Origin: Caldilineaceae bacterium SB0661_bin_34
GTDB lineage: Bacteria > Chloroflexota > Anaerolineae > Caldilineales > Caldilineaceae
Length of the DNA: 64,000 bases
Assembly (NCBI GenBank): GCA_009841145.1
Contig: VXMJ01000093.1
Span: forward strand, 29,257 to 93,256
Direction of reading: 5' to 3'
Each line of letters starts with the position of its first letter. Within the stretch, counting starts at the first letter, position 1. Below, piece after piece: positions 1 to 64,000 of the stretch. Under the pieces are notes generated by a model. The model was not told the origin of the DNA. It was given only the letters and a program-made list of their open reading frames with translations, and ran no database searches. The translations under genes and the position numbers were made by a program.

Positions 1-454
1 ACAGGCGGCCGTCCTCGATGCGCACGTGGGACGGGATGGTGAAGGCGGGTTGTATGTAGTGTTTGGCCTTGTACTGCGGACGCCCGTGATCCGGACGGTC
101 CGGGTCGAAGAACGCGGCATAGGCATCGCCCAGGTACTTGCAGACGTACCGGACGATTTCATAGTGGTAGTCCTTCAGCCACTCGTTGCCGGGTGCGTTT
201 CGCAACTGCGTGAACCGCTTGCCCAGCGTGAAGAAGGTCGGATCACCCGGACCCTCCCCCGGCTTGCCGGACGCCTTCCATGTGCGGTAGTCCGTCTCGT
301 GCCCGGCCAGCACGTGGTTCCAGGCGAACCGGCAGGCTCCGGCCAGTTGTTCGAGGTACTGGCCATTGGCCGCGGTGCCGGGATACAGGCGCACGCGCAG
401 TGTCCGTATGACGGTCGGGGACTCTTGCGTTGTAGACTTGGGGATACTGGTCAT
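1..454 (-). CDS. tnpB: TnpB / IS200-IS605 OrfB-type protein, N-terminal part, runs off the window start
   Basis: Manual reverse translation from CAT at 452-454: MTSIPKSTTQESPTVIRTLRVRLYPGTAANGQYLEQLAGACRFAWNHVLAGHETDYRTW...FFTLGKRFTQLRN...YVCKYLGDAYAAFF...FTIPSHVRIEDGRL. It matches the N-terminus of the intact TnpB at 42213 (AGACRLVWNILLADCERRYR, FFTLGKRFTDLR, KYLADAYTRFF, FAIPGDVRMDGDRM). The supplied ORF track omits it because it is open at the edge. Confidence 0.85.
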   Translation of the reverse strand, partial: MTSIPKSTTQESPTVIRTLRVRLYPGTAANGQYLEQLAGACRFAWNHVLAGHETDYRTWKASGKPGEGPGDPTFFTLGKRFTQLRNAPGNEWLKDYHYEIVRYVCKYLGDAYAAFFDPDRPDHGRPQYKAKHYIQPAFTIPSHVRIEDGRL

Positions 455-1024
455 GGTGTCGTCTTCACCGTGTCCGGTCGAGGGCCCGGTTCACAGTCGG
501 GTCCTCTCTCTCGCATCAATTATAGCACAAGAATTCGGACGTCAACTATTCGATATAAGCCCCTTCGTATTCGTAGTCGATGTCGTAGGCGTACGGCCGG
601 GTCGCAGTAGGACAGACCTTCAAGGCTGCAGTGCCGCAGCTTTGAAGGTGCTCGCGCCGCCAGGCCACCCGTTCCTCTCCAGGCCGCGCGTGTCATGGCC
701 AGGCGAGCATGGGGATGTCACTCCCGTGCGTGCTCATCCTGTGCGGAGGGCCCGTTCTACCTGACCGCAAATGCCTCCGAATGTGTCTCGAGAGGGAATG
801 GCGTGAGGTAGTTCCCGACGGTCTCGGCCGGGTCCGTCGGGTTTCGTTGAACAACCCAATCTCGGTTCGGCTGTTGGTACCGCAGACCACGGCTGGGGCG
901 GGAACCCGGAGGATGTTCGTCAGCATCGCACCAGGAGATGTTGGAGAAGCGGTGACATCGGTGCACAGGAAGCCCAGTGGAGCGGTGATTGGGTCGGCAA
1001 GTTGGGTGTTTCTGGAAAGTAATA

Positions 1025-2176
1025 CCAATCTAGCGTAAAAGAGGGACTTGGTGTAGGCTTGCCTGTCTCCCTGCCTGTCACCGGAGCCCTCCGCCATGGC
1101 CCGTCCCGCCGTCATTCCCTGGGCGGAGGCCGACACCGTTGAGGCCCTGCACCAACGTTACCTGGCCGAAGCCGACGGTGTCGTGCGCACGCGGCTGCAT
1201 GCGCTGTGGCTGCTGCGCCAGCTGCAGGACGGCTGGACCCCCACGACGGTGGCTGCGGCCCTGGGGGTGCAGCGGAGCAGCGTGCAGCGATGGCTGAAGT
1301 GGTACCGGGAGGGCGGCCTGGAAATGGTGTGCGGCCGGCGCAAGGGCGGCATCGGGAAGCCCTCCTACCTGACGCCGACACAGCAGGCACAGTTGGTGGC
1401 GGCGGCGGCCACGGGGCGGTTTGCAACGGCGCAGGCGGTGCGGGACTGGCTGGAGGCCGAGTTCGGGGTGGTCTACACCCGCGACAGCCTGTACACGCTG
1501 CTGCCGCGGCTGGGGATCCGGCTGAAGCGGCCCCGGCCCCGGCACACGAAAGCCGATCCCCAGGCCCAGGCGACCTGGAAAAAAGGGGGCTCGGGGAACA
1601 GCTGAAGGCGGTTGGGTTGCAGGCGGGACAGGGGATCGTGTGGGGGGATGAGATGAAGCTGGGGCTGCGCGGCCAGGTGCGCCAGGTGTGGGCCCCGCGC
1701 GGCGTGGCGGTTTCCCAGGCCGTGCAAATCGGCTGGAAATACCTCTATGCGGCCGTGGCCATCGATCCCATGACGGGACAGCTGTGGTGGGCTTGGCAGG
1801 CGAACATGAAGGGCGCGGAGATGGCCCGCATCTGGGGCACCTGGGCCCGGGAGCCGGCCATCGACGGCTGGGTCTGGGACGGGGCCCGCGGCCACACGGG
1901 CGAGGACATGCAGGCCGTGGACGCACCCCAAGTGGTGCAGCCGCCCTATGCCCCCGAGCTGAACCCGGTCGAGCGCTTCTTCCGGGAGTTGCGGCGGGCC
2001 ATCGAGGGCCGGGTCTATCCGACCCTGCAGGCCAAGCAGGACGCGCTGGAACCGATCCTGGAGGCGTGGCAGGCGGACCCCAAGCGGGTGCGACAACTGT
2101 GTGGCTGGGACTGGATCCGGGAGGCCTTGGAGGCTCTGCCCGCCAACACTCAAGTCGCATAGCCATACTGGATTGG
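1025..2176 (+). mobile_element. IS630-family insertion sequence
   Basis: Inverted ends CCAATCTAG (1025) and CTGGATTGG (ends 2176), each flanked by TA (1023-1024 and 2177-2178). This is the IS630/mariner TA-target signature, and it encloses a two-frame transposase. Confidence 0.8.
1096..2162 (+). CDS. IS630-family transposase in two overlapping frames (1096-1605 HTH part; -1 frame to 2162 DDE part)
   Basis: First frame has HTH WTPTTVAAALGVQRSSVQRWLKWYREGGL. The -1 frame continues GIVWGDEMKLGLRGQ...VWDGARGHTGED...QPPYAPELNPVERFFRELRRAIEGR (DDE and 'PPYAPELNPVE' motifs). A6G5 run at 1579-1589 at the frame junction. Confidence 0.85.
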
Positions 2177-2355
2177 TATAACAAAAGCGTAGCTGATGTG
2201 CAGGCATGCCTCAAACCGAAGTGCAATTTCCCTGCTTGTTGCCGGATCGGTTGGCAATGGGAGGCATGTGGTGATAACAATTTAACTAGAACGTGACGGA
2301 CGCGGACGCGGTATCGAGAAACATGGACATTGCTTCGACGTAAAGGAAATGCACT

Positions 2356-3801
2356 GTGACCAACGAAGCTCGTGTGTTCAGGAGTGCCTGGCTGGCGCTT
2401 CTGGTGTTGATCGTCATCAGCGGAGGCAGCCTCGCGGCTGGTGACCTGTTCGACGACGACTTTACGGACTGTCCTGTCAAGACCCGTTTGCGGGACGGCC
2501 AGATTTCAGGTCTGATGGTAGTCCGAGATGCCGACGACGCGGACGAGGTCAACGTTTCGTGGACAGGCACCAATCCAGACACCTGGGGTCTGGGCCCCAA
2601 CGCGTACCGCGCGTCCCTTGTGGCGATCCTGGACGACGGCGCAAGGCACAACCAGGACTTTGCACTGGGTACGCGGAAGGCTACTTTCGACGGGATCAGG
2701 ACCGGTATCCAAGTAACGGTCGAGATGGCGATCGTGGTTGACACTGTCAATGGCAGCTATGTTGTCAGTGACATCCTGCGCACATCAATCCACCAAAGCC
2801 TGACGGAACCCTCTTTCGGCAGCGGGTGGCATCAACTCATCGACGAAGTGGGCGGCAACCGCCATGACACGCGGGATCTCGACCCGGATACCCCCGGCCA
2901 TCAGTATGACACCGAAAAGATCAGTGGCGGCATGATGTACTACATCGGCTACAACGAGAATTTCGCGAACTACAGGAAGGGGACCGCCGAGTACACGCAC
3001 AAGCCATTGACCTCTCGGTTGAGGATCGGTTTGGCGCACTCCGCCAACGAGACCGATGGCGCACGTGATGATGTTGAATTCGATGCCTACATCATTCGCA
3101 TTGTTGACTCGGACGGCGACGTGGTGACTGAAGGTGACGACGTACCGACGATCAAGACCAACTACGGGCTTGGTCGCAACAGCCTGAATGACGCCGGCAC
3201 ACAGACATTGAACAAACTGTTTGTTCATAACCTGAATTTCAACAGGTATCCGCTCTTCACCGACAGGGGCACCGTCATCATAAGTCGGGACGGCAATCAG
3301 TTGGCGTACTCAACCGATTTTGCATTTGACGCGAATGTCCATCAGGACACCGGCATCGTGTTGAGCAACGTGCGGGTTGTGGACGGTTTCAAGGTTACGC
3401 AGGCGATGCACCGCCTTCCGATGACAGTTCTTGGTCGAACCGATAACAGCAGGGTATCCCCACCGTCGGTGTCGATTATCAAGGTCGACACCACGGGTGA
3501 TGGCCAAACCGGATACCGGGACGCAGGGCAAGTTTTTGCCAATCCGCCGGACGAGCATCGGGATTTCCCGATCGATACGTTGTCAAGCGACGAAACCTAC
3601 AGAATCACGGCTTGGGCCGTCAACGAAGACGACGAAGTCATTAGTCCGGTGGCGACGCTTGTCGTGCGCCCACAGGACAAGACGGTCACGCTTGCCGACA
3701 GCGACTCTGCCAGATTCACGGATTACTTGAACCCGCCGGAGAATACTTTGGCAGTCACCGAAGGTACGTTGATTGTCACCGATTTCACAGTGTCCAAATA
3801 G
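2356..3801 (+). CDS. Secreted protein of unknown function with beta-sandwich-like repeats
   Basis: 481 aa; signal peptide LALLVLIVISGGSLAAG; uninterrupted ORF; no motif recognised. Confidence 0.7.
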   Translation: MTNEARVFRSAWLALLVLIVISGGSLAAGDLFDDDFTDCPVKTRLRDGQISGLMVVRDADDADEVNVSWTGTNPDTWGLGPNAYRASLVAILDDGARHNQDFALGTRKATFDGIRTGIQVTVEMAIVVDTVNGSYVVSDILRTSIHQSLTEPSFGSGWHQLIDEVGGNRHDTRDLDPDTPGHQYDTEKISGGMMYYIGYNENFANYRKGTAEYTHKPLTSRLRIGLAHSANETDGARDDVEFDAYIIRIVDSDGDVVTEGDDVPTIKTNYGLGRNSLNDAGTQTLNKLFVHNLNFNRYPLFTDRGTVIISRDGNQLAYSTDFAFDANVHQDTGIVLSNVRVVDGFKVTQAMHRLPMTVLGRTDNSRVSPPSVSIIKVDTTGDGQTGYRDAGQVFANPPDEHRDFPIDTLSSDETYRITAWAVNEDDEVISPVATLVVRPQDKTVTLADSDSARFTDYLNPPENTLAVTEGTLIVTDFTVSK

Positions 3802-3809
3802 CAGGTTTG

Positions 3810-4353
3810 GAACCGCCGCTTAAAAAGCAGGATTTGAAGTCTGAAGCGGGAAGGCGGCCGGACTGCCTCGGGTCCGCTCCAGGCCAACGCCTGCGAATGC
3901 CGGGACGGCCACCCGACTGGATGGCCGTCTTGCCTTCTTGCGCGATTGCCTCTGTGTCGCCGGTGCCGTCGGCAGCAGTGTGGGACACATTCGCACAGTT
4001 GATCGCGTTCCACGGTTCGATCCGGATCACGATCGGCCAGACCATGGTCCGATCCAGAGGAGTGTTTGTATTGGTTCCCTCCATGCGGTCGGGAACCACC
4101 GCGGCGGGGCGCACCATTTCGGCATCCGTCCCTCGGACTCCTGCTTGACACGAACCGTCCGCGGCTTGCCACCGGGGTATGGGACTCTTCCCGACAGTCT
4201 CAACCATCCCCGTTTGGGAATGTACAGGTTGCCGTCCTTGATGCGCACATGGCCCGGGATGGTAAATCCTAGCGTCTTGAATTTGCCCAAGGGGCCGAGA
4301 TAGCATGGGGTGGGCTTATGAATTGTAAATCTACCTGTATGGATTGAATTCAA
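3810..4353 (-). pseudogene. TnpB (IS605 OrfB) remnant, frameshifted and truncated
   Basis: FKTLGFTIPGHVRIKDGNLYIPKRGWLRLSGRVPYPGGKPRTVRVKQESEGRMPKW aligns to FAIPGDVRMDGDRMHIPKVGWVRLEGSGLYRGCKPKQVRIRKEGTEDRPKW of the intact TnpB. Downstream similarity decays across frames. Confidence 0.7.
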
Positions 4354-4610
4354 TGGGTCTCAGCATCAAGAACAAGGAGACGTGCCGGCTGGCCAGCGAG
4401 TTGGCGCAGCTGACCGGTGAGACCATGACCGGGGCCATCACAGTGGCCCTCCGAGGGCACCTGGAGCGCATGCGGAGGGAGGGCAGCACCGAGACCCGCG
4501 TACAGAGACTTCTCGCCATCGGCAGCCGATGCGCAGGCATGCTGGACGACGGTCCCACTGCCGTCGAGCATGGCGATTTCCTGTATGACGAGCGCGGGCT
4601 ACCCAAGTGA
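4344..4610 (+). CDS. vapB: VapB-family antitoxin (Rv0623/PSK-type)
   Basis: MGLSIKNKETCRLASELAQLTGETMTGAITVALRGHLERMR; overlaps the downstream PIN toxin start. Confidence 0.8.
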   Translation: MNSMGLSIKNKETCRLASELAQLTGETMTGAITVALRGHLERMRREGSTETRVQRLLAIGSRCAGMLDDGPTAVEHGDFLYDERGLPK

Positions 4611-4982
4611 TTGTCGACATGTCGGCGATCCTGGCAATCCTATTCCGCGAGCCGGACGCGGAACACTACGCCACGGCGATTGCGCTGGCATCGTCTTGCC
4701 GGATGTCGGTTGCTACGCTGGTGGAAGCGACCATGGTGCTCGAGAGTCACGGCGGTTCCGCAGTCGGGTATGAACTGGATGCATTTCTGGAAGAGGCGGA
4801 GATCGAGCTGGAGCCGGTCACTCCTGAGCAGGCGCAGGGCCTGGAGGCGATTTGGCAAGGGCCATCACCCGGCCGGGCTGAACTTCGGTGACTGCTTCGT
4901 CTATGCGCTGGCCCAGGCCACGCGGGAGCCTCTTCTGTTCAAGGGCCAGGACTTCGCGCTGACCGACGTTGAAGTTGCATGA
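4607..4982 (+). pseudogene. vapC: VapC PIN-domain toxin split by a frameshift near 4845-4860
   Basis: Frame 1: [26 protein letters not shown]...; frame 2: [42 protein letters not shown]. Both halves are typical VapC but lie in different frames. Confidence 0.75.
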
Positions 4983-5080
4983 CGTTGGCCTCGATCGATT
5001 CAATTGACATCGCCGCGCATGTGGAAAACGTGCGGACACACTGCGAATCCGTGGGAGTGGGGTGTAGCCCGGCCGCAGTG

Positions 5081-6916
5081 TCAGTCGGTATTGAAGATGC
5101 TTTCCATGAAGGCGAAGATCTCCGGTTCGCGGTGTCGGAGATCGACTCTGCCCCAGTTCCCGCGCAGACCGAAATCCGACAACCTCCAACTGGCGTTGAA
5201 GTACACCGTGGTGAAGACGGCAAAAAACTCCTCAACGTTCAACATCGCATAGGTGTCCTCAAAGCGCCCCAGCCGCTTGGTCCGGTCGTAGAGTGCATCG
5301 ATTTGCACATGCTCGGCTGGAGTGAAACAGAGATTTTGAATGAGGTGTGCGAACTCGTGGATCGTCACGTCCGACCATATGTCGCCATCATCCAGTAGGG
5401 CGAGCAAATTGTTCTCCGGGACGCCGGACACGGGCTGGCCCGGAATCCCGCCGAGGCCGAGGTACGTATCGTACGGGTCCCCGACCTCATCAAGCTGTCC
5501 CTGCAATTCCGCGAATTCGGGCAAGGCGGTCACATGGGAGTCGCCGGGGTAGATCGCCAACTCCGCACCCGCGTCCGCCAGACAGTCGGGAATGCCATGC
5601 CGCACACGGGCCAACATGAGTTCCACCCTGTCGGCCGCGACGTGCAACGCCCGCGGGTCTACCTGACCGGGTGCCTTAATCCATATGCCGCCGCTTTGCA
5701 GAAATTGGGCGTAGTAGGACGGCACCGCGACAACGCTTAGGTTGTCGAGCAACGACCGCCTAATGCTTTCGGCCTCTTCCCATGCACACATGCGGTGCTG
5801 TGCGCGGAAGCCGCGGGCCGGTCCGAGTTGGGAACCGCCCACCATGATCACCTCTTCGACATCGAGCAGGCACGCACCGGGTCGCTCCCGTACGCGATAT
5901 TTGAGAACATACCGTGCCTGGCCGGCGATCTCCAGCTTCTCGAATGAATCGATCTCGAACACCAGCGCATACGGCCAATCCGAGCGTAGATTGGCCCGGA
6001 TCGTCCGGGCCAGGCGGTCGAGCGCCATACCGTCCGGGTGGGGGTGCGAACGAAGCCGCAGGCTGCCCTCGCCCACCCATTCCGCATCGGCGACATGCGC
6101 CTGCTCCTGTGTCCATCCGGCGGGAATGTCGACTGCGAACGCGTAGTCGTGGTTCCGGATCACGATGCCGGTGGCGGTAATCGTCGCCCGTCGCGGCGTA
6201 ACCGCAGGCTCCTCGATGGCTGCGGGGGTCGGCGTTGCTGCGACTGCCGCAGGCGTGGAGATGCCCGCACCGTGCACCCAGCCCGTCGTACCGTCGGCCA
6301 AACGGATCAGCACCCAGCCCCGGTCGTGCTGCAATACGCATACCGGCTGCCCGGCCACCACGTACTTGCCGGTGTGCGCATGTCCGGTGCCGGGTCCCAA
6401 CCTCACGCGGTAGCCGGCCGCATGCGTCCCCCAGACCCTTGCGCACGGGACCGCCGTCGGCGTGGATGGCGCGCGAACAATGGGCGTGGCGCGGGCGATG
6501 GGCATGGGCGTGGGCGAACGCACAGGGCGCGCCGTTGCCGTTGGCGTCGGCAGGGACGGATCGAGCGAAGCCAGATACGCTTGCCAGGTTCCCACGTGGT
6601 GGGACATGATCCAGCCAACTTCACCGGTTTCCGTTTCCAGTTTCAGGAGCGACCAGCCGGAACCGCCTCCGGAACTCGCCAGCACGCAGACCTGAAGCCC
6701 GGGTGCAAGTTCCCGGCTCGAATAGTTGAACGTCGCCGGTATCGATCCTCGCAGCACATACTGGAGCTCGCTCGCGCAATCCATCCTGGGAGTCGGCGGC
6801 TCTTCGGCCGCCGCGACGCCCGACCACGTGAAGCCAAAACCCAGACCACAGGCGACGACCGCCATTAGGACTCGACAGGCAAGGCAACTCCGACGAAACT
6901 TCACCGCTGTTTCCAT
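5081..6916 (-). CDS. Secreted protein with two bacterial SH3-like domains and a C-terminal HExxH (putative metallopeptidase) domain
   Basis: Signal peptide after METAVKFRRSCLACRVLMAVVACGLGFGF; SH3-like VCVLASSGGGSGWSLLKLETETGEVGWI and VCVLQHDRGWVLIRLADGTTGWV; Pro/Thr linkers; SDVTIHEFAHLIQNLC near the C-terminus. Confidence 0.75.
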   Translation of the reverse strand: METAVKFRRSCLACRVLMAVVACGLGFGFTWSGVAAAEEPPTPRMDCASELQYVLRGSIPATFNYSSRELAPGLQVCVLASSGGGSGWSLLKLETETGEVGWIMSHHVGTWQAYLASLDPSLPTPTATARPVRSPTPMPIARATPIVRAPSTPTAVPCARVWGTHAAGYRVRLGPGTGHAHTGKYVVAGQPVCVLQHDRGWVLIRLADGTTGWVHGAGISTPAAVAATPTPAAIEEPAVTPRRATITATGIVIRNHDYAFAVDIPAGWTQEQAHVADAEWVGEGSLRLRSHPHPDGMALDRLARTIRANLRSDWPYALVFEIDSFEKLEIAGQARYVLKYRVRERPGACLLDVEEVIMVGGSQLGPARGFRAQHRMCAWEEAESIRRSLLDNLSVVAVPSYYAQFLQSGGIWIKAPGQVDPRALHVAADRVELMLARVRHGIPDCLADAGAELAIYPGDSHVTALPEFAELQGQLDEVGDPYDTYLGLGGIPGQPVSGVPENNLLALLDDGDIWSDVTIHEFAHLIQNLCFTPAEHVQIDALYDRTKRLGRFEDTYAMLNVEEFFAVFTTVYFNASWRLSDFGLRGNWGRVDLRHREPEIFAFMESIFNTD

Positions 6917-7011
6917 CTTGTGGCTCCTTTCCAGGGGAGCAATGTGGCACATGGCTACTCGACGGGCTGACGACCGACTGCTGCGACCATGGTTGCTCAA
7001 GTCGCCCGGGG

Positions 7012-7090
7012 TCGTTACGGCCTCGCATTCAGGCAACTGGGGTTGCCGTTCCAATCCAGAATCCTTGCATCGTCAGTCACGAGCCGGTGG
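7012..7090 (-). pseudogene. Remnant of a PIN/VapC toxin C-terminus
   Basis: DHRLVTDDARILDWNGNPSCLNARP in ORF 7015..7272(-) versus DHRLVTADERILQWPGNLRCLDARK in the intact PIN protein at 8763. Confidence 0.6.
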
Positions 7091-7462
7091 TCGGCCGCTC
7101 CGGTCGTCGATATTTGGATACAGGTAGGCGTTGTCTGCTCGCTTGGTCGAATGGTTCCAGGCGTGGTACTCCCATGCCTGCCGCGATATTTGGCCCGCAG
7201 TGTCGGCAAGCAGTTCGTTGACAACATCGGCGAGGTGACTGGTGGATTGAGCCAGACCGGAGGCTGCATCACGATAGGCCGCGTCGGGGTCGCTGGGGCT
7301 GCCGCTGACGCCGACTGGGCGTGTGACCTGCAGCCAGTCGCCTTCGCTCTTGCGACCTGTTACTGCGACTTCCGTGTCTGGACCTTGTGGATCGCTGGAA
7401 CTCCACAACGGCTTGTTTGGAGCACCACGCATACCCGGAACGGCTCCAAGCGTCATCCTAGT

Positions 7463-8173
7463 CTACGATGCTGTCGGCCATGGCCTCTCCCCCTTCGGCA
7501 TCCGGTAGCCGACGCGGGGCTCGGTGAATATGTAGATGGGGTTGGCCGCGTCATCGCCCAGCTTGTGCCGGAGCTTCTTGATAACGGTGCGCATGGGCCG
7601 AATGTCGCCGTTGCCCCTGTCTTTCCAGACCCGTTGCAGCAGTTGCTCGTAGGTCACCACCCTGCCGCTGTTCGCCGAAAGCTCGGTCAGCAACCGGTAC
7701 TCGATGGCCATCAGTTCGACCGGTCGCCCGGCAAGCGTCCCCGCGCGGTCGGCGTAGTCGATCGTGAGATCACCCAACACAAACGGTTCGGACGGTTCGG
7801 ACACCGCCAGCTTGCGCAGTGCCGCCCTGATTCTCGCGGCCAGCTCCGAGGGCGAGAAGGGCTTGACAACATAATCCACGGCCCCCGTGTCGAAGGCCCT
7901 GACGACGAGCTCCTCCTGGCCGTACGCGGACAGGAAGATGGCCGGGACGTCGGCCAGCATCAAGATATCCTTCATCAGCTCGATCCCGTCGGCGCCCGGC
8001 AGCATGAGGTCGAGAAGAACCAGGCCGGGTCTCTCCTCCTCCATGAGGCGCAGCGCCTCCCCCGGGTCCCCGGTCACAATCGGCGCGTAGCCGGACTTGA
8101 CGAGGGTGTCGCGGACGTAGAGCAAGTCCTGGGGGTCGTCGTCAACCGCGAGGACGCGCACCCGTTCTTCCAC
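7463..8173 (-). CDS. OmpR/PhoB-family response regulator
   Basis: Receiver VLAVDDDPQDLLYV...GLVLLDLMLPGADGIEL...VKPFSPSELAARI and winged helix MAIEYRLLTELSANSGRVVTYEQLLQRVWKD...RTVIKKLRHKLGDDA...VGYRM. Confidence 0.93.
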   Translation of the reverse strand: MEERVRVLAVDDDPQDLLYVRDTLVKSGYAPIVTGDPGEALRLMEEERPGLVLLDLMLPGADGIELMKDILMLADVPAIFLSAYGQEELVVRAFDTGAVDYVVKPFSPSELAARIRAALRKLAVSEPSEPFVLGDLTIDYADRAGTLAGRPVELMAIEYRLLTELSANSGRVVTYEQLLQRVWKDRGNGDIRPMRTVIKKLRHKLGDDAANPIYIFTEPRVGYRMPKGERPWPTAS

Positions 8174-8248
8174 CGCCCGACGCGGGGCGCGGGTCGAAGA
8201 TGAAGGGCGGTTGCCGGCGACATCGGGCGCGGGCCGCGCTCACGCCTG

Positions 8249-8599
8249 TTGATGTTGTTGAGTGCAGTCGTCAGCATGGCGGCCGGGGCGCTATTGTTGG
8301 GCCAGACCGTACTGACCGGGTTCCTGGCCGGGCGGTTCCCGATTGTGCTGATCGGCGGTGCGGTCGTGGTGGTCGGTGCGGTACGTCTGTGGCACGGACG
8401 TTATGGCGCCCGGTCGTGGCGCAGTACGCTGATCGGCACCACCTATGTGGTTCTTGGCTTGATCGTGATTGGAAAGCCGCTTGTTGCCCAGGAACTGATC
8501 ATGCTGCTACTGTCCGCCTGGGCGGTGGTGGCGGGACTGTTGGCCTTGTTCACATCGTTCTCGCTGCGCCGCAGCCAGAAGCCTGCCCGCACTGGTTGA
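8249..8599 (+). CDS. Small integral membrane protein (HdeD-like)
   Basis: 116 aa with ~4 hydrophobic segments; divergently arranged with the response regulator. Confidence 0.6.
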   Translation: MMLLSAVVSMAAGALLLGQTVLTGFLAGRFPIVLIGGAVVVVGAVRLWHGRYGARSWRSTLIGTTYVVLGLIVIGKPLVAQELIMLLLSAWAVVAGLLALFTSFSLRRSQKPARTG

Positions 8600-8737
8600 C
8601 CTCGGTTCAATCTGCGCCGGCAGGCTGATGCCACCCCAATCCGCCCCATCGGCGCGCAAACCCGTCCACGTCGGTACGTACCGCCGGAGAGCGGCCTGCT
8701 GCTGCTCCCGTAGTTCCTGACTGGCCAAGGCCCCATT

Positions 8738-8757
8738 CCGCAAACGACCGTTTGCGG
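8738..8757. repeat. Palindrome CCGCAAACGACCGTTTGCGG (copy 1)
   Basis: Inverted repeat read directly; recurs at 9869. Confidence 0.8.
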
Positions 8758-8762
8758 GACGG

Positions 8763-9161
8763 TTACTTCCTAGCATCCAGGCAACGGAGGTTGCCGGGCC
8801 ATTGCAGAATCCGTTCATCGGCCGTTACCAGCCGGTGGTCGTCCAACGCGGTCGCGACAATGATGCGGTCGGCGGGATCTTTGTGGAAGTCGGGAAGCTG
8901 GACGGCCTTGATGCCGATTGCGCCATCAACGGCTATCTCTTGCAGACCAGCTTGGAACAGGCTTGTACGCCAGATCGTGAAGTCGGTCTCGAGTTCCATT
9001 CTTCCCTTCTCGTGCAGCAAGGCGATTTCCCAAAATGAAATCGCCGAGACCGCTACATTGCCGTTCGACCAGGCCTCGTCAATCGCACGGCGGGCGGTTC
9101 GGCCCAGTTTGCCGTCATCAAAGAACAACCAGATCAATGCATTCGTGTCGAGCACGATCAC
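8763..9161 (-). CDS. vapC: PIN-domain toxin (VapC family)
   Basis: MIVLDTNALIWLFFDD...ISFWEIALL...DPADRIIVATALDDHRLVTADERI. Confidence 0.93.
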   Translation of the reverse strand: MIVLDTNALIWLFFDDGKLGRTARRAIDEAWSNGNVAVSAISFWEIALLHEKGRMELETDFTIWRTSLFQAGLQEIAVDGAIGIKAVQLPDFHKDPADRIIVATALDDHRLVTADERILQWPGNLRCLDARK

Positions 9162-9481
9162 GGGTTCAGCACCCGGTCAGGGTTCGACTCTGCTTCCCAC
9201 TCGACGTCGAGTGGTGTGATGATGTCGCCCATGAATCGAACCAAATGCTTGTCCCGGCCGAAGGGGGCGCGCAGCTTCGGAGCGTGAGGCATTAGCTTCG
9301 CGGCTGGTCGGCCATGTTTCGTGATCACGATCTCTCCGCCACTCTCTTGAATTTCATCGATCAGTTTCAGGCAATTGGCCCTGAATTTCGAGACCGGGAT
9401 CGTTTTGGTTGCACCTACGGTGCCGGGCACGTTTATCACTTGGATGCCTATCGTATGTTGTGCAATAAGGACATTGTACAT
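9158..9481 (-). CDS. Phd/YefM-family antitoxin
   Basis: TKTIPVSKFRANCLKLIDEIQESGGEIVITKHGRPAAKLMP; overlaps the PIN toxin. The true start is probably internal. Confidence 0.9.
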   Translation of the reverse strand: MYNVLIAQHTIGIQVINVPGTVGATKTIPVSKFRANCLKLIDEIQESGGEIVITKHGRPAAKLMPHAPKLRAPFGRDKHLVRFMGDIITPLDVEWEAESNPDRVLNP

Positions 9482-9516
9482 GCAGCGTACAATAATACAC
9501 GTACAAGCGAGTCCCC

Positions 9517-9750
9517 ATGTTGCATCCCCGCGTCCTGTTCCGGGCCCTGCTTCCAGTGCTGGCTGGCTGCATCATGTCTGCGCGCGACGAACCGTCGCCC
9601 GCAGAGGTCGAGACCGTGGTTGAGGAAGTTGCGGAACCGGCACAGGTGCCAACGTTTACGCCCACACCTGTGCCCATAGGACAGCGGCCAACCCCGGCAC
9701 CGAGCCCCCTACGGGCGGCTAGGCCTACGAGGGCAACCCGAAGTGATTAG
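9517..9750 (+). CDS. Short putative lipoprotein
   Basis: Lipobox-like LLPVLAGC followed by a PTFTPTPVP linker; truncated-looking. Confidence 0.45.
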   Translation: MLHPRVLFRALLPVLAGCIMSARDEPSPAEVETVVEEVAEPAQVPTFTPTPVPIGQRPTPAPSPLRAARPTRATRSD

Positions 9751-9868
9751 GCAGACAGCCAGGCCCAACCCCAACAAGCCATGTGTATCGGACCCGTCAC
9801 ACGGTTGTCAAGGTCTTGAGGTTGTACGAACCCGGAACAGGGTCGGCAGTCCAGTCGTGTTTGCCGGT

Positions 9869-9888
9869 CCGCAAACGGCCGTTTGCGG
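9869..9888. repeat. Palindrome CCGCAAACGGCCGTTTGCGG (copy 2, perfect)
   Basis: Perfect 20-bp palindrome; differs from copy 1 at one base. Confidence 0.8.
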
Positions 9889-9987
9889 GACGCAGGCTGC
9901 GAGTGCGGCTCCCCTACACTGGGGGACGGAACCGTCGGCCGCCGCCATGACACTCCGATCTTGAACCGACAACCGGGAACCTGCCTC

Positions 9988-11026
9988 ATGCGAATTTGCG
10001 CCTTTCGCGCCCGCGGTCCCGGATCAGGGTGGTGGACTGCCGGACGGGGTGGCCTGATCGTGCTCTGCGCCCTGTTGTTCGGTCTGGGCGCCTGCCGGGG
10101 GCCCCAACTAGGTCTGCATTTCGTGGATCGGAAGGTGCTGGAGGACCTCTATCGCTGGAATGGAGGTGTCCACTGGTACCGTCAGGAAAACTGGAAGCAG
10201 GGCGATCTTAATTGGGAAGGCGTGACCACCCACCAGTCAGGCCACGTCCAGGAGTTGCAGTTGTCCGCCAACGGGCTGCACGGGCCACTGCCCGGCCTGG
10301 ACCCGCCCCAGTGGCTGGACCTGGAGGTGCTGGACCTGTCCGGGAACCGATTGCAGGGGCCCTTCCCGCAGGCCCTGGCGTTGTTGCCCCGGCTGCGTGT
10401 CCTGGATCTGGGGTCCGGCCCTTGGGTGGGCTGCCTGCCAGCGGCCTGGCGGCACGGCGGGGTGGACGTGCGGAGTCCGGCTTTGCCTTTCTGTGGGGAC
10501 GCGGCGGATCGGGCCACGATGGCGGCGGTGATGGCAGCCACTCGCGACCGGGAGGGGTGGCAGGCATTGCATTGTGCCGTGGGAGAAGCTCTCGCGCTGT
10601 CATCCTGTTGGGGCGATCCGCGGACGCCCCTGTCCCTCTGGCGGGGGGTAACCACCGATCCGATGGGACGGGTCATGGGTCCGGACCTGAATTACAGACA
10701 CCCCCAGTTGACTGGGCCTATTCCGCCCGCCCTAGTCCAACTGGCCGCCCTGGAGTGGTTGGACTTGGGGTCCTATCAGTTGACTGGCCCGATCCCCCCC
10801 GGCAATGGGCCAGGCAGTTTCTCTGAGGTATCTGAATCTGTCGCACAATCAACTGGCGGGATCCATTCCCCCGGAACTCGGCCAACTCGCGAATCTGTGG
10901 GGGCTGAATCTGTCGCATAATCAATTGACGGGGTGCCTGCCCCGAGAGTGGCAAAACATATCAGGCCCCATTGTCTCTTTCGGTAACGCGCAGGGCCGGG
11001 ACGAACTTTCTTTCTGCCCGACTTGA
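9988..11026 (+). pseudogene. LRR lipoprotein, frame broken at a C7 tract (10794-10800)
   Basis: LEVLDLSGNRLQGPFPQAL...LEWLDLGSYQLTGPIPP in frame 1; LRYLNLSHNQLAGSIPPELGQLANLWGLNLSHNQLTGCLPREW in frame 2, joined at GATCCCCCCCGG. Confidence 0.75.
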
Positions 11027-11539
11027 GGCCCATCACCCCCATTCTCCTCCCGAGGCCCACTCCCGCCTAGCCCGTTGCCGCTAGCCACCACTGATACACA
11101 GTGCGGGAGTATCGGACAACCACTTGTTTGCCGGCTCTCTGCCAAGTCCAAGGCCTCCGACCAGACTGGCAGTGCCTACAGGCCGTGGTCCGCCTGGCCG
11201 GGGCCTGAGCCTTTCGGAGATCCGGTGTTTCCTGTGGCGCAGCGAGGTCTGGACGGTACCCAAACACATCTGCCGTTGGCAGACTGAGGCCATGGTGGGA
11301 GCCATCAATCCGTCACTCGTACAAGACATCGGATCCTTGCCGGTAATCCAACCCGCCGGTTTCCGAACCGGATAGGGTGAGCCGACCGCACCGCTACGGT
11401 GTCATGCATTCGAACGGTCTCGCCAATCCCGCCTTGGGGTTGGCATGCAGGCCCGGCATGAACCGGCTCCCCACCCCTGTCCATATCCGCGGTGTACCCG
11501 CCGCGTACCTTCAGGACAAACGCCTTGGTCCTCCTCTAT

Positions 11540-11880
11540 ACGGTACATCCTCTGAGGGGTAGAATGTCCGAGTTGCGCATGCCCTCCCGATGTCCCGGAG
11601 GCGATCCCCTGTTGACAGCTTGGTTCACACACCGCCTGCGTCGCCCCCGCACGGGCCAAGTGCCGCAGCAAGCGGCGAATTCCGGGTCGCTGTTTGCGAA
11701 GCGATGTACGGGACCTTCCGCCATGGACACATCCAACAGGGCATTTGACACATCGATACCCATGACCATTGGCAGACTGCATCGAAACCCACCGGATCGG
11801 AACTTGCCGGCCTGAACCCAGCAGCGGTCCAGCAGTTGTTGTAGCTGGCATGTCTTCGGATCCTCCTCGCCATGCACCAC
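11540..11880 (-). pseudogene. IS110-family transposase N-terminal remnant
   Basis: VMGIDVSNALLDVSMAEGPVHRFANSDPEFAA resembles the IS110 N-terminal 'GIDVSK..LDVA' motif; no full-length partner. Confidence 0.6.
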
Positions 11881-12053
11881 TGCCTAGCCCGACTGGATTG
11901 GAAGAACCACCACTAGTGGGAGGCCTGTGTGGTCACTGTTGCATGCAGGTTTGCAACGGAAGAATCGGGCTGCCCTGAATTTGGTGGTGGGGTGACAATG
12001 CATACGGCCCGGACGCAAGATGTTGAAAGGGAGTACAGCAGAGGAGACTGCCG

Positions 12054-13763
12054 ATGTGGTCCGTGAAGATCCTGATCCAGGCTCTGACCACATGTCTTTT
12101 CCTGCTCCTGGCAGCGGGATGTGTGGCCCGGGAGGCCCGGGCCTCCCAGTTTGAGCACCTGCCGGTCGGAGCCAAAGCCCGTCTGGGCCGGGGTACCGTT
12201 GAAGCCATGCAGTATGCGCCGAATGGCACGCGCCTGGCTGTTGGAGGCAGCGCAGGCCTCTGGTTGTATGACCAGGCCTACGAAGTCGAGTTCCTGCTCA
12301 CAGGTGAATCTCCGCCGACCATACTCCAGGGAAGAAGGAATGTCCGCAGCGTAGCCTTCAGTCCCGATAGCCAGACCCTGGCCAGTGTCAGCGCGGACCA
12401 CACAGAGCTTTGGGGCGACGGCGCCGTCCACCTGTGGGATTTGGCCACGGGCACTCTCCAACACACCCTGCAGGGCCATGGGTTGGATGATGTCTGGAGT
12501 GTGGCCTTCAGTCCCGACGGCCGGACCCTGGCCAGTGCCGGCGGCGACCGGACCATCCGCCTGTGGGACGTGGCCACGGCCACCCTCCGGCATTCCCTGG
12601 AAAGTCCGCATAGCATTTGGAGTGTGGCCTTCAGTCCCGACGGCCAGACCCTGGCCAGTGCCGGCGAGGACGGCACAATCCGCCTGTGGGATATGACCAC
12701 GGCCACCCTCCGGCACACCTTGCAGGGTCATACGGATCGGGTTCGCAGCGTGGCCTTCAATCCCGACGGCCACATCCTGGCCAGTGGCAGCGAGGACCAC
12801 ACCGTCCGCCTGTGGGACGTGGCCACGGCCACCCTCCGGCACACCTTGCAGGACCATACGGATCAGGTCCGCAGTGTGGCTTTCAGTCCCGACGGCCACA
12901 TCCTGGCCAGTGGCAGCGACGACCACACCGTCCGTCTGTGGGATGTGGCCACGGCCACCCTCCGGCACACCCTGCAGGCCCATGACGACTGGGTGGGCAT
13001 CGTGGCTTTCAGACCTGACGGCCATATCCTAGCCAGTGTCAGCGGAAACCGCATCATTCGCCTGTGGGGCATGACCACAGCCACCCTCCAACATACCCTG
13101 GAAGACCATACCTATCAGATCGTCAGTGTGGCCTTCAGTCCCGACGGCCAGACCTTGGCCAGTATCAGCTGGGACCGCACCATCCTGTTGTGGGACGTGG
13201 CTATGGCCACCCTCCGGCACACCCTGCAGGGTCATGGGTTGGAAGAGGTCCGCAGCGTGGCCTTCAGTCCCGACGGCCACATCCTGGCCAGTGGCAGCGA
13301 GGGCCGCACAATTCGCTTATGGGATATAACCACAGCCACCCTCCGGCACACCCTGCGGGGTTATGGGTTGGAAGAGGTCCGCAGTGTGGCCTTTAGTCCC
13401 GACGGCCGGACCCTGGCCAGTGGCAGCGACGACCACACCATCCGTCTGTGGGACACAGCCACGGGTACTTTCCAACACGCCCTGCAAGGCCATGGGGACT
13501 GGGGTGACTGGGGCTGGGTCCCCAGCGTGGCCTTCAGTCCCGACGGTCGGACCCTGGCTGGTGCCGGCGGCGACGGCACCGTCCGCCTGTGGGATGTGAG
13601 CACAGGTACCCTTCGGCATACCCTCCACGGGCATAGGATTGCGGCCTTCCATGTGGTATTCAGTCCCGATGGCCAGACTCTGGCCAGTGCCAGTTTGGAC
13701 GGCACAATCCTGTTGTGGGATATGGACGCGGTGGAGATTGCCGCAGTTAACCCAGCGCGGTGA
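12054..13763 (+). CDS. WD40-repeat lipoprotein
   Basis: Lipobox LLLAAGC; about a dozen repeats of VxSVAFSPDGxxLASGSxDxTIRLWDxxTATLRHTLQGH. Confidence 0.95.
   Translation: MWSVKILIQALTTCLFLLLAAGCVAREARASQFEHLPVGAKARLGRGTVEAMQYAPNGTRLAVGGSAGLWLYDQAYEVEFLLTGESPPTILQGRRNVRSVAFSPDSQTLASVSADHTELWGDGAVHLWDLATGTLQHTLQGHGLDDVWSVAFSPDGRTLASAGGDRTIRLWDVATATLRHSLESPHSIWSVAFSPDGQTLASAGEDGTIRLWDMTTATLRHTLQGHTDRVRSVAFNPDGHILASGSEDHTVRLWDVATATLRHTLQDHTDQVRSVAFSPDGHILASGSDDHTVRLWDVATATLRHTLQAHDDWVGIVAFRPDGHILASVSGNRIIRLWGMTTATLQHTLEDHTYQIVSVAFSPDGQTLASISWDRTILLWDVAMATLRHTLQGHGLEEVRSVAFSPDGHILASGSEGRTIRLWDITTATLRHTLRGYGLEEVRSVAFSPDGRTLASGSDDHTIRLWDTATGTFQHALQGHGDWGDWGWVPSVAFSPDGRTLAGAGGDGTVRLWDVSTGTLRHTLHGHRIAAFHVVFSPDGQTLASASLDGTILLWDMDAVEIAAVNPAR
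12330..13730 (+). repeat. Near-identical ~126-nt tandem repeats encoding WD40 blades
   Basis: Recurrent GTGGCCTTCAGTCCCGACGGCCACATCCTGGCCAGTGGCAGCGA...CTGTGGGACGTGGCCACGGCCACCCTCCGGCACACC. Confidence 0.9.
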
Positions 13764-14046
13764 CAGCAAAAAAGGCAGGGCCGTGGCCAAGGTGTTTGAT
13801 GCATATTGGGTAGCGACCATGGTCCCGGACGACATCCGATGGTGGTGTCCAACAACTGTGCCAGATGTCACCCGGTGCCATCCAGCCAGTGCCGAACTCC
13901 AAGGAATACTTTGCTCTTCGTCTCCAATGTCCACAGGTCTAAAAATGTGGTTGCCCCGGCTGTAGTGGCAGGGCAATTGCAAGATTGTGTTGCGGGAGCG
14001 CTTGTCTAGGACCGGGGCTCCTTGTTGACCCCATGGAGGCCCCGTC

Positions 14047-14500
14047 ATGACTCCTTGCCTGGCCGCGTCCCTGCGGAGCTGTCTGGAGGATATGTCGGAT
14101 TCTCGCAGTGCCCATGCCCGCCGTCACCCGTTCACATCCATTCTCTTCCTGGCCCTGACCGCCGTCATTGGCGGTGCCGACACCTGGGTGGAGGTGGAGG
14201 AGTTCGGTCGGGACCACCGCGCCTGGTTTGAGCGGTGGCTGTGTCTGCCGCACGGCATCTCCTCCCACGACACCTTTGGCCGGGTCTTCGCCCTCCCCGA
14301 CCCGGAGCAACTGGAAGCGGGGTTTGCCCGGTGGGTGCAGGCCCGGCACGACCAAATGACGGACTAGGTGGTGGCTCTGGATGGCAAGTACGGTGCCGCC
14401 TCCGCCGTCAAGGGCGCCAGGGTGATGGCTGCCAACAGTGGGGCCGCCGGCAACGGCCCGGGACCCAAGATTTTGACAAATGCACGGGCATCAACAGCTG
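14047..14500 (+). pseudogene. ISAs1-family transposase remnant (N-terminal half, internal stop and frameshift)
   Basis: HPFTSILFLALTAVIGGADTWVEVEEFGRDHRAWFERWLCLPHGISSHDTFGRVFALPDPEQLEAGFARWVQ, stop, then VVALDGKYGAAS. Confidence 0.75.
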
Positions 14501-14728
14501 CCGGACCTGGTCGTGTACGCGTGGGAGCCGACCGCACCGCAACCGGGTGGCATGGCAGCTCCGACCAGGGCGGGTTCCGCTGTCCCGCAAACGCTCGTTT
14601 ATGCAGCGGTCGCGCGACCCAGGCCATCCGCGCCGCGGCCCCTCGGCCGCACCTACCGCAAAATCCCGTCCCGAAACCAGAAACACTTCCCTGTCCCGAA
14701 AGCAGCTACGCAACCTGCCTGGATCCCA

Positions 14729-16018
14729 TCACATTCGGAGCGTAGTGGACCCGAAACCGGATTCAAGCGCATTGGCCAGCTGATACAGATCACGGGAATG
14801 CATCCCCAAACCTTGATCGCGCCAAATCCGGCAAACTATGCCGTCAATGTTCCTCTCCGAATCGGGCGGCGCATCCCGGCCAGCGCGATAGAAGAGCAGT
14901 CGACTCCCGCCATACATCCATGATGTCGAAAAGCCCGGCGGCCGCGACTGTCTCCAACGCCGGAACTCCGGCAACTCTTCGTGATGGGCGTCCATCCAGG
15001 CCTCCTGCCCAACCTGTACAACGACCAGTCCCAGTGAGCCGGGCACAAGACTCCAGTCCCCATGATTGTTCTTGAGTGTTGCTCGTATGCCTGGTGTCAC
15101 CTGTCCTCCCAGACGCTGTAGCCGCGCTGCGCCATCAAAGAACCGGAAGGTCTCGATCAGACTCTCGACCACATACGGAAAAAAGATGGGATAGGGCGTC
15201 TGGCTCTTGAGGAGGTTTTCTCCATGCAGTCCGGTCGACTGCCCAAATTTCGTTGTGGGTTCCGCGTAGTACCTTGTGTCCATGTACACCTTGCTTGCGC
15301 CGCCGTACGAGTCGTCATAGATAGTCAGTACATCAGCGACGGTCGCTATTGGCTCACCCACCAGCTCCAATCGCGCATTCGGTTCGCAACGAGCGAACCT
15401 GCTGTCCGCTTCCTGCCGATGTGCATCGTCAAGGGTCTCGTACAGACACGTCAACGAGTGATGCTTGCCAGGATCCTTCATAGACCGCATCAAGTCTGCC
15501 TTCATCACAAGTTCGGCGGCCATGACCAACAGGTGCAAGGCAGGCATGATTTCCACAACCGACCTCGGAGGCCGTCCACTGGGCATCACCGCTCCATACG
15601 CTGCAAGGTAACGTTCCGCGAAACGCGCCATCAGTTCTGGGCTACCATGCTGATCCACTACGGTGCCATCCTGGATCGTCCCCTCCTGGCTTGGCAAGAC
15701 TTCCCTCGTATCAGTCAGGCACACAGCCGGATACTGCACAGTAGCGCACTGTCCGCGGCTGTCCGTCATGTTGATCATCGCTAGCATACGCTCCACCCCA
15801 GGTTGGTGGCCATCGCCAGACTGTTGCTGGCCTGACGCTCTGCTAGCTTGACCAAAGTGGTACGAGAACTCGGTTTGGATTTCCCGGCCACATTTCGCAC
15901 AGGTGTACGGCTGTTCTACTTGCATCGGCCTGCCGAGTGTGGCCAAGTTGTGGCAATAGATCCGAACGGCTCCCGGCAGGAATTCTTGTTGACCACATTG
16001 ATGACACTGTCCTTCCAT
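14729..16018 (-). CDS. Uncharacterised protein with N-terminal zinc ribbon-like CxxC motifs and a possible HEPN-like segment
   Basis: 429 aa; CHQCGQQ...YTCAKCGREIQTEFSYHFGQ; MPALHLLVMAAELVMKADLMRSMKDPGKHHSLTCLYETLDDAHRQ. Confidence 0.65.
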   Translation of the reverse strand: MEGQCHQCGQQEFLPGAVRIYCHNLATLGRPMQVEQPYTCAKCGREIQTEFSYHFGQASRASGQQQSGDGHQPGVERMLAMINMTDSRGQCATVQYPAVCLTDTREVLPSQEGTIQDGTVVDQHGSPELMARFAERYLAAYGAVMPSGRPPRSVVEIMPALHLLVMAAELVMKADLMRSMKDPGKHHSLTCLYETLDDAHRQEADSRFARCEPNARLELVGEPIATVADVLTIYDDSYGGASKVYMDTRYYAEPTTKFGQSTGLHGENLLKSQTPYPIFFPYVVESLIETFRFFDGAARLQRLGGQVTPGIRATLKNNHGDWSLVPGSLGLVVVQVGQEAWMDAHHEELPEFRRWRQSRPPGFSTSWMYGGSRLLFYRAGRDAPPDSERNIDGIVCRIWRDQGLGMHSRDLYQLANALESGFGSTTLRM

Positions 16019-16753
16019 AAGATCTCCTCGGTACCCAGGGGATTTTGCCGCCCATGGTGAACGGCAACGAACATCACATGCATCCGACGAACCGGCTTGG
16101 TTTGCCCTGATTTCGAGCCAATTCCTCGGCCGGGCTCCAAACAGAGGCGCTGTGCTTCGATTCCTGGACGATTTTAGGGCTCCGAGGTACTACAACACCC
16201 CTTGGGAGCCAGGGGAATCTCTCGAATCAGGGCAGCTTGGGCAGGTCGGCCATCCCAACAACACGCAATTGACCCTTGGGAGCGGCCGCCTTCTCCGCCG
16301 CCCTTCGAATGAACGCGGTGGCATGACTGAGCTTACGAACGGGGATGATGGCTGCTACGTCTGTGGACATGACCCGTGCAGGTGCAGCCCTGAACCCGAC
16401 GATGACGAACCGCAATGCGAGCTGTGCGACGGACGGGATGATGTGAAGCAACGGCAGCTTCAGATCATGCCTCATGGTTCGGTGTTGCCCTACTGTTTGC
16501 CTCTCTGCCGGGTTGAAGTTCCAGAGCGTGGCACCCTGCGGGGCCAAGCATGAACATTCCCGTTCCGTCCATTCGGCCGCGGTTCGGACCTGGGGCAAAA
16601 GGCAGCGTTTTTGGAACTCAGGTCGTTACGCACCGATCCGGCGCGCCCGGCCGACGGCCGCCACCGTTCCAAATAAGCATCCGAAAACAACGTGCCGTAC
16701 GGAGCCGCCAAACCGTTTCCGGTACAATGCTGCAACCACACGGAGGAACCTGC

Positions 16754-17368
16754 ATGCACGAATTGACCCAAGGGCTGGCCGACGACCCGAGTCAGGACAG
16801 CCGTACGCGTGCGCGCCTTGATCAGTCAATGGTTGGCGCGCAGCGGCTTGACATCTGCACCAGCTACATAAGCAGAGCGGATTTGGAGCAGTTGTGCGAC
16901 TGGCTGGACCGAATGGACAACAAAGCCAGGGTGCGAGTGTTGATCGGCATGGCGGCCGATGGTTGGGAGGATTGGGGCAAAGACGAAATCACCATCAGGG
17001 CCGAACCTTTCTTTCTGGCCCAACACTTCAGACCCGACCAAAAATATGATCAAGACGCGATTCCGTTATTGGAGCGGCTGAAACGGCAGGAGGCCGACGG
17101 GCGCCTGATCGTGAAGTTGCGCCACCCGCGCAGTGCCCTGCACGCCACACTCTATGTTTGGACCGATGCGGCCGGTCGGGAGGAGGCATGGCACGCCAAC
17201 ATGCCGCAGTTGGCCAGCACCCGCGACTTCGTGGCCTGGTTCGACGCGCGCTGGCGGGAACAGGATTCGGTCGGTGGTCCGAAACTGGTGGAAGAAGCCC
17301 GACAGGTCGTAGTGGCCAATCGGCCGGACCAGTATGGGAAAATCCGCGCGGCACGCGCCGGACGATGA
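16754..17368 (+). CDS. PLD-like domain protein (possibly truncated)
   Basis: SMVGAQRLDICTSYISRADLEQLCDWLDRM...VRVLIGMA...IVKLRHPRSALHATLYVWTDAAG. PLD-like fold suggested, but the HKD motif is not canonical. Confidence 0.5.
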   Translation: MHELTQGLADDPSQDSRTRARLDQSMVGAQRLDICTSYISRADLEQLCDWLDRMDNKARVRVLIGMAADGWEDWGKDEITIRAEPFFLAQHFRPDQKYDQDAIPLLERLKRQEADGRLIVKLRHPRSALHATLYVWTDAAGREEAWHANMPQLASTRDFVAWFDARWREQDSVGGPKLVEEARQVVVANRPDQYGKIRAARAGR

Positions 17369-17401
17369 CAGCCGCAGGCAACCTGCACCGGAGTTGAAGG
17401 C

Positions 17402-17986
17402 ATGAAATTCGGTTACGCGCGGGTATCGACCCACGATCAGCACCACGACCTGCAGCTCGACGCGCTGCGGGCCGCGGGCTGCGAACGCATCTTCACCGAC
17501 AACTGCTCCGGCGCGACCGCCTGCGCGGACCGGCCGCAGCTCCAACAGATGCGCGCCCAGCTCCGGCCCGGCGACGTGATCGTGATCTGGAAGCTCGACC
17601 GCCTGGGCCGCAACCTGCGCGACCTGCTCGTGTTCGTCAGCGACCTCGAGGGCGACGGCATCGAGTTCATATCGCTGACCGAGCAGATGGACACGACCAC
17701 CATGATGGGGCGGCTGGTGTTCCAGATCTTCGGCGCGCTGGCCGAATACGAGCGCAGCCTGATCTCCGAACGAACGAAGGCCGGCCTCGCATCCGCCCGG
17801 GCGCGGGGCCGCAAGGGCGGACGCGGCCGCAAGTTCGGCGACGCGCAGGTCCGGCGTGCGGCCGAACTGATGCGCGCCGGCCAGCTGACGGTGGACGAAA
17901 TCTGCGCCACGATGGGGATCGGCCGCACGACCCTCTACCGCTACATCACGCCCGAGGGCGACATCCGCCCGGAGCCGCGGCCGTGA
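17402..17986 (+). CDS. Serine recombinase/resolvase (Hin/Tn3-like)
   Basis: MKFGYARVSTHDQHHDLQLDALRAAGCERIFTD...VIWKLDRLGRNLRDLL...GRLVFQIFGALAEYERSLISERTKAGL, C-terminal HTH. Confidence 0.95.
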   Translation: MKFGYARVSTHDQHHDLQLDALRAAGCERIFTDNCSGATACADRPQLQQMRAQLRPGDVIVIWKLDRLGRNLRDLLVFVSDLEGDGIEFISLTEQMDTTTMMGRLVFQIFGALAEYERSLISERTKAGLASARARGRKGGRGRKFGDAQVRRAAELMRAGQLTVDEICATMGIGRTTLYRYITPEGDIRPEPRP

Positions 17987-18936
17987 GGATCGAGTTCGAG
18001 CAAGGGGTGCCGTCCAAGGCCGATCTGGCCGACCTGCTCGCCCAGTGGCGCGCGGTCACAATCCCCGCAAAAATGAAATACGCGTGGATGCTCGCAGTGC
18101 GCGTGCGTTGGAGCACCTACGCGGCCGCCACGCGCGACCTCGAGCAGCCCTTTCAAGACCTCAACCACGATGAGGTGGCCGATCTGCTCGACAAGGGCCA
18201 TGCGCCCGCCCGCCGGTGCGAAGCCGCGCAGCTCGACGACGTGCGCGCCTACGACCAGGCCATGGTGCAGATGCTCCAGCTGTGGGACGACGAGGAACCG
18301 CTGACTATCGACCATCTGCACGCCGCGCACCGAACCATGATGGACCTGCGGTTCGACAACGGGATCGAGAACGACGACTGGCCGCTCGGTGCGTTCAAAA
18401 CGAAACCCACGGCTGCGGGGGCCGCGTACACAATGGCGGAGTGCGCGCACCCCGCCGTCGTGCCCGCCCTGATGGACGAGATCGTGTGCCGCGCCAATGT
18501 GCGCGTCGCCGCGATGCTCCGCAGTCCGGGCCAATTCGATCCATCCTGGGCGATCGCAGCGCTGCACTATGAATTGATTGCGATCCAGCCGTACGCCGAC
18601 GGCAATCATCGGATTGCAATCTGGCTCGACAACTGGATGTGCATGGCGGCCGGCTACCCGCCGCTCGTGATCCATGAGAACCGGTACGACGAGTATTTGC
18701 GCGCCCTGTCGGCCATGAAATCCTTTGCCTTGCCGGACGACCCGCAGGTTGACCTGCCGACCGTCCGGCAGATGGCGATCAGCGCCATCGACATCCAACC
18801 CCTGCGCGACTTCTATGCGCTCCGCCTGGCCGAAAGCCTGGCGTTCTCCACGGCGATTGCCGGGGGCCATGCGGTGGCGTTGATCGATGGCGGGCACGCC
18901 GCAGAGCTCGAACACGACCTCGGAGGACCACCATGA
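17983..18936 (+). CDS. Fic-fold protein with degenerate active-site motif
   Basis: LHYELIAIQPYADGNHRIAIWLDNWM in place of HPFxxGNGRxxR; GTGA overlap with the resolvase. Confidence 0.8.
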   Translation: MRIEFEQGVPSKADLADLLAQWRAVTIPAKMKYAWMLAVRVRWSTYAAATRDLEQPFQDLNHDEVADLLDKGHAPARRCEAAQLDDVRAYDQAMVQMLQLWDDEEPLTIDHLHAAHRTMMDLRFDNGIENDDWPLGAFKTKPTAAGAAYTMAECAHPAVVPALMDEIVCRANVRVAAMLRSPGQFDPSWAIAALHYELIAIQPYADGNHRIAIWLDNWMCMAAGYPPLVIHENRYDEYLRALSAMKSFALPDDPQVDLPTVRQMAISAIDIQPLRDFYALRLAESLAFSTAIAGGHAVALIDGGHAAELEHDLGGPP

Positions 18937-19013
18937 GCGACTTCGACTTGGACAACGATTTCGCCCACCGGCCGATGGCCGCCCAGAAGGTCCGCGACGA
19001 GAGGGAACCATGA
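18933..19013 (+). CDS. 26-aa ORF in a coupled chain
   Basis: MSDFDLDNDFAHRPMAAQKVRDEREP*; ATGA overlaps with the genes on both sides. Confidence 0.4.
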   Translation: MSDFDLDNDFAHRPMAAQKVRDEREP

Positions 19014-19288
19014 AGGCATTGAGTGAACTGCGCAGCGAACTGGTTGCATTCCACGGGTACCCAGTGCAGGTCGAAGTCGCCATCGCTGCCTGGCATCCAC
19101 GGAAAGAACAAATCATGTTGAACCGAAGGAGCGATACATCCCTTGCGCTGTATCGCTACCCGACGCCGGACGGCGCACCAACCCTGGCCGAAGGCTGGGC
19201 TCCCGCGTCCAGCTACTACCCCGAACCAGCGGCGGGCCGTCGCCCACCCTCATGGGAACCTCCATGCCCCATTTCGACGAAGCCCTGA
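19010..19288 (+). CDS. Hypothetical protein (92 aa) in the coupled chain
   Basis: Starts at an ATGA overlap with the preceding ORF: MKALSELRSELVAFHGYPVQVEVAIAAWHPRKEQIML... Confidence 0.45.
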   Translation: MKALSELRSELVAFHGYPVQVEVAIAAWHPRKEQIMLNRRSDTSLALYRYPTPDGAPTLAEGWAPASSYYPEPAAGRRPPSWEPPCPISTKP

Positions 19289-19410
19289 CGATTCTGCGCG
19301 ACCGTGCGACCGGCCTGTTTGCCCAGGGCCGCAGCTTCGAGCACCTGATGCAGGCGGCGCTCTCGCGCCACCCGGGCAGCCTGGGCGACCGCTTGGAGGT
19401 TTCGGCAATC
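19264..19410 (+). pseudogene. N-terminal stub of a large helicase/restriction-type protein
   Basis: MPHFDEALTILRDRATGLFAQGRSFEHLMQAALSRHPGSLGDRLE resembles the start of DEAD/DEAH or type ISP-like proteins; similarity ends abruptly before recF. Confidence 0.4.
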
Positions 19411-19453
19411 TGTGGTCAACCCGATGGCCTCAACCCTCGGGGCGGCCTGTCCG

Positions 19454-20647
19454 CTAAGTCGGCGCAAGCACTCCATCGCGAATTTCAAGGCACTGTGCCG
19501 TGTCCCTCATTGCCTCCGGATAGTGTCCCCAGTCAGGGGTCGCGGCCACCACCTGTGCGGCATCGGCCATGGCCTCGTACACGCGCATGCGCCGGCTTGC
19601 ATCAAGTTCGCTCATCACGTCGTCCAGGAGCAGCAGCGGAAACTCGCCGGTGAGTTCCCGAATGGCCTGTGCCTCCGCCAGCCGCCAGGCCAGGATGCCC
19701 GTCCGCTGCTGGCCCCGACTTCCGAACTTCCCCAAGGACCTGCCGTCGTTGAGGAACACCACGTCGTCCCGATGCGGCCCGGCCATGGTATGGCCCCGTT
19801 CCAGTTCGGTGCCCAGCACCTCTTCCAGCGCGCAACGGAACTGCTTCCGTTGCGTTTCATCCTCTGTTTCGTCGCTCGCTTCGGGCGTCCCTTCTCCATT
19901 TTCGAAGTCCACGGCAGCCGACGGCCGGTAGCGCACCGACAGCATGTCGCCGTTGGCGGTCAGTTGCGCCTGGGCCTGCTCGGCATGCCTGGACACCCTT
20001 TGAATCCAAGCGGCCCGCCGCCGCATGACCTGTACGCCTTCCTCAGCCAGCTGTTCGTCCAGAAACGCCATCTGCCGCGTGAATGTCGGCGACGGTGTTG
20101 CAGTTCTTCCTCGCCACTGGGCCAGGAGGGCGTTCCGGTTCGCCAGTACCTTGCGGTACCGGACCAGATGATGCATGTACTGCGCGTCCAGTTGGCACAG
20201 GGTCACATCCAATGCCCGGCGTCGCAGCTTGGGACCGTCGGACACCAGTCGGGTGTCCTCCGGCTCCACCAGTACCACCTTCAGGTGTCCCAGCATGTGC
20301 GTGGCAGTGACTTCGGCACCGTCCAGGAAAAGATGCTTGGCCATGGGCGGGCCCAGCCGGCCGGTGCCAAAGAACACACGGAGGACATGCCCCGTGCCGG
20401 TTGCGTTCTCTGTTTCGGCGCGCAGGTCGAAATACTGTGGTTCCTTGGTGGCCAGGCCGTCGTGTATCGACTGCCGATCGGTTTGTGACCGCAACGACTT
20501 GCTCAGGGCCAGGAAGCAGATGGCGTCGAGCAGGTTGGTCTTGCCGGCTCCGTTCGGTCCCTGCACCAGCGTGCAGGGTGCCGTGAAGTCCAGCTTCACG
20601 TGCCGGAAGTTGCGGAACTGTTTCAGTTCCAGCTGTCGCAGAACCAT
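19454..20647 (-). CDS. recF: DNA replication/repair protein RecF
   Basis: LELKQFRNFRHVKLDF...LVQGPNGAGKTNLLDAICFLALSKSLR...GPHRDDVVFLNDGRSLGKFGSRGQQRT...PLLLLDDVMSELD. Confidence 0.97.
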   Translation of the reverse strand: MVLRQLELKQFRNFRHVKLDFTAPCTLVQGPNGAGKTNLLDAICFLALSKSLRSQTDRQSIHDGLATKEPQYFDLRAETENATGTGHVLRVFFGTGRLGPPMAKHLFLDGAEVTATHMLGHLKVVLVEPEDTRLVSDGPKLRRRALDVTLCQLDAQYMHHLVRYRKVLANRNALLAQWRGRTATPSPTFTRQMAFLDEQLAEEGVQVMRRRAAWIQRVSRHAEQAQAQLTANGDMLSVRYRPSAAVDFENGEGTPEASDETEDETQRKQFRCALEEVLGTELERGHTMAGPHRDDVVFLNDGRSLGKFGSRGQQRTGILAWRLAEAQAIRELTGEFPLLLLDDVMSELDASRRMRVYEAMADAAQVVAATPDWGHYPEAMRDTAQCLEIRDGVLAPT

Positions 20648-20682
20648 GGTTGCCGCGAAGTGCCGCCCCGGAATCTGCAGTC

Positions 20683-21723
20683 CTATGCCTGCAGCCAGGT
20701 GTCCGGCGAGACCAGGTGGCCCACCAGGGTCTCCAGAACCGCTTCGGCATGAGGCGTGGACTTCATCTTCAGATCCGCCTCCAGCAACATGTCCACCATG
20801 GCCCGGATCTGGTCTGGTGAAAGCCGCGCCGCGTTGCGCATGGAGCGCTGCACGGCATAGGGTTTGACCTTCATCGCCTTGGCAATGGCATCGGGACTCT
20901 CGCCCGAGAGACGCACGGCGGCCAGCATGCGCGCCTGGGAGCCAAGAGTCGCCAAAATCTGGATCGGATGCAGGCCTTGGGACAGGAGATGGCTCAGGAC
21001 GCGCATGGCCTCGTCCCGCTGTTGTTGGAAGACCGCATTGCTCAGGGCAAAGATAAAGTCCTCGCTGTAGTCGGGCACCAGCTCCCGCACGGCCTCAAGG
21101 GAAATGGGTTCCCCCTTGGCATAGGCGGCCAGCTTGTCCAGCTCCTGATCCAGATTGCGCAGGTCGCTGCTGGCGCGCCGGACCAGTTCGTCCACCGCCG
21201 GGCCCGCGATCCGAATCTGTTTTTCGCTGCATCGGAATTCGGCCCAACTGCGCATCTCATTGCGTTTGGGTGCCGCCAGGTTCTCCCGGCGCAGCTGCTT
21301 TTCCCTCTCCAGGTCCTCGATGGTTGGCACTGCCATGCCACCGGCCGGAGCCGGCAGTTCGCGGATGGCCTTGAAATCGGGCTTCAGATCTGGTTCGTAC
21401 AGCACCAGGACCGTGGTTGCGGGCATGCCGGCGAGTGCCGTCAGGCCCAGTTGCCACCGTTCCGCCAATGTTTCCCGGCCTCGGGTTTTGGACCGCCGGA
21501 CCGAATCCGCGAAGGCGGTCCAAATCTTGTGGGCCGCCACAATTCGCTCGTCCGCCATCACCGGCAGGGCTTGAATCTCCCGCTCAATGTCCCCCAGCGA
21601 CGCGCCCGGCGCCTCCAGCTCCACGTAGTTGAAATCCGCCATGGCCGGATCCAGGCCGGCCTTCAAGTTCTTCAGGAACAACTGGTAGCGGAACGGATCC
21701 GCCCCGGCGCACAGATGGATCAC
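20683..21723 (-). CDS. holA: DNA polymerase III subunit delta
   Basis: DPFRYQLFLKNLKAGL...LRNLDQELDKLAAYAKGEPISLEAVRELVPDYSEDFIFALSNAVFQQQRDEAMRVLSHLLSQGLHPIQILATLGSQARML. Confidence 0.9.
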   Translation of the reverse strand: MIHLCAGADPFRYQLFLKNLKAGLDPAMADFNYVELEAPGASLGDIEREIQALPVMADERIVAAHKIWTAFADSVRRSKTRGRETLAERWQLGLTALAGMPATTVLVLYEPDLKPDFKAIRELPAPAGGMAVPTIEDLEREKQLRRENLAAPKRNEMRSWAEFRCSEKQIRIAGPAVDELVRRASSDLRNLDQELDKLAAYAKGEPISLEAVRELVPDYSEDFIFALSNAVFQQQRDEAMRVLSHLLSQGLHPIQILATLGSQARMLAAVRLSGESPDAIAKAMKVKPYAVQRSMRNAARLSPDQIRAMVDMLLEADLKMKSTPHAEAVLETLVGHLVSPDTWLQA

Positions 21724-22244
21724 ATTCGGGCCCCGACCGAGACCCGCACGGCCGGCTTGCCGAAGACCCTCAGGGCATACACCTCGGTCGCCTCTCGATC
21801 CCGCAGGTCCGCCAGGGTGGTCACGGTCTGCAATCGGGGACCCAGCACCTTGGCTGCCACGCTCAGGGCCGTCATCGACAGCAGGCTGGCGATAAACCGG
21901 GCCATGGAGAATCCGCGTCCAGCCCGCCCCAGGAATTGCATCACCAGTACCGACAGCAGTGCCTGTACCACCAGGTTGGTGCCGCAGTCCGGGTGGATCG
22001 CCAACCTGCGGTGCCCCTCGTCAATCGCCGCTTGGGCGTCTGCCACCGCCTGGTCCACGTCTTCGACCGACATCTCCCCGAACAGGGTGAAGCCCGACGG
22101 GTCGCTCAGTCCGCTGGCTTGCCGTATCTGCCCTCGACCGCCCAAAACATGCAGCGTGGCATGCTCCCAGGCATGGTTCTGGCGCGTGCTGCGCACCGCC
22201 GCCAGCAGGTCCGTCAAAACTGACGATGGACTGGGACTGTGCAT
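21720..22244 (-). CDS. DUF6391-like protein
   Basis: NHAWEHATLHVLGGRGQI...GLSDPSGFTLFGEMSVEDVDQAV...HPDCGTNLVV; ATGA-type overlap with holA. Confidence 0.7.
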   Translation of the reverse strand: MHSPSPSSVLTDLLAAVRSTRQNHAWEHATLHVLGGRGQIRQASGLSDPSGFTLFGEMSVEDVDQAVADAQAAIDEGHRRLAIHPDCGTNLVVQALLSVLVMQFLGRAGRGFSMARFIASLLSMTALSVAAKVLGPRLQTVTTLADLRDREATEVYALRVFGKPAVRVSVGARM

Positions 22245-24253
22245 CAGGCCCGTCCCAACAGGTCCAGCGCCTTGGCCGTCACGTTGGCCGGGGTCAAGCC
22301 GAACTTCTCGTAGAGCACTTCAAAGGGCGCACTGGCGCCGAAGTGGTCCAGTCCGATCACCGCCCCGGTCTTCGGATCATTGCCGACCCAGCGTTCCCAA
22401 CCCAGGGTGGCGGCCGCCTCCACCGCCAGCCGCGGCACACCTGCACCCAGGACTTCCGTTCGATACGCCGCATCCTGTGCGCCAAACAGTTCCCAGCTGG
22501 GCATCGACACCACGCGGGCTGCGATCCCCTGTTCGGACAGGGAGTCGGCGGCTTCCATTGCGATGGCCACCTCGCTGCCGCTGGCGATCAGCGCGATGTC
22601 GGGCGCGTCCTCTGTGTCCCGGAGTACGTAGGCACCCCGGGCCGCGGCCGGCAGGTAACCCCCTTCCGCATCTTCGTGCGGCCACTCCGGTACGGTCTGC
22701 CGGGTCAGGGCTAGCACGGTGGGGCCGTTTCGGTTCTCCAGCGCGATGCGCCAGGCACTGGCGGTCTCAGTGCCGTCGCACGGCCTGATCAGGGTCAGGT
22801 TGGGAGTGGCGCGCAGGATGGCCAGATGCTCGATCGGCTGGTGCGTCGGACCATCCTCGCCCAGGCCGATGCTGTCATGGGTCATGACATAAACGACGGG
22901 CAGTCCCATCAGGGCCGCCAGCCGTAGGCTGGCCCTCAGGTAGTCGGTGAAGACTAGGAACGTTCCGCCGTAGGGGATCACGCCCCCATGTAGGGCCATG
23001 CCGTTCAGGGTGGAGGCCATGCCGTGCTCGCGCACGCCGAAGCGCAGGTTGCGCGCCTGCCGGTTGGAGGCCAGGAAGTCGTCGGACGAATCGATGTCCG
23101 TCTTGTTGCTGCCGGCCAGGTCCGCGCTGCCGCCAATGAGCCAGGGAACTGCCTCCGCAATGGCGTTCAGGGCCTTGCCGGACGTGTTGCGCGTGGCATC
23201 GCCTTTGCCGGGTGCGAATTCGGGAAGGGTCTCCTGCCATCCCTCCGGCAGCTCTCCACTCAGGGCCAGCTTCAGTTCCGCAGCCTTCTCCGGATGGGCC
23301 TCCGCATACCGACCCAACAGGTCGTGGTACGCCTGTACCTTTTCCTCACCGTCCGCGACCGCTCGGCCCATGTGGGCCGCCACGTCCTCGGGAACATGGA
23401 ACAGTTCGTCCGTCCAGCCCAGTTCCGCACGGGTCAGGGCCACTTCTTCCGCGCCCAACGCGGCACCGTGCGAGTCCGATGTGCCGCCCTTGTTGGGACT
23501 GCCGTAGCCGATGGTTGTGCGGCAGCCGATGATGCTGGGTCTCGAATCGCCCTGTGCCGCTTCGATGGCCGCCGCCACGCCGACGGCATCCATGCCGTCC
23601 ACCTGCTGGACATGCCAGCTGTAGGCTTCGAAGCGGTTGGCCCAATCCTCCGAGTAGGACAGATTCGTTGCACCGTCGATGGTGATCCGGTTGTCGTCGT
23701 ACAAGTAGATGATCCGGCCCAGCTGAAGGTGGCCGGCCAGGCTGGCCGCCTCACTGGCCACGCCTTCCATCAGGTCCCCGTCGGACACGATTCCGTAGAT
23801 GTGGTGGTCCACCACCGGAAAGCCGTCCGCGTTGTAGCGGGCTGCCTGCCACTCCGCGGCCAGGGCCATGCCCACGCCGTTGCCGAACCCCTGACCCAGC
23901 GGTCCGGTCGTGGTTTCCACTCCCGCCGTGTGGCGGAACTCGGGATGGCCCGGCGTTTTGCTCTGCCATTGCCGAAAGTTCTTCAACTCGTCCAGTGGCA
24001 GGTCGTAACCCGTCAGGTGCAGCAGGGCATAGAGCAACATCGATCCGTGTCCGGCGCTGAGCACGAAGCGATCGCGGTCCTGCCAGTCCGGATGCCTGGG
24101 ACTGTGCCGCAGGTACCGGGTCCAGAGCACATAGGCCGTCTGGGCCATGCCCATGGGCATGCCCGGGTGCCCGGAGGCAGCCTGCTCGACCGAGTCGACC
24201 GCGAGCATGCGGATGGTGTTGACAGCCTTGAGGTCCAAGTCGGAAAGATGCAT
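22244..24253 (-). CDS. tkt: Transketolase
   Basis: [26 protein letters not shown]...[14 protein letters not shown]...[11 protein letters not shown]...[22 protein letters not shown]. Confidence 0.98.
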
Positions 24254-24346
24254 GGAGGGGTTCCTGTGAGTGCCTATTCCCCGATTCTAGCTGTGCGGAC
24301 GCCCGAGACCCGATAGTCGATTCGCATACCGGGTGCCGGCTTGCCG

Positions 24347-26098
24347 TTAGACGGCCACGGCCATGCCGTCGGCTCCCGGATCCGCAACTCCGGTCACCGA
24401 CCCTGCTTCGTCGATGGCAATCGCATGCACGATTGCGAAACCGCCGCGACTATAGCCCGTCCTCTCCGCCGGATGCATGTTCGCGATACGCTCCACCGTT
24501 TTCTTGGGGAACCGGGCATGCATGCGGATGAGGTTCCCCTGGCAATCGAGACGCGGGGCATCCACGGCCTCCTTAACGTTCATGCCCCAGAGCAGGGAGT
24601 TGAGCAGCACCTGGGCCACGCTGGTAATGATCATGGTGGAACCGGGGGCGCCTAGGACCAGGCGGGGTAGTCCCCCGCGGGTGACAATCGTGGGGCTCAT
24701 GCCCGTGGTGCGGCCTTTTCCGGGGGCAATGGAGTTGGGATGTCCCGGCAGGGGATGGAAGTTCACCATGGAGTTGTTGTACATGAACCCCATGCCGGGG
24801 GTGACGACCCCGCTGGCGGATCCCAGGGAATGGGTCAGGGACACGCACAGACCCTGCCTGTCGACCACGGACACGTGTGTCGTGTCCTTGGAGCCCTGTG
24901 GTTGGAAGGACACCTTGATCGGGTCTCCGCGCTGGATGATGTCCACCCAGTGATCGGCGCGCGCCGGATCCATCATCCAGCCGGTTGGAACCGCCTCGAA
25001 CTCCGGATCCGCCATGTGGGGATTGCGGTCGGCAAACGCGGCCTTCATGGCCATGGCCAGCAGGTACAGGTAGCGCGGGGAGTCCGGCTCCAGACCCGGC
25101 TCCGTGCACAGCCGTTCCATGATGTTCAGGATGGCCACGACCGTGGCACCGCCGTGCGGCGGGGCACTGGACGACACGTCCCAGCCCTTGAACGAACCAC
25201 ACACGGGTACGGACGGCGGAAGGGCATACGCCTCCAAGTCGCCGGCAGTCACAAAGCTGCCGTTGGCTTCCAAGTCGGCCGCTATGCGCTCCTTCATCTC
25301 GCCGCGGTAGAAGTCCTCGGCACCGAACTTGGCAACGTGCCGCAGGGATGTGCCGTAGTCCGGATTGCTGACGGGCTGATTAACTAGGGGTGGCTTTCCT
25401 GTTTTGGTCAGGAAGATGCGGGAGGCCTCCGGGTTGCGCTGGACGACCTCCAGCGGACTGACGCCGCCTGGTGCCTCAGGCCAGCGCTGCCAGACCCGTG
25501 CCGTGCGGTCCATCATGCGCCAGCCGCCTTCCGCCAGGTCGGCAGCCGGTTCGAACAGATCCGCCCAGGGCAGGGAGCCCCATCTTTGGTGCATCTGGTG
25601 CATACCTTTGACCGAGCCAGGCACGCAGATGGATGTGTAGCCGCAGTCGTTGACCTGATCACGCAGGATATAGCCCCAGCCGGTCGGACCAAACCGTTCG
25701 AAGCGGTCCGCCCACATATCCGGGAAGGTCCCGGAACCCGCCAGGGCCGGGGCATCCACGGATGCCGGTGCGGAACTCCCGGGCTGGTGGATCGTTGCTA
25801 CCAGATAGCCACCGAGGCCGCACATGTGGGGGGACACCACCCCCTGGGCCAGTCCCGCCGTGATGACGGCGTCCACGGCATTGCCGCCGCGTGCGAGCAC
25901 GTCCACCGCGGCATCGACCGCGTACGGTTGCGGTGCGCAGACCATTCCCTGCGCCAAAGGGGCTTGTACTTGCATGGGAGGGATCCCGTGTTGGACGGAT
26001 GCAGCCAGAGGCCTGTCCATTATGGCGCAGTCCGACCGCGGAGCCATCGTGACGGTTCCGGTCGCTTTCGGCGCATCCTGTGCCACCCAACCGGTCAA
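24347..26098 (-). CDS. ggt: Gamma-glutamyltransferase family protein
   Basis: AVDVLARGGNAVDAVITAGLAQGVVSPHMCGLGGYLV...DTTHVSVVDRQGLCVSLTHSLG...GMSPTIV...VLGAPGSTMIITSVAQVL. Confidence 0.95.
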   Translation of the reverse strand: MTGWVAQDAPKATGTVTMAPRSDCAIMDRPLAASVQHGIPPMQVQAPLAQGMVCAPQPYAVDAAVDVLARGGNAVDAVITAGLAQGVVSPHMCGLGGYLVATIHQPGSSAPASVDAPALAGSGTFPDMWADRFERFGPTGWGYILRDQVNDCGYTSICVPGSVKGMHQMHQRWGSLPWADLFEPAADLAEGGWRMMDRTARVWQRWPEAPGGVSPLEVVQRNPEASRIFLTKTGKPPLVNQPVSNPDYGTSLRHVAKFGAEDFYRGEMKERIAADLEANGSFVTAGDLEAYALPPSVPVCGSFKGWDVSSSAPPHGGATVVAILNIMERLCTEPGLEPDSPRYLYLLAMAMKAAFADRNPHMADPEFEAVPTGWMMDPARADHWVDIIQRGDPIKVSFQPQGSKDTTHVSVVDRQGLCVSLTHSLGSASGVVTPGMGFMYNNSMVNFHPLPGHPNSIAPGKGRTTGMSPTIVTRGGLPRLVLGAPGSTMIITSVAQVLLNSLLWGMNVKEAVDAPRLDCQGNLIRMHARFPKKTVERIANMHPAERTGYSRGGFAIVHAIAIDEAGSVTGVADPGADGMAVAV

Positions 26099-26304
26099 CT
26101 GCCACGAACGACCAAGTTGGCAGGGAAGATTGAAGCCCCTACCGACTTCACTTCACAATGAGGAAGCTCCAGAGTTGTCGTGCTTCCCGGTCCTCGGCCG
26201 GGACCGATCAGCCAAGGGCACCACATGCACCCGTTCCGGTCCACCAAGGCACCGGCACAGCGGCATAAGTAGTCCGTCCGCCACCAAGTAACAGGGATTC
26301 CAAC

Positions 26305-27165
26305 GTGAACGCGATCGTGAACATTCTCAATCAACAAGTGACTTCGGTCGGGGGGAATCCGCTGACGCTGGCGGACATCCTGACCACCGTCGGTCTGGTT
26401 CTGGCCTTCTATTTCCTGGCCCGGATTACCACGAGGGGTGCCAGACACTTCCTGCAAAAGAGGACGCGCATCTCGGCCACGGCCCTGCGTCTGAGCCTTC
26501 AGATGTTCAGTGGCTTCATGCTACTGGCGGGGGTCTATGTCTCCCTGTCCGCCTTGGGCCTGGACCTGTCCATATTCCTGATTCCATTGGGTGCCATGAG
26601 CATCGGTCTGGGTTTGGGCCTGCAATCGTTGGCCGGGAACTTCGTCGCCGGTTTGGTCCTTCTGACCGAGCGCACCGTGCGCGAGGGCGACATCATCGAG
26701 GTGGACGGCATCATGGGCACGGTTCAGGAGACCGGCCTGCGCGCCACCGTCCTCAAGACCTTCGGCAACACGGAGGCGGTGCTTCCGAACTCGATCCTGA
26801 CCTCCCAGCGCCTCGACAACTGGACGCGGTCCGATCGGATCCTGCGCGTCGAATCATTTGTAAGTGTGGCCTACGGCACCGAGGTGGAGCCGGTCCACCA
26901 GGCTCTCATGGAACGCATCCAAAGCCACCCGGCGGTCCTGGACGAACCCGAACCCAACACCTTCCTGGTCGAGTTGGGGGATTCCGCCCTGCGGTTCCGG
27001 ATCCTGTATTGGATTGACGATCCCAAGCAGCGACTGCGTTCCCTCAGTGAAATTCTGCAAGGCATTCACGAGGACTTCGCGGAGCAAGGGATTGCCATTC
27101 CCTTTCCGCAGTTGGACGTGCACCTTCGCGACCGGTCGGCCGCGTCCAATCCTTCCACTGGATGA
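26305..27165 (+). CDS. Small-conductance mechanosensitive channel (MscS family)
   Basis: GLGLGLQSLAGNFVAGLVLLTERTVREGDIIEVDGIMGTVQETGLRATVLKTFGNTEAVLPNSIL. Confidence 0.95.
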   Translation: MNAIVNILNQQVTSVGGNPLTLADILTTVGLVLAFYFLARITTRGARHFLQKRTRISATALRLSLQMFSGFMLLAGVYVSLSALGLDLSIFLIPLGAMSIGLGLGLQSLAGNFVAGLVLLTERTVREGDIIEVDGIMGTVQETGLRATVLKTFGNTEAVLPNSILTSQRLDNWTRSDRILRVESFVSVAYGTEVEPVHQALMERIQSHPAVLDEPEPNTFLVELGDSALRFRILYWIDDPKQRLRSLSEILQGIHEDFAEQGIAIPFPQLDVHLRDRSAASNPSTG

Positions 27166-27422
27166 GCAGGAACCATGTCTGCAAGAGTCCGTTGGGGATG
27201 ATGTGTTGGATGACACGACCAACAGGGAGGACACGAACAGTACGGCCACGGGCAAAGGGAGGCAGGCACAGGGATGATAGCCATTGTGGAATCCCGGTTT
27301 CGTGCATCGGGAATCCGGTCTCCATGGTGAAGTCCCACCAATGTTCAGCGTCGATGGCACCAGTTCTGAGGATGTGGTAGCTTGAACCGTCTGCCTGCCG
27401 CCGTTCGGACGGCGTCTTCAGT

Positions 27423-28559
27423 TTGAACAGGAGAGTACTGTTGTCCAATTCCCAACTGGCCTTCCCGGATCTTGCGGTCCAGGGGTTCCGTAGGTTCCGG
27501 GATTTGAAAATCTCGGAGTTGGGCCGCGTAACCTTGATCACCGGGAAAAATAACACAGGCAAGTCGTCGATCTTGGAGGCGTTGCGGATCGGTGCGCGCA
27601 AGGCTGAGCCAGCCGCCGTGTTCGACATTCTCGGTACGCGCGCGGGTTATCGCCGCGGTAGTAAGGAAGATGCACACTCCCTTGACTTTGATGGTGATTT
27701 CCTCTTTTCTGATCTTTTTCACGGATTTCCCACGTTGGATGATGAATTCGGTCCGATCGTTATCAAGACAAGTAATCCGAAAGATCCTATGGAACTTTCC
27801 ATGCATGTCGAATGGATGGCATTTACCGAGGACTCGCAAAGCACTATGGAATTTGTGGATCGAAATCGAGTTGTACGGGAAGAAATACCCGGGGGACCTG
27901 TCTTGGTGGCCCGCACAAAGACAGACAAATTTGTTGTACGGCTGGGCAATCTTCACAGTTTTCGCAATCACATGCCGCGTCCTGATTCAAACAGAATGAC
28001 TTGCAAGTTCGTGAAGGCCAACGGAGCCTCGGAATCTCTGGGAAGGATGTGGGATCGCGCAGTATTAAGGGACGAAGAAGAGGAGGTGGTTAGGGCATTG
28101 AGAGTCATTGAACCCAACATCGCTGCGGTTCGCATGCTCGGTGGGGATGACCGCTACAGACCGGCGAAGACACCGTACATTCGTGTGGAAGGTCTGAGCC
28201 GGTATGTGTCAATCCTCTCTTCTGGTGATGGCTTGAATCGCATGTTCACCTTGATTCTTGCACTCTTGGATGCCAGAGGGGGACTTCTGCTGATTGACGA
28301 GTTCGAGAACGGATTGCATTACACAGTACAGCGAGAGGCTTGGCGCATCATATTCCAACTGGCCGAATGTCACAACATCCAGATTGTTGCCACCACTCAC
28401 AGTTGGGACGCAGTGGCAGCCTTTCAAGCGGCGGCAGCTGAAACTCCGGAAGTGGGGGTTTTGCTGCGTCTGACTCGGAAGGGGAGTGATGTCATACCAA
28501 CAGTATTTACTGAAGAGGATCTTCAAGTGATTACCAAGCGGCGCATAGAGGTGCGGTGA
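27423..28559 (+). CDS. AAA family ATPase (OLD/AAA_21-like ABC ATPase)
   Basis: FRRFRDLKISELGRVTLITGKNNTGKSSILEALRIGA (Walker A), SILSSGDGLNRMFTLILALLDARGGLLLIDEFENGLHY (signature and Walker B), IQIVATTHSWDAVAAF (H-loop). Confidence 0.92.
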   Translation: MNRRVLLSNSQLAFPDLAVQGFRRFRDLKISELGRVTLITGKNNTGKSSILEALRIGARKAEPAAVFDILGTRAGYRRGSKEDAHSLDFDGDFLFSDLFHGFPTLDDEFGPIVIKTSNPKDPMELSMHVEWMAFTEDSQSTMEFVDRNRVVREEIPGGPVLVARTKTDKFVVRLGNLHSFRNHMPRPDSNRMTCKFVKANGASESLGRMWDRAVLRDEEEEVVRALRVIEPNIAAVRMLGGDDRYRPAKTPYIRVEGLSRYVSILSSGDGLNRMFTLILALLDARGGLLLIDEFENGLHYTVQREAWRIIFQLAECHNIQIVATTHSWDAVAAFQAAAAETPEVGVLLRLTRKGSDVIPTVFTEEDLQVITKRRIEVR

Positions 28560-28560
28560 C

Positions 28561-29187
28561 ATGACCGGAAATAAGGTGCTGCTGGTCGAGGGTCTTGACG
28601 ATAAACGGGTAATGGACAGAATTTGCCAAGTACACGAGGTTCCATGTCCAAGCTTGGAATATTTGGGAAGTGATACAGAATTGCTGAAAGTGTTCTCTAC
28701 TAGGCTCAAGGTTCTGGGCAAGGAAGATGCAGAGGATGTTCTGGGTGTGGTGATTGATGCTGACACCAGTGTGCCGAGTCGTTGGCAGTCGCTGCGAGAT
28801 CGGTTAGGCAATGCCGGTTTTCTGGATGTACCTGATCAGCCCGAGCCGGATGGGACCATTGTTTTCCCAGCAACAGAGGAATTGTTGCCGAAGGTGGGTA
28901 TCTGGATCATGCCTAACAATCAAGATTCAGGCAAGCTGGAGGACTTTCTGGCATTCCTAGTGCCTGACTCCGATTCCCATTGGCAACACGCTGAGTCATG
29001 TGTGGATTCTTTAGATCAGCCACCATTCAGAACTGTGGATCGGAGCAAAGCCGTTATCCACACTTGGTTGGCTTGGCAGGCAGATCCTGGCCTGCCTTTT
29101 GGCACAGCGATCCAAAGTCAGTTCTTGGATCCCGATGCACCTCATGCTCGACGGTTGGTCCATTGGCTGCGTGAACTGTTCGGATAG
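28561..29187 (+). CDS. DUF3226/TOPRIM-like protein partnered with the AAA ATPase
   Basis: MTGNKVLLVEGLDDKRVMDRIC (TOPRIM Glu), LGVVIDADTSVPSRWQSLRDRL (DxD), IWIMPNNQDSGKLEDFLAFLVP; starts 1 nt after the ATPase stop. Confidence 0.85.
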   Translation: MTGNKVLLVEGLDDKRVMDRICQVHEVPCPSLEYLGSDTELLKVFSTRLKVLGKEDAEDVLGVVIDADTSVPSRWQSLRDRLGNAGFLDVPDQPEPDGTIVFPATEELLPKVGIWIMPNNQDSGKLEDFLAFLVPDSDSHWQHAESCVDSLDQPPFRTVDRSKAVIHTWLAWQADPGLPFGTAIQSQFLDPDAPHARRLVHWLRELFG

Positions 29188-29410
29188 GTCTGGTTCGAGC
29201 CTTGGGTGTTCACTGTCAGTCGTCTTATGTCACCAAAGACCTTGGTGCCCACAGGTTGCTTGCAAATGTGCGCGTTCCGTTGCCTTGCTCTACTTGCCGT
29301 CAGCTGTATTTACAGGTCTGGATTCGTTCCTGTGTCACTGGCATGAAAGCAACCCGGGGGGTGTCCGGCCGGCCAGTGTGGATGCGGCACACAACTCTTC
29401 CGAGAGTGGT

Positions 29411-31804
29411 TCAGATGCGGGACATGTACACTGGGCTGCTCCAGGCTTGGGCCTGATCGACTTGGGTGACACGCACCCAGTAGGACTGCGCACCCGTTGG
29501 AGCGTCAACGTCGCGAAAGGTCAGGCTGGCTCTCGTGGGTGCATCGTTGTCTGGTGCTGGGCCAATCGCGACCCGACAGTCCAGGCCTTCCGTTTCGCGT
29601 ACAAGGGGTGCCTTGAGTACATGGGCCAGTGGGAACGAGAAACGGATTGGAGGGGCGTTGAAGCTGCACATGGTGTGTTCGTCCCCTTCGATCTCCAGCA
29701 CAAGGCCCGCTCGATTGCCGGCGGTGGCATTCCGCCAAGCCACGCGGTCTCCGCTGGGCTGATCCACGCGGTCCTCGCCTCCGTGGAAGTTCACTGCCTC
29801 GACCGCATGCAGCATGCCCCGGTCCAGATGCAGCGAACCATCCCAATTCACGCGCTGGGCACGTGCCGTACCGCGCTGGGCGGTGCCCTGCCATAGCAGG
29901 CGGATCCGATGCCGCTCGTTGGCCGCAGGAGACGGTCCCGCCAGCTGCCACTGACAAATCTGCCTGTCGTCTCGCAATAGTTCGATCGATTCGAGCGGTG
30001 CCGTACCCTCGACTTCAATCGTGGCCAGGGGATCGCCTGCCGTGGTGAGCAGTGAACCCATCGGTTGCCCGTCCACCTCAAACCACAGGCCTATGCGTTC
30101 GCCCGATGTGGCATAGCACCGGCGAGCCGACAATGCCTCCCAAATGCCTGTGCGGGTTAGCTCTTCTGCATAGACCGCGGTCAGACCGTTGCGCACGTTC
30201 CGGTTGTTGCGCCAGCCCGGATGGCAGGCGCCGGGACGGCCGGTGATGCCGTCGGTTCCGGCCGTGATGCCGACTCGGTAACCGCGGCGGAGGGCGTCCT
30301 TGATGAACCATTCCGACGTACCGTGGGTGGAGTGGATCTCCGCCAGCCGCTCGATTTCCGGAGCATGCCAGTCAAGATTGGTGGGACGGCCGCCGACATG
30401 CATGTTGATCAGCACCGGTTCATGTCGCATGGCTTCCAGGAACGGCTCGGCGGTGGTCAGGTCCGGTTCGGGGTCCGGCTCGTCCTCCTGGAAGAACCGG
30501 CCCGAGCGGCGCAGCCGGGGCTCGTCGTGCCGGTAGAAAACATTGCGATCCCCACCGTCCGAGGTAGGCGCGCTCCACTCGCAACCCAGGAAGGTGATAA
30601 ACCGGCCGGGTTCGTGGAAGTTTTCCGTCTCGGTCCGGGTCAGATCCCACAGGTCGCGCGACACATAGTGGTCGTTGCCCTGGTGTGTGATGAACTGAAG
30701 TCCGGCGGCGTCCCGGGCATAGGTGAAATGCTCCGCCATGGAGCCGACACCACAGCCGACTTCACTCTGGCCCGAATGCATGTCTCCCCAAAAGCGTCGC
30801 CACTTGGGTGGTTCCGTGGCGATCCGGACGGGATTGCTTTGCGTGCTCAGGTCCGAGTCCGGCAGATGAACCTCCAATCTGGTTAGGCCGCTGGCCTTGT
30901 ATCGGACAGGTACGTGGACTACAGGCGGGTCCGCGCAGACCACAGCCTCTCCCAGTTCAAGGAGCGGACCGGCTGGTTCCTCGCACAGTTCCCTGACCTT
31001 GGGCCGGGCATGGACCGGCATGCTGGCGTTGCCCCAGCGATCTTCGGCCCTGATGGTCAAGGTCCTGGTTTCACCTACCAACCCGTGGTCGGGTGCAATG
31101 ACAACCAGGCGCTCCGGCGGTCCGGGCACGATGGACAAACCCTCCACCGGCGGCAACCGATGCCAGGAGTCGCTCCGGTCCGGATCAATCAGCACCATGA
31201 ACTCTAGGTTGCGCAAGCGGAAGGTGGGCACGCGCCAACCCCTGCCTCCATACGCTCTGTTGCCGCAGGTCAGGATCACCTTGTCCCCTTCCGCCAACTG
31301 GCCCCGCCCGACCGTCAGTTCAAGATGGTGCTGCCAGGGGTCGAAGGGACCTTGGCGGAAGTAGCGCAGCCCAATCTCCGCTACGGGTGCGCGGCCGTGT
31401 GTGGGTCGAGTCACGACGGTGGTGAACCCGTCGCCGCCGGGATCCTCGAATTGCAGGTCGGTCCAATCCAGCGGCCAGGACCAGGCCAGCGCCAGTTGTC
31501 CCCCCGGTCCAAGCTCGGTCTTCCCGATCGTGAATGTGAACTCAAGCGAGACCCACTCGCCAGCCACGAAGGGCCGCCGCGGCGAACAGGTTGCATGGCC
31601 GTAGAGCTGCCGGCGTTCTTTCGGGGACAAATTGATGTTATGCCAGATCGTGGGTCGGCCGGGTTGTCCGCTGGCGATGATCATGTTGGGGATCTCAGGC
31701 AAGGTGGTTGGAAGGCGCAGGTTCGGTCCAACACGCGTCCGGAAAGTCCGGGCGGCTGATCCTTGACTGCCACGCGGATTGTTCCCGCGAAGGTCCAGGC
31801 TCAA
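29411..31804 (-). CDS. DUF3604-like / PHP-type large protein
   Basis: FWGDMHSGQSEVGCGVGSMAEHFTYARDAAGLQFITHQGNDHYVS...EPVLINMHVGGRPTNLDWH...GITAGTDGITGRPGACHPG...YATSGERI. Confidence 0.75.
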   Translation of the reverse strand: MSLDLRGNNPRGSQGSAARTFRTRVGPNLRLPTTLPEIPNMIIASGQPGRPTIWHNINLSPKERRQLYGHATCSPRRPFVAGEWVSLEFTFTIGKTELGPGGQLALAWSWPLDWTDLQFEDPGGDGFTTVVTRPTHGRAPVAEIGLRYFRQGPFDPWQHHLELTVGRGQLAEGDKVILTCGNRAYGGRGWRVPTFRLRNLEFMVLIDPDRSDSWHRLPPVEGLSIVPGPPERLVVIAPDHGLVGETRTLTIRAEDRWGNASMPVHARPKVRELCEEPAGPLLELGEAVVCADPPVVHVPVRYKASGLTRLEVHLPDSDLSTQSNPVRIATEPPKWRRFWGDMHSGQSEVGCGVGSMAEHFTYARDAAGLQFITHQGNDHYVSRDLWDLTRTETENFHEPGRFITFLGCEWSAPTSDGGDRNVFYRHDEPRLRRSGRFFQEDEPDPEPDLTTAEPFLEAMRHEPVLINMHVGGRPTNLDWHAPEIERLAEIHSTHGTSEWFIKDALRRGYRVGITAGTDGITGRPGACHPGWRNNRNVRNGLTAVYAEELTRTGIWEALSARRCYATSGERIGLWFEVDGQPMGSLLTTAGDPLATIEVEGTAPLESIELLRDDRQICQWQLAGPSPAANERHRIRLLWQGTAQRGTARAQRVNWDGSLHLDRGMLHAVEAVNFHGGEDRVDQPSGDRVAWRNATAGNRAGLVLEIEGDEHTMCSFNAPPIRFSFPLAHVLKAPLVRETEGLDCRVAIGPAPDNDAPTRASLTFRDVDAPTGAQSYWVRVTQVDQAQAWSSPVYMSRI

Positions 31805-32691
31805 GCAATGAACGGTTTGAGGAACTGGTGGGAGAGCCGCAGGCCCCGCACTGCCGTTTCCTGCGTGGCAGCCCAGACTCTGTCCTCGTGTTCCACGCTG
31901 AGGGCCTGGTCGTAACCGGATTGGAACAGTTCATCCAGGAAGTGGAACCAGTTCACCTCCCCGTAACCGGGTAGTCGGTAGCGCCACCATTGGCTCTGCC
32001 CGGCTCCGCTGAGCTGCCGGCCGTAGATGCCGAAGGCATTGCGCCCGTCCAGGAGGATTTCCGTGTCCTTGGCGTGGACGTGGTAGATGCGGTCGGCGAA
32101 GTCGCGAATGGGCTGAATCCAATCAATTCCCTGCCAAACGAAATGCGACGGGTCGTAGCACAGACCCAGGGCCGGCGACGGCACGGCACTGAACATCGCG
32201 TGCCACATTTCCGGAGTGGTGGCCAGCATGGTTCCGTTGCGCGGCCAGTTTTCGAAGGCCAGGCGTACGTTGCGGGACTCGGCATGGGCCGCGATGGGCG
32301 TGTACAGCTCCTTGAAGACGGCAATGTTGTCGTCGCCGCTCAACGACATATCCTTGCCCAGAAGATGGGTGATGACTCGGATGCCGTGTCCGGATGCCCA
32401 GTCGATGGCGTCCATGACCTGCCGGGTCAGCGCGGCCTGTTGGTCGCTTTCCGTGCTCAGGTCCGGTGGAGTCAGGGAGCCGGTGGCGTGCAGGGCCATG
32501 TCAAGGCTGCGGACGACCTTGACGGCCGCGTCGTTGAGGACCGGCACGTCCAGCGTGACGTAGCCGATGTCGGATGCAATTGCCGCAAAGTCTGCGTAGT
32601 CCATGCGGTGTAGCGCGCCGTTGCTCTGAAAGCAGCCCAGGTACATTTGGCCCAATTCCTTGGTACGGGGGGATGTTCGATTGGACACCAA
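31801..32691 (-). CDS. Sugar phosphate isomerase/epimerase (AP endonuclease 2-type TIM barrel)
   Basis: YADFAAIASDIGYVTLDVPV...VRLAFENWPRNGTMLA...LGLCYDPSHFVWQGIDW...IYHVHAKDTEI. Confidence 0.9.
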   Translation of the reverse strand: MVSNRTSPRTKELGQMYLGCFQSNGALHRMDYADFAAIASDIGYVTLDVPVLNDAAVKVVRSLDMALHATGSLTPPDLSTESDQQAALTRQVMDAIDWASGHGIRVITHLLGKDMSLSGDDNIAVFKELYTPIAAHAESRNVRLAFENWPRNGTMLATTPEMWHAMFSAVPSPALGLCYDPSHFVWQGIDWIQPIRDFADRIYHVHAKDTEILLDGRNAFGIYGRQLSGAGQSQWWRYRLPGYGEVNWFHFLDELFQSGYDQALSVEHEDRVWAATQETAVRGLRLSHQFLKPFIA

Positions 32692-32861
32692 GCATCTTGG
32701 TGCCTCAACTGCAGATCAGCATAGCAAGCTGTGTTCACAGACACGGACATGATCCACATGCCGCGGATCGGGCTGGCCCTGCACGGGCGCATTCGACTGT
32801 CCGCGATATAGAATCCGGTTTCTTCACGCAACGAACATAACGGATTCGCACCAGGACACCC

Positions 32862-33275
32862 GTGTCAAACCCTTCCCAGACTACCAATCCGGATCACTGG
32901 CATCACGTCGCGTACGATGCCCAAATTGTGGAGGGGGCCTGCCTGCTGGTGGAGGTGGAAGGCCGCAGCATCGGCATGTTTCGCTACAAAGGGGAAATAA
33001 GAGCCATCCTGAACATTTGCCCTCACGCAGGTGAGCCGCTGTGCATGGGCGCAATCCAGGGCACGACGTTGCCGTCGGCATCCGGCCGTTTCATGTGGGG
33101 TCGGGAGAATGAAGTTCTGAGGTGCCCGTGGCACGGCTGGGAGTTTTCGCTGGACGACGGGCAGTGCCTGTTCAACAGCACGCGCATTGGTCTGGTGCCG
33201 ACGGAAGTCCGGGACAACGAAGAGGTGTACGTCTACATGCGGCCCAGGCGGCGCCGGCCCTTGGACAGCATTTGA
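32862..33275 (+). CDS. Rieske [2Fe-2S] protein
   Basis: NICPHAGEPLC ... LRCPWHGWEFSLDDGQCL. Confidence 0.95.
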   Translation: MSNPSQTTNPDHWHHVAYDAQIVEGACLLVEVEGRSIGMFRYKGEIRAILNICPHAGEPLCMGAIQGTTLPSASGRFMWGRENEVLRCPWHGWEFSLDDGQCLFNSTRIGLVPTEVRDNEEVYVYMRPRRRRPLDSI

Positions 33276-33318
33276 CCGGGCAACATCCGAATGGCCCGCG
33301 GCGGCGGGTGGGATGGTT

Positions 33319-33451
33319 GGCACTGTTTCAGTCTCGTTGATATTGGTTGCGGGCTGTCGTGGGCATATCCTCCGTATCAGTGGGTTCCGTGTCTCGCGTC
33401 AGGCCATGCTGCGGGCCATCAGGCACACGAAGTTGAGGGTCCCCGCCTCGG
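33319..33451 (-). repeat. Right-end remnant of the DDE insertion sequence at 35302-36341, inverted copy
   Basis: GGCACTGTTTCAGTCTCGTTGATATTGGTTGCGGGCTGTCGTGGGCATATCCTCCGTATC... is near-identical to the reverse complement of 36209-36341. Confidence 0.85.
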
Positions 33452-33639
33452 ACTTCGAGCCTTGGTACCCGCCACCCTACAACCCGGAACTGAACGATGT
33501 TGCGCACCCGTTCCGGAAGGTCAAGCCTTGGGGCTCTGCCCATGCCCATGCCCGACAGCTGACAGCCGTCGTGCAAGCCGGTTTCCAACGCCTCCGGGAC
33601 CAGGTTGCGTCCGAACCTGCACCCATGGCAGCTGTTTAG
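33452..33639 (+). pseudogene. IS630-like transposase C-terminal fragment
   Basis: FEPWYPPPYNPELNDVAHPFRKVKPWGSAHAHARQL resembles the 'LPPYSPELNPVE..W...K' motif. Confidence 0.5.
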
Positions 33640-35087
33640 GGCTTGCAGGCATAGACACGCACGTATTCGAGTTCCATGCTCTGTGGCCAGATGTTGGGAT
33701 CGATGCCTTTGGCAGCCGCCCAGTCACCGCCCACATACAGGTTCAGGATGAGACGGAAAGGGTGGTCGAAAGGCCACTCTTTGTAGTTCGCTTCGGGATT
33801 CCACATCCGATCGTTCTTGAACACAAAGTAGGGAGTGTCGTCTGCATAGATCGTGATGGTGGACTCGGTCCATTCCACCGCGTATCGGTGGAAGGCGGTA
33901 CTGGCATCCGGGAAGTGGAGCGTTTGGGCATCCAGTGTCTCGGTTCCAGCCCTGTTGCTGTAGACCACCGTGTGGATGTTGGCATGCACGATGCCGGGCT
34001 TGTGCCCCACGAATTCCATGATGTCGATTTCGCCGTTGTTCGGCCAGCCACCGTAGGGATCGGTATTGGAAACCATCCAGATGGCGGCCTTGGTCCCCCG
34101 CCCCGCGGGTAACCGGGCCGACATCTCGAACCATCCGTAGGTCCATGCCTGTCTGGAGGTCAGCCGGGGCACCGTGTATTCGCGACCACCGTACCCGTCC
34201 TTGTGGGCCTCCAGGATGAGGAGGCCATCCTCGACGCGCGCGTTGGCCTTCCGGTTGGCCGTTGTGTAGAAGAGCGCGTCCGGGTTCCAGTCGTTCTGGC
34301 GGGTGTCAAACCACCATCGGGAGCTGTCGGGCAGACCGTCCCGTTCGAATTCATCGGACCAGACCAGGGGACAAGGCACACCCGGGTCCACCGTAGGCGT
34401 GGCCGTGGGCACCGGCGTTGGCGGCGAAGGCTTCGGGGGGCCGGCCACCATGGGCAGAACTGCCCGGTGGTGCTCCGCCAGATCCGTGAGCGGTCCATAA
34501 ATCCACAGGGGGCTTGCACCCCCCGTCGGATCCGAGATTCGCACCCAATCCCCCGCTGTGTTCAGGGCTTGGGCCTGCAACGGATCGCCCTGCCGCACCT
34601 GTGTGCGGACCGGGTAGTCGGTACCCGGCCCGATCCGGACGTTGACGACGGCACCGGTGACGGTGAGCACTATGGTGACCGGGGCGGGCGGCACCGGCGT
34701 GGTCTCAGGCAGAGCGGTTGGGACAGCCGCCACGGACAGGCTGTCCCGGAGCGCGGCGGTCAGATTGGTATGGTCAACGTGAATCCACAGGGTCCGGTCC
34801 TCATGGAGGACTTGGATCCACTCCCCGTCGCCATCGCGGCCCCGCACCGGGAGCCGGGTTCCCTGCACCACGCGGGTGGCGACGGGGTGCATCGGGCCGG
34901 GCCCCTCCCGCAGATTGGCAATCGAATGCTGCGTGGTAGCCTCCAATGCGGGAACCAGGTCGGTGCAGGCGGCCATCAGGATGACCGGCAAACACCAAGA
35001 GGCCACTGTCCACAGCCATGACCGCCCAGCAGGCCACATGAGGGGCACGTTTCCCGGCAACTCCGGCCGGATTCGGAAACGCAACAT
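33636..35087 (-). CDS. Secreted GH16 (laminarinase-type) glycoside hydrolase with N-terminal SH3-like domains
   Basis: GEIDIMEFVGHKPGIVHANIHT (GH16 ExDxxE catalytic core), YGWFEMSARLPAGRGTKAAIWM; SH3-like VNVRIGPGTDYPVRTQVRQGDPLQ; signal sequence. Confidence 0.93.
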   Translation of the reverse strand: MLRFRIRPELPGNVPLMWPAGRSWLWTVASWCLPVILMAACTDLVPALEATTQHSIANLREGPGPMHPVATRVVQGTRLPVRGRDGDGEWIQVLHEDRTLWIHVDHTNLTAALRDSLSVAAVPTALPETTPVPPAPVTIVLTVTGAVVNVRIGPGTDYPVRTQVRQGDPLQAQALNTAGDWVRISDPTGGASPLWIYGPLTDLAEHHRAVLPMVAGPPKPSPPTPVPTATPTVDPGVPCPLVWSDEFERDGLPDSSRWWFDTRQNDWNPDALFYTTANRKANARVEDGLLILEAHKDGYGGREYTVPRLTSRQAWTYGWFEMSARLPAGRGTKAAIWMVSNTDPYGGWPNNGEIDIMEFVGHKPGIVHANIHTVVYSNRAGTETLDAQTLHFPDASTAFHRYAVEWTESTITIYADDTPYFVFKNDRMWNPEANYKEWPFDHPFRLILNLYVGGDWAAAKGIDPNIWPQSMELEYVRVYACKP

Positions 35088-35301
35088 CTGTCAGTATCCT
35101 CCTTGGAGCCAGCCCCGCCCGCCTTGTTGGGTTGGGATACCAGCCAGCCGGTGAAGGGCAGACCTGTTCCAAACTGAACCGGCCAATGCTCCCAACGAAT
35201 TCGCAACGCGCGGGGCCACGCAGTCCGGACGGCAGTGCAGGCGGCAGGATCCCGAATTATTGCAACATGATCCCTTCCGCCCCAAACCCATTTGTGCCGA
35301 T

Positions 35302-36341
35302 GGCACCGTGGCAATCTCGTTGATATTGGTGGCGGTCGCGCAAACACCAAGGAGAACCCTCGCCATGGACTTCATCCTGGTCCCGGCCGACCCCGAACGC
35401 CAACGGGCCCTGCCCGACGATCCGGGTGCCGGCCCCCAAGGCGGAGTCTGCGCCTGGCGGCACCACGGTACCTCCCCGCCACCTGGCCGTGCAAGGCCTG
35501 TCTGGGCCGCATCTTGCCCCTGCCGCCTGACGTGATCCCGCCAGCGGCCGCCGACCTTCCGGGAGCTGGTGGCCGACCTGTACGTGCCCTGTGTCAGTTT
35601 CCGAGGCCTGTCCCGCCTCCTGGCCCGACTGGGCTGCGGGGTGGGGGCCGCCACCCTATGGCGGGACGTGCAGGCGGTGGTCCCCGGTCTGGCGCCCGAC
35701 CCGTGGGCGGACCTGCCACTGTGGGTCGAAGTGGACGAGACTTGGCTGTCCATCGGTGGTGAAGAGCGTCCGGTGGCGGGGTGGTCCTGGGGCCGGAGGG
35801 CGCACGGCTGGACCTGCGCCTCAGCGGTCCCGGCTTCGACCGGAGCGGCTGGTTCACAGGCTTGGCCGCGCGCGGGGTGCAGGGGCTGACGACCAACGAC
35901 GAACCAGTCTACGGGCCCGGCCCGGGAGGCGGCAGGCCTGGGCCGACAACAATGTGCCCTGCGCCTTCAGCGCACCGTGGGGCGGCACATGCGGAGTATC
36001 GACGAGGACGACCTGACCCACCGGGACCGGGTCCTGTCGCCCATCCTGCGACGCCTGGCCCGGGCGCGACCACCGGAGGCGGGGCCCGGTCCGTTGGCGC
36101 TCTGGGAGGTGGTGATAGGGGAACCCAAGGTGTCCGCCTATACCAACCGGTTGGAAGGCTGGTTTGGCCGCGTCAAGCCCCAAACCCGCCTGACGCGGGG
36201 GCTGCAGACCGAGGCGGGGACCCTCAACTTCGTGCGCCTGATGGCCCGCAGCATGGTCTGACGCGAGACACGGAGCCCAATGATACGGAGGATATGCCCA
36301 CGACGGCCCGCAACCAATGTCAACGAGATTGAAACAGTGCC
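35302..36341 (+). mobile_element. Degenerate DDE insertion sequence with 34-bp terminal inverted repeats
   Basis: Left GGCACCGTGGCAATCTCGTTGATATTGGTGGCGG (35302-35335); reverse complement of right GGCACTGTTTCAATCTCGTTGACATTGGTTGCGG (36308-36341), 29/34 by hand. Transposase fragments VEVDETWLSIGGEERP and VSAYTNRLEGWFGRVKPQTRLTRGLQTEAGTLNFVRL lie in different frames. Confidence 0.8.
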
Positions 36342-36493
36342 GGGATGGTTCGGAACGGCATCGCCATCGCGCAACGCGTTTTATGATTTACCTCAAGCAG
36401 GACCGCGCAATCAGTCCTGTGCAGGTTCGCACCGGCCATGCGCCCCGTATCGGATAGGACCCGGATGCGCGGACCGCGGTCAGGAGGCACGTT

Positions 36494-37498
36494 ATGGAAC
36501 TCCAATTCCCACGCCCACGACGTGGAGAGCGGGAGAAGGAAAGGGAAACTCGCTACACAAACTGGCGCGGCATCCAGCCTTTGGCCGCCGTGGACCTGGA
36601 GCGCGGGTTCGACTACGAGGATGAATGGAATCAGCGCTTCCAAACGTTGCGTGCCGATCCCGCGGCTCGGGAAGGGGTCCGGGAGGGCTTGGAGCGGCTG
36701 GAGCGTAGCATGGCCATCGAGACCGGTGTCATTGAGGGTCTGTACAACCCCACCCACGGCGTCACGCAGACCCTGCTGAGGGAGGGCTTCCGCGCGGAGT
36801 ATGTGCGCCGACAGGGTGTGGACGTGGAACCGGAACATTTGGTGACCGTCCTGGACGACCATATGGCGGCCGCCGAAATGGTCTACGCTTTCATCCGCGA
36901 GGATCGGCCCATCACCAAGCACGCGATGCGCGAGCTGCATGCCCAAATCACCGCCCACCAGGAAACACACAACGCGGTGGATATGCTGGGTCGGCGCGTG
37001 CAACGGAAGCTGCGGCGCGGCGTGTGGAAGGACTTCCCCAACAATCCCACGCGGCCCGACGGCACCGTCCACCTCTACGTGCCGCCGGAGCAGGTGGATC
37101 CGCAACTGGACCTTCTGCTGGATCTCTATGGGGCCTACGAGCCGGCTCAACATCCTCTGCTGACAGGGGCCTGGATTCATCATCGCTTCATCCAGGTCCA
37201 CCCCTTCGCGGACGGCAACGGACGTACGGGCCGCGTGCTCCTGAACTGGCACTTGGTCCGCAATGGATGGCCACCTATCCTGGTGCACCGCCAGGATCGC
37301 AACGCCTACCTGTACGCCATGCAGCAGGCGGATGCGGACGACCTTTCGGTCCTGACGGAATTCCTGATTGCCATGGCGCGCAAGTCGATCCGCGTCGTCA
37401 TGGCCGATTTCCCGGTGGAGGAGCGCATGGGCGTGCTGGGACCCGACGACCCCGACTACGTGTACCGCAAGGAGGACGGTTGGCGCAACGGCGTCTGA
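36494..37498 (+). CDS. Fic family protein (canonical motif)
   Basis: WIHHRFIQVHPFADGNGRTGRVLLNWHLVRNGWPPILV. Confidence 0.96.
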   Translation: MELQFPRPRRGEREKERETRYTNWRGIQPLAAVDLERGFDYEDEWNQRFQTLRADPAAREGVREGLERLERSMAIETGVIEGLYNPTHGVTQTLLREGFRAEYVRRQGVDVEPEHLVTVLDDHMAAAEMVYAFIREDRPITKHAMRELHAQITAHQETHNAVDMLGRRVQRKLRRGVWKDFPNNPTRPDGTVHLYVPPEQVDPQLDLLLDLYGAYEPAQHPLLTGAWIHHRFIQVHPFADGNGRTGRVLLNWHLVRNGWPPILVHRQDRNAYLYAMQQADADDLSVLTEFLIAMARKSIRVVMADFPVEERMGVLGPDDPDYVYRKEDGWRNGV

Positions 37499-37891
37499 AA
37501 CTGGAGTCAGGCACCGACAACCATCAACGGCGGCACGCCTTGGCCGGAGTTGCCCCTGCGCGTGAAGGATGGAAACGCAGGCAGCCGGCCGGCCCGCGAT
37601 CGGATGCGTTGACACCGCGGGTCCATTGCGTAGCGTCCGCACGTCCAACCAGGGTCGGCGGCCCCACCGAATTCTGCAGGCACCACCGCTTCGGTCCGGC
37701 CACGGCCACCGCATAAATAGCGTCCGTTGGTCTGCGGGCCAACCGGCCGCCTATACTCAACCCGCCGTGAGCCAACGGCGGCACGCACCGCAGTCGGGCC
37801 CCTACATCTCCGGCGCGCGCGGGCTGGCCTGGGCACCATGGCCACCTCCGCGTCCAGTTCCCTTCTCCAGTCAAGGAGTTCAGAATCCACC

Positions 37892-39508
37892 ATGTCCGCA
37901 CAGACTGAAGATCGTCGATCCAAGGTTCCGTTCTATACGTTTCCCGGAAACCGGGAACAGCAGGAGGAAGCTCTGGCTGCCAACCCCATGCTCAAGCGGT
38001 TTGTGTGGTCGCGTACTGCCCTGGCTGGAGACCGGCACCGCCCCTACTACCACTATGTGAACCCTGAAAGCGCACTTAACGACCCCAACGGCCTCTGTTA
38101 TTGGAACGGGCTCTGGCACCTCTTCTACCAGGGCTATCCGCCCGAGGATCCGCGGCAGCACTGGGGCCATTGCGTCAGCGAGGATCTGATCCACTGGCGC
38201 GATTTGCCCTATGCCATCTACCCGGATCCCGAAGAGTGCTGCTTCTCCGGCGCCACGCTGGTCGAGGAGGACCGGGTGATTGCCATCTACCACGGCACCA
38301 AGGCGGGCAACATGGTGGCCACCAGTTCGGATCCGCTGCTGCTCAACTGGGAGAAGCTGACCGGACAGGCCGTGATTCCGATGACCGCGCCGGACGGTGG
38401 CGAACTGCCCTACCGGGTTTTTGATCCCTGCATTTGGCGCAAGGGCGACTTCTACTACTCCCTGTCCGGCGGTACGCTGCCGCACCCCACCAATGGCGTC
38501 CGTACGCGGGCGAACTTCCTGCTGCGCTCCCGCGACATGGAGACGTGGGAATACCTGCACCCGTTCATCGAAGGGGACACGATGACCAAGCTGGGCGACG
38601 ACGGGGCCTGTCCCTACTTCTGGCCCATTGGGCAGGGGGATGGGGAACGGCACATGCTGCTCTTCTACAGCCACATGAGCGGCGGCCAGGCCCTGCTCGG
38701 GGACTACGACAAGGACCGGGATAAGTTCGTGGTTACCTCCCTCCACGAGGCGAATTTCGGGGCGTCCGGTCCCGGTGGCGTACATGCGCCGTCGGCCACG
38801 CCCGACGGCGAGGGCGGCGTGATCGTGATCTACAACATGAATCCCGGACGCGTGTGGCGGGGCTGGGATCAGATCATGACGCTCCCGCGCCGGCTCACAC
38901 TGCGCGCGGACGAAGGCCGGGTCCGGGATCAGATGGCGGTGGAGCCGGCCGGCGACATCGAGTCGCTGCGCTCGAACGAGGTCTCCCTGACGGATGTGGC
39001 CCTGCCGGCCAACGAGGAGGTTGTCCTCGACAAGGTTGCCGGCGATGCCCTGGAGCTGGAGCTGGAGATCACCGACGGGGATGCCTCCGTGATTGAACTC
39101 AACGTTCTCCGTTCGCCTGGGGCGGAGGAGTATACGCGCTTCTCCTTCTACCGCAGTCGCGGCTTCCGCAACTGGGCCCGGTATGGCGGGTGGGAGCCGG
39201 CCGGGCTGCGGGCGGCCACCGACAGCATTGCCATGCTGGACAACAGCCACAGCTCCATCCTGGACGACGTCTCCGCCCGCCCGCCCGAACAGGCTCCCGT
39301 CTATCTGGCCCCGGACGAGCCCCTGCAACTGCGCGTGTTTGTCGACCGTTCGGTGGTGGAGGTGTTCGTCAACGGACGCCAGTGCGTAGCCCTGCGCTGC
39401 TATCCGGGTCGGCTGGACAGCACCGGGATCTCGTTGCGTGCCGGGGGAGCCCCGGCTCGGGTGACGCGCCTGCGGGCTTGGCAAATGGCCAATCTGTTTG
39501 CCCAGTGA
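37892..39508 (+). CDS. GH32 family protein (beta-fructosidase-like)
   Basis: HYVNPESALNDPNGLCYWNGLWHLFYQGYPPEDPRQHWGHCVSEDLIHW...YRVFDPCIWRKGDFYY; C-terminal LRVFVDRSVVEVFVNGRQC. Confidence 0.92.
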   Translation: MSAQTEDRRSKVPFYTFPGNREQQEEALAANPMLKRFVWSRTALAGDRHRPYYHYVNPESALNDPNGLCYWNGLWHLFYQGYPPEDPRQHWGHCVSEDLIHWRDLPYAIYPDPEECCFSGATLVEEDRVIAIYHGTKAGNMVATSSDPLLLNWEKLTGQAVIPMTAPDGGELPYRVFDPCIWRKGDFYYSLSGGTLPHPTNGVRTRANFLLRSRDMETWEYLHPFIEGDTMTKLGDDGACPYFWPIGQGDGERHMLLFYSHMSGGQALLGDYDKDRDKFVVTSLHEANFGASGPGGVHAPSATPDGEGGVIVIYNMNPGRVWRGWDQIMTLPRRLTLRADEGRVRDQMAVEPAGDIESLRSNEVSLTDVALPANEEVVLDKVAGDALELELEITDGDASVIELNVLRSPGAEEYTRFSFYRSRGFRNWARYGGWEPAGLRAATDSIAMLDNSHSSILDDVSARPPEQAPVYLAPDEPLQLRVFVDRSVVEVFVNGRQCVALRCYPGRLDSTGISLRAGGAPARVTRLRAWQMANLFAQ

Positions 39509-39768
39509 CGACGGGCGGGATCGGAGCGGCAGACCCGTCTGCCACCGACCGTGTAGGCAACCCGTAGGTTGTTCGGAAGATACGCGTATGTTGCACTCCC
39601 GATCGATCGGCAGACTAGTCGTCTATGTCACTTCAGCATGTTTTGCCACTGTTGATAGAATAGGAGTGTCCCAGTACAACTTTGGATGCCGCCGATGCCG
39701 ATGATCGCGGGTTTCCTGGTATCCGGTACCGGGGGCATGCCTGTTTCAGCTGACAAAGGAGCGAGCTG

Positions 39769-40392
39769 ATGAACCGAATGAGGAAAACCGCCCGCAAGGT
39801 GATGGCATTCATCTTGGTGTTCACCCTGTTGTCCTTGAGCTTGCCGGTTGCGACGCCGGTGCTGGCTCAGGACATGATGTCCTGCGACGAGATGTCGGCC
39901 ATGGCCATGTCGACTCTGGACATGATGCAGGGTATGTCCGCCGATGAACTGGCGGCCATGGCTTCCATGGGGCTGAGCATGGTGGATGCGATGGGGGCGG
40001 ACCAGACCATGGCTATGGCCGTGATGGGAGCCGACCTGCTGTCGTCATTCGTGATGGATATATCCGGCCTGCTCGTGGGCTTATCCGAGGACCTGTTGGG
40101 TGACATGATCCTGATGGGGCTCGCCACTGCCGGCATTGACTCCTTCCCCTGGATGAGCGTCGAAGAGATGGCTTCCATGGCTTCCATGGGCATTTCCATG
40201 GTGGAAGGGATGAGTTCGGCCGAGATGGCGGGCATGGCCATGATGGGCCTGGATATGGCCATGGCCATGTCTGCGGCGGACATGGCAGCCTTCGCGGCCG
40301 TGGGCCTCGACATGCTGGCTGGCGTGCCTGCAGGGCAGCTGGAAGCAGCCGTGGCGATGGGCGTGGACATGTTCTGCGGCATGATGATGTAG
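39769..40392 (+). CDS. Secreted methionine-rich repeat protein of unknown function
   Basis: AAGGAG ribosome site; signal peptide ...LSLSLPVATPVLAQ; then ~19-aa repeats such as MSADELAAMASMGLSMVDA / MSVEEMASMASMGISMVEG / MSSAEMAGMAMMGLDMAMA. Confidence 0.85.
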   Translation: MNRMRKTARKVMAFILVFTLLSLSLPVATPVLAQDMMSCDEMSAMAMSTLDMMQGMSADELAAMASMGLSMVDAMGADQTMAMAVMGADLLSSFVMDISGLLVGLSEDLLGDMILMGLATAGIDSFPWMSVEEMASMASMGISMVEGMSSAEMAGMAMMGLDMAMAMSAADMAAFAAVGLDMLAGVPAGQLEAAVAMGVDMFCGMMM

Positions 40393-40471
40393 GTCTCTTG
40401 TTTGACCTGGGGGATGGGATGCGCTGAGGAATCCGCACCAACGGTCTTCTGGCTGATCCCTCCCCACTTCA

Positions 40472-40507
40472 CAGGCCCCGGTCGTCCCTACGGACAACCG
40501 GGGCCTG
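40472..40507 (+). terminator. Strong hairpin, likely intrinsic terminator of the Met-rich gene
   Basis: CAGGCCCCGGT-CGTCC-CTAC-GGACA-ACCGGGGCCTG followed by TTTGATT. Confidence 0.8.
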
Positions 40508-41233
40508 TTTGATTCCCGGTCTGGCAGCCGCATGCCGGCAACTCCAAGACTACAGTCGTAGATCACGCGGTTGCCGGCAGCGCCAATGGGATCGTGCCAG
40601 GACCCGCGATGTCGCTGCGGGCATCCGGAGCACCAAATGCCTCGGTTGGACCTACCTCACCCGCGTCATGCAGTAGGTCCAGTTTGTGGTGTTGCGCTCC
40701 TCATAGTCGCTCCGGACCGTTTCCTACTCGGCCATCTCAAGGGTTGTGTCGATGTACCTGTGCGCGCTGATCGGTCTCACTATTGAGGTCAAGTGGCAGT
40801 CCAGGAGCATAAACACCGTGGAGGTCCACAGTTCGGCGACCGCCACCGACCAACCTCGACAGGGGATCATGTCAATTACAGGGAGCGACGCCAACGAATG
40901 GCGGCGGATCCGGGGACCATGGTCGTCGCCGTGATCGGCAATCCGCGACAAGCGGACTGAAACACTACAAGGGCGATGCCGCGGCTGTCCAGGCTGGCAT
41001 GGTCCACGGGCCTGCCGCGCGGCAACATTGGACCATGCGGCCTTGCTCCCGATCGAAGGACACGACTGCCAAGCCTCCGCTGGCCGGTCAGCACCGGATC
41101 GGTGGTCGGACGGACGACGCGGTCAACAAGGGACGGAGCGGCCGCGAACTACACGGGGAGGTCCATGCGGCAGTCCATATCGCCCCGTCAAACGTCGGAC
41201 CGTCATGCTGACGTACCTGAACAAATCAGCAGC

Positions 41234-42067
41234 TCAGGGATCCTTGGGGGTATGCCCTTGCCGCTGCAGCAGGACCTGGAGCCGTGTGATCTCCGCCTCT
41301 GCTTCCCGTACCCGTGCAGCTTCCCGGTCTGCCCGCGCGGCTTCCCGGTCTGCCCGCGCGGCTTCCTGGTCTGCCCGTGTGGCTTCCTGGTCTGCCCGTG
41401 TGGCTTCCTTCTCGTGGGCCGTCCCGGCTTCCTGCACCGTCAGATACCACCTCCGCTGCACCGGGTTCCACAACCGCAGAATACCGGTGGTCATGTCCAG
41501 CCCCCAGTCCGTATCCAGAACGGAACTCCGTCCAATCAACGCTCCGCGCGGGCTGTCGGGCTGCAGGGGGATGGGGACATAGGTGCCGTCCCGCAGCTGC
41601 CAGCCCAGCAAATCCTCGGTCAGATACTGGTGGTGGGGGTCGTACTGCCAATATTCGGGAATGCCCAAGGCGGCGTAGCGTTCCCACTTGAGGCTGCTGT
41701 CCTGGGGGTGGGTGGAGGGCGAAGCCATTTCCATGACCAGGTCCGGCACTTTCCCGTACACCCAGGGTGCATAGCCCTCCTCGCCCGGCACTGCCACTTC
41801 GTAGGCCAGCAACACATCGGGTGCCACATAGGCCGTCAGATTGGCGGGATCGTAGTACAGGGCACAATTGCCCCGAACCGTGCCCGCACGACCCAACTGC
41901 CGCAGATGCATCTTCAGAGCAAAGACGGCATCGGTGATGGCATGGTACTGGAGTTCGGTGTCGGCCATGGGTTCATCGTCATCGGACGGGTACCGGATCC
42001 CCGACTCCTGCGGGGGATCTCTTAGGACCACGTCGTCCCAGCCGTTCCGGTCTCGGGTCAGTGCCAT
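41234..42067 (-). CDS. Uma2-family (DUF820) putative endonuclease with repetitive coiled-coil tail
   Basis: YVAPDVLLAYEV...YGKVPDLVMEMASPSTHPQDSSLKWERYAALGIPEYWQYDP; C-terminal EATRADQ/EAARADR heptads. Confidence 0.85.
   Translation of the reverse strand: MALTRDRNGWDDVVLRDPPQESGIRYPSDDDEPMADTELQYHAITDAVFALKMHLRQLGRAGTVRGNCALYYDPANLTAYVAPDVLLAYEVAVPGEEGYAPWVYGKVPDLVMEMASPSTHPQDSSLKWERYAALGIPEYWQYDPHHQYLTEDLLGWQLRDGTYVPIPLQPDSPRGALIGRSSVLDTDWGLDMTTGILRLWNPVQRRWYLTVQEAGTAHEKEATRADQEATRADQEAARADREAARADREAARVREAEAEITRLQVLLQRQGHTPKDP
41322..41410. repeat. 21-bp in-frame tandem repeats encoding E-A-[TA]-R-A-D-[QR] heptads
   Basis: GCTTCCCGGTCTGCCCGCGCG repeated with variants GCTTCCTGGTCTGCCCGTGTG. 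Confidence 0.85.
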
Positions 42068-42114
42068 AAATGTGTTTTGCCTCCCGTAGCTCGATTGTAG
42101 CAAAGGAAAACAAC

Positions 42115-43717
42115 GGGAATTACATACCTGACTAAGCACCGGATGCGTACTACAATAAGCAGAAGCCGCGGGTGTTGAGATCACCGCGCGGCTCCCAGAC
42201 AGTCAAGGTTCAATGACAACCTTACCTGCCAAACCCCATTCTACAACCGAGAACCGTGCGGAGCGGTACCGTATCCGGTTCGACAAGCGCGCCCATGCGG
42301 CCAAGTGCGCCCAGATCGCGGGTGCGTGCAGGCTGGTGTGGAACATTCTGCTGGCCGATTGTGAGCGGCGGTATCGATTGAGTCGTGAGTTGGGGATCGA
42401 TGACAATGGCGGACATCCCATCGACAAGTCCGTCTCGTTCTTCACGCTGGGCAAGCGGTTCACGGATTTGCGAAGCAGATCCGACGCGGCGTGGGTTCGG
42501 GATTTCATGGATTCACCGCAGGGAAAGCGGTACCGGGACATGGATCTGTCCTGGCTGCGGGACATGCCGTATGCACCGCTCCGCTACACTGCGAAGTACC
42601 TGGCCGACGCGTACACGCGCTTCTTCAAGGTGTGGGCAGAAGCCAAGTCGGAAGGGACTCCCCTCGGCCGGCGCCAGTCGGACGGCAAGCCCAAGGGGTT
42701 TCCGAAGTACAGGAAGAAGTTCGACCGCGACGACGGGTTCGCCATTCCCGGCGACGTGCGCATGGACGGAGACCGGATGCACATCCCGAAGGTGGGGTGG
42801 GTGCGCCTGGAAGGGAGCGGGTTGTACCGGGGCTGCAAGCCGAAGCAGGTGCGCATCCGGAAGGAAGGCACAGAGGATCGCCCCAAGTGGTACGCCTACG
42901 TGTTCTACGAAGTGCCGCCGGACCATTTGAAGCAACCTGCCTGGACTGGCGCGATTGGCTTGGACCGGAACGTAGGGCAGGCCACCGACAGCGACGGCGA
43001 GGTGTACGAGACACCCGACGACCCGCAGCTGGAGGGGAAGATCAAGCGCAAGGAACGGAAGAAGGCCAAGTCGCTGGCGCGTTCCAAGGCCAACGGCAAG
43101 CCCGTGTCCAACCGCGGTCGGCGCATAGGTGGACAGTTGAAGAAACTGAAACGCAAGCAGAAGCGTCGCCGGGAGAACGCCGCCCACCAGCACAGCCGCA
43201 AGATGGCCGACACGGCGCACACCGTGGTCATTGAGGACCTGGACATCAAGGACATGACCAAGAGCGCCAAGGGTACGGTGGAAGAGCCCGGCAAGAATGT
43301 AAAGCAGAAGGCCGGACTCAACCGCGAGATCCTGAAATCCAACTGGGGCCGCACGGAGCGGATGCTGGACTACAAGGCGGGGCAGGTACTGAAGGTTCCA
43401 CCTGCCTACACGTCGCAGACCTGTGCGGCGTGCGGACACGTCGGCAAGGAGAATCGCAAGACACAGGCACACTTCCGATGCACGGCGTGCGGACACACTG
43501 CGAACGCAGATCGCAATGCCGCTCAAAACATCCTGGAGCAGGGCCTGGCCCTGCTCCCGAAGGCCCGCGGGAATGGGGCTTCTGCACGGCGAGAGGCGCT
43601 CGATCCCTGTTTGTTGCCTGGAGCAACCGGCAAATCGACTTCTATGACCCGTGAACAAGGCATGCTGGCTACACTGGAGCCTCCGGGTTCCGGTGCTTAG
43701 TCAAGTATGTAATTCCC
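42115..43717 (+). mobile_element. TnpB-only IS605/IS1341-like element bounded by 29-bp inverted repeats
   Basis: Left GGGAATTACATACCTGACTAAGCACCGGA (42115-42143); right TCCGGTGCTTAGTCAAGTATGTAATTCCC (43689-43717), reverse complement identical except one base. Confidence 0.75.
42213..43700 (+). CDS. tnpB: TnpB RNA-guided nuclease (IS200/IS605 OrfB family), apparently intact
   Basis: RuvC-like motifs GAIGLDRNVGQ, HTVVIEDLDIKDM, NADRNAAQNIL; zinc finger CAACGHVGKENRKTQAHFRCTACGH. Confidence 0.95.
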   Translation: MTTLPAKPHSTTENRAERYRIRFDKRAHAAKCAQIAGACRLVWNILLADCERRYRLSRELGIDDNGGHPIDKSVSFFTLGKRFTDLRSRSDAAWVRDFMDSPQGKRYRDMDLSWLRDMPYAPLRYTAKYLADAYTRFFKVWAEAKSEGTPLGRRQSDGKPKGFPKYRKKFDRDDGFAIPGDVRMDGDRMHIPKVGWVRLEGSGLYRGCKPKQVRIRKEGTEDRPKWYAYVFYEVPPDHLKQPAWTGAIGLDRNVGQATDSDGEVYETPDDPQLEGKIKRKERKKAKSLARSKANGKPVSNRGRRIGGQLKKLKRKQKRRRENAAHQHSRKMADTAHTVVIEDLDIKDMTKSAKGTVEEPGKNVKQKAGLNREILKSNWGRTERMLDYKAGQVLKVPPAYTSQTCAACGHVGKENRKTQAHFRCTACGHTANADRNAAQNILEQGLALLPKARGNGASARREALDPCLLPGATGKSTSMTREQGMLATLEPPGSGA

Positions 43718-43817
43718 AAAACAACACCGTTTGAACGCGAGGGTCGGGTCGGTTTACGGGGAGCGCGGGACGCGGTGCGCACAGGGAACCGCGATCAGCG
43801 CAAATGCGCAGTCATGT

Positions 43818-43848
43818 GGGGAAGGTGAAGCGTCGCTTCACCTTCCCC
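43818..43848. terminator. Hairpin GGGGAAGGTGAAGCG-T-CGCTTCACCTTCCCC downstream of the ABC permease operon
   Basis: 15-bp perfect inverted repeat between the TnpB element (+) and the ABC permease 3' end (-). No U-tract, so the terminator role is inferred. Confidence 0.6.
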
Positions 43849-43918
43849 GTCAGGGGCATGGATCCCCTTTCCGACTGGGTTCCCGTGGGGCCGGTGTCGA
43901 CCAACCGCCCCAATTTCG

Positions 43919-44824
43919 TCAGCGGCCGCCGAAACCGGTCATCGTAATGCCCTGGACGAAGAAGCGCTGGGCAAAGATGAAGAGCACCAGGATGGGTGCC
44001 AGCATGATCGTGCTGACCGCGAACACAATTTCCCAGTGCTGTACCTCGAAGTCGTTGAACATCTTGACCCCCACCGCCAGGGGGAACTTGTCCATGGTTT
44101 TGAGGTAGATCAGCGGGTTCAGAAAATCGTTGTAGTGCTGCAGCAGGGCGAAGACCGCCACCGTCGCCATGACCGGCTTGGAGAGCGGCATCAGGATCTG
44201 GGTCAGCGTGCGCAGCCGGCTGGCGCCGTCGATGTAGGCCGCGTCCTCCAGTTCGCCCGGAATGCCCATGAAGAACTGCCGTATCAGAAAGACGTACAGG
44301 GCCATGACCGCACCCCAGTAGGGAACGATCAGGGGATAGAACGTGTCGTACCAGCCGATGGTCCGAAACAGGATGAACCGCGGCACGAGCGTCACGATGT
44401 CCGGCAGCATCATGGTGCCCAGCAGCAGGCCGAACCAGAAATTCTTGCCGGGCCAGTCGATGCGGGCGAAGGAATAGGCCACCAGCGATGAGGACAGAAG
44501 GGTGCCCAGCACCGCGAACACCACGATCTTGACGGTGTTCCAAATGAAGGAGCCGAGCGGCAGGTGGCCGGTGAAGGCCGTCACGTAATTGGCCCAGTGC
44601 GGATCCCTCGGGATCCAGACGATGGGGTGGGCGAATACCTCCGTGGACACCTTCAGCGACGAGGACACCATCCACAGTGTCGGGACCAGGAAGGTGACGG
44701 ACAGGACCGTGATCAGGATCTGCAACGCCGCCAGCCAGAGGCGTTCCTTGAGTTTGCGGCGCGGTTTTGCCACCCGGGGTGCTTGTGCGGCGGGCTGCTC
44801 CAAGGGCATCTGCGTGACGGACAT
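43919..44824 (-). CDS. Carbohydrate ABC transporter permease (MalG-like)
   Basis: TLWMVSSSLKVSTEVF...NTVKIVVFAVLGTLLSSSLVAYSFARIDWPGKNFWF...YIDGASRLRTLTQILMPLSKPVMA (EAA-type loop). Confidence 0.95.
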   Translation of the reverse strand: MSVTQMPLEQPAAQAPRVAKPRRKLKERLWLAALQILITVLSVTFLVPTLWMVSSSLKVSTEVFAHPIVWIPRDPHWANYVTAFTGHLPLGSFIWNTVKIVVFAVLGTLLSSSLVAYSFARIDWPGKNFWFGLLLGTMMLPDIVTLVPRFILFRTIGWYDTFYPLIVPYWGAVMALYVFLIRQFFMGIPGELEDAAYIDGASRLRTLTQILMPLSKPVMATVAVFALLQHYNDFLNPLIYLKTMDKFPLAVGVKMFNDFEVQHWEIVFAVSTIMLAPILVLFIFAQRFFVQGITMTGFGGR

Positions 44825-44827
44825 GTC

Positions 44828-45748
44828 TCAATTGCCCCCTTCTTCGTAATAGACCCAGCGACGCGAAATGACGAACTGCATGATGGTGAAGCCCACAATG
44901 ATCAGGAACAGTTCCCAGGCCAGGGTCGAGGCATAGCCCATGCGCCCGTACTGGAAGGCATTGCGGTAAATGTTCAGGACCACGAAGAGCGTCGCGTCGG
45001 ATGGGCCGCCCTCCGTCATGATCATGGCTGGAATGAACGTCTGGAACGAGTTCACCGTGGCGATCACCATGTTGTAGAAGATGAGCGGTGTCATCAGGGG
45101 CAGCACCACGGTGCGCAGGCGGCCAAAGGCGTTGGCACCGTCCAGGCTGGCTGCTTCCTTGAGCGATTCCGGGATGTTGCCCAGGCCGGCAATGAAGATG
45201 ACCATCTGTCGTCCGATGGCCCAGAACGACATGAAGATGAATGCCGGCTTGGCCAGCTGTGGTTCGAACAGCCAGCGAATCGGATCGACCCCGAACCAGC
45301 CCAGGGCCTCGTTCAGGATCCCGAACTCCGGATGGAAGACCCGCTGCCAGACCACCGCGCTGGCCACTAGGGGCACGATGATGGGCAGGTAGAAGGCCGC
45401 CCGGTAGTAATCCCGGAACCACAGGGGCTGCGACAGGGCCAGGGCCAGCGTGAATGAGATGCACAACTGGACCGGCACTGCAATGACGGTGTAGAAGAAG
45501 CTGTTGAAAAGGCTCTTGTTGACTTTCGGATCCTCCAGCATCTTGAGGATGTTGGAGAAGCCCGCGAACTCCGGTTCGCGCAGGGGATCCCACTCGAACA
45601 TGATCAGCCATGCCGAGTGCAGCATCGGGTAGGCGATGAAGATCAGGAAGCCCAGGATGAAGGGCGACGCAAACAGGTATCCGGTCAGCCAGTCCCGTCG
45701 GGGACCGCCGCCGGTCAACAGACGACCGGCCGATTGCAGCACGGTCAT
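44828..45748 (-). CDS. Carbohydrate ABC transporter permease (MalF-like)
   Basis: FASPFILGFLIFIAYPML...LKEAASLDGANAFGRLRTVVLPLMTPLIFYNMVIATVNSFQTF. Confidence 0.95.
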   Translation of the reverse strand: MTVLQSAGRLLTGGGPRRDWLTGYLFASPFILGFLIFIAYPMLHSAWLIMFEWDPLREPEFAGFSNILKMLEDPKVNKSLFNSFFYTVIAVPVQLCISFTLALALSQPLWFRDYYRAAFYLPIIVPLVASAVVWQRVFHPEFGILNEALGWFGVDPIRWLFEPQLAKPAFIFMSFWAIGRQMVIFIAGLGNIPESLKEAASLDGANAFGRLRTVVLPLMTPLIFYNMVIATVNSFQTFIPAMIMTEGGPSDATLFVVLNIYRNAFQYGRMGYASTLAWELFLIIVGFTIMQFVISRRWVYYEEGGN

Positions 45749-45752
45749 GGTT

Positions 45753-47180
45753 TTAGCAGGTGCGCGATGTACACGGGCCCGCGCCAGCCGGGCATGCAGA
45801 CTCCGCCCCGGTCCAGCTGCCAGGTCCCATCGTGTCGGCCTGCACGCCCTTGGTCACTTCGGGCAGTACTTCGGCGGCCGTGGCCGAGTTGTTGAGAAGC
45901 GGATCCCAGCCCACGGGCCTGACCACCTCGTTCCACATCTGGCCGCGGGAGACGCCGCCAATCACGTCCACTTCGCTTCGCTTGAAGGCCTCCACGAAGG
46001 CCGCGCCGTTGGACACGCCGAAGCGTTCCTCGATGGTGGGAATCCAGAAGGAGTGGATCAGATCCTCGGTGTTGGGCAGCCGCCCGGTGAGGGTCGAGTA
46101 GATCTTCTGGCCTTCCTCGCCGCCCATGAAGGCGGTGTATTCCCAGGCCGCGTCCACCGAATCCGTGTTCAGAACGGCGACGCCCTCGGACCAGCCGCGG
46201 TGGGGTCGGTCCTCATCAAGGTACTGCGGCATCATGACCACATCGAAGGGGACCTCCGCCCCCGCGTCGCGCAGTTCGGGCGAATTCAGGTTGGGCAGGA
46301 ACCAGGCACCCTCGTACTTCATGGCCGCATTGCCGGTTTCGATGGTGTTCGTGCCGCCGGACATGTCGGCCGGTGTGGGACTGATGCCCATCTTGTACTG
46401 GAGGTCCTGGGTCAGCAGCTGCACGATCTCGATGATCTCGGGCTGGTCGAAACTGGCCGTGGTCGGGTCCACCAGCTGGTCGAACTCCTGCTTGCCGGTC
46501 GACCGAATCCAGTGGATGTCGCGCGGCCAAATCCCGCTGGGCTGGAAGCCGTACATGCGGTTGTCGCCGTCCAGGTTGGTCACCTGTTCGGCCATCGACA
46601 GGAATTCATCGAAGGTCCAGTCGTCGGTCGGATAGTCCAGACCGGCATCGTCGAAGGGTTGGCGGGCGTACAGCATCAGCATGACGCCGACCTGAAGGGG
46701 CATCAGGTACCGCTTGCCGTCACGGCGCGTGCTGTCCTCAATGCTCTGGACACCGTCCGGATAGGGACCGGACAGGCCGCTTTCCTGAATATACGTGTCC
46801 AGGGGAGCCAACTGGCCGGCGTCGGCATAGGGCTGCCATTCCCAGCCCTGGAAGGAGGCCACATCCGGCGGCGCGCCTCCGGCAATGCTGGTCTGCAAGC
46901 CCGTATAGTAATCCGCGCCCGTGCCACTGGGGGCGGTGGTTACCACGATATCGGGGTTCTGTTCACTAAACACCCGCTCCAGTTCTTCCCAGGCGGGGAT
47001 GTCGGTATTGCCGGCCCAGGCCGCGAAGTCAATCTCCACCGGTGCCATGGCGGCATCGTCGCCGGGGGCGGCTGCCGGGGCAGGGGTTGCGCAGGCAGCC
47101 AGCGCGAGCGCAGCTGCGCCGGCACCGCTCACCTGAAGGAAGCGGCGGCGAGAAACGGCAGGACTCAATCGTCTTGTCAT
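45753..47180 (-). CDS. Extracellular solute-binding protein (sugar ABC transporter), Tat-type lipoprotein
   Basis: SRRRFLQVSGAGAAALALAACATP; DIVVTTAPSGTGADYYTGLQTSIAGGAPPDVASFQGWEWQPYADAGQLAPLD. Confidence 0.95.
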   Translation of the reverse strand: MTRRLSPAVSRRRFLQVSGAGAAALALAACATPAPAAAPGDDAAMAPVEIDFAAWAGNTDIPAWEELERVFSEQNPDIVVTTAPSGTGADYYTGLQTSIAGGAPPDVASFQGWEWQPYADAGQLAPLDTYIQESGLSGPYPDGVQSIEDSTRRDGKRYLMPLQVGVMLMLYARQPFDDAGLDYPTDDWTFDEFLSMAEQVTNLDGDNRMYGFQPSGIWPRDIHWIRSTGKQEFDQLVDPTTASFDQPEIIEIVQLLTQDLQYKMGISPTPADMSGGTNTIETGNAAMKYEGAWFLPNLNSPELRDAGAEVPFDVVMMPQYLDEDRPHRGWSEGVAVLNTDSVDAAWEYTAFMGGEEGQKIYSTLTGRLPNTEDLIHSFWIPTIEERFGVSNGAAFVEAFKRSEVDVIGGVSRGQMWNEVVRPVGWDPLLNNSATAAEVLPEVTKGVQADTMGPGSWTGAESACPAGAGPCTSRTC

Positions 47181-47441
47181 TGGTAACTCCTTGTGGGGAG
47201 GGTTCAATAAAAGTTGTGAACGACCAGCGGTCGCGAGGGGAGCCTAGGTTAGCACAATGACCGGTTTCGGGTTTATGGTCAGGAGGTTTTGCGATGGAGA
47301 CGGAGCCGTCCGACGGCACGGCGACAGGCACGTCAATCCTCTTCCGCTGGTGCTCCCCGGCCGCGGTGGGGCAAAAGTGTCCGGTTTGGGCCGACGGCTC
47401 GATTCCATGCCTCAAACCCCTTCCAGTGGAGCCTCCACGTC

Positions 47442-48581
47442 ATGAAGATTGAAGCAATTCACCTGTCCGTGCTTGACCTGCCGGGCCGCAGCAGTCTGTT
47501 CTCCCTGACCCGTTCCCGGGAAGACGGCCGCTTCTACTGGCGCAGCCAAACACAAGGTCCGGCGGAAACCGAGATTCATGTCCTGCATGTCAGAACCACC
47601 GGGGGCATCGAAGGAGTCTGCACGGTTGGCGATGCCCGGTATTCCACCCTGCGGCCAATTGAACTGGAGCACATGCGGGCCTTGGCCGTCGGACACGATG
47701 CCTTGGACCGAAGGGGTCTGAGGGATCTTCTGCACCATGCCACGCGGACGGCTTTCCTGGCTCCGGGCTGGTTCGGTGTCCTGGACAATTGCCTGTGGGA
47801 CATCCATGGCAAGGCCGAAGGCCGGGCCGTGCATGAACTGATTGGGACCACCCGGCCGCACGCCGAGGCCTACTACAACATCCGCAGCGGCGACCTGGAC
47901 ACGGCCCTGGCCGACGCCGAATACGCCATTGGGGAGGGTTTCGCGGCCCTCAAGGATCACTTTGCCCAGCCCTGGCGTCGCAATTGCGACTGGCTGTATC
48001 GACTGCGGCAAACGGTGGGTGGTGCGATTGCCCTGATGCACGATGCCGCCGGTTGCCAGTACACCCTGGACGAAGCTCTGGCGGTGGGCAAAGTGCTAGA
48101 GGAGACGGACTTCCTCTGGTTCGAGGAACCCCTGCCGGATCGCTCCCTGGTTGAACTCCAGGCTCTTTGCGCATCCCTGTCCATTCCGATTCTGGCCTTG
48201 GAGACCCTGATGCACGACATGGACCTGTGCCGGGCCTGGCTTCAAGTGGGGGCCACGGACCTGGTGCGCGCCAACGCCCGGGTCGGCGCCACCTCACTGC
48301 TGGACCTCGCCGAGTTCGCGTCCCGGCACAACACTTCGGTGGAGCTCAACGGTCCCGGCGGGCTGTTCGGTCTGGTCCATGCCCACATGGTCTGTGCCAT
48401 TCCCAACACGTCGCGCTACGAGTACTTTCCGGACGGGAGCCGCGACGAACTGGGGCGGGAGATCGGCCTGTTAAATCCTCCTGTGCCGATCAACGGTGTA
48501 ATCACGCCTCCGTCCGGGTCGGGTTGGGGCACCGAATGGGACTGGAAGCGTTTCCGGGCCAAAACCACTGCCACACTCTGA
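47442..48581 (+). CDS. Mandelate racemase/muconate lactonizing enzyme family protein (enolase superfamily)
   Basis: ALDRRGLRDLLHHATR...GVLDNCLWDIHGKAEGRAVHELIG...FLWFEEPLPDRSLVELQALCASLSIPILALET. Confidence 0.85.
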   Translation: MKIEAIHLSVLDLPGRSSLFSLTRSREDGRFYWRSQTQGPAETEIHVLHVRTTGGIEGVCTVGDARYSTLRPIELEHMRALAVGHDALDRRGLRDLLHHATRTAFLAPGWFGVLDNCLWDIHGKAEGRAVHELIGTTRPHAEAYYNIRSGDLDTALADAEYAIGEGFAALKDHFAQPWRRNCDWLYRLRQTVGGAIALMHDAAGCQYTLDEALAVGKVLEETDFLWFEEPLPDRSLVELQALCASLSIPILALETLMHDMDLCRAWLQVGATDLVRANARVGATSLLDLAEFASRHNTSVELNGPGGLFGLVHAHMVCAIPNTSRYEYFPDGSRDELGREIGLLNPPVPINGVITPPSGSGWGTEWDWKRFRAKTTATL

Positions 48582-48667
48582 GCACTTGACTGGCTGGGTG
48601 CGGCGGTGCGAGCTGGGCCAAATGGCTCAGTGCCAACCGGACACTCAAAAAGTGGCCAGCCCTTCAG

Positions 48668-50157
48668 CTCGACTTTGTACAACTTGATGTCGGATTCGGG
48701 GAGGCAAGGCAGGCTGGCACAATGGACCAAATAACCACAAAAGGTTCATCATGCCCAGCCTGCCACCCGCGATTGTACCGCTGCTGTCCCCCTTCGCGTC
48801 GCTGTTCGATGCCCGCACCTGGCGCAAGGTGCAGATCCTGCTGACGGGGGTCATTCTGGCCCCCGGTCGGCGCACGGTGTCCACGGCCCTGTATGTGCTG
48901 GGCCTCCACGAGCGGGGCGACTTCGCCCTGTTCCACCATGTGCTCAGCCGCGCCGCCTGGTCGTCCCTGGCGGTCAGCCGGGTGCTGTTGGAGCAACTGG
49001 TCCGGCAGCTGGTGCCGACGGGACCGCTCCTGTTCGCCATTGACGAGACCCTGGAACGGCGCTGGGGCGAGAGGATCGAGGCCCTGGGGGTGTACCGGGA
49101 CCCGGTGCGCTCGTCCCACGGCCACTTCGTCAAGGCCAAGGGATTGCGCTGGGTCAGCCTGATGCTGCTGGTCGAGGTCCCCTGGGCCAACCGGGTGTGG
49201 GCCCTGCCCTTCCTGACCGTGCTGGCCCCGTCCGCGCGCTACCACGAGGCCCGCGGTCGCCGCCACAAGACGATCACGGACTGGGCCCGCCAGATGCTGT
49301 GCCTGCTGCGCCGCTGGCTGCCCGACCGGGAGCTGGTGGTGGTCGGGGACCGCACCTACGCCACCCTGAAGCTGCTGGCCGCCTGCCAGCGCATGACCCC
49401 GTCCGTCACCTTCCTGACCCGCCTGCGCCTGGATGCCGTCCTCCATGATCCACCTCCGCCCCGCAGGCCGGGCCAGCTGGGACGGCCCCGGGTCGTGGGC
49501 GCCCGTCAGCCCTCCCTGCAGGCGCGCCTGGCCGACCCGGCCACGGTCTGGACCCCCCTGACCCAGCGCTGGCCCGACGGCACCAAAAGGCACCTCCAGG
49601 CGGCCACCGGCACCGCCCTCTGGTATCACCCGGGCGAGCCCACCGTCGCCCTGCGCTGGCTGCTCCTGCGCGACCCGTCCGGACAGCGCGAACCCCAGGC
49701 CCTGCTCTGCACCGACCCCGACTGGAGCCCCAAGGCCCTCCTCGCCACCTGCCTGCAGCGCTGGCAGGTGGAGGTTGCCTTCCAGGAGGTCCGCACCCAC
49801 CTGGGGGTCGAAACCCAGCGCCCGTGGTCGGCGGCCGCCATCGCCCGCACCACCCCGATCCTGCTGGGCCTCTTCAGCTGGCTCATCCTGGTCGCACACC
49901 GCCTGCGCCGGGAGCAGGCCCTCCGTCCCCGTCGGGCCGCCTGGTATGCCAAGACCGTCCCCACCTTCGCCGATGTCCTGGCCTCCGTCCGCCACCTCCT
50001 CTGGATGCAGGTCCTGCCTTTTTCCCTGTCCCCGGTCACCCCCGACATCCGAAAACTCCCCCAGCCGCCGCCCGCACCGCTCCTGGCCGCCCTCTGCTAC
50101 TCGGCCTGACACACCCCCAACCTCTCAGCACCTATCCGGACTTTGTACAAAGTCGAG
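48668..50157 (+). mobile_element. IS701-like insertion sequence with exact 5-bp target duplication
   Basis: Ends CTCGACTTTGTACAA... and ...TTGTACAAAGTCGAG; TTCAG at 48663-48667 and again at 50158-50162. Confidence 0.88.
48751..50109 (+). CDS. IS701-like (DDE_5 type) transposase
   Basis: FDARTWRKVQILLTGVILAPGRRTVSTALYVLGL...LFAIDETLERRWG...VVVGDRTYATLKLLAAC...RWQVEVAFQEVRTHLGVETQRPWS. Confidence 0.85.
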   Translation: MPSLPPAIVPLLSPFASLFDARTWRKVQILLTGVILAPGRRTVSTALYVLGLHERGDFALFHHVLSRAAWSSLAVSRVLLEQLVRQLVPTGPLLFAIDETLERRWGERIEALGVYRDPVRSSHGHFVKAKGLRWVSLMLLVEVPWANRVWALPFLTVLAPSARYHEARGRRHKTITDWARQMLCLLRRWLPDRELVVVGDRTYATLKLLAACQRMTPSVTFLTRLRLDAVLHDPPPPRRPGQLGRPRVVGARQPSLQARLADPATVWTPLTQRWPDGTKRHLQAATGTALWYHPGEPTVALRWLLLRDPSGQREPQALLCTDPDWSPKALLATCLQRWQVEVAFQEVRTHLGVETQRPWSAAAIARTTPILLGLFSWLILVAHRLRREQALRPRRAAWYAKTVPTFADVLASVRHLLWMQVLPFSLSPVTPDIRKLPQPPPAPLLAALCYSA

Positions 50158-50288
50158 TTCAGGTGGGAACCGAAAATTCTCAGGCGGCACCGTCAGAAGA
50201 GGTTCAGCGACTGTGCCTACACGGCCTGGCGCATCGATACCCTAATGTTGGCATCCAGTTTCCGTTTCATTAGGGAGTGGATTGGGGA

Positions 50289-50324
50289 GATATGCCACTG
50301 AGTAATTTTACTCAATGGCGTATC
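50289..50324. promoter_or_regulatory. 36-bp imperfect palindrome, candidate operator or 5'UTR stem-loop
   Basis: GATATGCCACTGAGTAAT | TTTACTCAATGGCGTATC; halves match 15/18 as inverted repeats; ends 10 bp before the ATG at 50334. Confidence 0.65.
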
Positions 50325-50333
50325 ATATCTCCT

Positions 50334-51626
50334 ATGAATCAACTTCCGACTTTTCGCCGCCCCCTGGTGTCTGAGCTGATTGACCTTCTCACCGAGGAAG
50401 GTCCCATGCGCCTCGTCGCAGTCACCGGTCCCCGGCAGACGGGCAAGACTATCTTGGTTCGCCAGGCGTTCGAAGAACTTGAAAGGGAAGGCACCTCGTG
50501 CTGGTACATCGCTGTAGACGATCCGTCTTCAGACGCGTCCTCCCTTGGCCATCTTGTGGACTCCGGGGTACTGATTCCCGGACGCCCCCGAGGAGCGGAA
50601 TGGCTTGTTGCGACATGGGAACGGGCGCGCGCTGTTGCCGAGCGTTCTCCTCGGGGCATGGTGATGGCACTGGATGAGATCCAGGGAATCCCGCAGTGGT
50701 CGAATGTCGTCAAGGGCCTCTGGGATCGGGATCGACGTACAGGGTGTCCGCTGCGGGTGGTGATCATGGGGTCCGCTCCATGGGCGATGCTGACCGGAAT
50801 GCATGAGAGCCTGGCCGGCAGATTCGATTCCTTCCCGGTTACACACTGGTCATTGGGAGAGATGCAGCGTGCATTCGGAGTGACTCTAGACGAGTATCTT
50901 TTCTTTGGAGGCTACCCGGGTGCTGCAAGTCACATGCGGGACATCACCCGGTGGAGGGAATACATCCGACACACCATCGTTGCGCCGGCGGTCGGCCGGG
51001 ACATCCTGTCCCTGACGCGCGTCGACAAGCCGTCGCTGATGCGTGCCCTGATGGATCTGGCTCCGGAGTATTCGGGCCAGGTCATCTCCTACATAAAGTT
51101 GCAGGGCCACCTCAAGGATGCCGGGAACACCACGACGCTGGCGCGCTACCTGGATCTGCTTTCGGATGCCGGGTTGGTTGCCGGGTTGCAGAAGCACAGC
51201 GCGAAGCTTCATCTCGCGAGGCGGTCGAGCCCAAAGCTCAATGTACTGAACACCGCCATCATGACGGCCACGTATCCCCATTCCTTGGCACGGGGCCGAG
51301 ACGACGGAGCATTCTGGGGACGGCTCTGCGAAAGTGCAGTGGGGGCACATCTTCACAACACCATTGGCACCGATGGGACCATGCGTCTTCGTTATTGGCG
51401 GGATGGCACCGATGAGGTGGATTTTGTCCTCGCGTCTGGCCGGGATCTGGTTGCGATCGAGGTCAAGAGCGGTCGTCGGCGGAAGCGAGCCGCGGGTCTG
51501 CCCGCCTTCAAAGCCAGCTTTCCCGGCGCGAAAGGGTTCGTGGTCGGGACCGACGGGATCCTTTTCAACGAATTCCTGTCCGAGACGGCCGGGTTCTGGT
51601 TTGAGAATGCTCACCATGACAGTTGA
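50334..51626 (+). CDS. AAA_14/DUF4143-type ATPase
   Basis: LVAVTGPRQTGKTILVRQAFEEL (Walker A), GMVMALDEIQGIPQWSNVVKGLWD (Walker B), C-terminal DGTDEVDFVLASGRDLVAIEVKSGRRRK. Confidence 0.93.
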   Translation: MNQLPTFRRPLVSELIDLLTEEGPMRLVAVTGPRQTGKTILVRQAFEELEREGTSCWYIAVDDPSSDASSLGHLVDSGVLIPGRPRGAEWLVATWERARAVAERSPRGMVMALDEIQGIPQWSNVVKGLWDRDRRTGCPLRVVIMGSAPWAMLTGMHESLAGRFDSFPVTHWSLGEMQRAFGVTLDEYLFFGGYPGAASHMRDITRWREYIRHTIVAPAVGRDILSLTRVDKPSLMRALMDLAPEYSGQVISYIKLQGHLKDAGNTTTLARYLDLLSDAGLVAGLQKHSAKLHLARRSSPKLNVLNTAIMTATYPHSLARGRDDGAFWGRLCESAVGAHLHNTIGTDGTMRLRYWRDGTDEVDFVLASGRDLVAIEVKSGRRRKRAAGLPAFKASFPGAKGFVVGTDGILFNEFLSETAGFWFENAHHDS

Positions 51627-54600
51627 AAGAACGGTCTCGGAGTGGCGAGAAGGCAGGTGGCAGTCGGAGAATCGAAGGTTGTCGGATTTCCGGTCCGCAC
51701 ACGCGTATGTGTTGCTCGGTGAGCCGGGATCGGGCAAGACCACTGCGTTTAAGGCTGAGGAGGAAGAAGGGGACGGAAACACAAAGCTTATTCCCGCCCG
51801 TCGCTTCATTGGCCGGAACGTCGACAGTCACCCGGAGTGGAAGGACAAGACGCTGTTGGTGGATGGACTGGACGAACTGCGCGCCTCGGGGGGCAATCCC
51901 CACGAGCCTTTGGATGCCATTCTGTGCCGAATAGAGCAGCTCGGCCAGCCGCGCTTCAGACTCTCCTGCCGCGAGGATTCCTGGTTGGGCCGAAACGACT
52001 TTGGCGAACTGGCTTCGGTCACGGATGGCAAGGATCTTCTTTTGCTGTGGCTCGATCCCTTGGGCCACGAGGAGGCTCATGCGCTCTTGGCAGACAAGGG
52101 GGTTGAGCATCCCGAAGAGGTTGTGCGGAGAGCGGAGGAAGATGGGTTGCAGGTCTTCATCGAGAACCCCCTTTTGCTTGAGACACTGGCCAACGCGGTG
52201 GCTTCCGGCTCCTGGCCGAATGGCCGGCTCGACACGTTCGAGCGGGCGTGCGGAGAGTTGGCGGAGGAATTGAACGAACGGCATCTCGACGCTCGGGATG
52301 GCGGTTTGTTCTCGACCTCGGAGATCGTTCTCGCGGCAGGCCGTCTGTGCGCGCTCTTGCTGCTTTCCGGAAAGAGCGGTTGGTCCCGACGTGGTCGGGG
52401 AGATGAAGGCAGTCCGGCACTGAGGGAAGCCGGAGACCGGCAGGATCTCCTCAAGGTTGCCCTGGACACCAAACTGTTCGAAGGGAGTGACGAGACCTAC
52501 AGAAGTCCACGCCACCGCGTTATCGGGGAGTTCCTCGCCGCAAAATACCTGGATCACGCAATCAGGGTGAAACACCTAGCCCCCGGACGCGTTCTGGCAT
52601 GGATGCAGGGAATCGATGGTGTGGTGATGCCCGACCTGCGCGGCGTGTCGGTGTGGCTGGCCGCTATGAATGGCCAAGTACGCGGCCACCTCATCGAATC
52701 CGATCCGATCGGCTTGGCTTTCCACGGGGATGCCGGACGCTTCAGCCGCTCGGAAACTCAACTCCTGTTGGACGGTCTTGAGGCGAAGTTTCCGCATTGG
52801 TGGGAGTGGCCGTCACGGGCCTCTCTCGCCGCGCTTGTTGCCGGCCCCGCGCGCGCAATCCTGTGGGGCATGCTGCAGGATACGGATCGTTCGAATGTCA
52901 GACAGGAAGTGGTGGATTTGCTCCTGCGGGGCATGGCCGTGTCCCCTTGGGGTGGTCCGCGAGGCGCGGTGGGCGGCTCGGTAAGACACGCGGAGGACGC
53001 TCGAAAGGTCTTGGCGGCCGTTGTGCGCGACCCCACTTGGCGTTCAGAGACGAGGTGCCGGGCCCTCGCTGCACTCATCCGTGTGGGCAGGAACGAGGCC
53101 GACTGCATTTCCACGCTGCGGGGGCTCCTGGACGATCTGGCGGCGGACAAAGTACTCGAGGACGAACGGGGCGACTTGCAGGGTGAGCTTCTCACTCACC
53201 TGTATCCAGGGCATCTAGCCGTCGAGCACATTTGGGACTACCTGCCGTCCGGTGCTGTGTTCGATGGTAAGGCCCGGAAGTTCTGGACGCAGCACCTTGT
53301 GTGCGAATCACTACCGGGGAATGTGAGCTCCCTGCTCGACACACTCGTGGCTAGAGCCGAGGAACTGAATGTTCGCCTCGCCCAGGCCAATTTGGATTCG
53401 CTGGTCATGAAACTGCTTGCCCGGGGGCTGGAACTCTTCGGTGAGGAGAGGGAGGTTGCCAAACTGTACGAGTGGTTCGAACTAGTGGATGTGGACCACG
53501 AGCCCCTTAGGCTGGTACCGGCCCATTGCGAACGGGTTGGCTACCGATATCACCGTGAGGAGGAGAAGCAGATTTACCGCTGGCTCCGTGCGCAACCTTG
53601 TATCCAACGGGCGCTGGTTTTGGAAGGGCTGAAGCGCAATGCCACAGGGCCGCGAACTACAGCTCTTGAAATGACCATCGGCGCGAAGTTCCTGGGTAAC
53701 ACGATGACGGCCGAGTTTCGCAAGTGGTGTCTGGACCAAGGAGTTCAACTGGCAACAACGGCTCCGCGTCTGGCTGAGGAACTGGCGTACTGGGCTGTGA
53801 CACGGAACTGCGAAGAGTGGAACCCCGTGCTGGGAGACGACGAGGTAGCTGCTGCGGTTCGGGACATTCCGCTGTTGCGGGAGTGGAACGAGAAGCGTCT
53901 CGCCGCGGAAGAACATTATTCCGAGATGGCAGCACAGCAGCGTGAGTCTCCAGCCTTCGTCGAAATCCGCGGACGAATAGAGGCCTATGTTGCCTCGGTT
54001 CGCGAACATATGGATGCCATCCAGACGGGTCAGGGGCCGCCTGGCATGCTTTACGAACTCGGCCGGGTGTACGTGGTTGGCCTGGAAGCGGGCGGCCCCG
54101 TCCAGGCACGCGAGGACCTGACACTCCATCTCGGCTCGGATCGCGAGCTGGTTGAAGCGGTCATTCACGGCTTCCACCACCTTGTGGACCGCCGCGATCT
54201 CCCAGATCTCAACGGTATCGTGCGACTCTATGGGAACGGCAAGATGTCAGTTTTCGCATCCCCCTTCCTGGCCGGCCTCACCGAGGACGAAGTAGCTGGC
54301 ACAGACCCCCTTCAACGTCTCAACGACGAGGGGCTTGGTCGCGCTTTGGGGTTCTATCTCCTTTCCCGGCTGCCGACCAAGTGTCGTCCGAACCCGAGAG
54401 TCTTCACTCGTGAGGAGGACTGCCGCCCGTCCTGGTACCGCCAAGCCCTCCGTGACCACCCACAGGCCGTTGCGGATGCCTTCGTGGCCGTGCACCGAGT
54501 TCGTGTCCGCGCGAAGGAACCACCGGACCAGCATCTGTATGACTTGGCCAGGACCGACGAATACGCGGAGGTGGCGCGCTTGGCGGTGCCCCGGATGTTC

Positions 54601-55854
54601 GCACCATTCCCGAGTCGTTGCAGCGCGGTCCAATTGGAGACCCTACGCAAGGTCCTGTGGGCCGCGCTGCGCCATATGTGTTCCGGCGAGCTGCGCGAAC
54701 TGGTTTGGAGGCGATTGGCCCGAAAAGGAATGGATACTGGTCAGCGCGCTCAGTGGCTGGCCACAGGCGCGCTGACCACTCCTGAGGAGCTGCTTCCGCA
54801 GCTGGTAGGTTTCCTGTCGGACGAGGGCGAGACAAGATCGCGCCATTGGGAGCAAAGGGTGCACCACCTAGTGAATTTCTTGGTGCAGGATACGAAGTCC
54901 CTTCCCAATCAGGAATGGCCAACCACCCATTTGGGCGCGCTGATTGGAGCCGTTTGCAGATGGGTTCGTCCGTCATCGGATTATTGGCAAGACTCATCCG
55001 ACCGGTTCAAGGCCGTAAGGATCGCTGAAATCGACATGAAGGCGCCACCACTGGTGCAGCACTGGATCGACACGCTTGCAAAGCGGGTGGACGAACAAGC
55101 CATTGCTGCACTCGACAACTTGGCGGAAGACCCAAAGCTTGAGAGTTGGCGCGGGCATCTTGTACGCGAGCGCGACACGCAAGCGGAACGGCTTCGCAAG
55201 GCCAAATACCATGTGCCAACCCTGAGCGAAATAAGGGAGGCGATGGAGGGCGGGCCCCCGGCCAGTGCCGCCGATCTCGCCGCGTTGGTCACCGAGGAAC
55301 TGAGCCAGCTCGCAGACAGAATCCGCACCGGCAACACAGGTGATTGGCGGCAATACTGGCACACCGACCCCGATGATCCCCAAGGCAGGAAGGTCATCCG
55401 GCCCAAACCGGAAAAGCTCTGCCGGGATCATCTCCTCTCGGGTCTCCGACCTTGCCTATTCCCTTACAAAGTTGATGCCGAGCCGGAAGCCCACCACGCG
55501 GAAGATGCCCGGTCCGATATCCTAACGGTCTGCCGTCCCCACGCGGTACCTGTGGAGATCAAGAAAACCGACAGCAGGGATCTATGGAGTGCTTGCAGGG
55601 ATCAACTGATTGCCAAATACGTTCGTGATCCGAGGTCGGGCGGGTACGGGATCTACTTGGTCCTATGGTTCGGGCCTGAACACCTTAAGCGCTCGCCCCC
55701 CGTCGGTACTCGCCCTGACTCGCCCGATCAGCTTCGACAAATGATCACGGAGATGCTGGAACCAGCCCAACGCAGAACGATTGCCGTTGTGGTGGTGGAT
55801 GTCTCAGATCCGCATGATCGCCGCCCTGCGGTGCATCGCCCTAAACATCCTTGA
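51616..55854 (+). CDS. Giant NACHT/STAND-like NTPase with C-terminal PD-(D/E)xK-type nuclease motif (~1412 aa)
   Basis: AYVLLGEPGSGKTTAF (Walker A), KTLLVDGLDELRASGG (Walker B), PRFRLSCREDSWLG, PLLLETLANAV; C-term ARSDILTVCRPHAVPVEIKKTDSRDLWSACRDQLIAKY (D..ExK..QL..KY). Start overlaps the DUF4143 gene by 11 nt. Confidence 0.85.
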   Translation: MTVERTVSEWREGRWQSENRRLSDFRSAHAYVLLGEPGSGKTTAFKAEEEEGDGNTKLIPARRFIGRNVDSHPEWKDKTLLVDGLDELRASGGNPHEPLDAILCRIEQLGQPRFRLSCREDSWLGRNDFGELASVTDGKDLLLLWLDPLGHEEAHALLADKGVEHPEEVVRRAEEDGLQVFIENPLLLETLANAVASGSWPNGRLDTFERACGELAEELNERHLDARDGGLFSTSEIVLAAGRLCALLLLSGKSGWSRRGRGDEGSPALREAGDRQDLLKVALDTKLFEGSDETYRSPRHRVIGEFLAAKYLDHAIRVKHLAPGRVLAWMQGIDGVVMPDLRGVSVWLAAMNGQVRGHLIESDPIGLAFHGDAGRFSRSETQLLLDGLEAKFPHWWEWPSRASLAALVAGPARAILWGMLQDTDRSNVRQEVVDLLLRGMAVSPWGGPRGAVGGSVRHAEDARKVLAAVVRDPTWRSETRCRALAALIRVGRNEADCISTLRGLLDDLAADKVLEDERGDLQGELLTHLYPGHLAVEHIWDYLPSGAVFDGKARKFWTQHLVCESLPGNVSSLLDTLVARAEELNVRLAQANLDSLVMKLLARGLELFGEEREVAKLYEWFELVDVDHEPLRLVPAHCERVGYRYHREEEKQIYRWLRAQPCIQRALVLEGLKRNATGPRTTALEMTIGAKFLGNTMTAEFRKWCLDQGVQLATTAPRLAEELAYWAVTRNCEEWNPVLGDDEVAAAVRDIPLLREWNEKRLAAEEHYSEMAAQQRESPAFVEIRGRIEAYVASVREHMDAIQTGQGPPGMLYELGRVYVVGLEAGGPVQAREDLTLHLGSDRELVEAVIHGFHHLVDRRDLPDLNGIVRLYGNGKMSVFASPFLAGLTEDEVAGTDPLQRLNDEGLGRALGFYLLSRLPTKCRPNPRVFTREEDCRPSWYRQALRDHPQAVADAFVAVHRVRVRAKEPPDQHLYDLARTDEYAEVARLAVPRMFAPFPSRCSAVQLETLRKVLWAALRHMCSGELRELVWRRLARKGMDTGQRAQWLATGALTTPEELLPQLVGFLSDEGETRSRHWEQRVHHLVNFLVQDTKSLPNQEWPTTHLGALIGAVCRWVRPSSDYWQDSSDRFKAVRIAEIDMKAPPLVQHWIDTLAKRVDEQAIAALDNLAEDPKLESWRGHLVRERDTQAERLRKAKYHVPTLSEIREAMEGGPPASAADLAALVTEELSQLADRIRTGNTGDWRQYWHTDPDDPQGRKVIRPKPEKLCRDHLLSGLRPCLFPYKVDAEPEAHHAEDARSDILTVCRPHAVPVEIKKTDSRDLWSACRDQLIAKYVRDPRSGGYGIYLVLWFGPEHLKRSPPVGTRPDSPDQLRQMITEMLEPAQRRTIAVVVVDVSDPHDRRPAVHRPKHP

Positions 55855-56002
55855 CCGTTCTGCAGCGGAAATGATGGCCCCAATGGCCTATTCGCCGGTT
55901 GCGCAAGATGGTGGCCCGGAATCTCGCCCGGTGGGAGTCGATCATGGCCTTGCGACGACTTTAGTCAATGCCCCAATCACTGCGGTCTACAACGCACGTT
56001 GG

Positions 56003-56308
56003 TCAGGCAGGCTCATACCGCTGCACGGTGATTTCGCTGGCACGCGCGCGCATTTGGGATGTGTCGTACCAAGCCTGCATCCGGAGCAGCATGTCCATGC
56101 TCACGTCGAAGGCCTTCTCGATACGCAGGGCCATCTCCGCCGACAATCCCGCATTGCCATTAAGCAGGGCGGAAAGCGTCGCCCGGCGGACTCCGAGTAT
56201 CTCGGCAGCCTTCGTGACAGTGAGGCCCAGTTCCTCGATGATCTCCGTGCGAATGAAGTCACCCGGATGAGCAGGGGTCATGTTCACATTAATGCCGTTG
56301 GCAGCCAT
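56003..56308 (-). CDS. higA: HigA-family antitoxin (XRE HTH)
   Basis: MTPAHPGDFIRTEIIEELGLTVTKAAEILGVRRATLSALLNGNAGLSAEMALRIEKAFDVSMDMLLRMQAWYD. Confidence 0.95.
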   Translation of the reverse strand: MAANGINVNMTPAHPGDFIRTEIIEELGLTVTKAAEILGVRRATLSALLNGNAGLSAEMALRIEKAFDVSMDMLLRMQAWYDTSQMRARASEITVQRYEPA

Positions 56309-56598
56309 CAGTGGTAATCCTCCAAGTTCAAACGGTCGATATAGCCATCCGCTTCCATGAACGTAATCCGCCAGTTGCCTGAGACGGAGACGCTCCATGT
56401 CCCTTGGCGGCTCCCTGAAAGTTGGTGAAGTCGCCAACCCCGAGGCGCATCGGATGCGAAACGATCAATGTCCTCGGCCAGGATGAGCACGGTCAAGATC
56501 TTGCGCACACGGGAGATCAGTTCCGGTCTCACAAACCGGGGATTGTTGTCCTCAAGCAGCAAGCGCAACCCTCGGTGGCGTACCGTACGAATGATCAT
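56308..56598 (-). CDS. higB: HigB/RelE-family toxin
   Basis: HRGLRLLLEDNNPRFVRPELISRVRKILTVLILAEDIDRF...WRLHQLSGSRQGTWSVSVSGNWRITFM; TGATG overlap with higA. Confidence 0.95.
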   Translation of the reverse strand: MIIRTVRHRGLRLLLEDNNPRFVRPELISRVRKILTVLILAEDIDRFASDAPRGWRLHQLSGSRQGTWSVSVSGNWRITFMEADGYIDRLNLEDYH

Positions 56599-56848
56599 AC
56601 GGGGTAGTGTACGGTAATACCGTTCAGCTTGCAAGCCCCTTGGTTACGCAAGACACCTGAACTAGACTTCACCCCCTTCCAGCGGCGTTCGGTGCAGCCA
56701 GGCAGTCGGTCGGACCACGAGCAAAGCGCCGGTTCCGAACTTGCGCTGCAATCATCATGGCCTCAACTTGCGCAACCGGTACATGGGCAACCTGGGCCAG
56801 CTGACCATGCGGGACAATAGTGTCGCAACCACAACGGAGGTGTGCCGC

Positions 56849-57952
56849 ATGGTAATCACGGATGTGAAGGTCGAACTCTACAACTGGCACACGGAGCCCT
56901 GGCATTCGATCCCGGGCGTGGTCAACGGCGGAGACCAGCAACTGGGCATTGTTGAGATCGGCACGGATGAGGGGTTGACCGGCAAGGCGTTCCTGGGCTC
57001 CTCGCGCCAGGGGGCGGACCATCACCTGCCGGGCCTCATGCAGGTCCTCAAGCCGATGCTCATGGGGCGCAACTCCCAGGACATCGGTGCCATCTGGTGG
57101 GATATGTGGAAGCAGAACCGCCAGGTGACGACCCAGGCCATCGGCGCGGTCGACATCTGCCTTTGGGATCTCAACGGTCAGCGGGCGGGGCTGCCGATTC
57201 ACCGCCTGCTCGGAACCTGCAAGGACTCGGTGCCCGCCTATTCGAGTACGGCCCGACACGCCACCGCGGAGGAGTACGCAGAGGAGGCGATTCGCTTCAA
57301 GGAAATGGGCTGGACGGCCCACAAACTGCATCCCCACGGCGAACCGGAGGCGGACGTCCGTATTTGCCGGGCCGTCCGGGAGGCCGTGGGCCCGGACATC
57401 AAGCTGATGCTCGACTCAATGTGGGCCTACCGCTATGCGGATGCCGTGCGGGTGGGCCGCTCCATCGAGGAGCTCGACTACTACTGGTACGAGGATCCCC
57501 TGGTCGAGGAGGACCTGTACAACTACGTGAAGCTGTTGTCCAAGCTGGACATCCCCGTCATGTCCACGGAGTTCGCGCCGGGCCGCTACTACGGCATGGC
57601 TCCCTGGATCATGAACCGCTCCACCGACTTCCTGCGCGGCGACGTGGCCGTGACCGGCGGCATCACGCCCATGGTACGGCTGTGCCACCTGGCCGAGGGT
57701 TTCAACATGCAGTGTGAGATCCACCATGGGGGCAACAGCCTCAACAACGTGGCCAACCTGCATGTCACGATGGCGGTGCCCAACTGCGAGTTCTACGAGG
57801 TGTTCCCCTGCACCGGAGAGAACAAGTTCGGCCTGGTCGAAGACATCGAGGTTGACGACCGGGGGCTGGTGCACGCGCCCACCGCACCCGGCTTGGGATT
57901 CGAGATCGACTACGACCTGCTGAACACGGTCCACCTGGGTACTGTGTCATGA
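56849..57952 (+). CDS. Mandelate racemase/muconate lactonizing enzyme family protein (sugar-acid dehydratase-like)
   Basis: AIGAVDICLWDLNGQRAGLPIHRLLG...IKLMLDSMWAYRYADAVRVGRSIEELDYYWYEDPLVEED...MQCEIHHGGNSLNNVANLH. Confidence 0.93.
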   Translation: MVITDVKVELYNWHTEPWHSIPGVVNGGDQQLGIVEIGTDEGLTGKAFLGSSRQGADHHLPGLMQVLKPMLMGRNSQDIGAIWWDMWKQNRQVTTQAIGAVDICLWDLNGQRAGLPIHRLLGTCKDSVPAYSSTARHATAEEYAEEAIRFKEMGWTAHKLHPHGEPEADVRICRAVREAVGPDIKLMLDSMWAYRYADAVRVGRSIEELDYYWYEDPLVEEDLYNYVKLLSKLDIPVMSTEFAPGRYYGMAPWIMNRSTDFLRGDVAVTGGITPMVRLCHLAEGFNMQCEIHHGGNSLNNVANLHVTMAVPNCEFYEVFPCTGENKFGLVEDIEVDDRGLVHAPTAPGLGFEIDYDLLNTVHLGTVS

Positions 57953-57983
57953 TTCAGCCCGTCGTCCAGCCATCTCCATCCCC

Positions 57984-58883
57984 GTGAATACCGTTATGGA
58001 TTCCAGGTTCACCGGCGTCGTGCCGGCCATCATCACACCTCTGACCTCGGAAGGGAAGCTCAACGAGGATGCCTTCCGCCAAATCATGGAGTTCAACATC
58101 GAGGCTGGCGTGCAGGGCTTCTGGGTGGCCGGCGGCACGGGCGAGAGCGTGTTGCTGGACGACGCGGAGAACATGCGCATTGCGGAGATCGCGGCCGATC
58201 AGGCCGCCGGGCGCGCGTACAACATCATGCATGTTGGAGTCGCCTCCACTCATCGGGCCGCCCGCCTGGCCGAACACGCGGCCAAGGCGGGTTGCGAGGC
58301 CATCTGCTGTGTCCCGCCCTACTTCTACATGCAGTCGGACAAGGCCGTAGCCGAACACTACCGCGTGGTGGCGGAGGCGGCCGACCTGCCCTTCTTTGCC
58401 TACAACGTGCCCGGATTCACCCATCGCGAGATTGACATTCCCCTGATGCGGAGGATCCAGGATGAGGTTCCGCAACTGACGGGGCTCAAACATTCCGGTG
58501 CCAACACGTCGTTGGTCAAGGACTTCGCCGACATGGGCCTGTCCTGCTACATCGGCAACAGCACCCTGATGCTGCCGGCCCTGACGCTGGGTGCCTCGGG
58601 TTGCGTGGATGGTCCGCCCAACGTGGCTCCCGAGTGCTGGGTGGCCATATGGAACTCCTGGCAGGCAGGCGATTTGTCGGCCGCGCGTGCGGCCCAGGAA
58701 GCCGCCACCAAGGTCACGATGCTGGTCCGCAGTTGCGGCTCCCGTTTCCACGCCGTGTGCAAGGCCATCCTGTCCCGACGGCTGGGCGTGGCGTGCGGCG
58801 ACCCGCGGCCGCCCGGCGAACCGCTGACCGACGACGAGGTGGCGGCGATTCACGGTGCCATGAGCTCTCTGGGCTTGGACTGA
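57984..58883 (+). CDS. DapA/NanA-family (dihydrodipicolinate synthase-like) aldolase
   Basis: FTGVVPAIITPLTSEGKLNEDAFRQIMEFNIEAGVQGFWVAGGTGESVLL...CCVPPYFY...FFAYNVPGFT...LTGLKHSG. Confidence 0.93.
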   Translation: MNTVMDSRFTGVVPAIITPLTSEGKLNEDAFRQIMEFNIEAGVQGFWVAGGTGESVLLDDAENMRIAEIAADQAAGRAYNIMHVGVASTHRAARLAEHAAKAGCEAICCVPPYFYMQSDKAVAEHYRVVAEAADLPFFAYNVPGFTHREIDIPLMRRIQDEVPQLTGLKHSGANTSLVKDFADMGLSCYIGNSTLMLPALTLGASGCVDGPPNVAPECWVAIWNSWQAGDLSAARAAQEAATKVTMLVRSCGSRFHAVCKAILSRRLGVACGDPRPPGEPLTDDEVAAIHGAMSSLGLD

Positions 58884-58924
58884 CCACGGGCGCAACCGCG
58901 CCGACCCAACAAGGAACCAACACT

Positions 58925-59956
58925 ATGAAAGCTGCTGTCTACACCGGCATCCGGGAAATCGAGGTGCAGGAGATCGACCGGGTCCCGGCCGCGTCGGATT
59001 ATGTGGTCATTGACACCAAGGTCACTGGCATTTGCGGCAGCGATCTGCATGCCTACTACGGGGAGTGGCCCCCGACCCCTGGCGAAGCCGCCGGTCATGA
59101 AACCTGCGGTGTGGTCGTGGAGGTTGGCGCCGGGGTGGATCATGTGCGGGAAGGCGATCGCGTGGTGATGGAAGTCACCTCGAACTGCGGCCGTTGCCTG
59201 TACTGCCGCAAGGGGCAGTACAACCACTGTGTCAAGAAGCATGTGAGCTGGAAGGGCGGCCACGGCGGGTTTGCCGAATACACCAACGTGCACGCCTCCA
59301 CTGTCTTTCAGTTGCCCGACAGCATCACCTATCGGCAGGGAGCGCTGGTCGAACCCCTGGCGGTTGGCTATCGGGCGGTCATGCGCGCCGAACCGAGCCA
59401 CCAGGACCGTCTGGCCGTCATCGGCGGCGGCACGATTGGGTTGCTCACGCTGGCCGCGGCCAAGGCCGTTGGGGTGCGGGAGACCCTGATCACCGTCAAG
59501 TACGACCAGCAGGCCGAGATTGCCCGGCACTTCGGAGCGGACCATGTGGTCGACATCAACGACACCGATGTCCGGGAGTACGTGCGCGACTTTACCGACG
59601 GCCACGGGCTGGATGTGGTCGTCGAGACGGTGGGCAGCGCCCAAGGCTTTGACGACGCGCTGGACATCATTCGCCCGCAGGGTACGGTGGTGCTGGTGGG
59701 TGGCTACCACAAGCCGTTGGAAGTGGACCTGAGCAAGATCATGAACCTGGAGCCGATTGTCACCGGCTCCCTGTGTTACAGCTACAGCGGCATGGTGACG
59801 GACTTCGACGCCGCGATCGAGTTGATCGACACCGGCGCGGTGGATGCCGAGCGCATCGTGACCCACGACTACAGCTTGGAAGAGACGCCTGAGGCCTTCC
59901 GGGTTTCGTCGGACAAGAACTCCGGGGTGGTCAAGGCCCACATCGTGCAGGAGTAG
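58925..59956 (+). CDS. Zinc-dependent alcohol dehydrogenase (MDR family)
   Basis: TGICGSDLHAYYGEWPPTPGEAAGHETCGVVVEVGAGV...CGRCLYCRKGQYNHC...AVIGGGTIGLLTLAAAKAVG. Confidence 0.95.
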   Translation: MKAAVYTGIREIEVQEIDRVPAASDYVVIDTKVTGICGSDLHAYYGEWPPTPGEAAGHETCGVVVEVGAGVDHVREGDRVVMEVTSNCGRCLYCRKGQYNHCVKKHVSWKGGHGGFAEYTNVHASTVFQLPDSITYRQGALVEPLAVGYRAVMRAEPSHQDRLAVIGGGTIGLLTLAAAKAVGVRETLITVKYDQQAEIARHFGADHVVDINDTDVREYVRDFTDGHGLDVVVETVGSAQGFDDALDIIRPQGTVVLVGGYHKPLEVDLSKIMNLEPIVTGSLCYSYSGMVTDFDAAIELIDTGAVDAERIVTHDYSLEETPEAFRVSSDKNSGVVKAHIVQE

Positions 59957-61488
59957 TGCTTGGGAGTCCCGGTCTCCCGCGACTCTTGTCCGAACCGGCC
60001 AGCCTGCGGCCGTCCGGCAGGCTGGATCTGACAGCCTGCCTAGTGGTCTGCGGGTTGCTTCTGCTGCAACAGGCATGGGCCTGGCAGGCGGCCGGCCGCT
60101 GGCCCCTGTCAGGCGACTCCTCCCTCTACGCCTTTCAGGCACTCCACTGGTGGGGTGAGCCGGATCCGCTGTTCCTGGCCCACTGGCTAGACAAGCCACC
60201 CGTTTACATTTGGTTGCAGTCGCTGGCGCTGCATCTGGGGCGCAACACGCTATTGGCTGCCAAGAGCGTCAACTTGGCGGCTACCGTCCTGACCGGTCTG
60301 GTGTTGGTGCTTTGGTGCGTGCGCCTCAGGGGATGGCCGAGCGCCGCCTTGGTGGCCGGAGTCTGGAGCCTCAACCCATTGGTATTGGCCTGGGCTCCCT
60401 CCGGGTTGACGGATCCCCTCATGGTGCTTTGGGGCATGGCCGCGCTGTGGCTGGCCTGGGAAGGCAGGTGGTTCGGAGCCGGGTTGCTGTTGGCCCTTGC
60501 CCTGTTCACGCGTCAGGCAGGACTCGCCTATTTGGCCATGTTGCCTGTGGTTGTACATGTGCGGGCCCAACCGGATACGCCTGTTGACTGGAAGCCCTTG
60601 CTGTTTGGGTTCTCGGCGGTTGCCGTTCCCATCCAGCTGTGGGATCTCGCCCGTTGGCACGCCGCACCCTCCTTCTGGACGTTGGGCTTTGACCACTATG
60701 CACCACTGGGAATCGTGCCGCCCCAAGACTGGTGGCCGAGGCTGGCGGAATGGCTGCCACTGATCCGCGAGTTGACGGGACACTGGAGCGGAGCCGTGGC
60801 CATGGCTGCCCTGTTGATCTGGGGGATGTTTGAGCACCGGTCTGATGGGGAGCGACGGCAACGCCGGCTTGGGTTCTGGCTGCTCGCGGCCGCCTGTGGA
60901 TGGCTTGCCATTCACGTGATGCTGTCCTTCAGCATCTGGCTCAGATACCTGCTTCCGCTGGCGCCTCTTCTGTGCGTTGTCCTTCCGTGCCTGTTGCCGC
61001 GAATGGTCAGGCTCGTGTCCTTGCGGGGACTGTTGTTGCTCCTGGCTTCGTCCGTAGTGCTGTTCAGCGAGGCCCTATACATCCCGCGCGCGCAACTCCA
61101 ATATCTGCCAACCGGTCCGCGTACCAAGGAACTGGCCGGCCTGCCGGAGGCGGTCCAACGACTGCAGGCTGCCGCCCCTCCGAGATCGGTGCTGCTCGAA
61201 AGGGAGTTCAGTTGGCACTACCTATATCTGCTGTACGGCGACACGGCACTGAACCGACATTGGTTTGCCGATGCCGACCACCTTGTGGACTTGCTGCATG
61301 AACTGCCGTCGGAAACCCTCGTATTTTGGGTGCGCGCCCGTCGGGATGAGCCCGAAGCCGGGCGTCTGCTGACAAAGCTGGCACAAGGTGGCGTACATGC
61401 CACGGTCTGCTTGGAGATTGAGGAAATCATACTGCAGGAGCTGAGCACAAATCCGGGTCGGCGTTGCGCTCTTTTCGGTCCTCGATGA
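59956..61488 (+). CDS. Polytopic membrane glycosyltransferase (GT39/PMT-like)
   Basis: GDSSLYAFQALHWWGEPDPLFLAHWLDKPPVYIWLQSLAL...NPLVLAWAPSGLTDPLMVLWGMAALWLAW; multiple TM segments. Confidence 0.85.
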   Translation: MLGSPGLPRLLSEPASLRPSGRLDLTACLVVCGLLLLQQAWAWQAAGRWPLSGDSSLYAFQALHWWGEPDPLFLAHWLDKPPVYIWLQSLALHLGRNTLLAAKSVNLAATVLTGLVLVLWCVRLRGWPSAALVAGVWSLNPLVLAWAPSGLTDPLMVLWGMAALWLAWEGRWFGAGLLLALALFTRQAGLAYLAMLPVVVHVRAQPDTPVDWKPLLFGFSAVAVPIQLWDLARWHAAPSFWTLGFDHYAPLGIVPPQDWWPRLAEWLPLIRELTGHWSGAVAMAALLIWGMFEHRSDGERRQRRLGFWLLAAACGWLAIHVMLSFSIWLRYLLPLAPLLCVVLPCLLPRMVRLVSLRGLLLLLASSVVLFSEALYIPRAQLQYLPTGPRTKELAGLPEAVQRLQAAAPPRSVLLEREFSWHYLYLLYGDTALNRHWFADADHLVDLLHELPSETLVFWVRARRDEPEAGRLLTKLAQGGVHATVCLEIEEIILQELSTNPGRRCALFGPR

Positions 61489-61836
61489 ACGTGGCGGGCA
61501 GGGGCAATGCTCTGCCCTGGTCGTGACCTGGAAACGGGGACAGGGTTTGGAGGAACAGGTGGTCTTCCTGCAAGAACTGCTTGAGATAGATCAGCAACAA
61601 CATATCGAGCTGACGGATGAGCGGCATACACCACACCGGCACGACGGCATCGTGGTGCGCGGCGGTGATTCCGCAAATGGTGGAGGGTGCCGGTCAAGGA
61701 TGGTCTGTGCCTCAATCAGGCGTCGTCCCGGAGTCGGAATCCAGGGTTGTGTCAGGCGCGGGATTGATCCCTATGGGTGTGCCTAGTAGAATGAGGCAGA
61801 AAGCCTCACTATTTGCATCACAGAGGTTGGTGGCCC

Positions 61837-62100
61837 ATGCACCAAATCACGGTCAGAGGCTTCGATGACGAGCTGAACTCCATCCTGCGCCGCCTGGCTA
61901 AGCGGGAGGGGATTTCTCTAAACCAGGCCGCGCTCAGGTTGCTCCGGCAGGGGGCTGGTCTGCCAGATGGCGCAGCCAAGGTGGACTGCGTCGACACTTC
62001 GTTGGATCATCTGATTGGAACCTGGACCCAGGCAGAAGCGGATGAGATGGATGCTGCCCTGGAGGATTTTGCGTCCATTGACGAGGCAGTCTGGGAATGA
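61837..62100 (+). CDS. VapB/FitA-type antitoxin
   Basis: MHQITVRGFDDELNSILRRLAKREGISLNQAALRLLRQGAGL; ATGA overlap with the PIN toxin. Confidence 0.88.
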   Translation: MHQITVRGFDDELNSILRRLAKREGISLNQAALRLLRQGAGLPDGAAKVDCVDTSLDHLIGTWTQAEADEMDAALEDFASIDEAVWE

Positions 62101-62528
62101 AGATTCTCCTGGACTCCAACGCTTACTCCCTGCTTATGCGGGGACACGGGGACGTTGCGGCGTTGGTGCGGAGGGCCGAGGAAGTCCTGTTCTCCGCTGT
62201 CGTGGTTGGCGAACTGATGTATGGCTTCCGGCGCGGCAAGCATTTCGAGCGGAACGCTGCCCACCTCCGTTCATTTCTCGATAACCCATACACCTCCTTC
62301 GTGGCAGTGGGGCCGGTCACCGCCGACCGCTACTCCAGAATAGCCGCAGCATTGAGGGCAAAAGGTCGTCCCATTCCGACCAACGATGTCTGGATCGCCG
62401 CCCACGCGATGGAGACCGGAGCCGATTTGGTTTCGGCGGATGCACACTTCGAACATGTTGAAGGGGTTGTCTGGGTGCGAGTCGCGTCGGTTCCATCGGA
62501 TGGATATACCGATAGGAAGACGCGTTGA
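62097..62528 (+). CDS. vapC: PIN-domain toxin (VapC)
   Basis: MKILLDSNAYSLLMRGHGDVAALVRRAEEVLFSAVVVGELMYGF...PIPTNDVWIAAHAMETGADLVSADAHFEHV. Confidence 0.95.
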   Translation: MKILLDSNAYSLLMRGHGDVAALVRRAEEVLFSAVVVGELMYGFRRGKHFERNAAHLRSFLDNPYTSFVAVGPVTADRYSRIAAALRAKGRPIPTNDVWIAAHAMETGADLVSADAHFEHVEGVVWVRVASVPSDGYTDRKTR

Positions 62529-62880
62529 GGAAACCAGCATCATCTCTCGTGCTGGCAATCCTCTGCACGAGAGTTTCCAGTGACTGCCGGGACGCAGACA
62601 ACTTTGTCCAGTCTGGTTCGCCAACGAGAGTCCGGAAAAGCCCTCTTTGGTGAACTCGCTCTCTGTTAGCTTGAACAGAACGACCTTGGTTTTTCCCTCC
62701 CCCTTGCCGCACTTGGTCCCAAAGGGGAGTGCGAGCGGTCGGGCCCTATGAGAATCCAATGGCCCGTGAACAGGAAATGACGACAAACTACGGGATGGTT
62801 CAGTCATCCATATGAGTCCCCTCTACCTATAATGGCTTTCATCCGCCGTGTGCCGGTGCTCCGTCAGCCATCTTCATTCC

Positions 62881-63522
62881 ATGTCCGACATGCGTCCGCA
62901 ACCATCTCTGGCCGCGCTCCTGGAGAGCCTGCTGTTTGTTGCACCCGAACCCGTAACGGTCCAGGCCCTGGCCCGGGTCGTGGACCGGCCCGCGCCGGTG
63001 GTGCGGTTTGCCCTTGAGGAACTGGAAGAGACCCTTGAACAGAACCAGCGCGGCCTGCGGTTGCTGACCTTGGGGCAGAAGGTGGCTTTGGTGACCATGC
63101 CCGAAGCCGGAGACGCGATCGACCGGTTTGTGGCCTTGGCCCGACGGTCGCGCCTGAGCCAGCCGGCCACGGAAACCGTGGCCATCATTGCCTATCACCA
63201 GCCGGTCACGCGGGCGCAGATCGAGGCAATCCGCGGCGTGGACAGTGCCCATGTGCTGCGGACGTTGCTGGCCCGCGAGCTGATTGAGGTGCGCGGCCGC
63301 AAGGAAACGGTAGGCAACCCGTTGCTGTACGGGGTGACGGAGCAGTTCCTTCTTTATTTCGGCATGACCTCGTTGGAGGAACTGCCGGAACTGGATCCCG
63401 AGGCGGCCTCCAGGATCGAGGATGCGGCGGCGGAAGCCGACGATGCGGACTTAACAGGAGATGACATGGAGTCGGTTGCCGAACCGGATCTTCAACCGGA
63501 CGCGGCATCCGTCGTCAGTTGA
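62881..63522 (+). CDS. scpB: Segregation and condensation protein B
   Basis: LAALLESLLFVAPEPVTVQALARVVD...GLRLLTLGQKVALVTMPE...ETVAIIAYHQPVTRAQIEAIRGVDSAHVLRTLLARELIEVRGRKETVGNPLLYGVTEQFLLYFGM. Confidence 0.97.
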   Translation: MSDMRPQPSLAALLESLLFVAPEPVTVQALARVVDRPAPVVRFALEELEETLEQNQRGLRLLTLGQKVALVTMPEAGDAIDRFVALARRSRLSQPATETVAIIAYHQPVTRAQIEAIRGVDSAHVLRTLLARELIEVRGRKETVGNPLLYGVTEQFLLYFGMTSLEELPELDPEAASRIEDAAAEADDADLTGDDMESVAEPDLQPDAASVVS

Positions 63523-63877
63523 CCTCGCCCAGTTCCCGGTAAAGGATCCACTGTCCTTCAGGTGCACCCGGCACCGGAGCGCGGTTGTAGTACAGGTCGA
63601 AGCAGCGTCCCTGTGTAGTGGCGATGCGGAAGTAAATTCGGCCCACGCCCCATGAACCGGTCTTGAGAGCCCTCGCCTTGTTGCCCGGTCGCATGTTGCG
63701 GGCCATGCGTCCGTGGCGGGAATGATCCCGCCATTCTTCCAGCAGCGTCTCCACGGCGAACACGTCCCCGTCCCAGACGAATCGATCCGGGCAGTGCGGG
63801 TCCTTGATCCTGACCGGTTCCTGGTCGAATTCGACCGTCACCGTCTCGTCGATGAAGCGAATGGCCTGCAACGGCAT
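63515..63877 (-). CDS. DUF6504-like protein
   Basis: RFVWDGDVFAVETLLEEWRDHSRHGRMARN...SWGVGRIYFRIATTQGRCFDLYYNRAP...WILYRELGEVN. Confidence 0.75.
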   Translation of the reverse strand: MPLQAIRFIDETVTVEFDQEPVRIKDPHCPDRFVWDGDVFAVETLLEEWRDHSRHGRMARNMRPGNKARALKTGSWGVGRIYFRIATTQGRCFDLYYNRAPVPGAPEGQWILYRELGEVN

Positions 63878-63948
63878 CGGCAACCTTGTGTCCCTACTAC
63901 GTGAATCGAGTCGCAGTCCGCTCAATTCTGGCCGGTGTTCTATGCATT

Positions 63949-64000
63949 GGGACTTATATACCTGACTACGCAGTCGGCATACCTTGTTCACGGGTCCTTG
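63949..64000 (-). mobile_element. Right end (and last codons of tnpB) of another TnpB element leaving the window
   Basis: GGGACTTATATACCTGACTACGCAGTCGGCATACCTTGTTCACGGGTCCTTG; reverse strand encodes ...RTREQGMPTA*, like ...MTREQGMLATLEPPGSGA* of the intact TnpB, and shares TAGTCARGTATRTAA-TCCC after/including the stop. Confidence 0.65.

Follow-up and report, generated by a model that had tools for sequence, protein, structure and literature searches.

An EruA-like NACHT NTPase gene overlapping an upstream DUF4143 ATPase gene in Caldilineaceae: a probable two-gene virus-defence unit

The stretch of Caldilineaceae contig VXMJ01000093.1 analysed here (64,000 nucleotides; hereafter the window) carries two overlapping plus-strand genes that probably constitute a two-gene virus-defence unit. 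With moderate confidence, we read the pair as a bacterial NLR of the EruA type, from a lineage carrying a PDC-S01 (DUF4143 ATPase-nuclease) subunit. The first gene (50334-51626; ATG at 50334, stop codon at 51624-51626) encodes a 430-aa DUF4143/AAA_14 ATPase of the PADLOC family PDC-S01, and the second (51616-55854; ATG at 51616) encodes a 1412-aa EruA-like NACHT (STAND) NTPase matching NCBIfam model NF058535. An earlier note on this DNA had described the second gene as starting inside the end of the first, and both open reading frames, their coordinates and the overlap are as it reported. The overlap spans 11 bases of the plus strand (51616-51626), and the start position is retained in relatives, the equivalent of position 51616 being ATG or GTG in three genomes of the same genus. 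More distant Chloroflexota relatives (L047, L048, L049, L101 and L102) show an ATGA overlap of the pair, and in a relative on a viral contig (L092) no gap separates the DUF4143 stop codon from the EruA-like start codon. The 11-base overlap suggests that the two genes are translationally coupled.

An NCBIfam profile search matched the large protein to NF058535, "NACHT domain-containing antiphage protein EruA" (744 bits, E = 4.4e-223), over its full length (residues 18-1397 against model positions 13-1318). Because this score is below the curated equivalog cut-off of 1000 bits, the protein is filed as EruA-like and not as EruA; the large protein of L092, from the same lineage, scores 1032 bits and is over the cut-off. 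The large protein has in common with EruA an N-terminal NACHT domain, a C-terminal PD-(D/E)xK domain and identical invariant residues, but most EruA relatives examined are without an upstream coupled DUF4143 gene, which the window pair has. The earlier note's proposal of a new system is therefore not upheld: a full-length match to a named antiphage family means that receptors of this kind are known already, and the C-terminal nuclease is general in that family. The protein looks new by eye because no model for it was found in PADLOC 2023, where no Avs model matched either, and because its Pfam matches were marginal, Pfam NACHT itself not being reached. A PDB sequence search with the large protein gave no match, and the E. 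coli genomes contained neither a near match to the window gene nor a distant match to its Pantoea relative. HyoA (NF058534) resembles the protein in the C-terminal region (residues 935-1361), and relatives resemble it in the NACHT part as well, but with only 111 bits against a cut-off of 1200 bits it is clearly a separate family. The origin of the names EruA and HyoA was not found in the literature searched, and an E. coli SlyA-family regulator bearing the same name is unrelated.

The NACHT NTPase and the helical domain following it occupy residues 1-560 (51616-53295, plus strand), with Walker A at residues 35-42, Walker B at 83-87 and R119. The motifs GEPGSGKT (Walker A), VDGLDE (Walker B) and RFRLSCRED are present, and residues G35, G38, G40, K41, D83, D86, E87, R119 and W123 are invariant in 16 aligned proteins. 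An AlphaFold2 model of residues 1-560 (pLDDT 83.5) matched NLRC4 (4kxf, E = 5.2e-8) and Avs4 (8dgf, E = 2.7e-5), as well as NLRP3 and NAIP5, by Foldseek. With a Walker A motif, a NACHT-type Walker B motif (DGLDE) and a predicted NLR-like fold, the large protein is a NACHT/STAND NTPase related to animal NLR proteins; the same class had been assigned in the earlier note. This core is common to the bNACHT and Avs proteins, NLRs and Avs4 being among the best PDB folds. In bNACHT proteins the effector is N-terminal and the sensor C-terminal (PMC12169576), whereas the NTPase of the large protein starts at about residue 30, with no N-terminal effector, and the nuclease is C-terminal. The layout is thus the reverse of the bNACHT plan: NACHT first, nuclease last. 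Between the two lies a poorly conserved region (residues 561-1139; 53296-55032, plus strand) with few invariant columns in the alignment of relatives, presumed by elimination to be a helical sensor.

The PD-(D/E)xK nuclease domain comprises residues 1140-1412 (55033-55854, plus strand), and a D-x12-E-x-K...Q....Y arrangement is present in it. Residues E1291, D1301, E1314, K1316, Q1330 and Y1335 are invariant in 17-18 sequences and also in the 16-protein alignment, and the catalytic residues are kept in relatives down to about 20-30% identity. In the AlphaFold2 model of residues 1140-1405 (pLDDT 86.3), helices and strands follow one another as in PD-(D/E)xK enzymes, with the catalytic D and E-x-K placed on the core sheet. 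Its best PDB match is Can1 (6sce; E = 7.1e-3, probability 0.94, low TM-score), and nearly all of its top matches are PD-(D/E)xK proteins (Can1, Cdn1, Can2, SfsA, PspGI and other restriction enzymes), with modest scores. Model topology and invariant catalytic residues together bear out the RecB/PD-(D/E)xK-type nuclease that had been proposed from the letters. Since these residues are invariant in relatives, the nuclease is a trait of the EruA-like family and is not peculiar to the window locus. DNA would be the likely substrate of the predicted nuclease.

The DUF4143 protein matched Pfam DUF4143 (3.4e-23) and AAA_14 (5.5e-19), and nearly its whole length (residues 7-421) aligned with PADLOC model PDLC04791 (PDC-S01; 1.5e-137). 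AAA motifs and an EVDFVL...AIEVKSG core are present, in keeping with the earlier description of an ATPase with a C-terminal nuclease-like core, and an NCBIfam search detected weak YraN-like nuclease similarity at the C-terminus. By sequence, the protein is a member of PDC-S01, an unvalidated PADLOC candidate family. PDC-S01, an ATPase fused to PD-(D/E)xK, is very common, reportedly ranking fourth among prokaryotic defence families, with validation of such candidates mostly pending (PMC12988326). It is listed as a single-gene candidate, whereas the window member is half of an NLR operon.

A DUF4143 gene lies immediately upstream of an EruA-like gene, overlapping or abutting it, in 11 loci: the window, three genomes of the same genus, six loci of Chloroflexota family f76 and the viral contig L092. 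Several of these hardly differ (both proteins are identical between L047 and L103, and almost identical in L102), which leaves three independent groups instead of 11; between these groups the large proteins are just 28-35% identical. The conserved DUF4143 partner proposed in the earlier note is supported. In a tree of 30 EruA-like proteins, the 11 linked ones fall inside one clade of 12 (support 96/96), the twelfth member being the long-branched L084, which is without a DUF4143 gene. The EruA-linked DUF4143 proteins likewise make up a single clade, separate from stand-alone relatives (95/91; 96% of bootstrap trees). They group as their large proteins do, and the pair shares its descent. In the host family, the DUF4143 gene is found in 4 of 46 genomes, the same four that carry the EruA-like gene (the EruA-like search covered part of the family). 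It is the conserved DUF4143 partner that looks new at the window locus.

Outside this clade, 13 plasmid loci and other viral loci showed no upstream DUF4143 gene. The partner, called obligate in the earlier note, can be so within one lineage only: EruA relatives on proteobacterial plasmids occur without it, and because many EruA relatives, some above the NF058535 cut-off, have no upstream copy, the EruA family as a whole does not need it. When the neighbours of EruA relatives were scanned for a DUF4143 "EruB", just one was found, in Paracoccus, and no NCBIfam partner model matched. There, on a plasmid (L038 5899-11129), an EruA scoring 1321 bits, above the cut-off, has a DUF4143 gene of a distant type about 100 bp downstream, possibly an independent association of the two.

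Several relatives are found in defence or mobile contexts. A type I R-M system adjoins the L092 pair, and an Avs2/PDC-M54A-like protein adjoins L048. The flanking neighbours of the L101 pair (248-18923) are a type IIG R-M enzyme and another NACHT protein, 1712 aa long, for which there was no good PADLOC match. SIR2, TIR, AbiE and Ppl occur near plasmid EruA relatives. In L084 (2921-14976), the EruA-like gene is cargo in a P2-like prophage, between late-control and replication genes (named by inspection of translations and not by family search).

If the pair is an EruA-type NLR with a PDC-S01 subunit, the two proteins would be co-translated and form a complex, and the middle region of the large protein, possibly together with the partner, would detect a phage product. 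The NACHT NTPase would then switch to an ATP-bound state and oligomerise, bringing together the C-terminal PD-(D/E)xK domains, which would cut DNA and stop the infection, probably with loss of the cell itself. Most simply, the DUF4143 protein would be a second ATP-dependent nuclease or a licensing subunit. Counted for this reading are the EruA match, both folds, the linkage, the two clades, the distribution in the host family, the defence contexts of relatives and dN/dS; counted against it are the score under the cut-off, the lack of a defence island in the window genome, the EruA relatives without an upstream DUF4143 gene, an in-frame TAG in L048, and the presence of L084 in the clade without DUF4143. 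A stronger form, offered tentatively as a real possibility, is that in an NLR lineage of inverted layout a PDC-S01 ATPase-nuclease has become an obligate subunit, so that the immune complex would contain two nucleases and two ATPases. If true, the pair would offer a way into the mechanism of PDC-S01, which is among the commonest candidate defence genes. A PDC-S01 member locked to a recognisable immune receptor provides a concrete hypothesis and an operon that can be tested. The lineage also adds NLR-like proteins with the nuclease at the end opposite to the usual bNACHT plan.

Another explanation is that the EruA-like protein is by itself a full defence, and that an independent PDC-S01 gene for defence or maintenance, the DUF4143 gene, became fixed alongside it and shares only its transcript. 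EruA relatives do stand alone on plasmids, and DUF4143 relatives of the partner's type are mostly stand-alone, including in metabolic contexts (Thermus, Bacteroides). However, the two genes still overlap or abut in 11 loci whose large proteins have diverged to 28% identity, and the joint grouping of the linked DUF4143 proteins, as one clade, with their large proteins also speaks against independent genes; we regard this explanation as rather unlikely.

At L048 11372-12505 (G318), an in-frame TAG is located in the N-terminal part of the DUF4143 gene and the EruA-like gene is open; the same genome carries a second pair, L049, at a contig end. In coupled pairs the antitoxin gene often comes first, as the DUF4143 gene does here, and the DUF4143 protein could accordingly be viewed as a negative regulator or antitoxin-like guard that keeps the nuclease receptor inactive. 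A passive inhibitor would not need the Walker motifs and ExK core that the DUF4143 protein retains. Moreover, because the DUF4143 gene of L048 is interrupted and other relatives of the large protein have no DUF4143 gene, the large protein is not generally toxic when unguarded, and a guard function seems quite improbable.

Both genes are under purifying selection, and the receptor evolves faster, as indicated by dN/dS values of 0.35-0.43 for the large gene and 0.16-0.23 for DUF4143 (0.10-0.12 for a neighbouring catabolic gene). A receptor that evolves fast under purifying selection would be expected to show this pattern. Compared with L002 5207-9442, the window large gene is a mosaic (dS 0.18-0.41 in codons 1-600 and 0-0.13 beyond them); barring an artefact of assembly, this points to recent recombination.

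The surroundings of the window pair had been taken for a typical defence island, but the Pfam matches of the neighbours identify a cluster for transport and sugar-acid catabolism that the pair interrupts. Among its 10 neighbours, there were no PADLOC matches except for a TnpB-like gene at 42213. A housekeeping or regulatory function serving this cluster would fit the identical chromosomal place, between catabolic genes, that the pair holds in four genomes of the genus, but it is very hard to credit and was rejected on distribution and context: the pair is absent from the rest of the 46 family genomes examined (with the EruA-like search covering part of the family), homologues have unrelated surroundings, in several cases defence genes or mobile DNA, the EruA family is curated as antiphage, and evolution is fast.

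Two further neighbours, neither part of the system, had been noted before and are both present. Upstream, an IS701-family element of 1490 bp (48668-50157, plus strand; transposase 48751-50109, NF049999, 3.9e-94) is bounded by TTCAG direct repeats. It is a recent local insertion, missing from the same site in three relatives (an empty site in L002, and absent in L063 and L064). Other matches to the element in the genome are for the most part partial, at about 75-84% identity, which leaves the assembly without a near-identical source copy. Located 177 bp upstream of the operon, the element could affect expression of the pair. Downstream, Pfam matches identify a HigBA module (56003-56634) on the minus strand, with a HigB-like toxin (56308-56634; PF05015, 5.8e-9) and an Xre-family antitoxin (56003-56437; PF01381, 6.2e-11). 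The antitoxin reading frame is also found in L002, and the matched stretch breaks off in L063 and L064. The TnpB/OrfB gene (42213-43700; IS605, Cas12f-like) matched PADLOC Cas12u4/Cas12f models with up to 197 bits.
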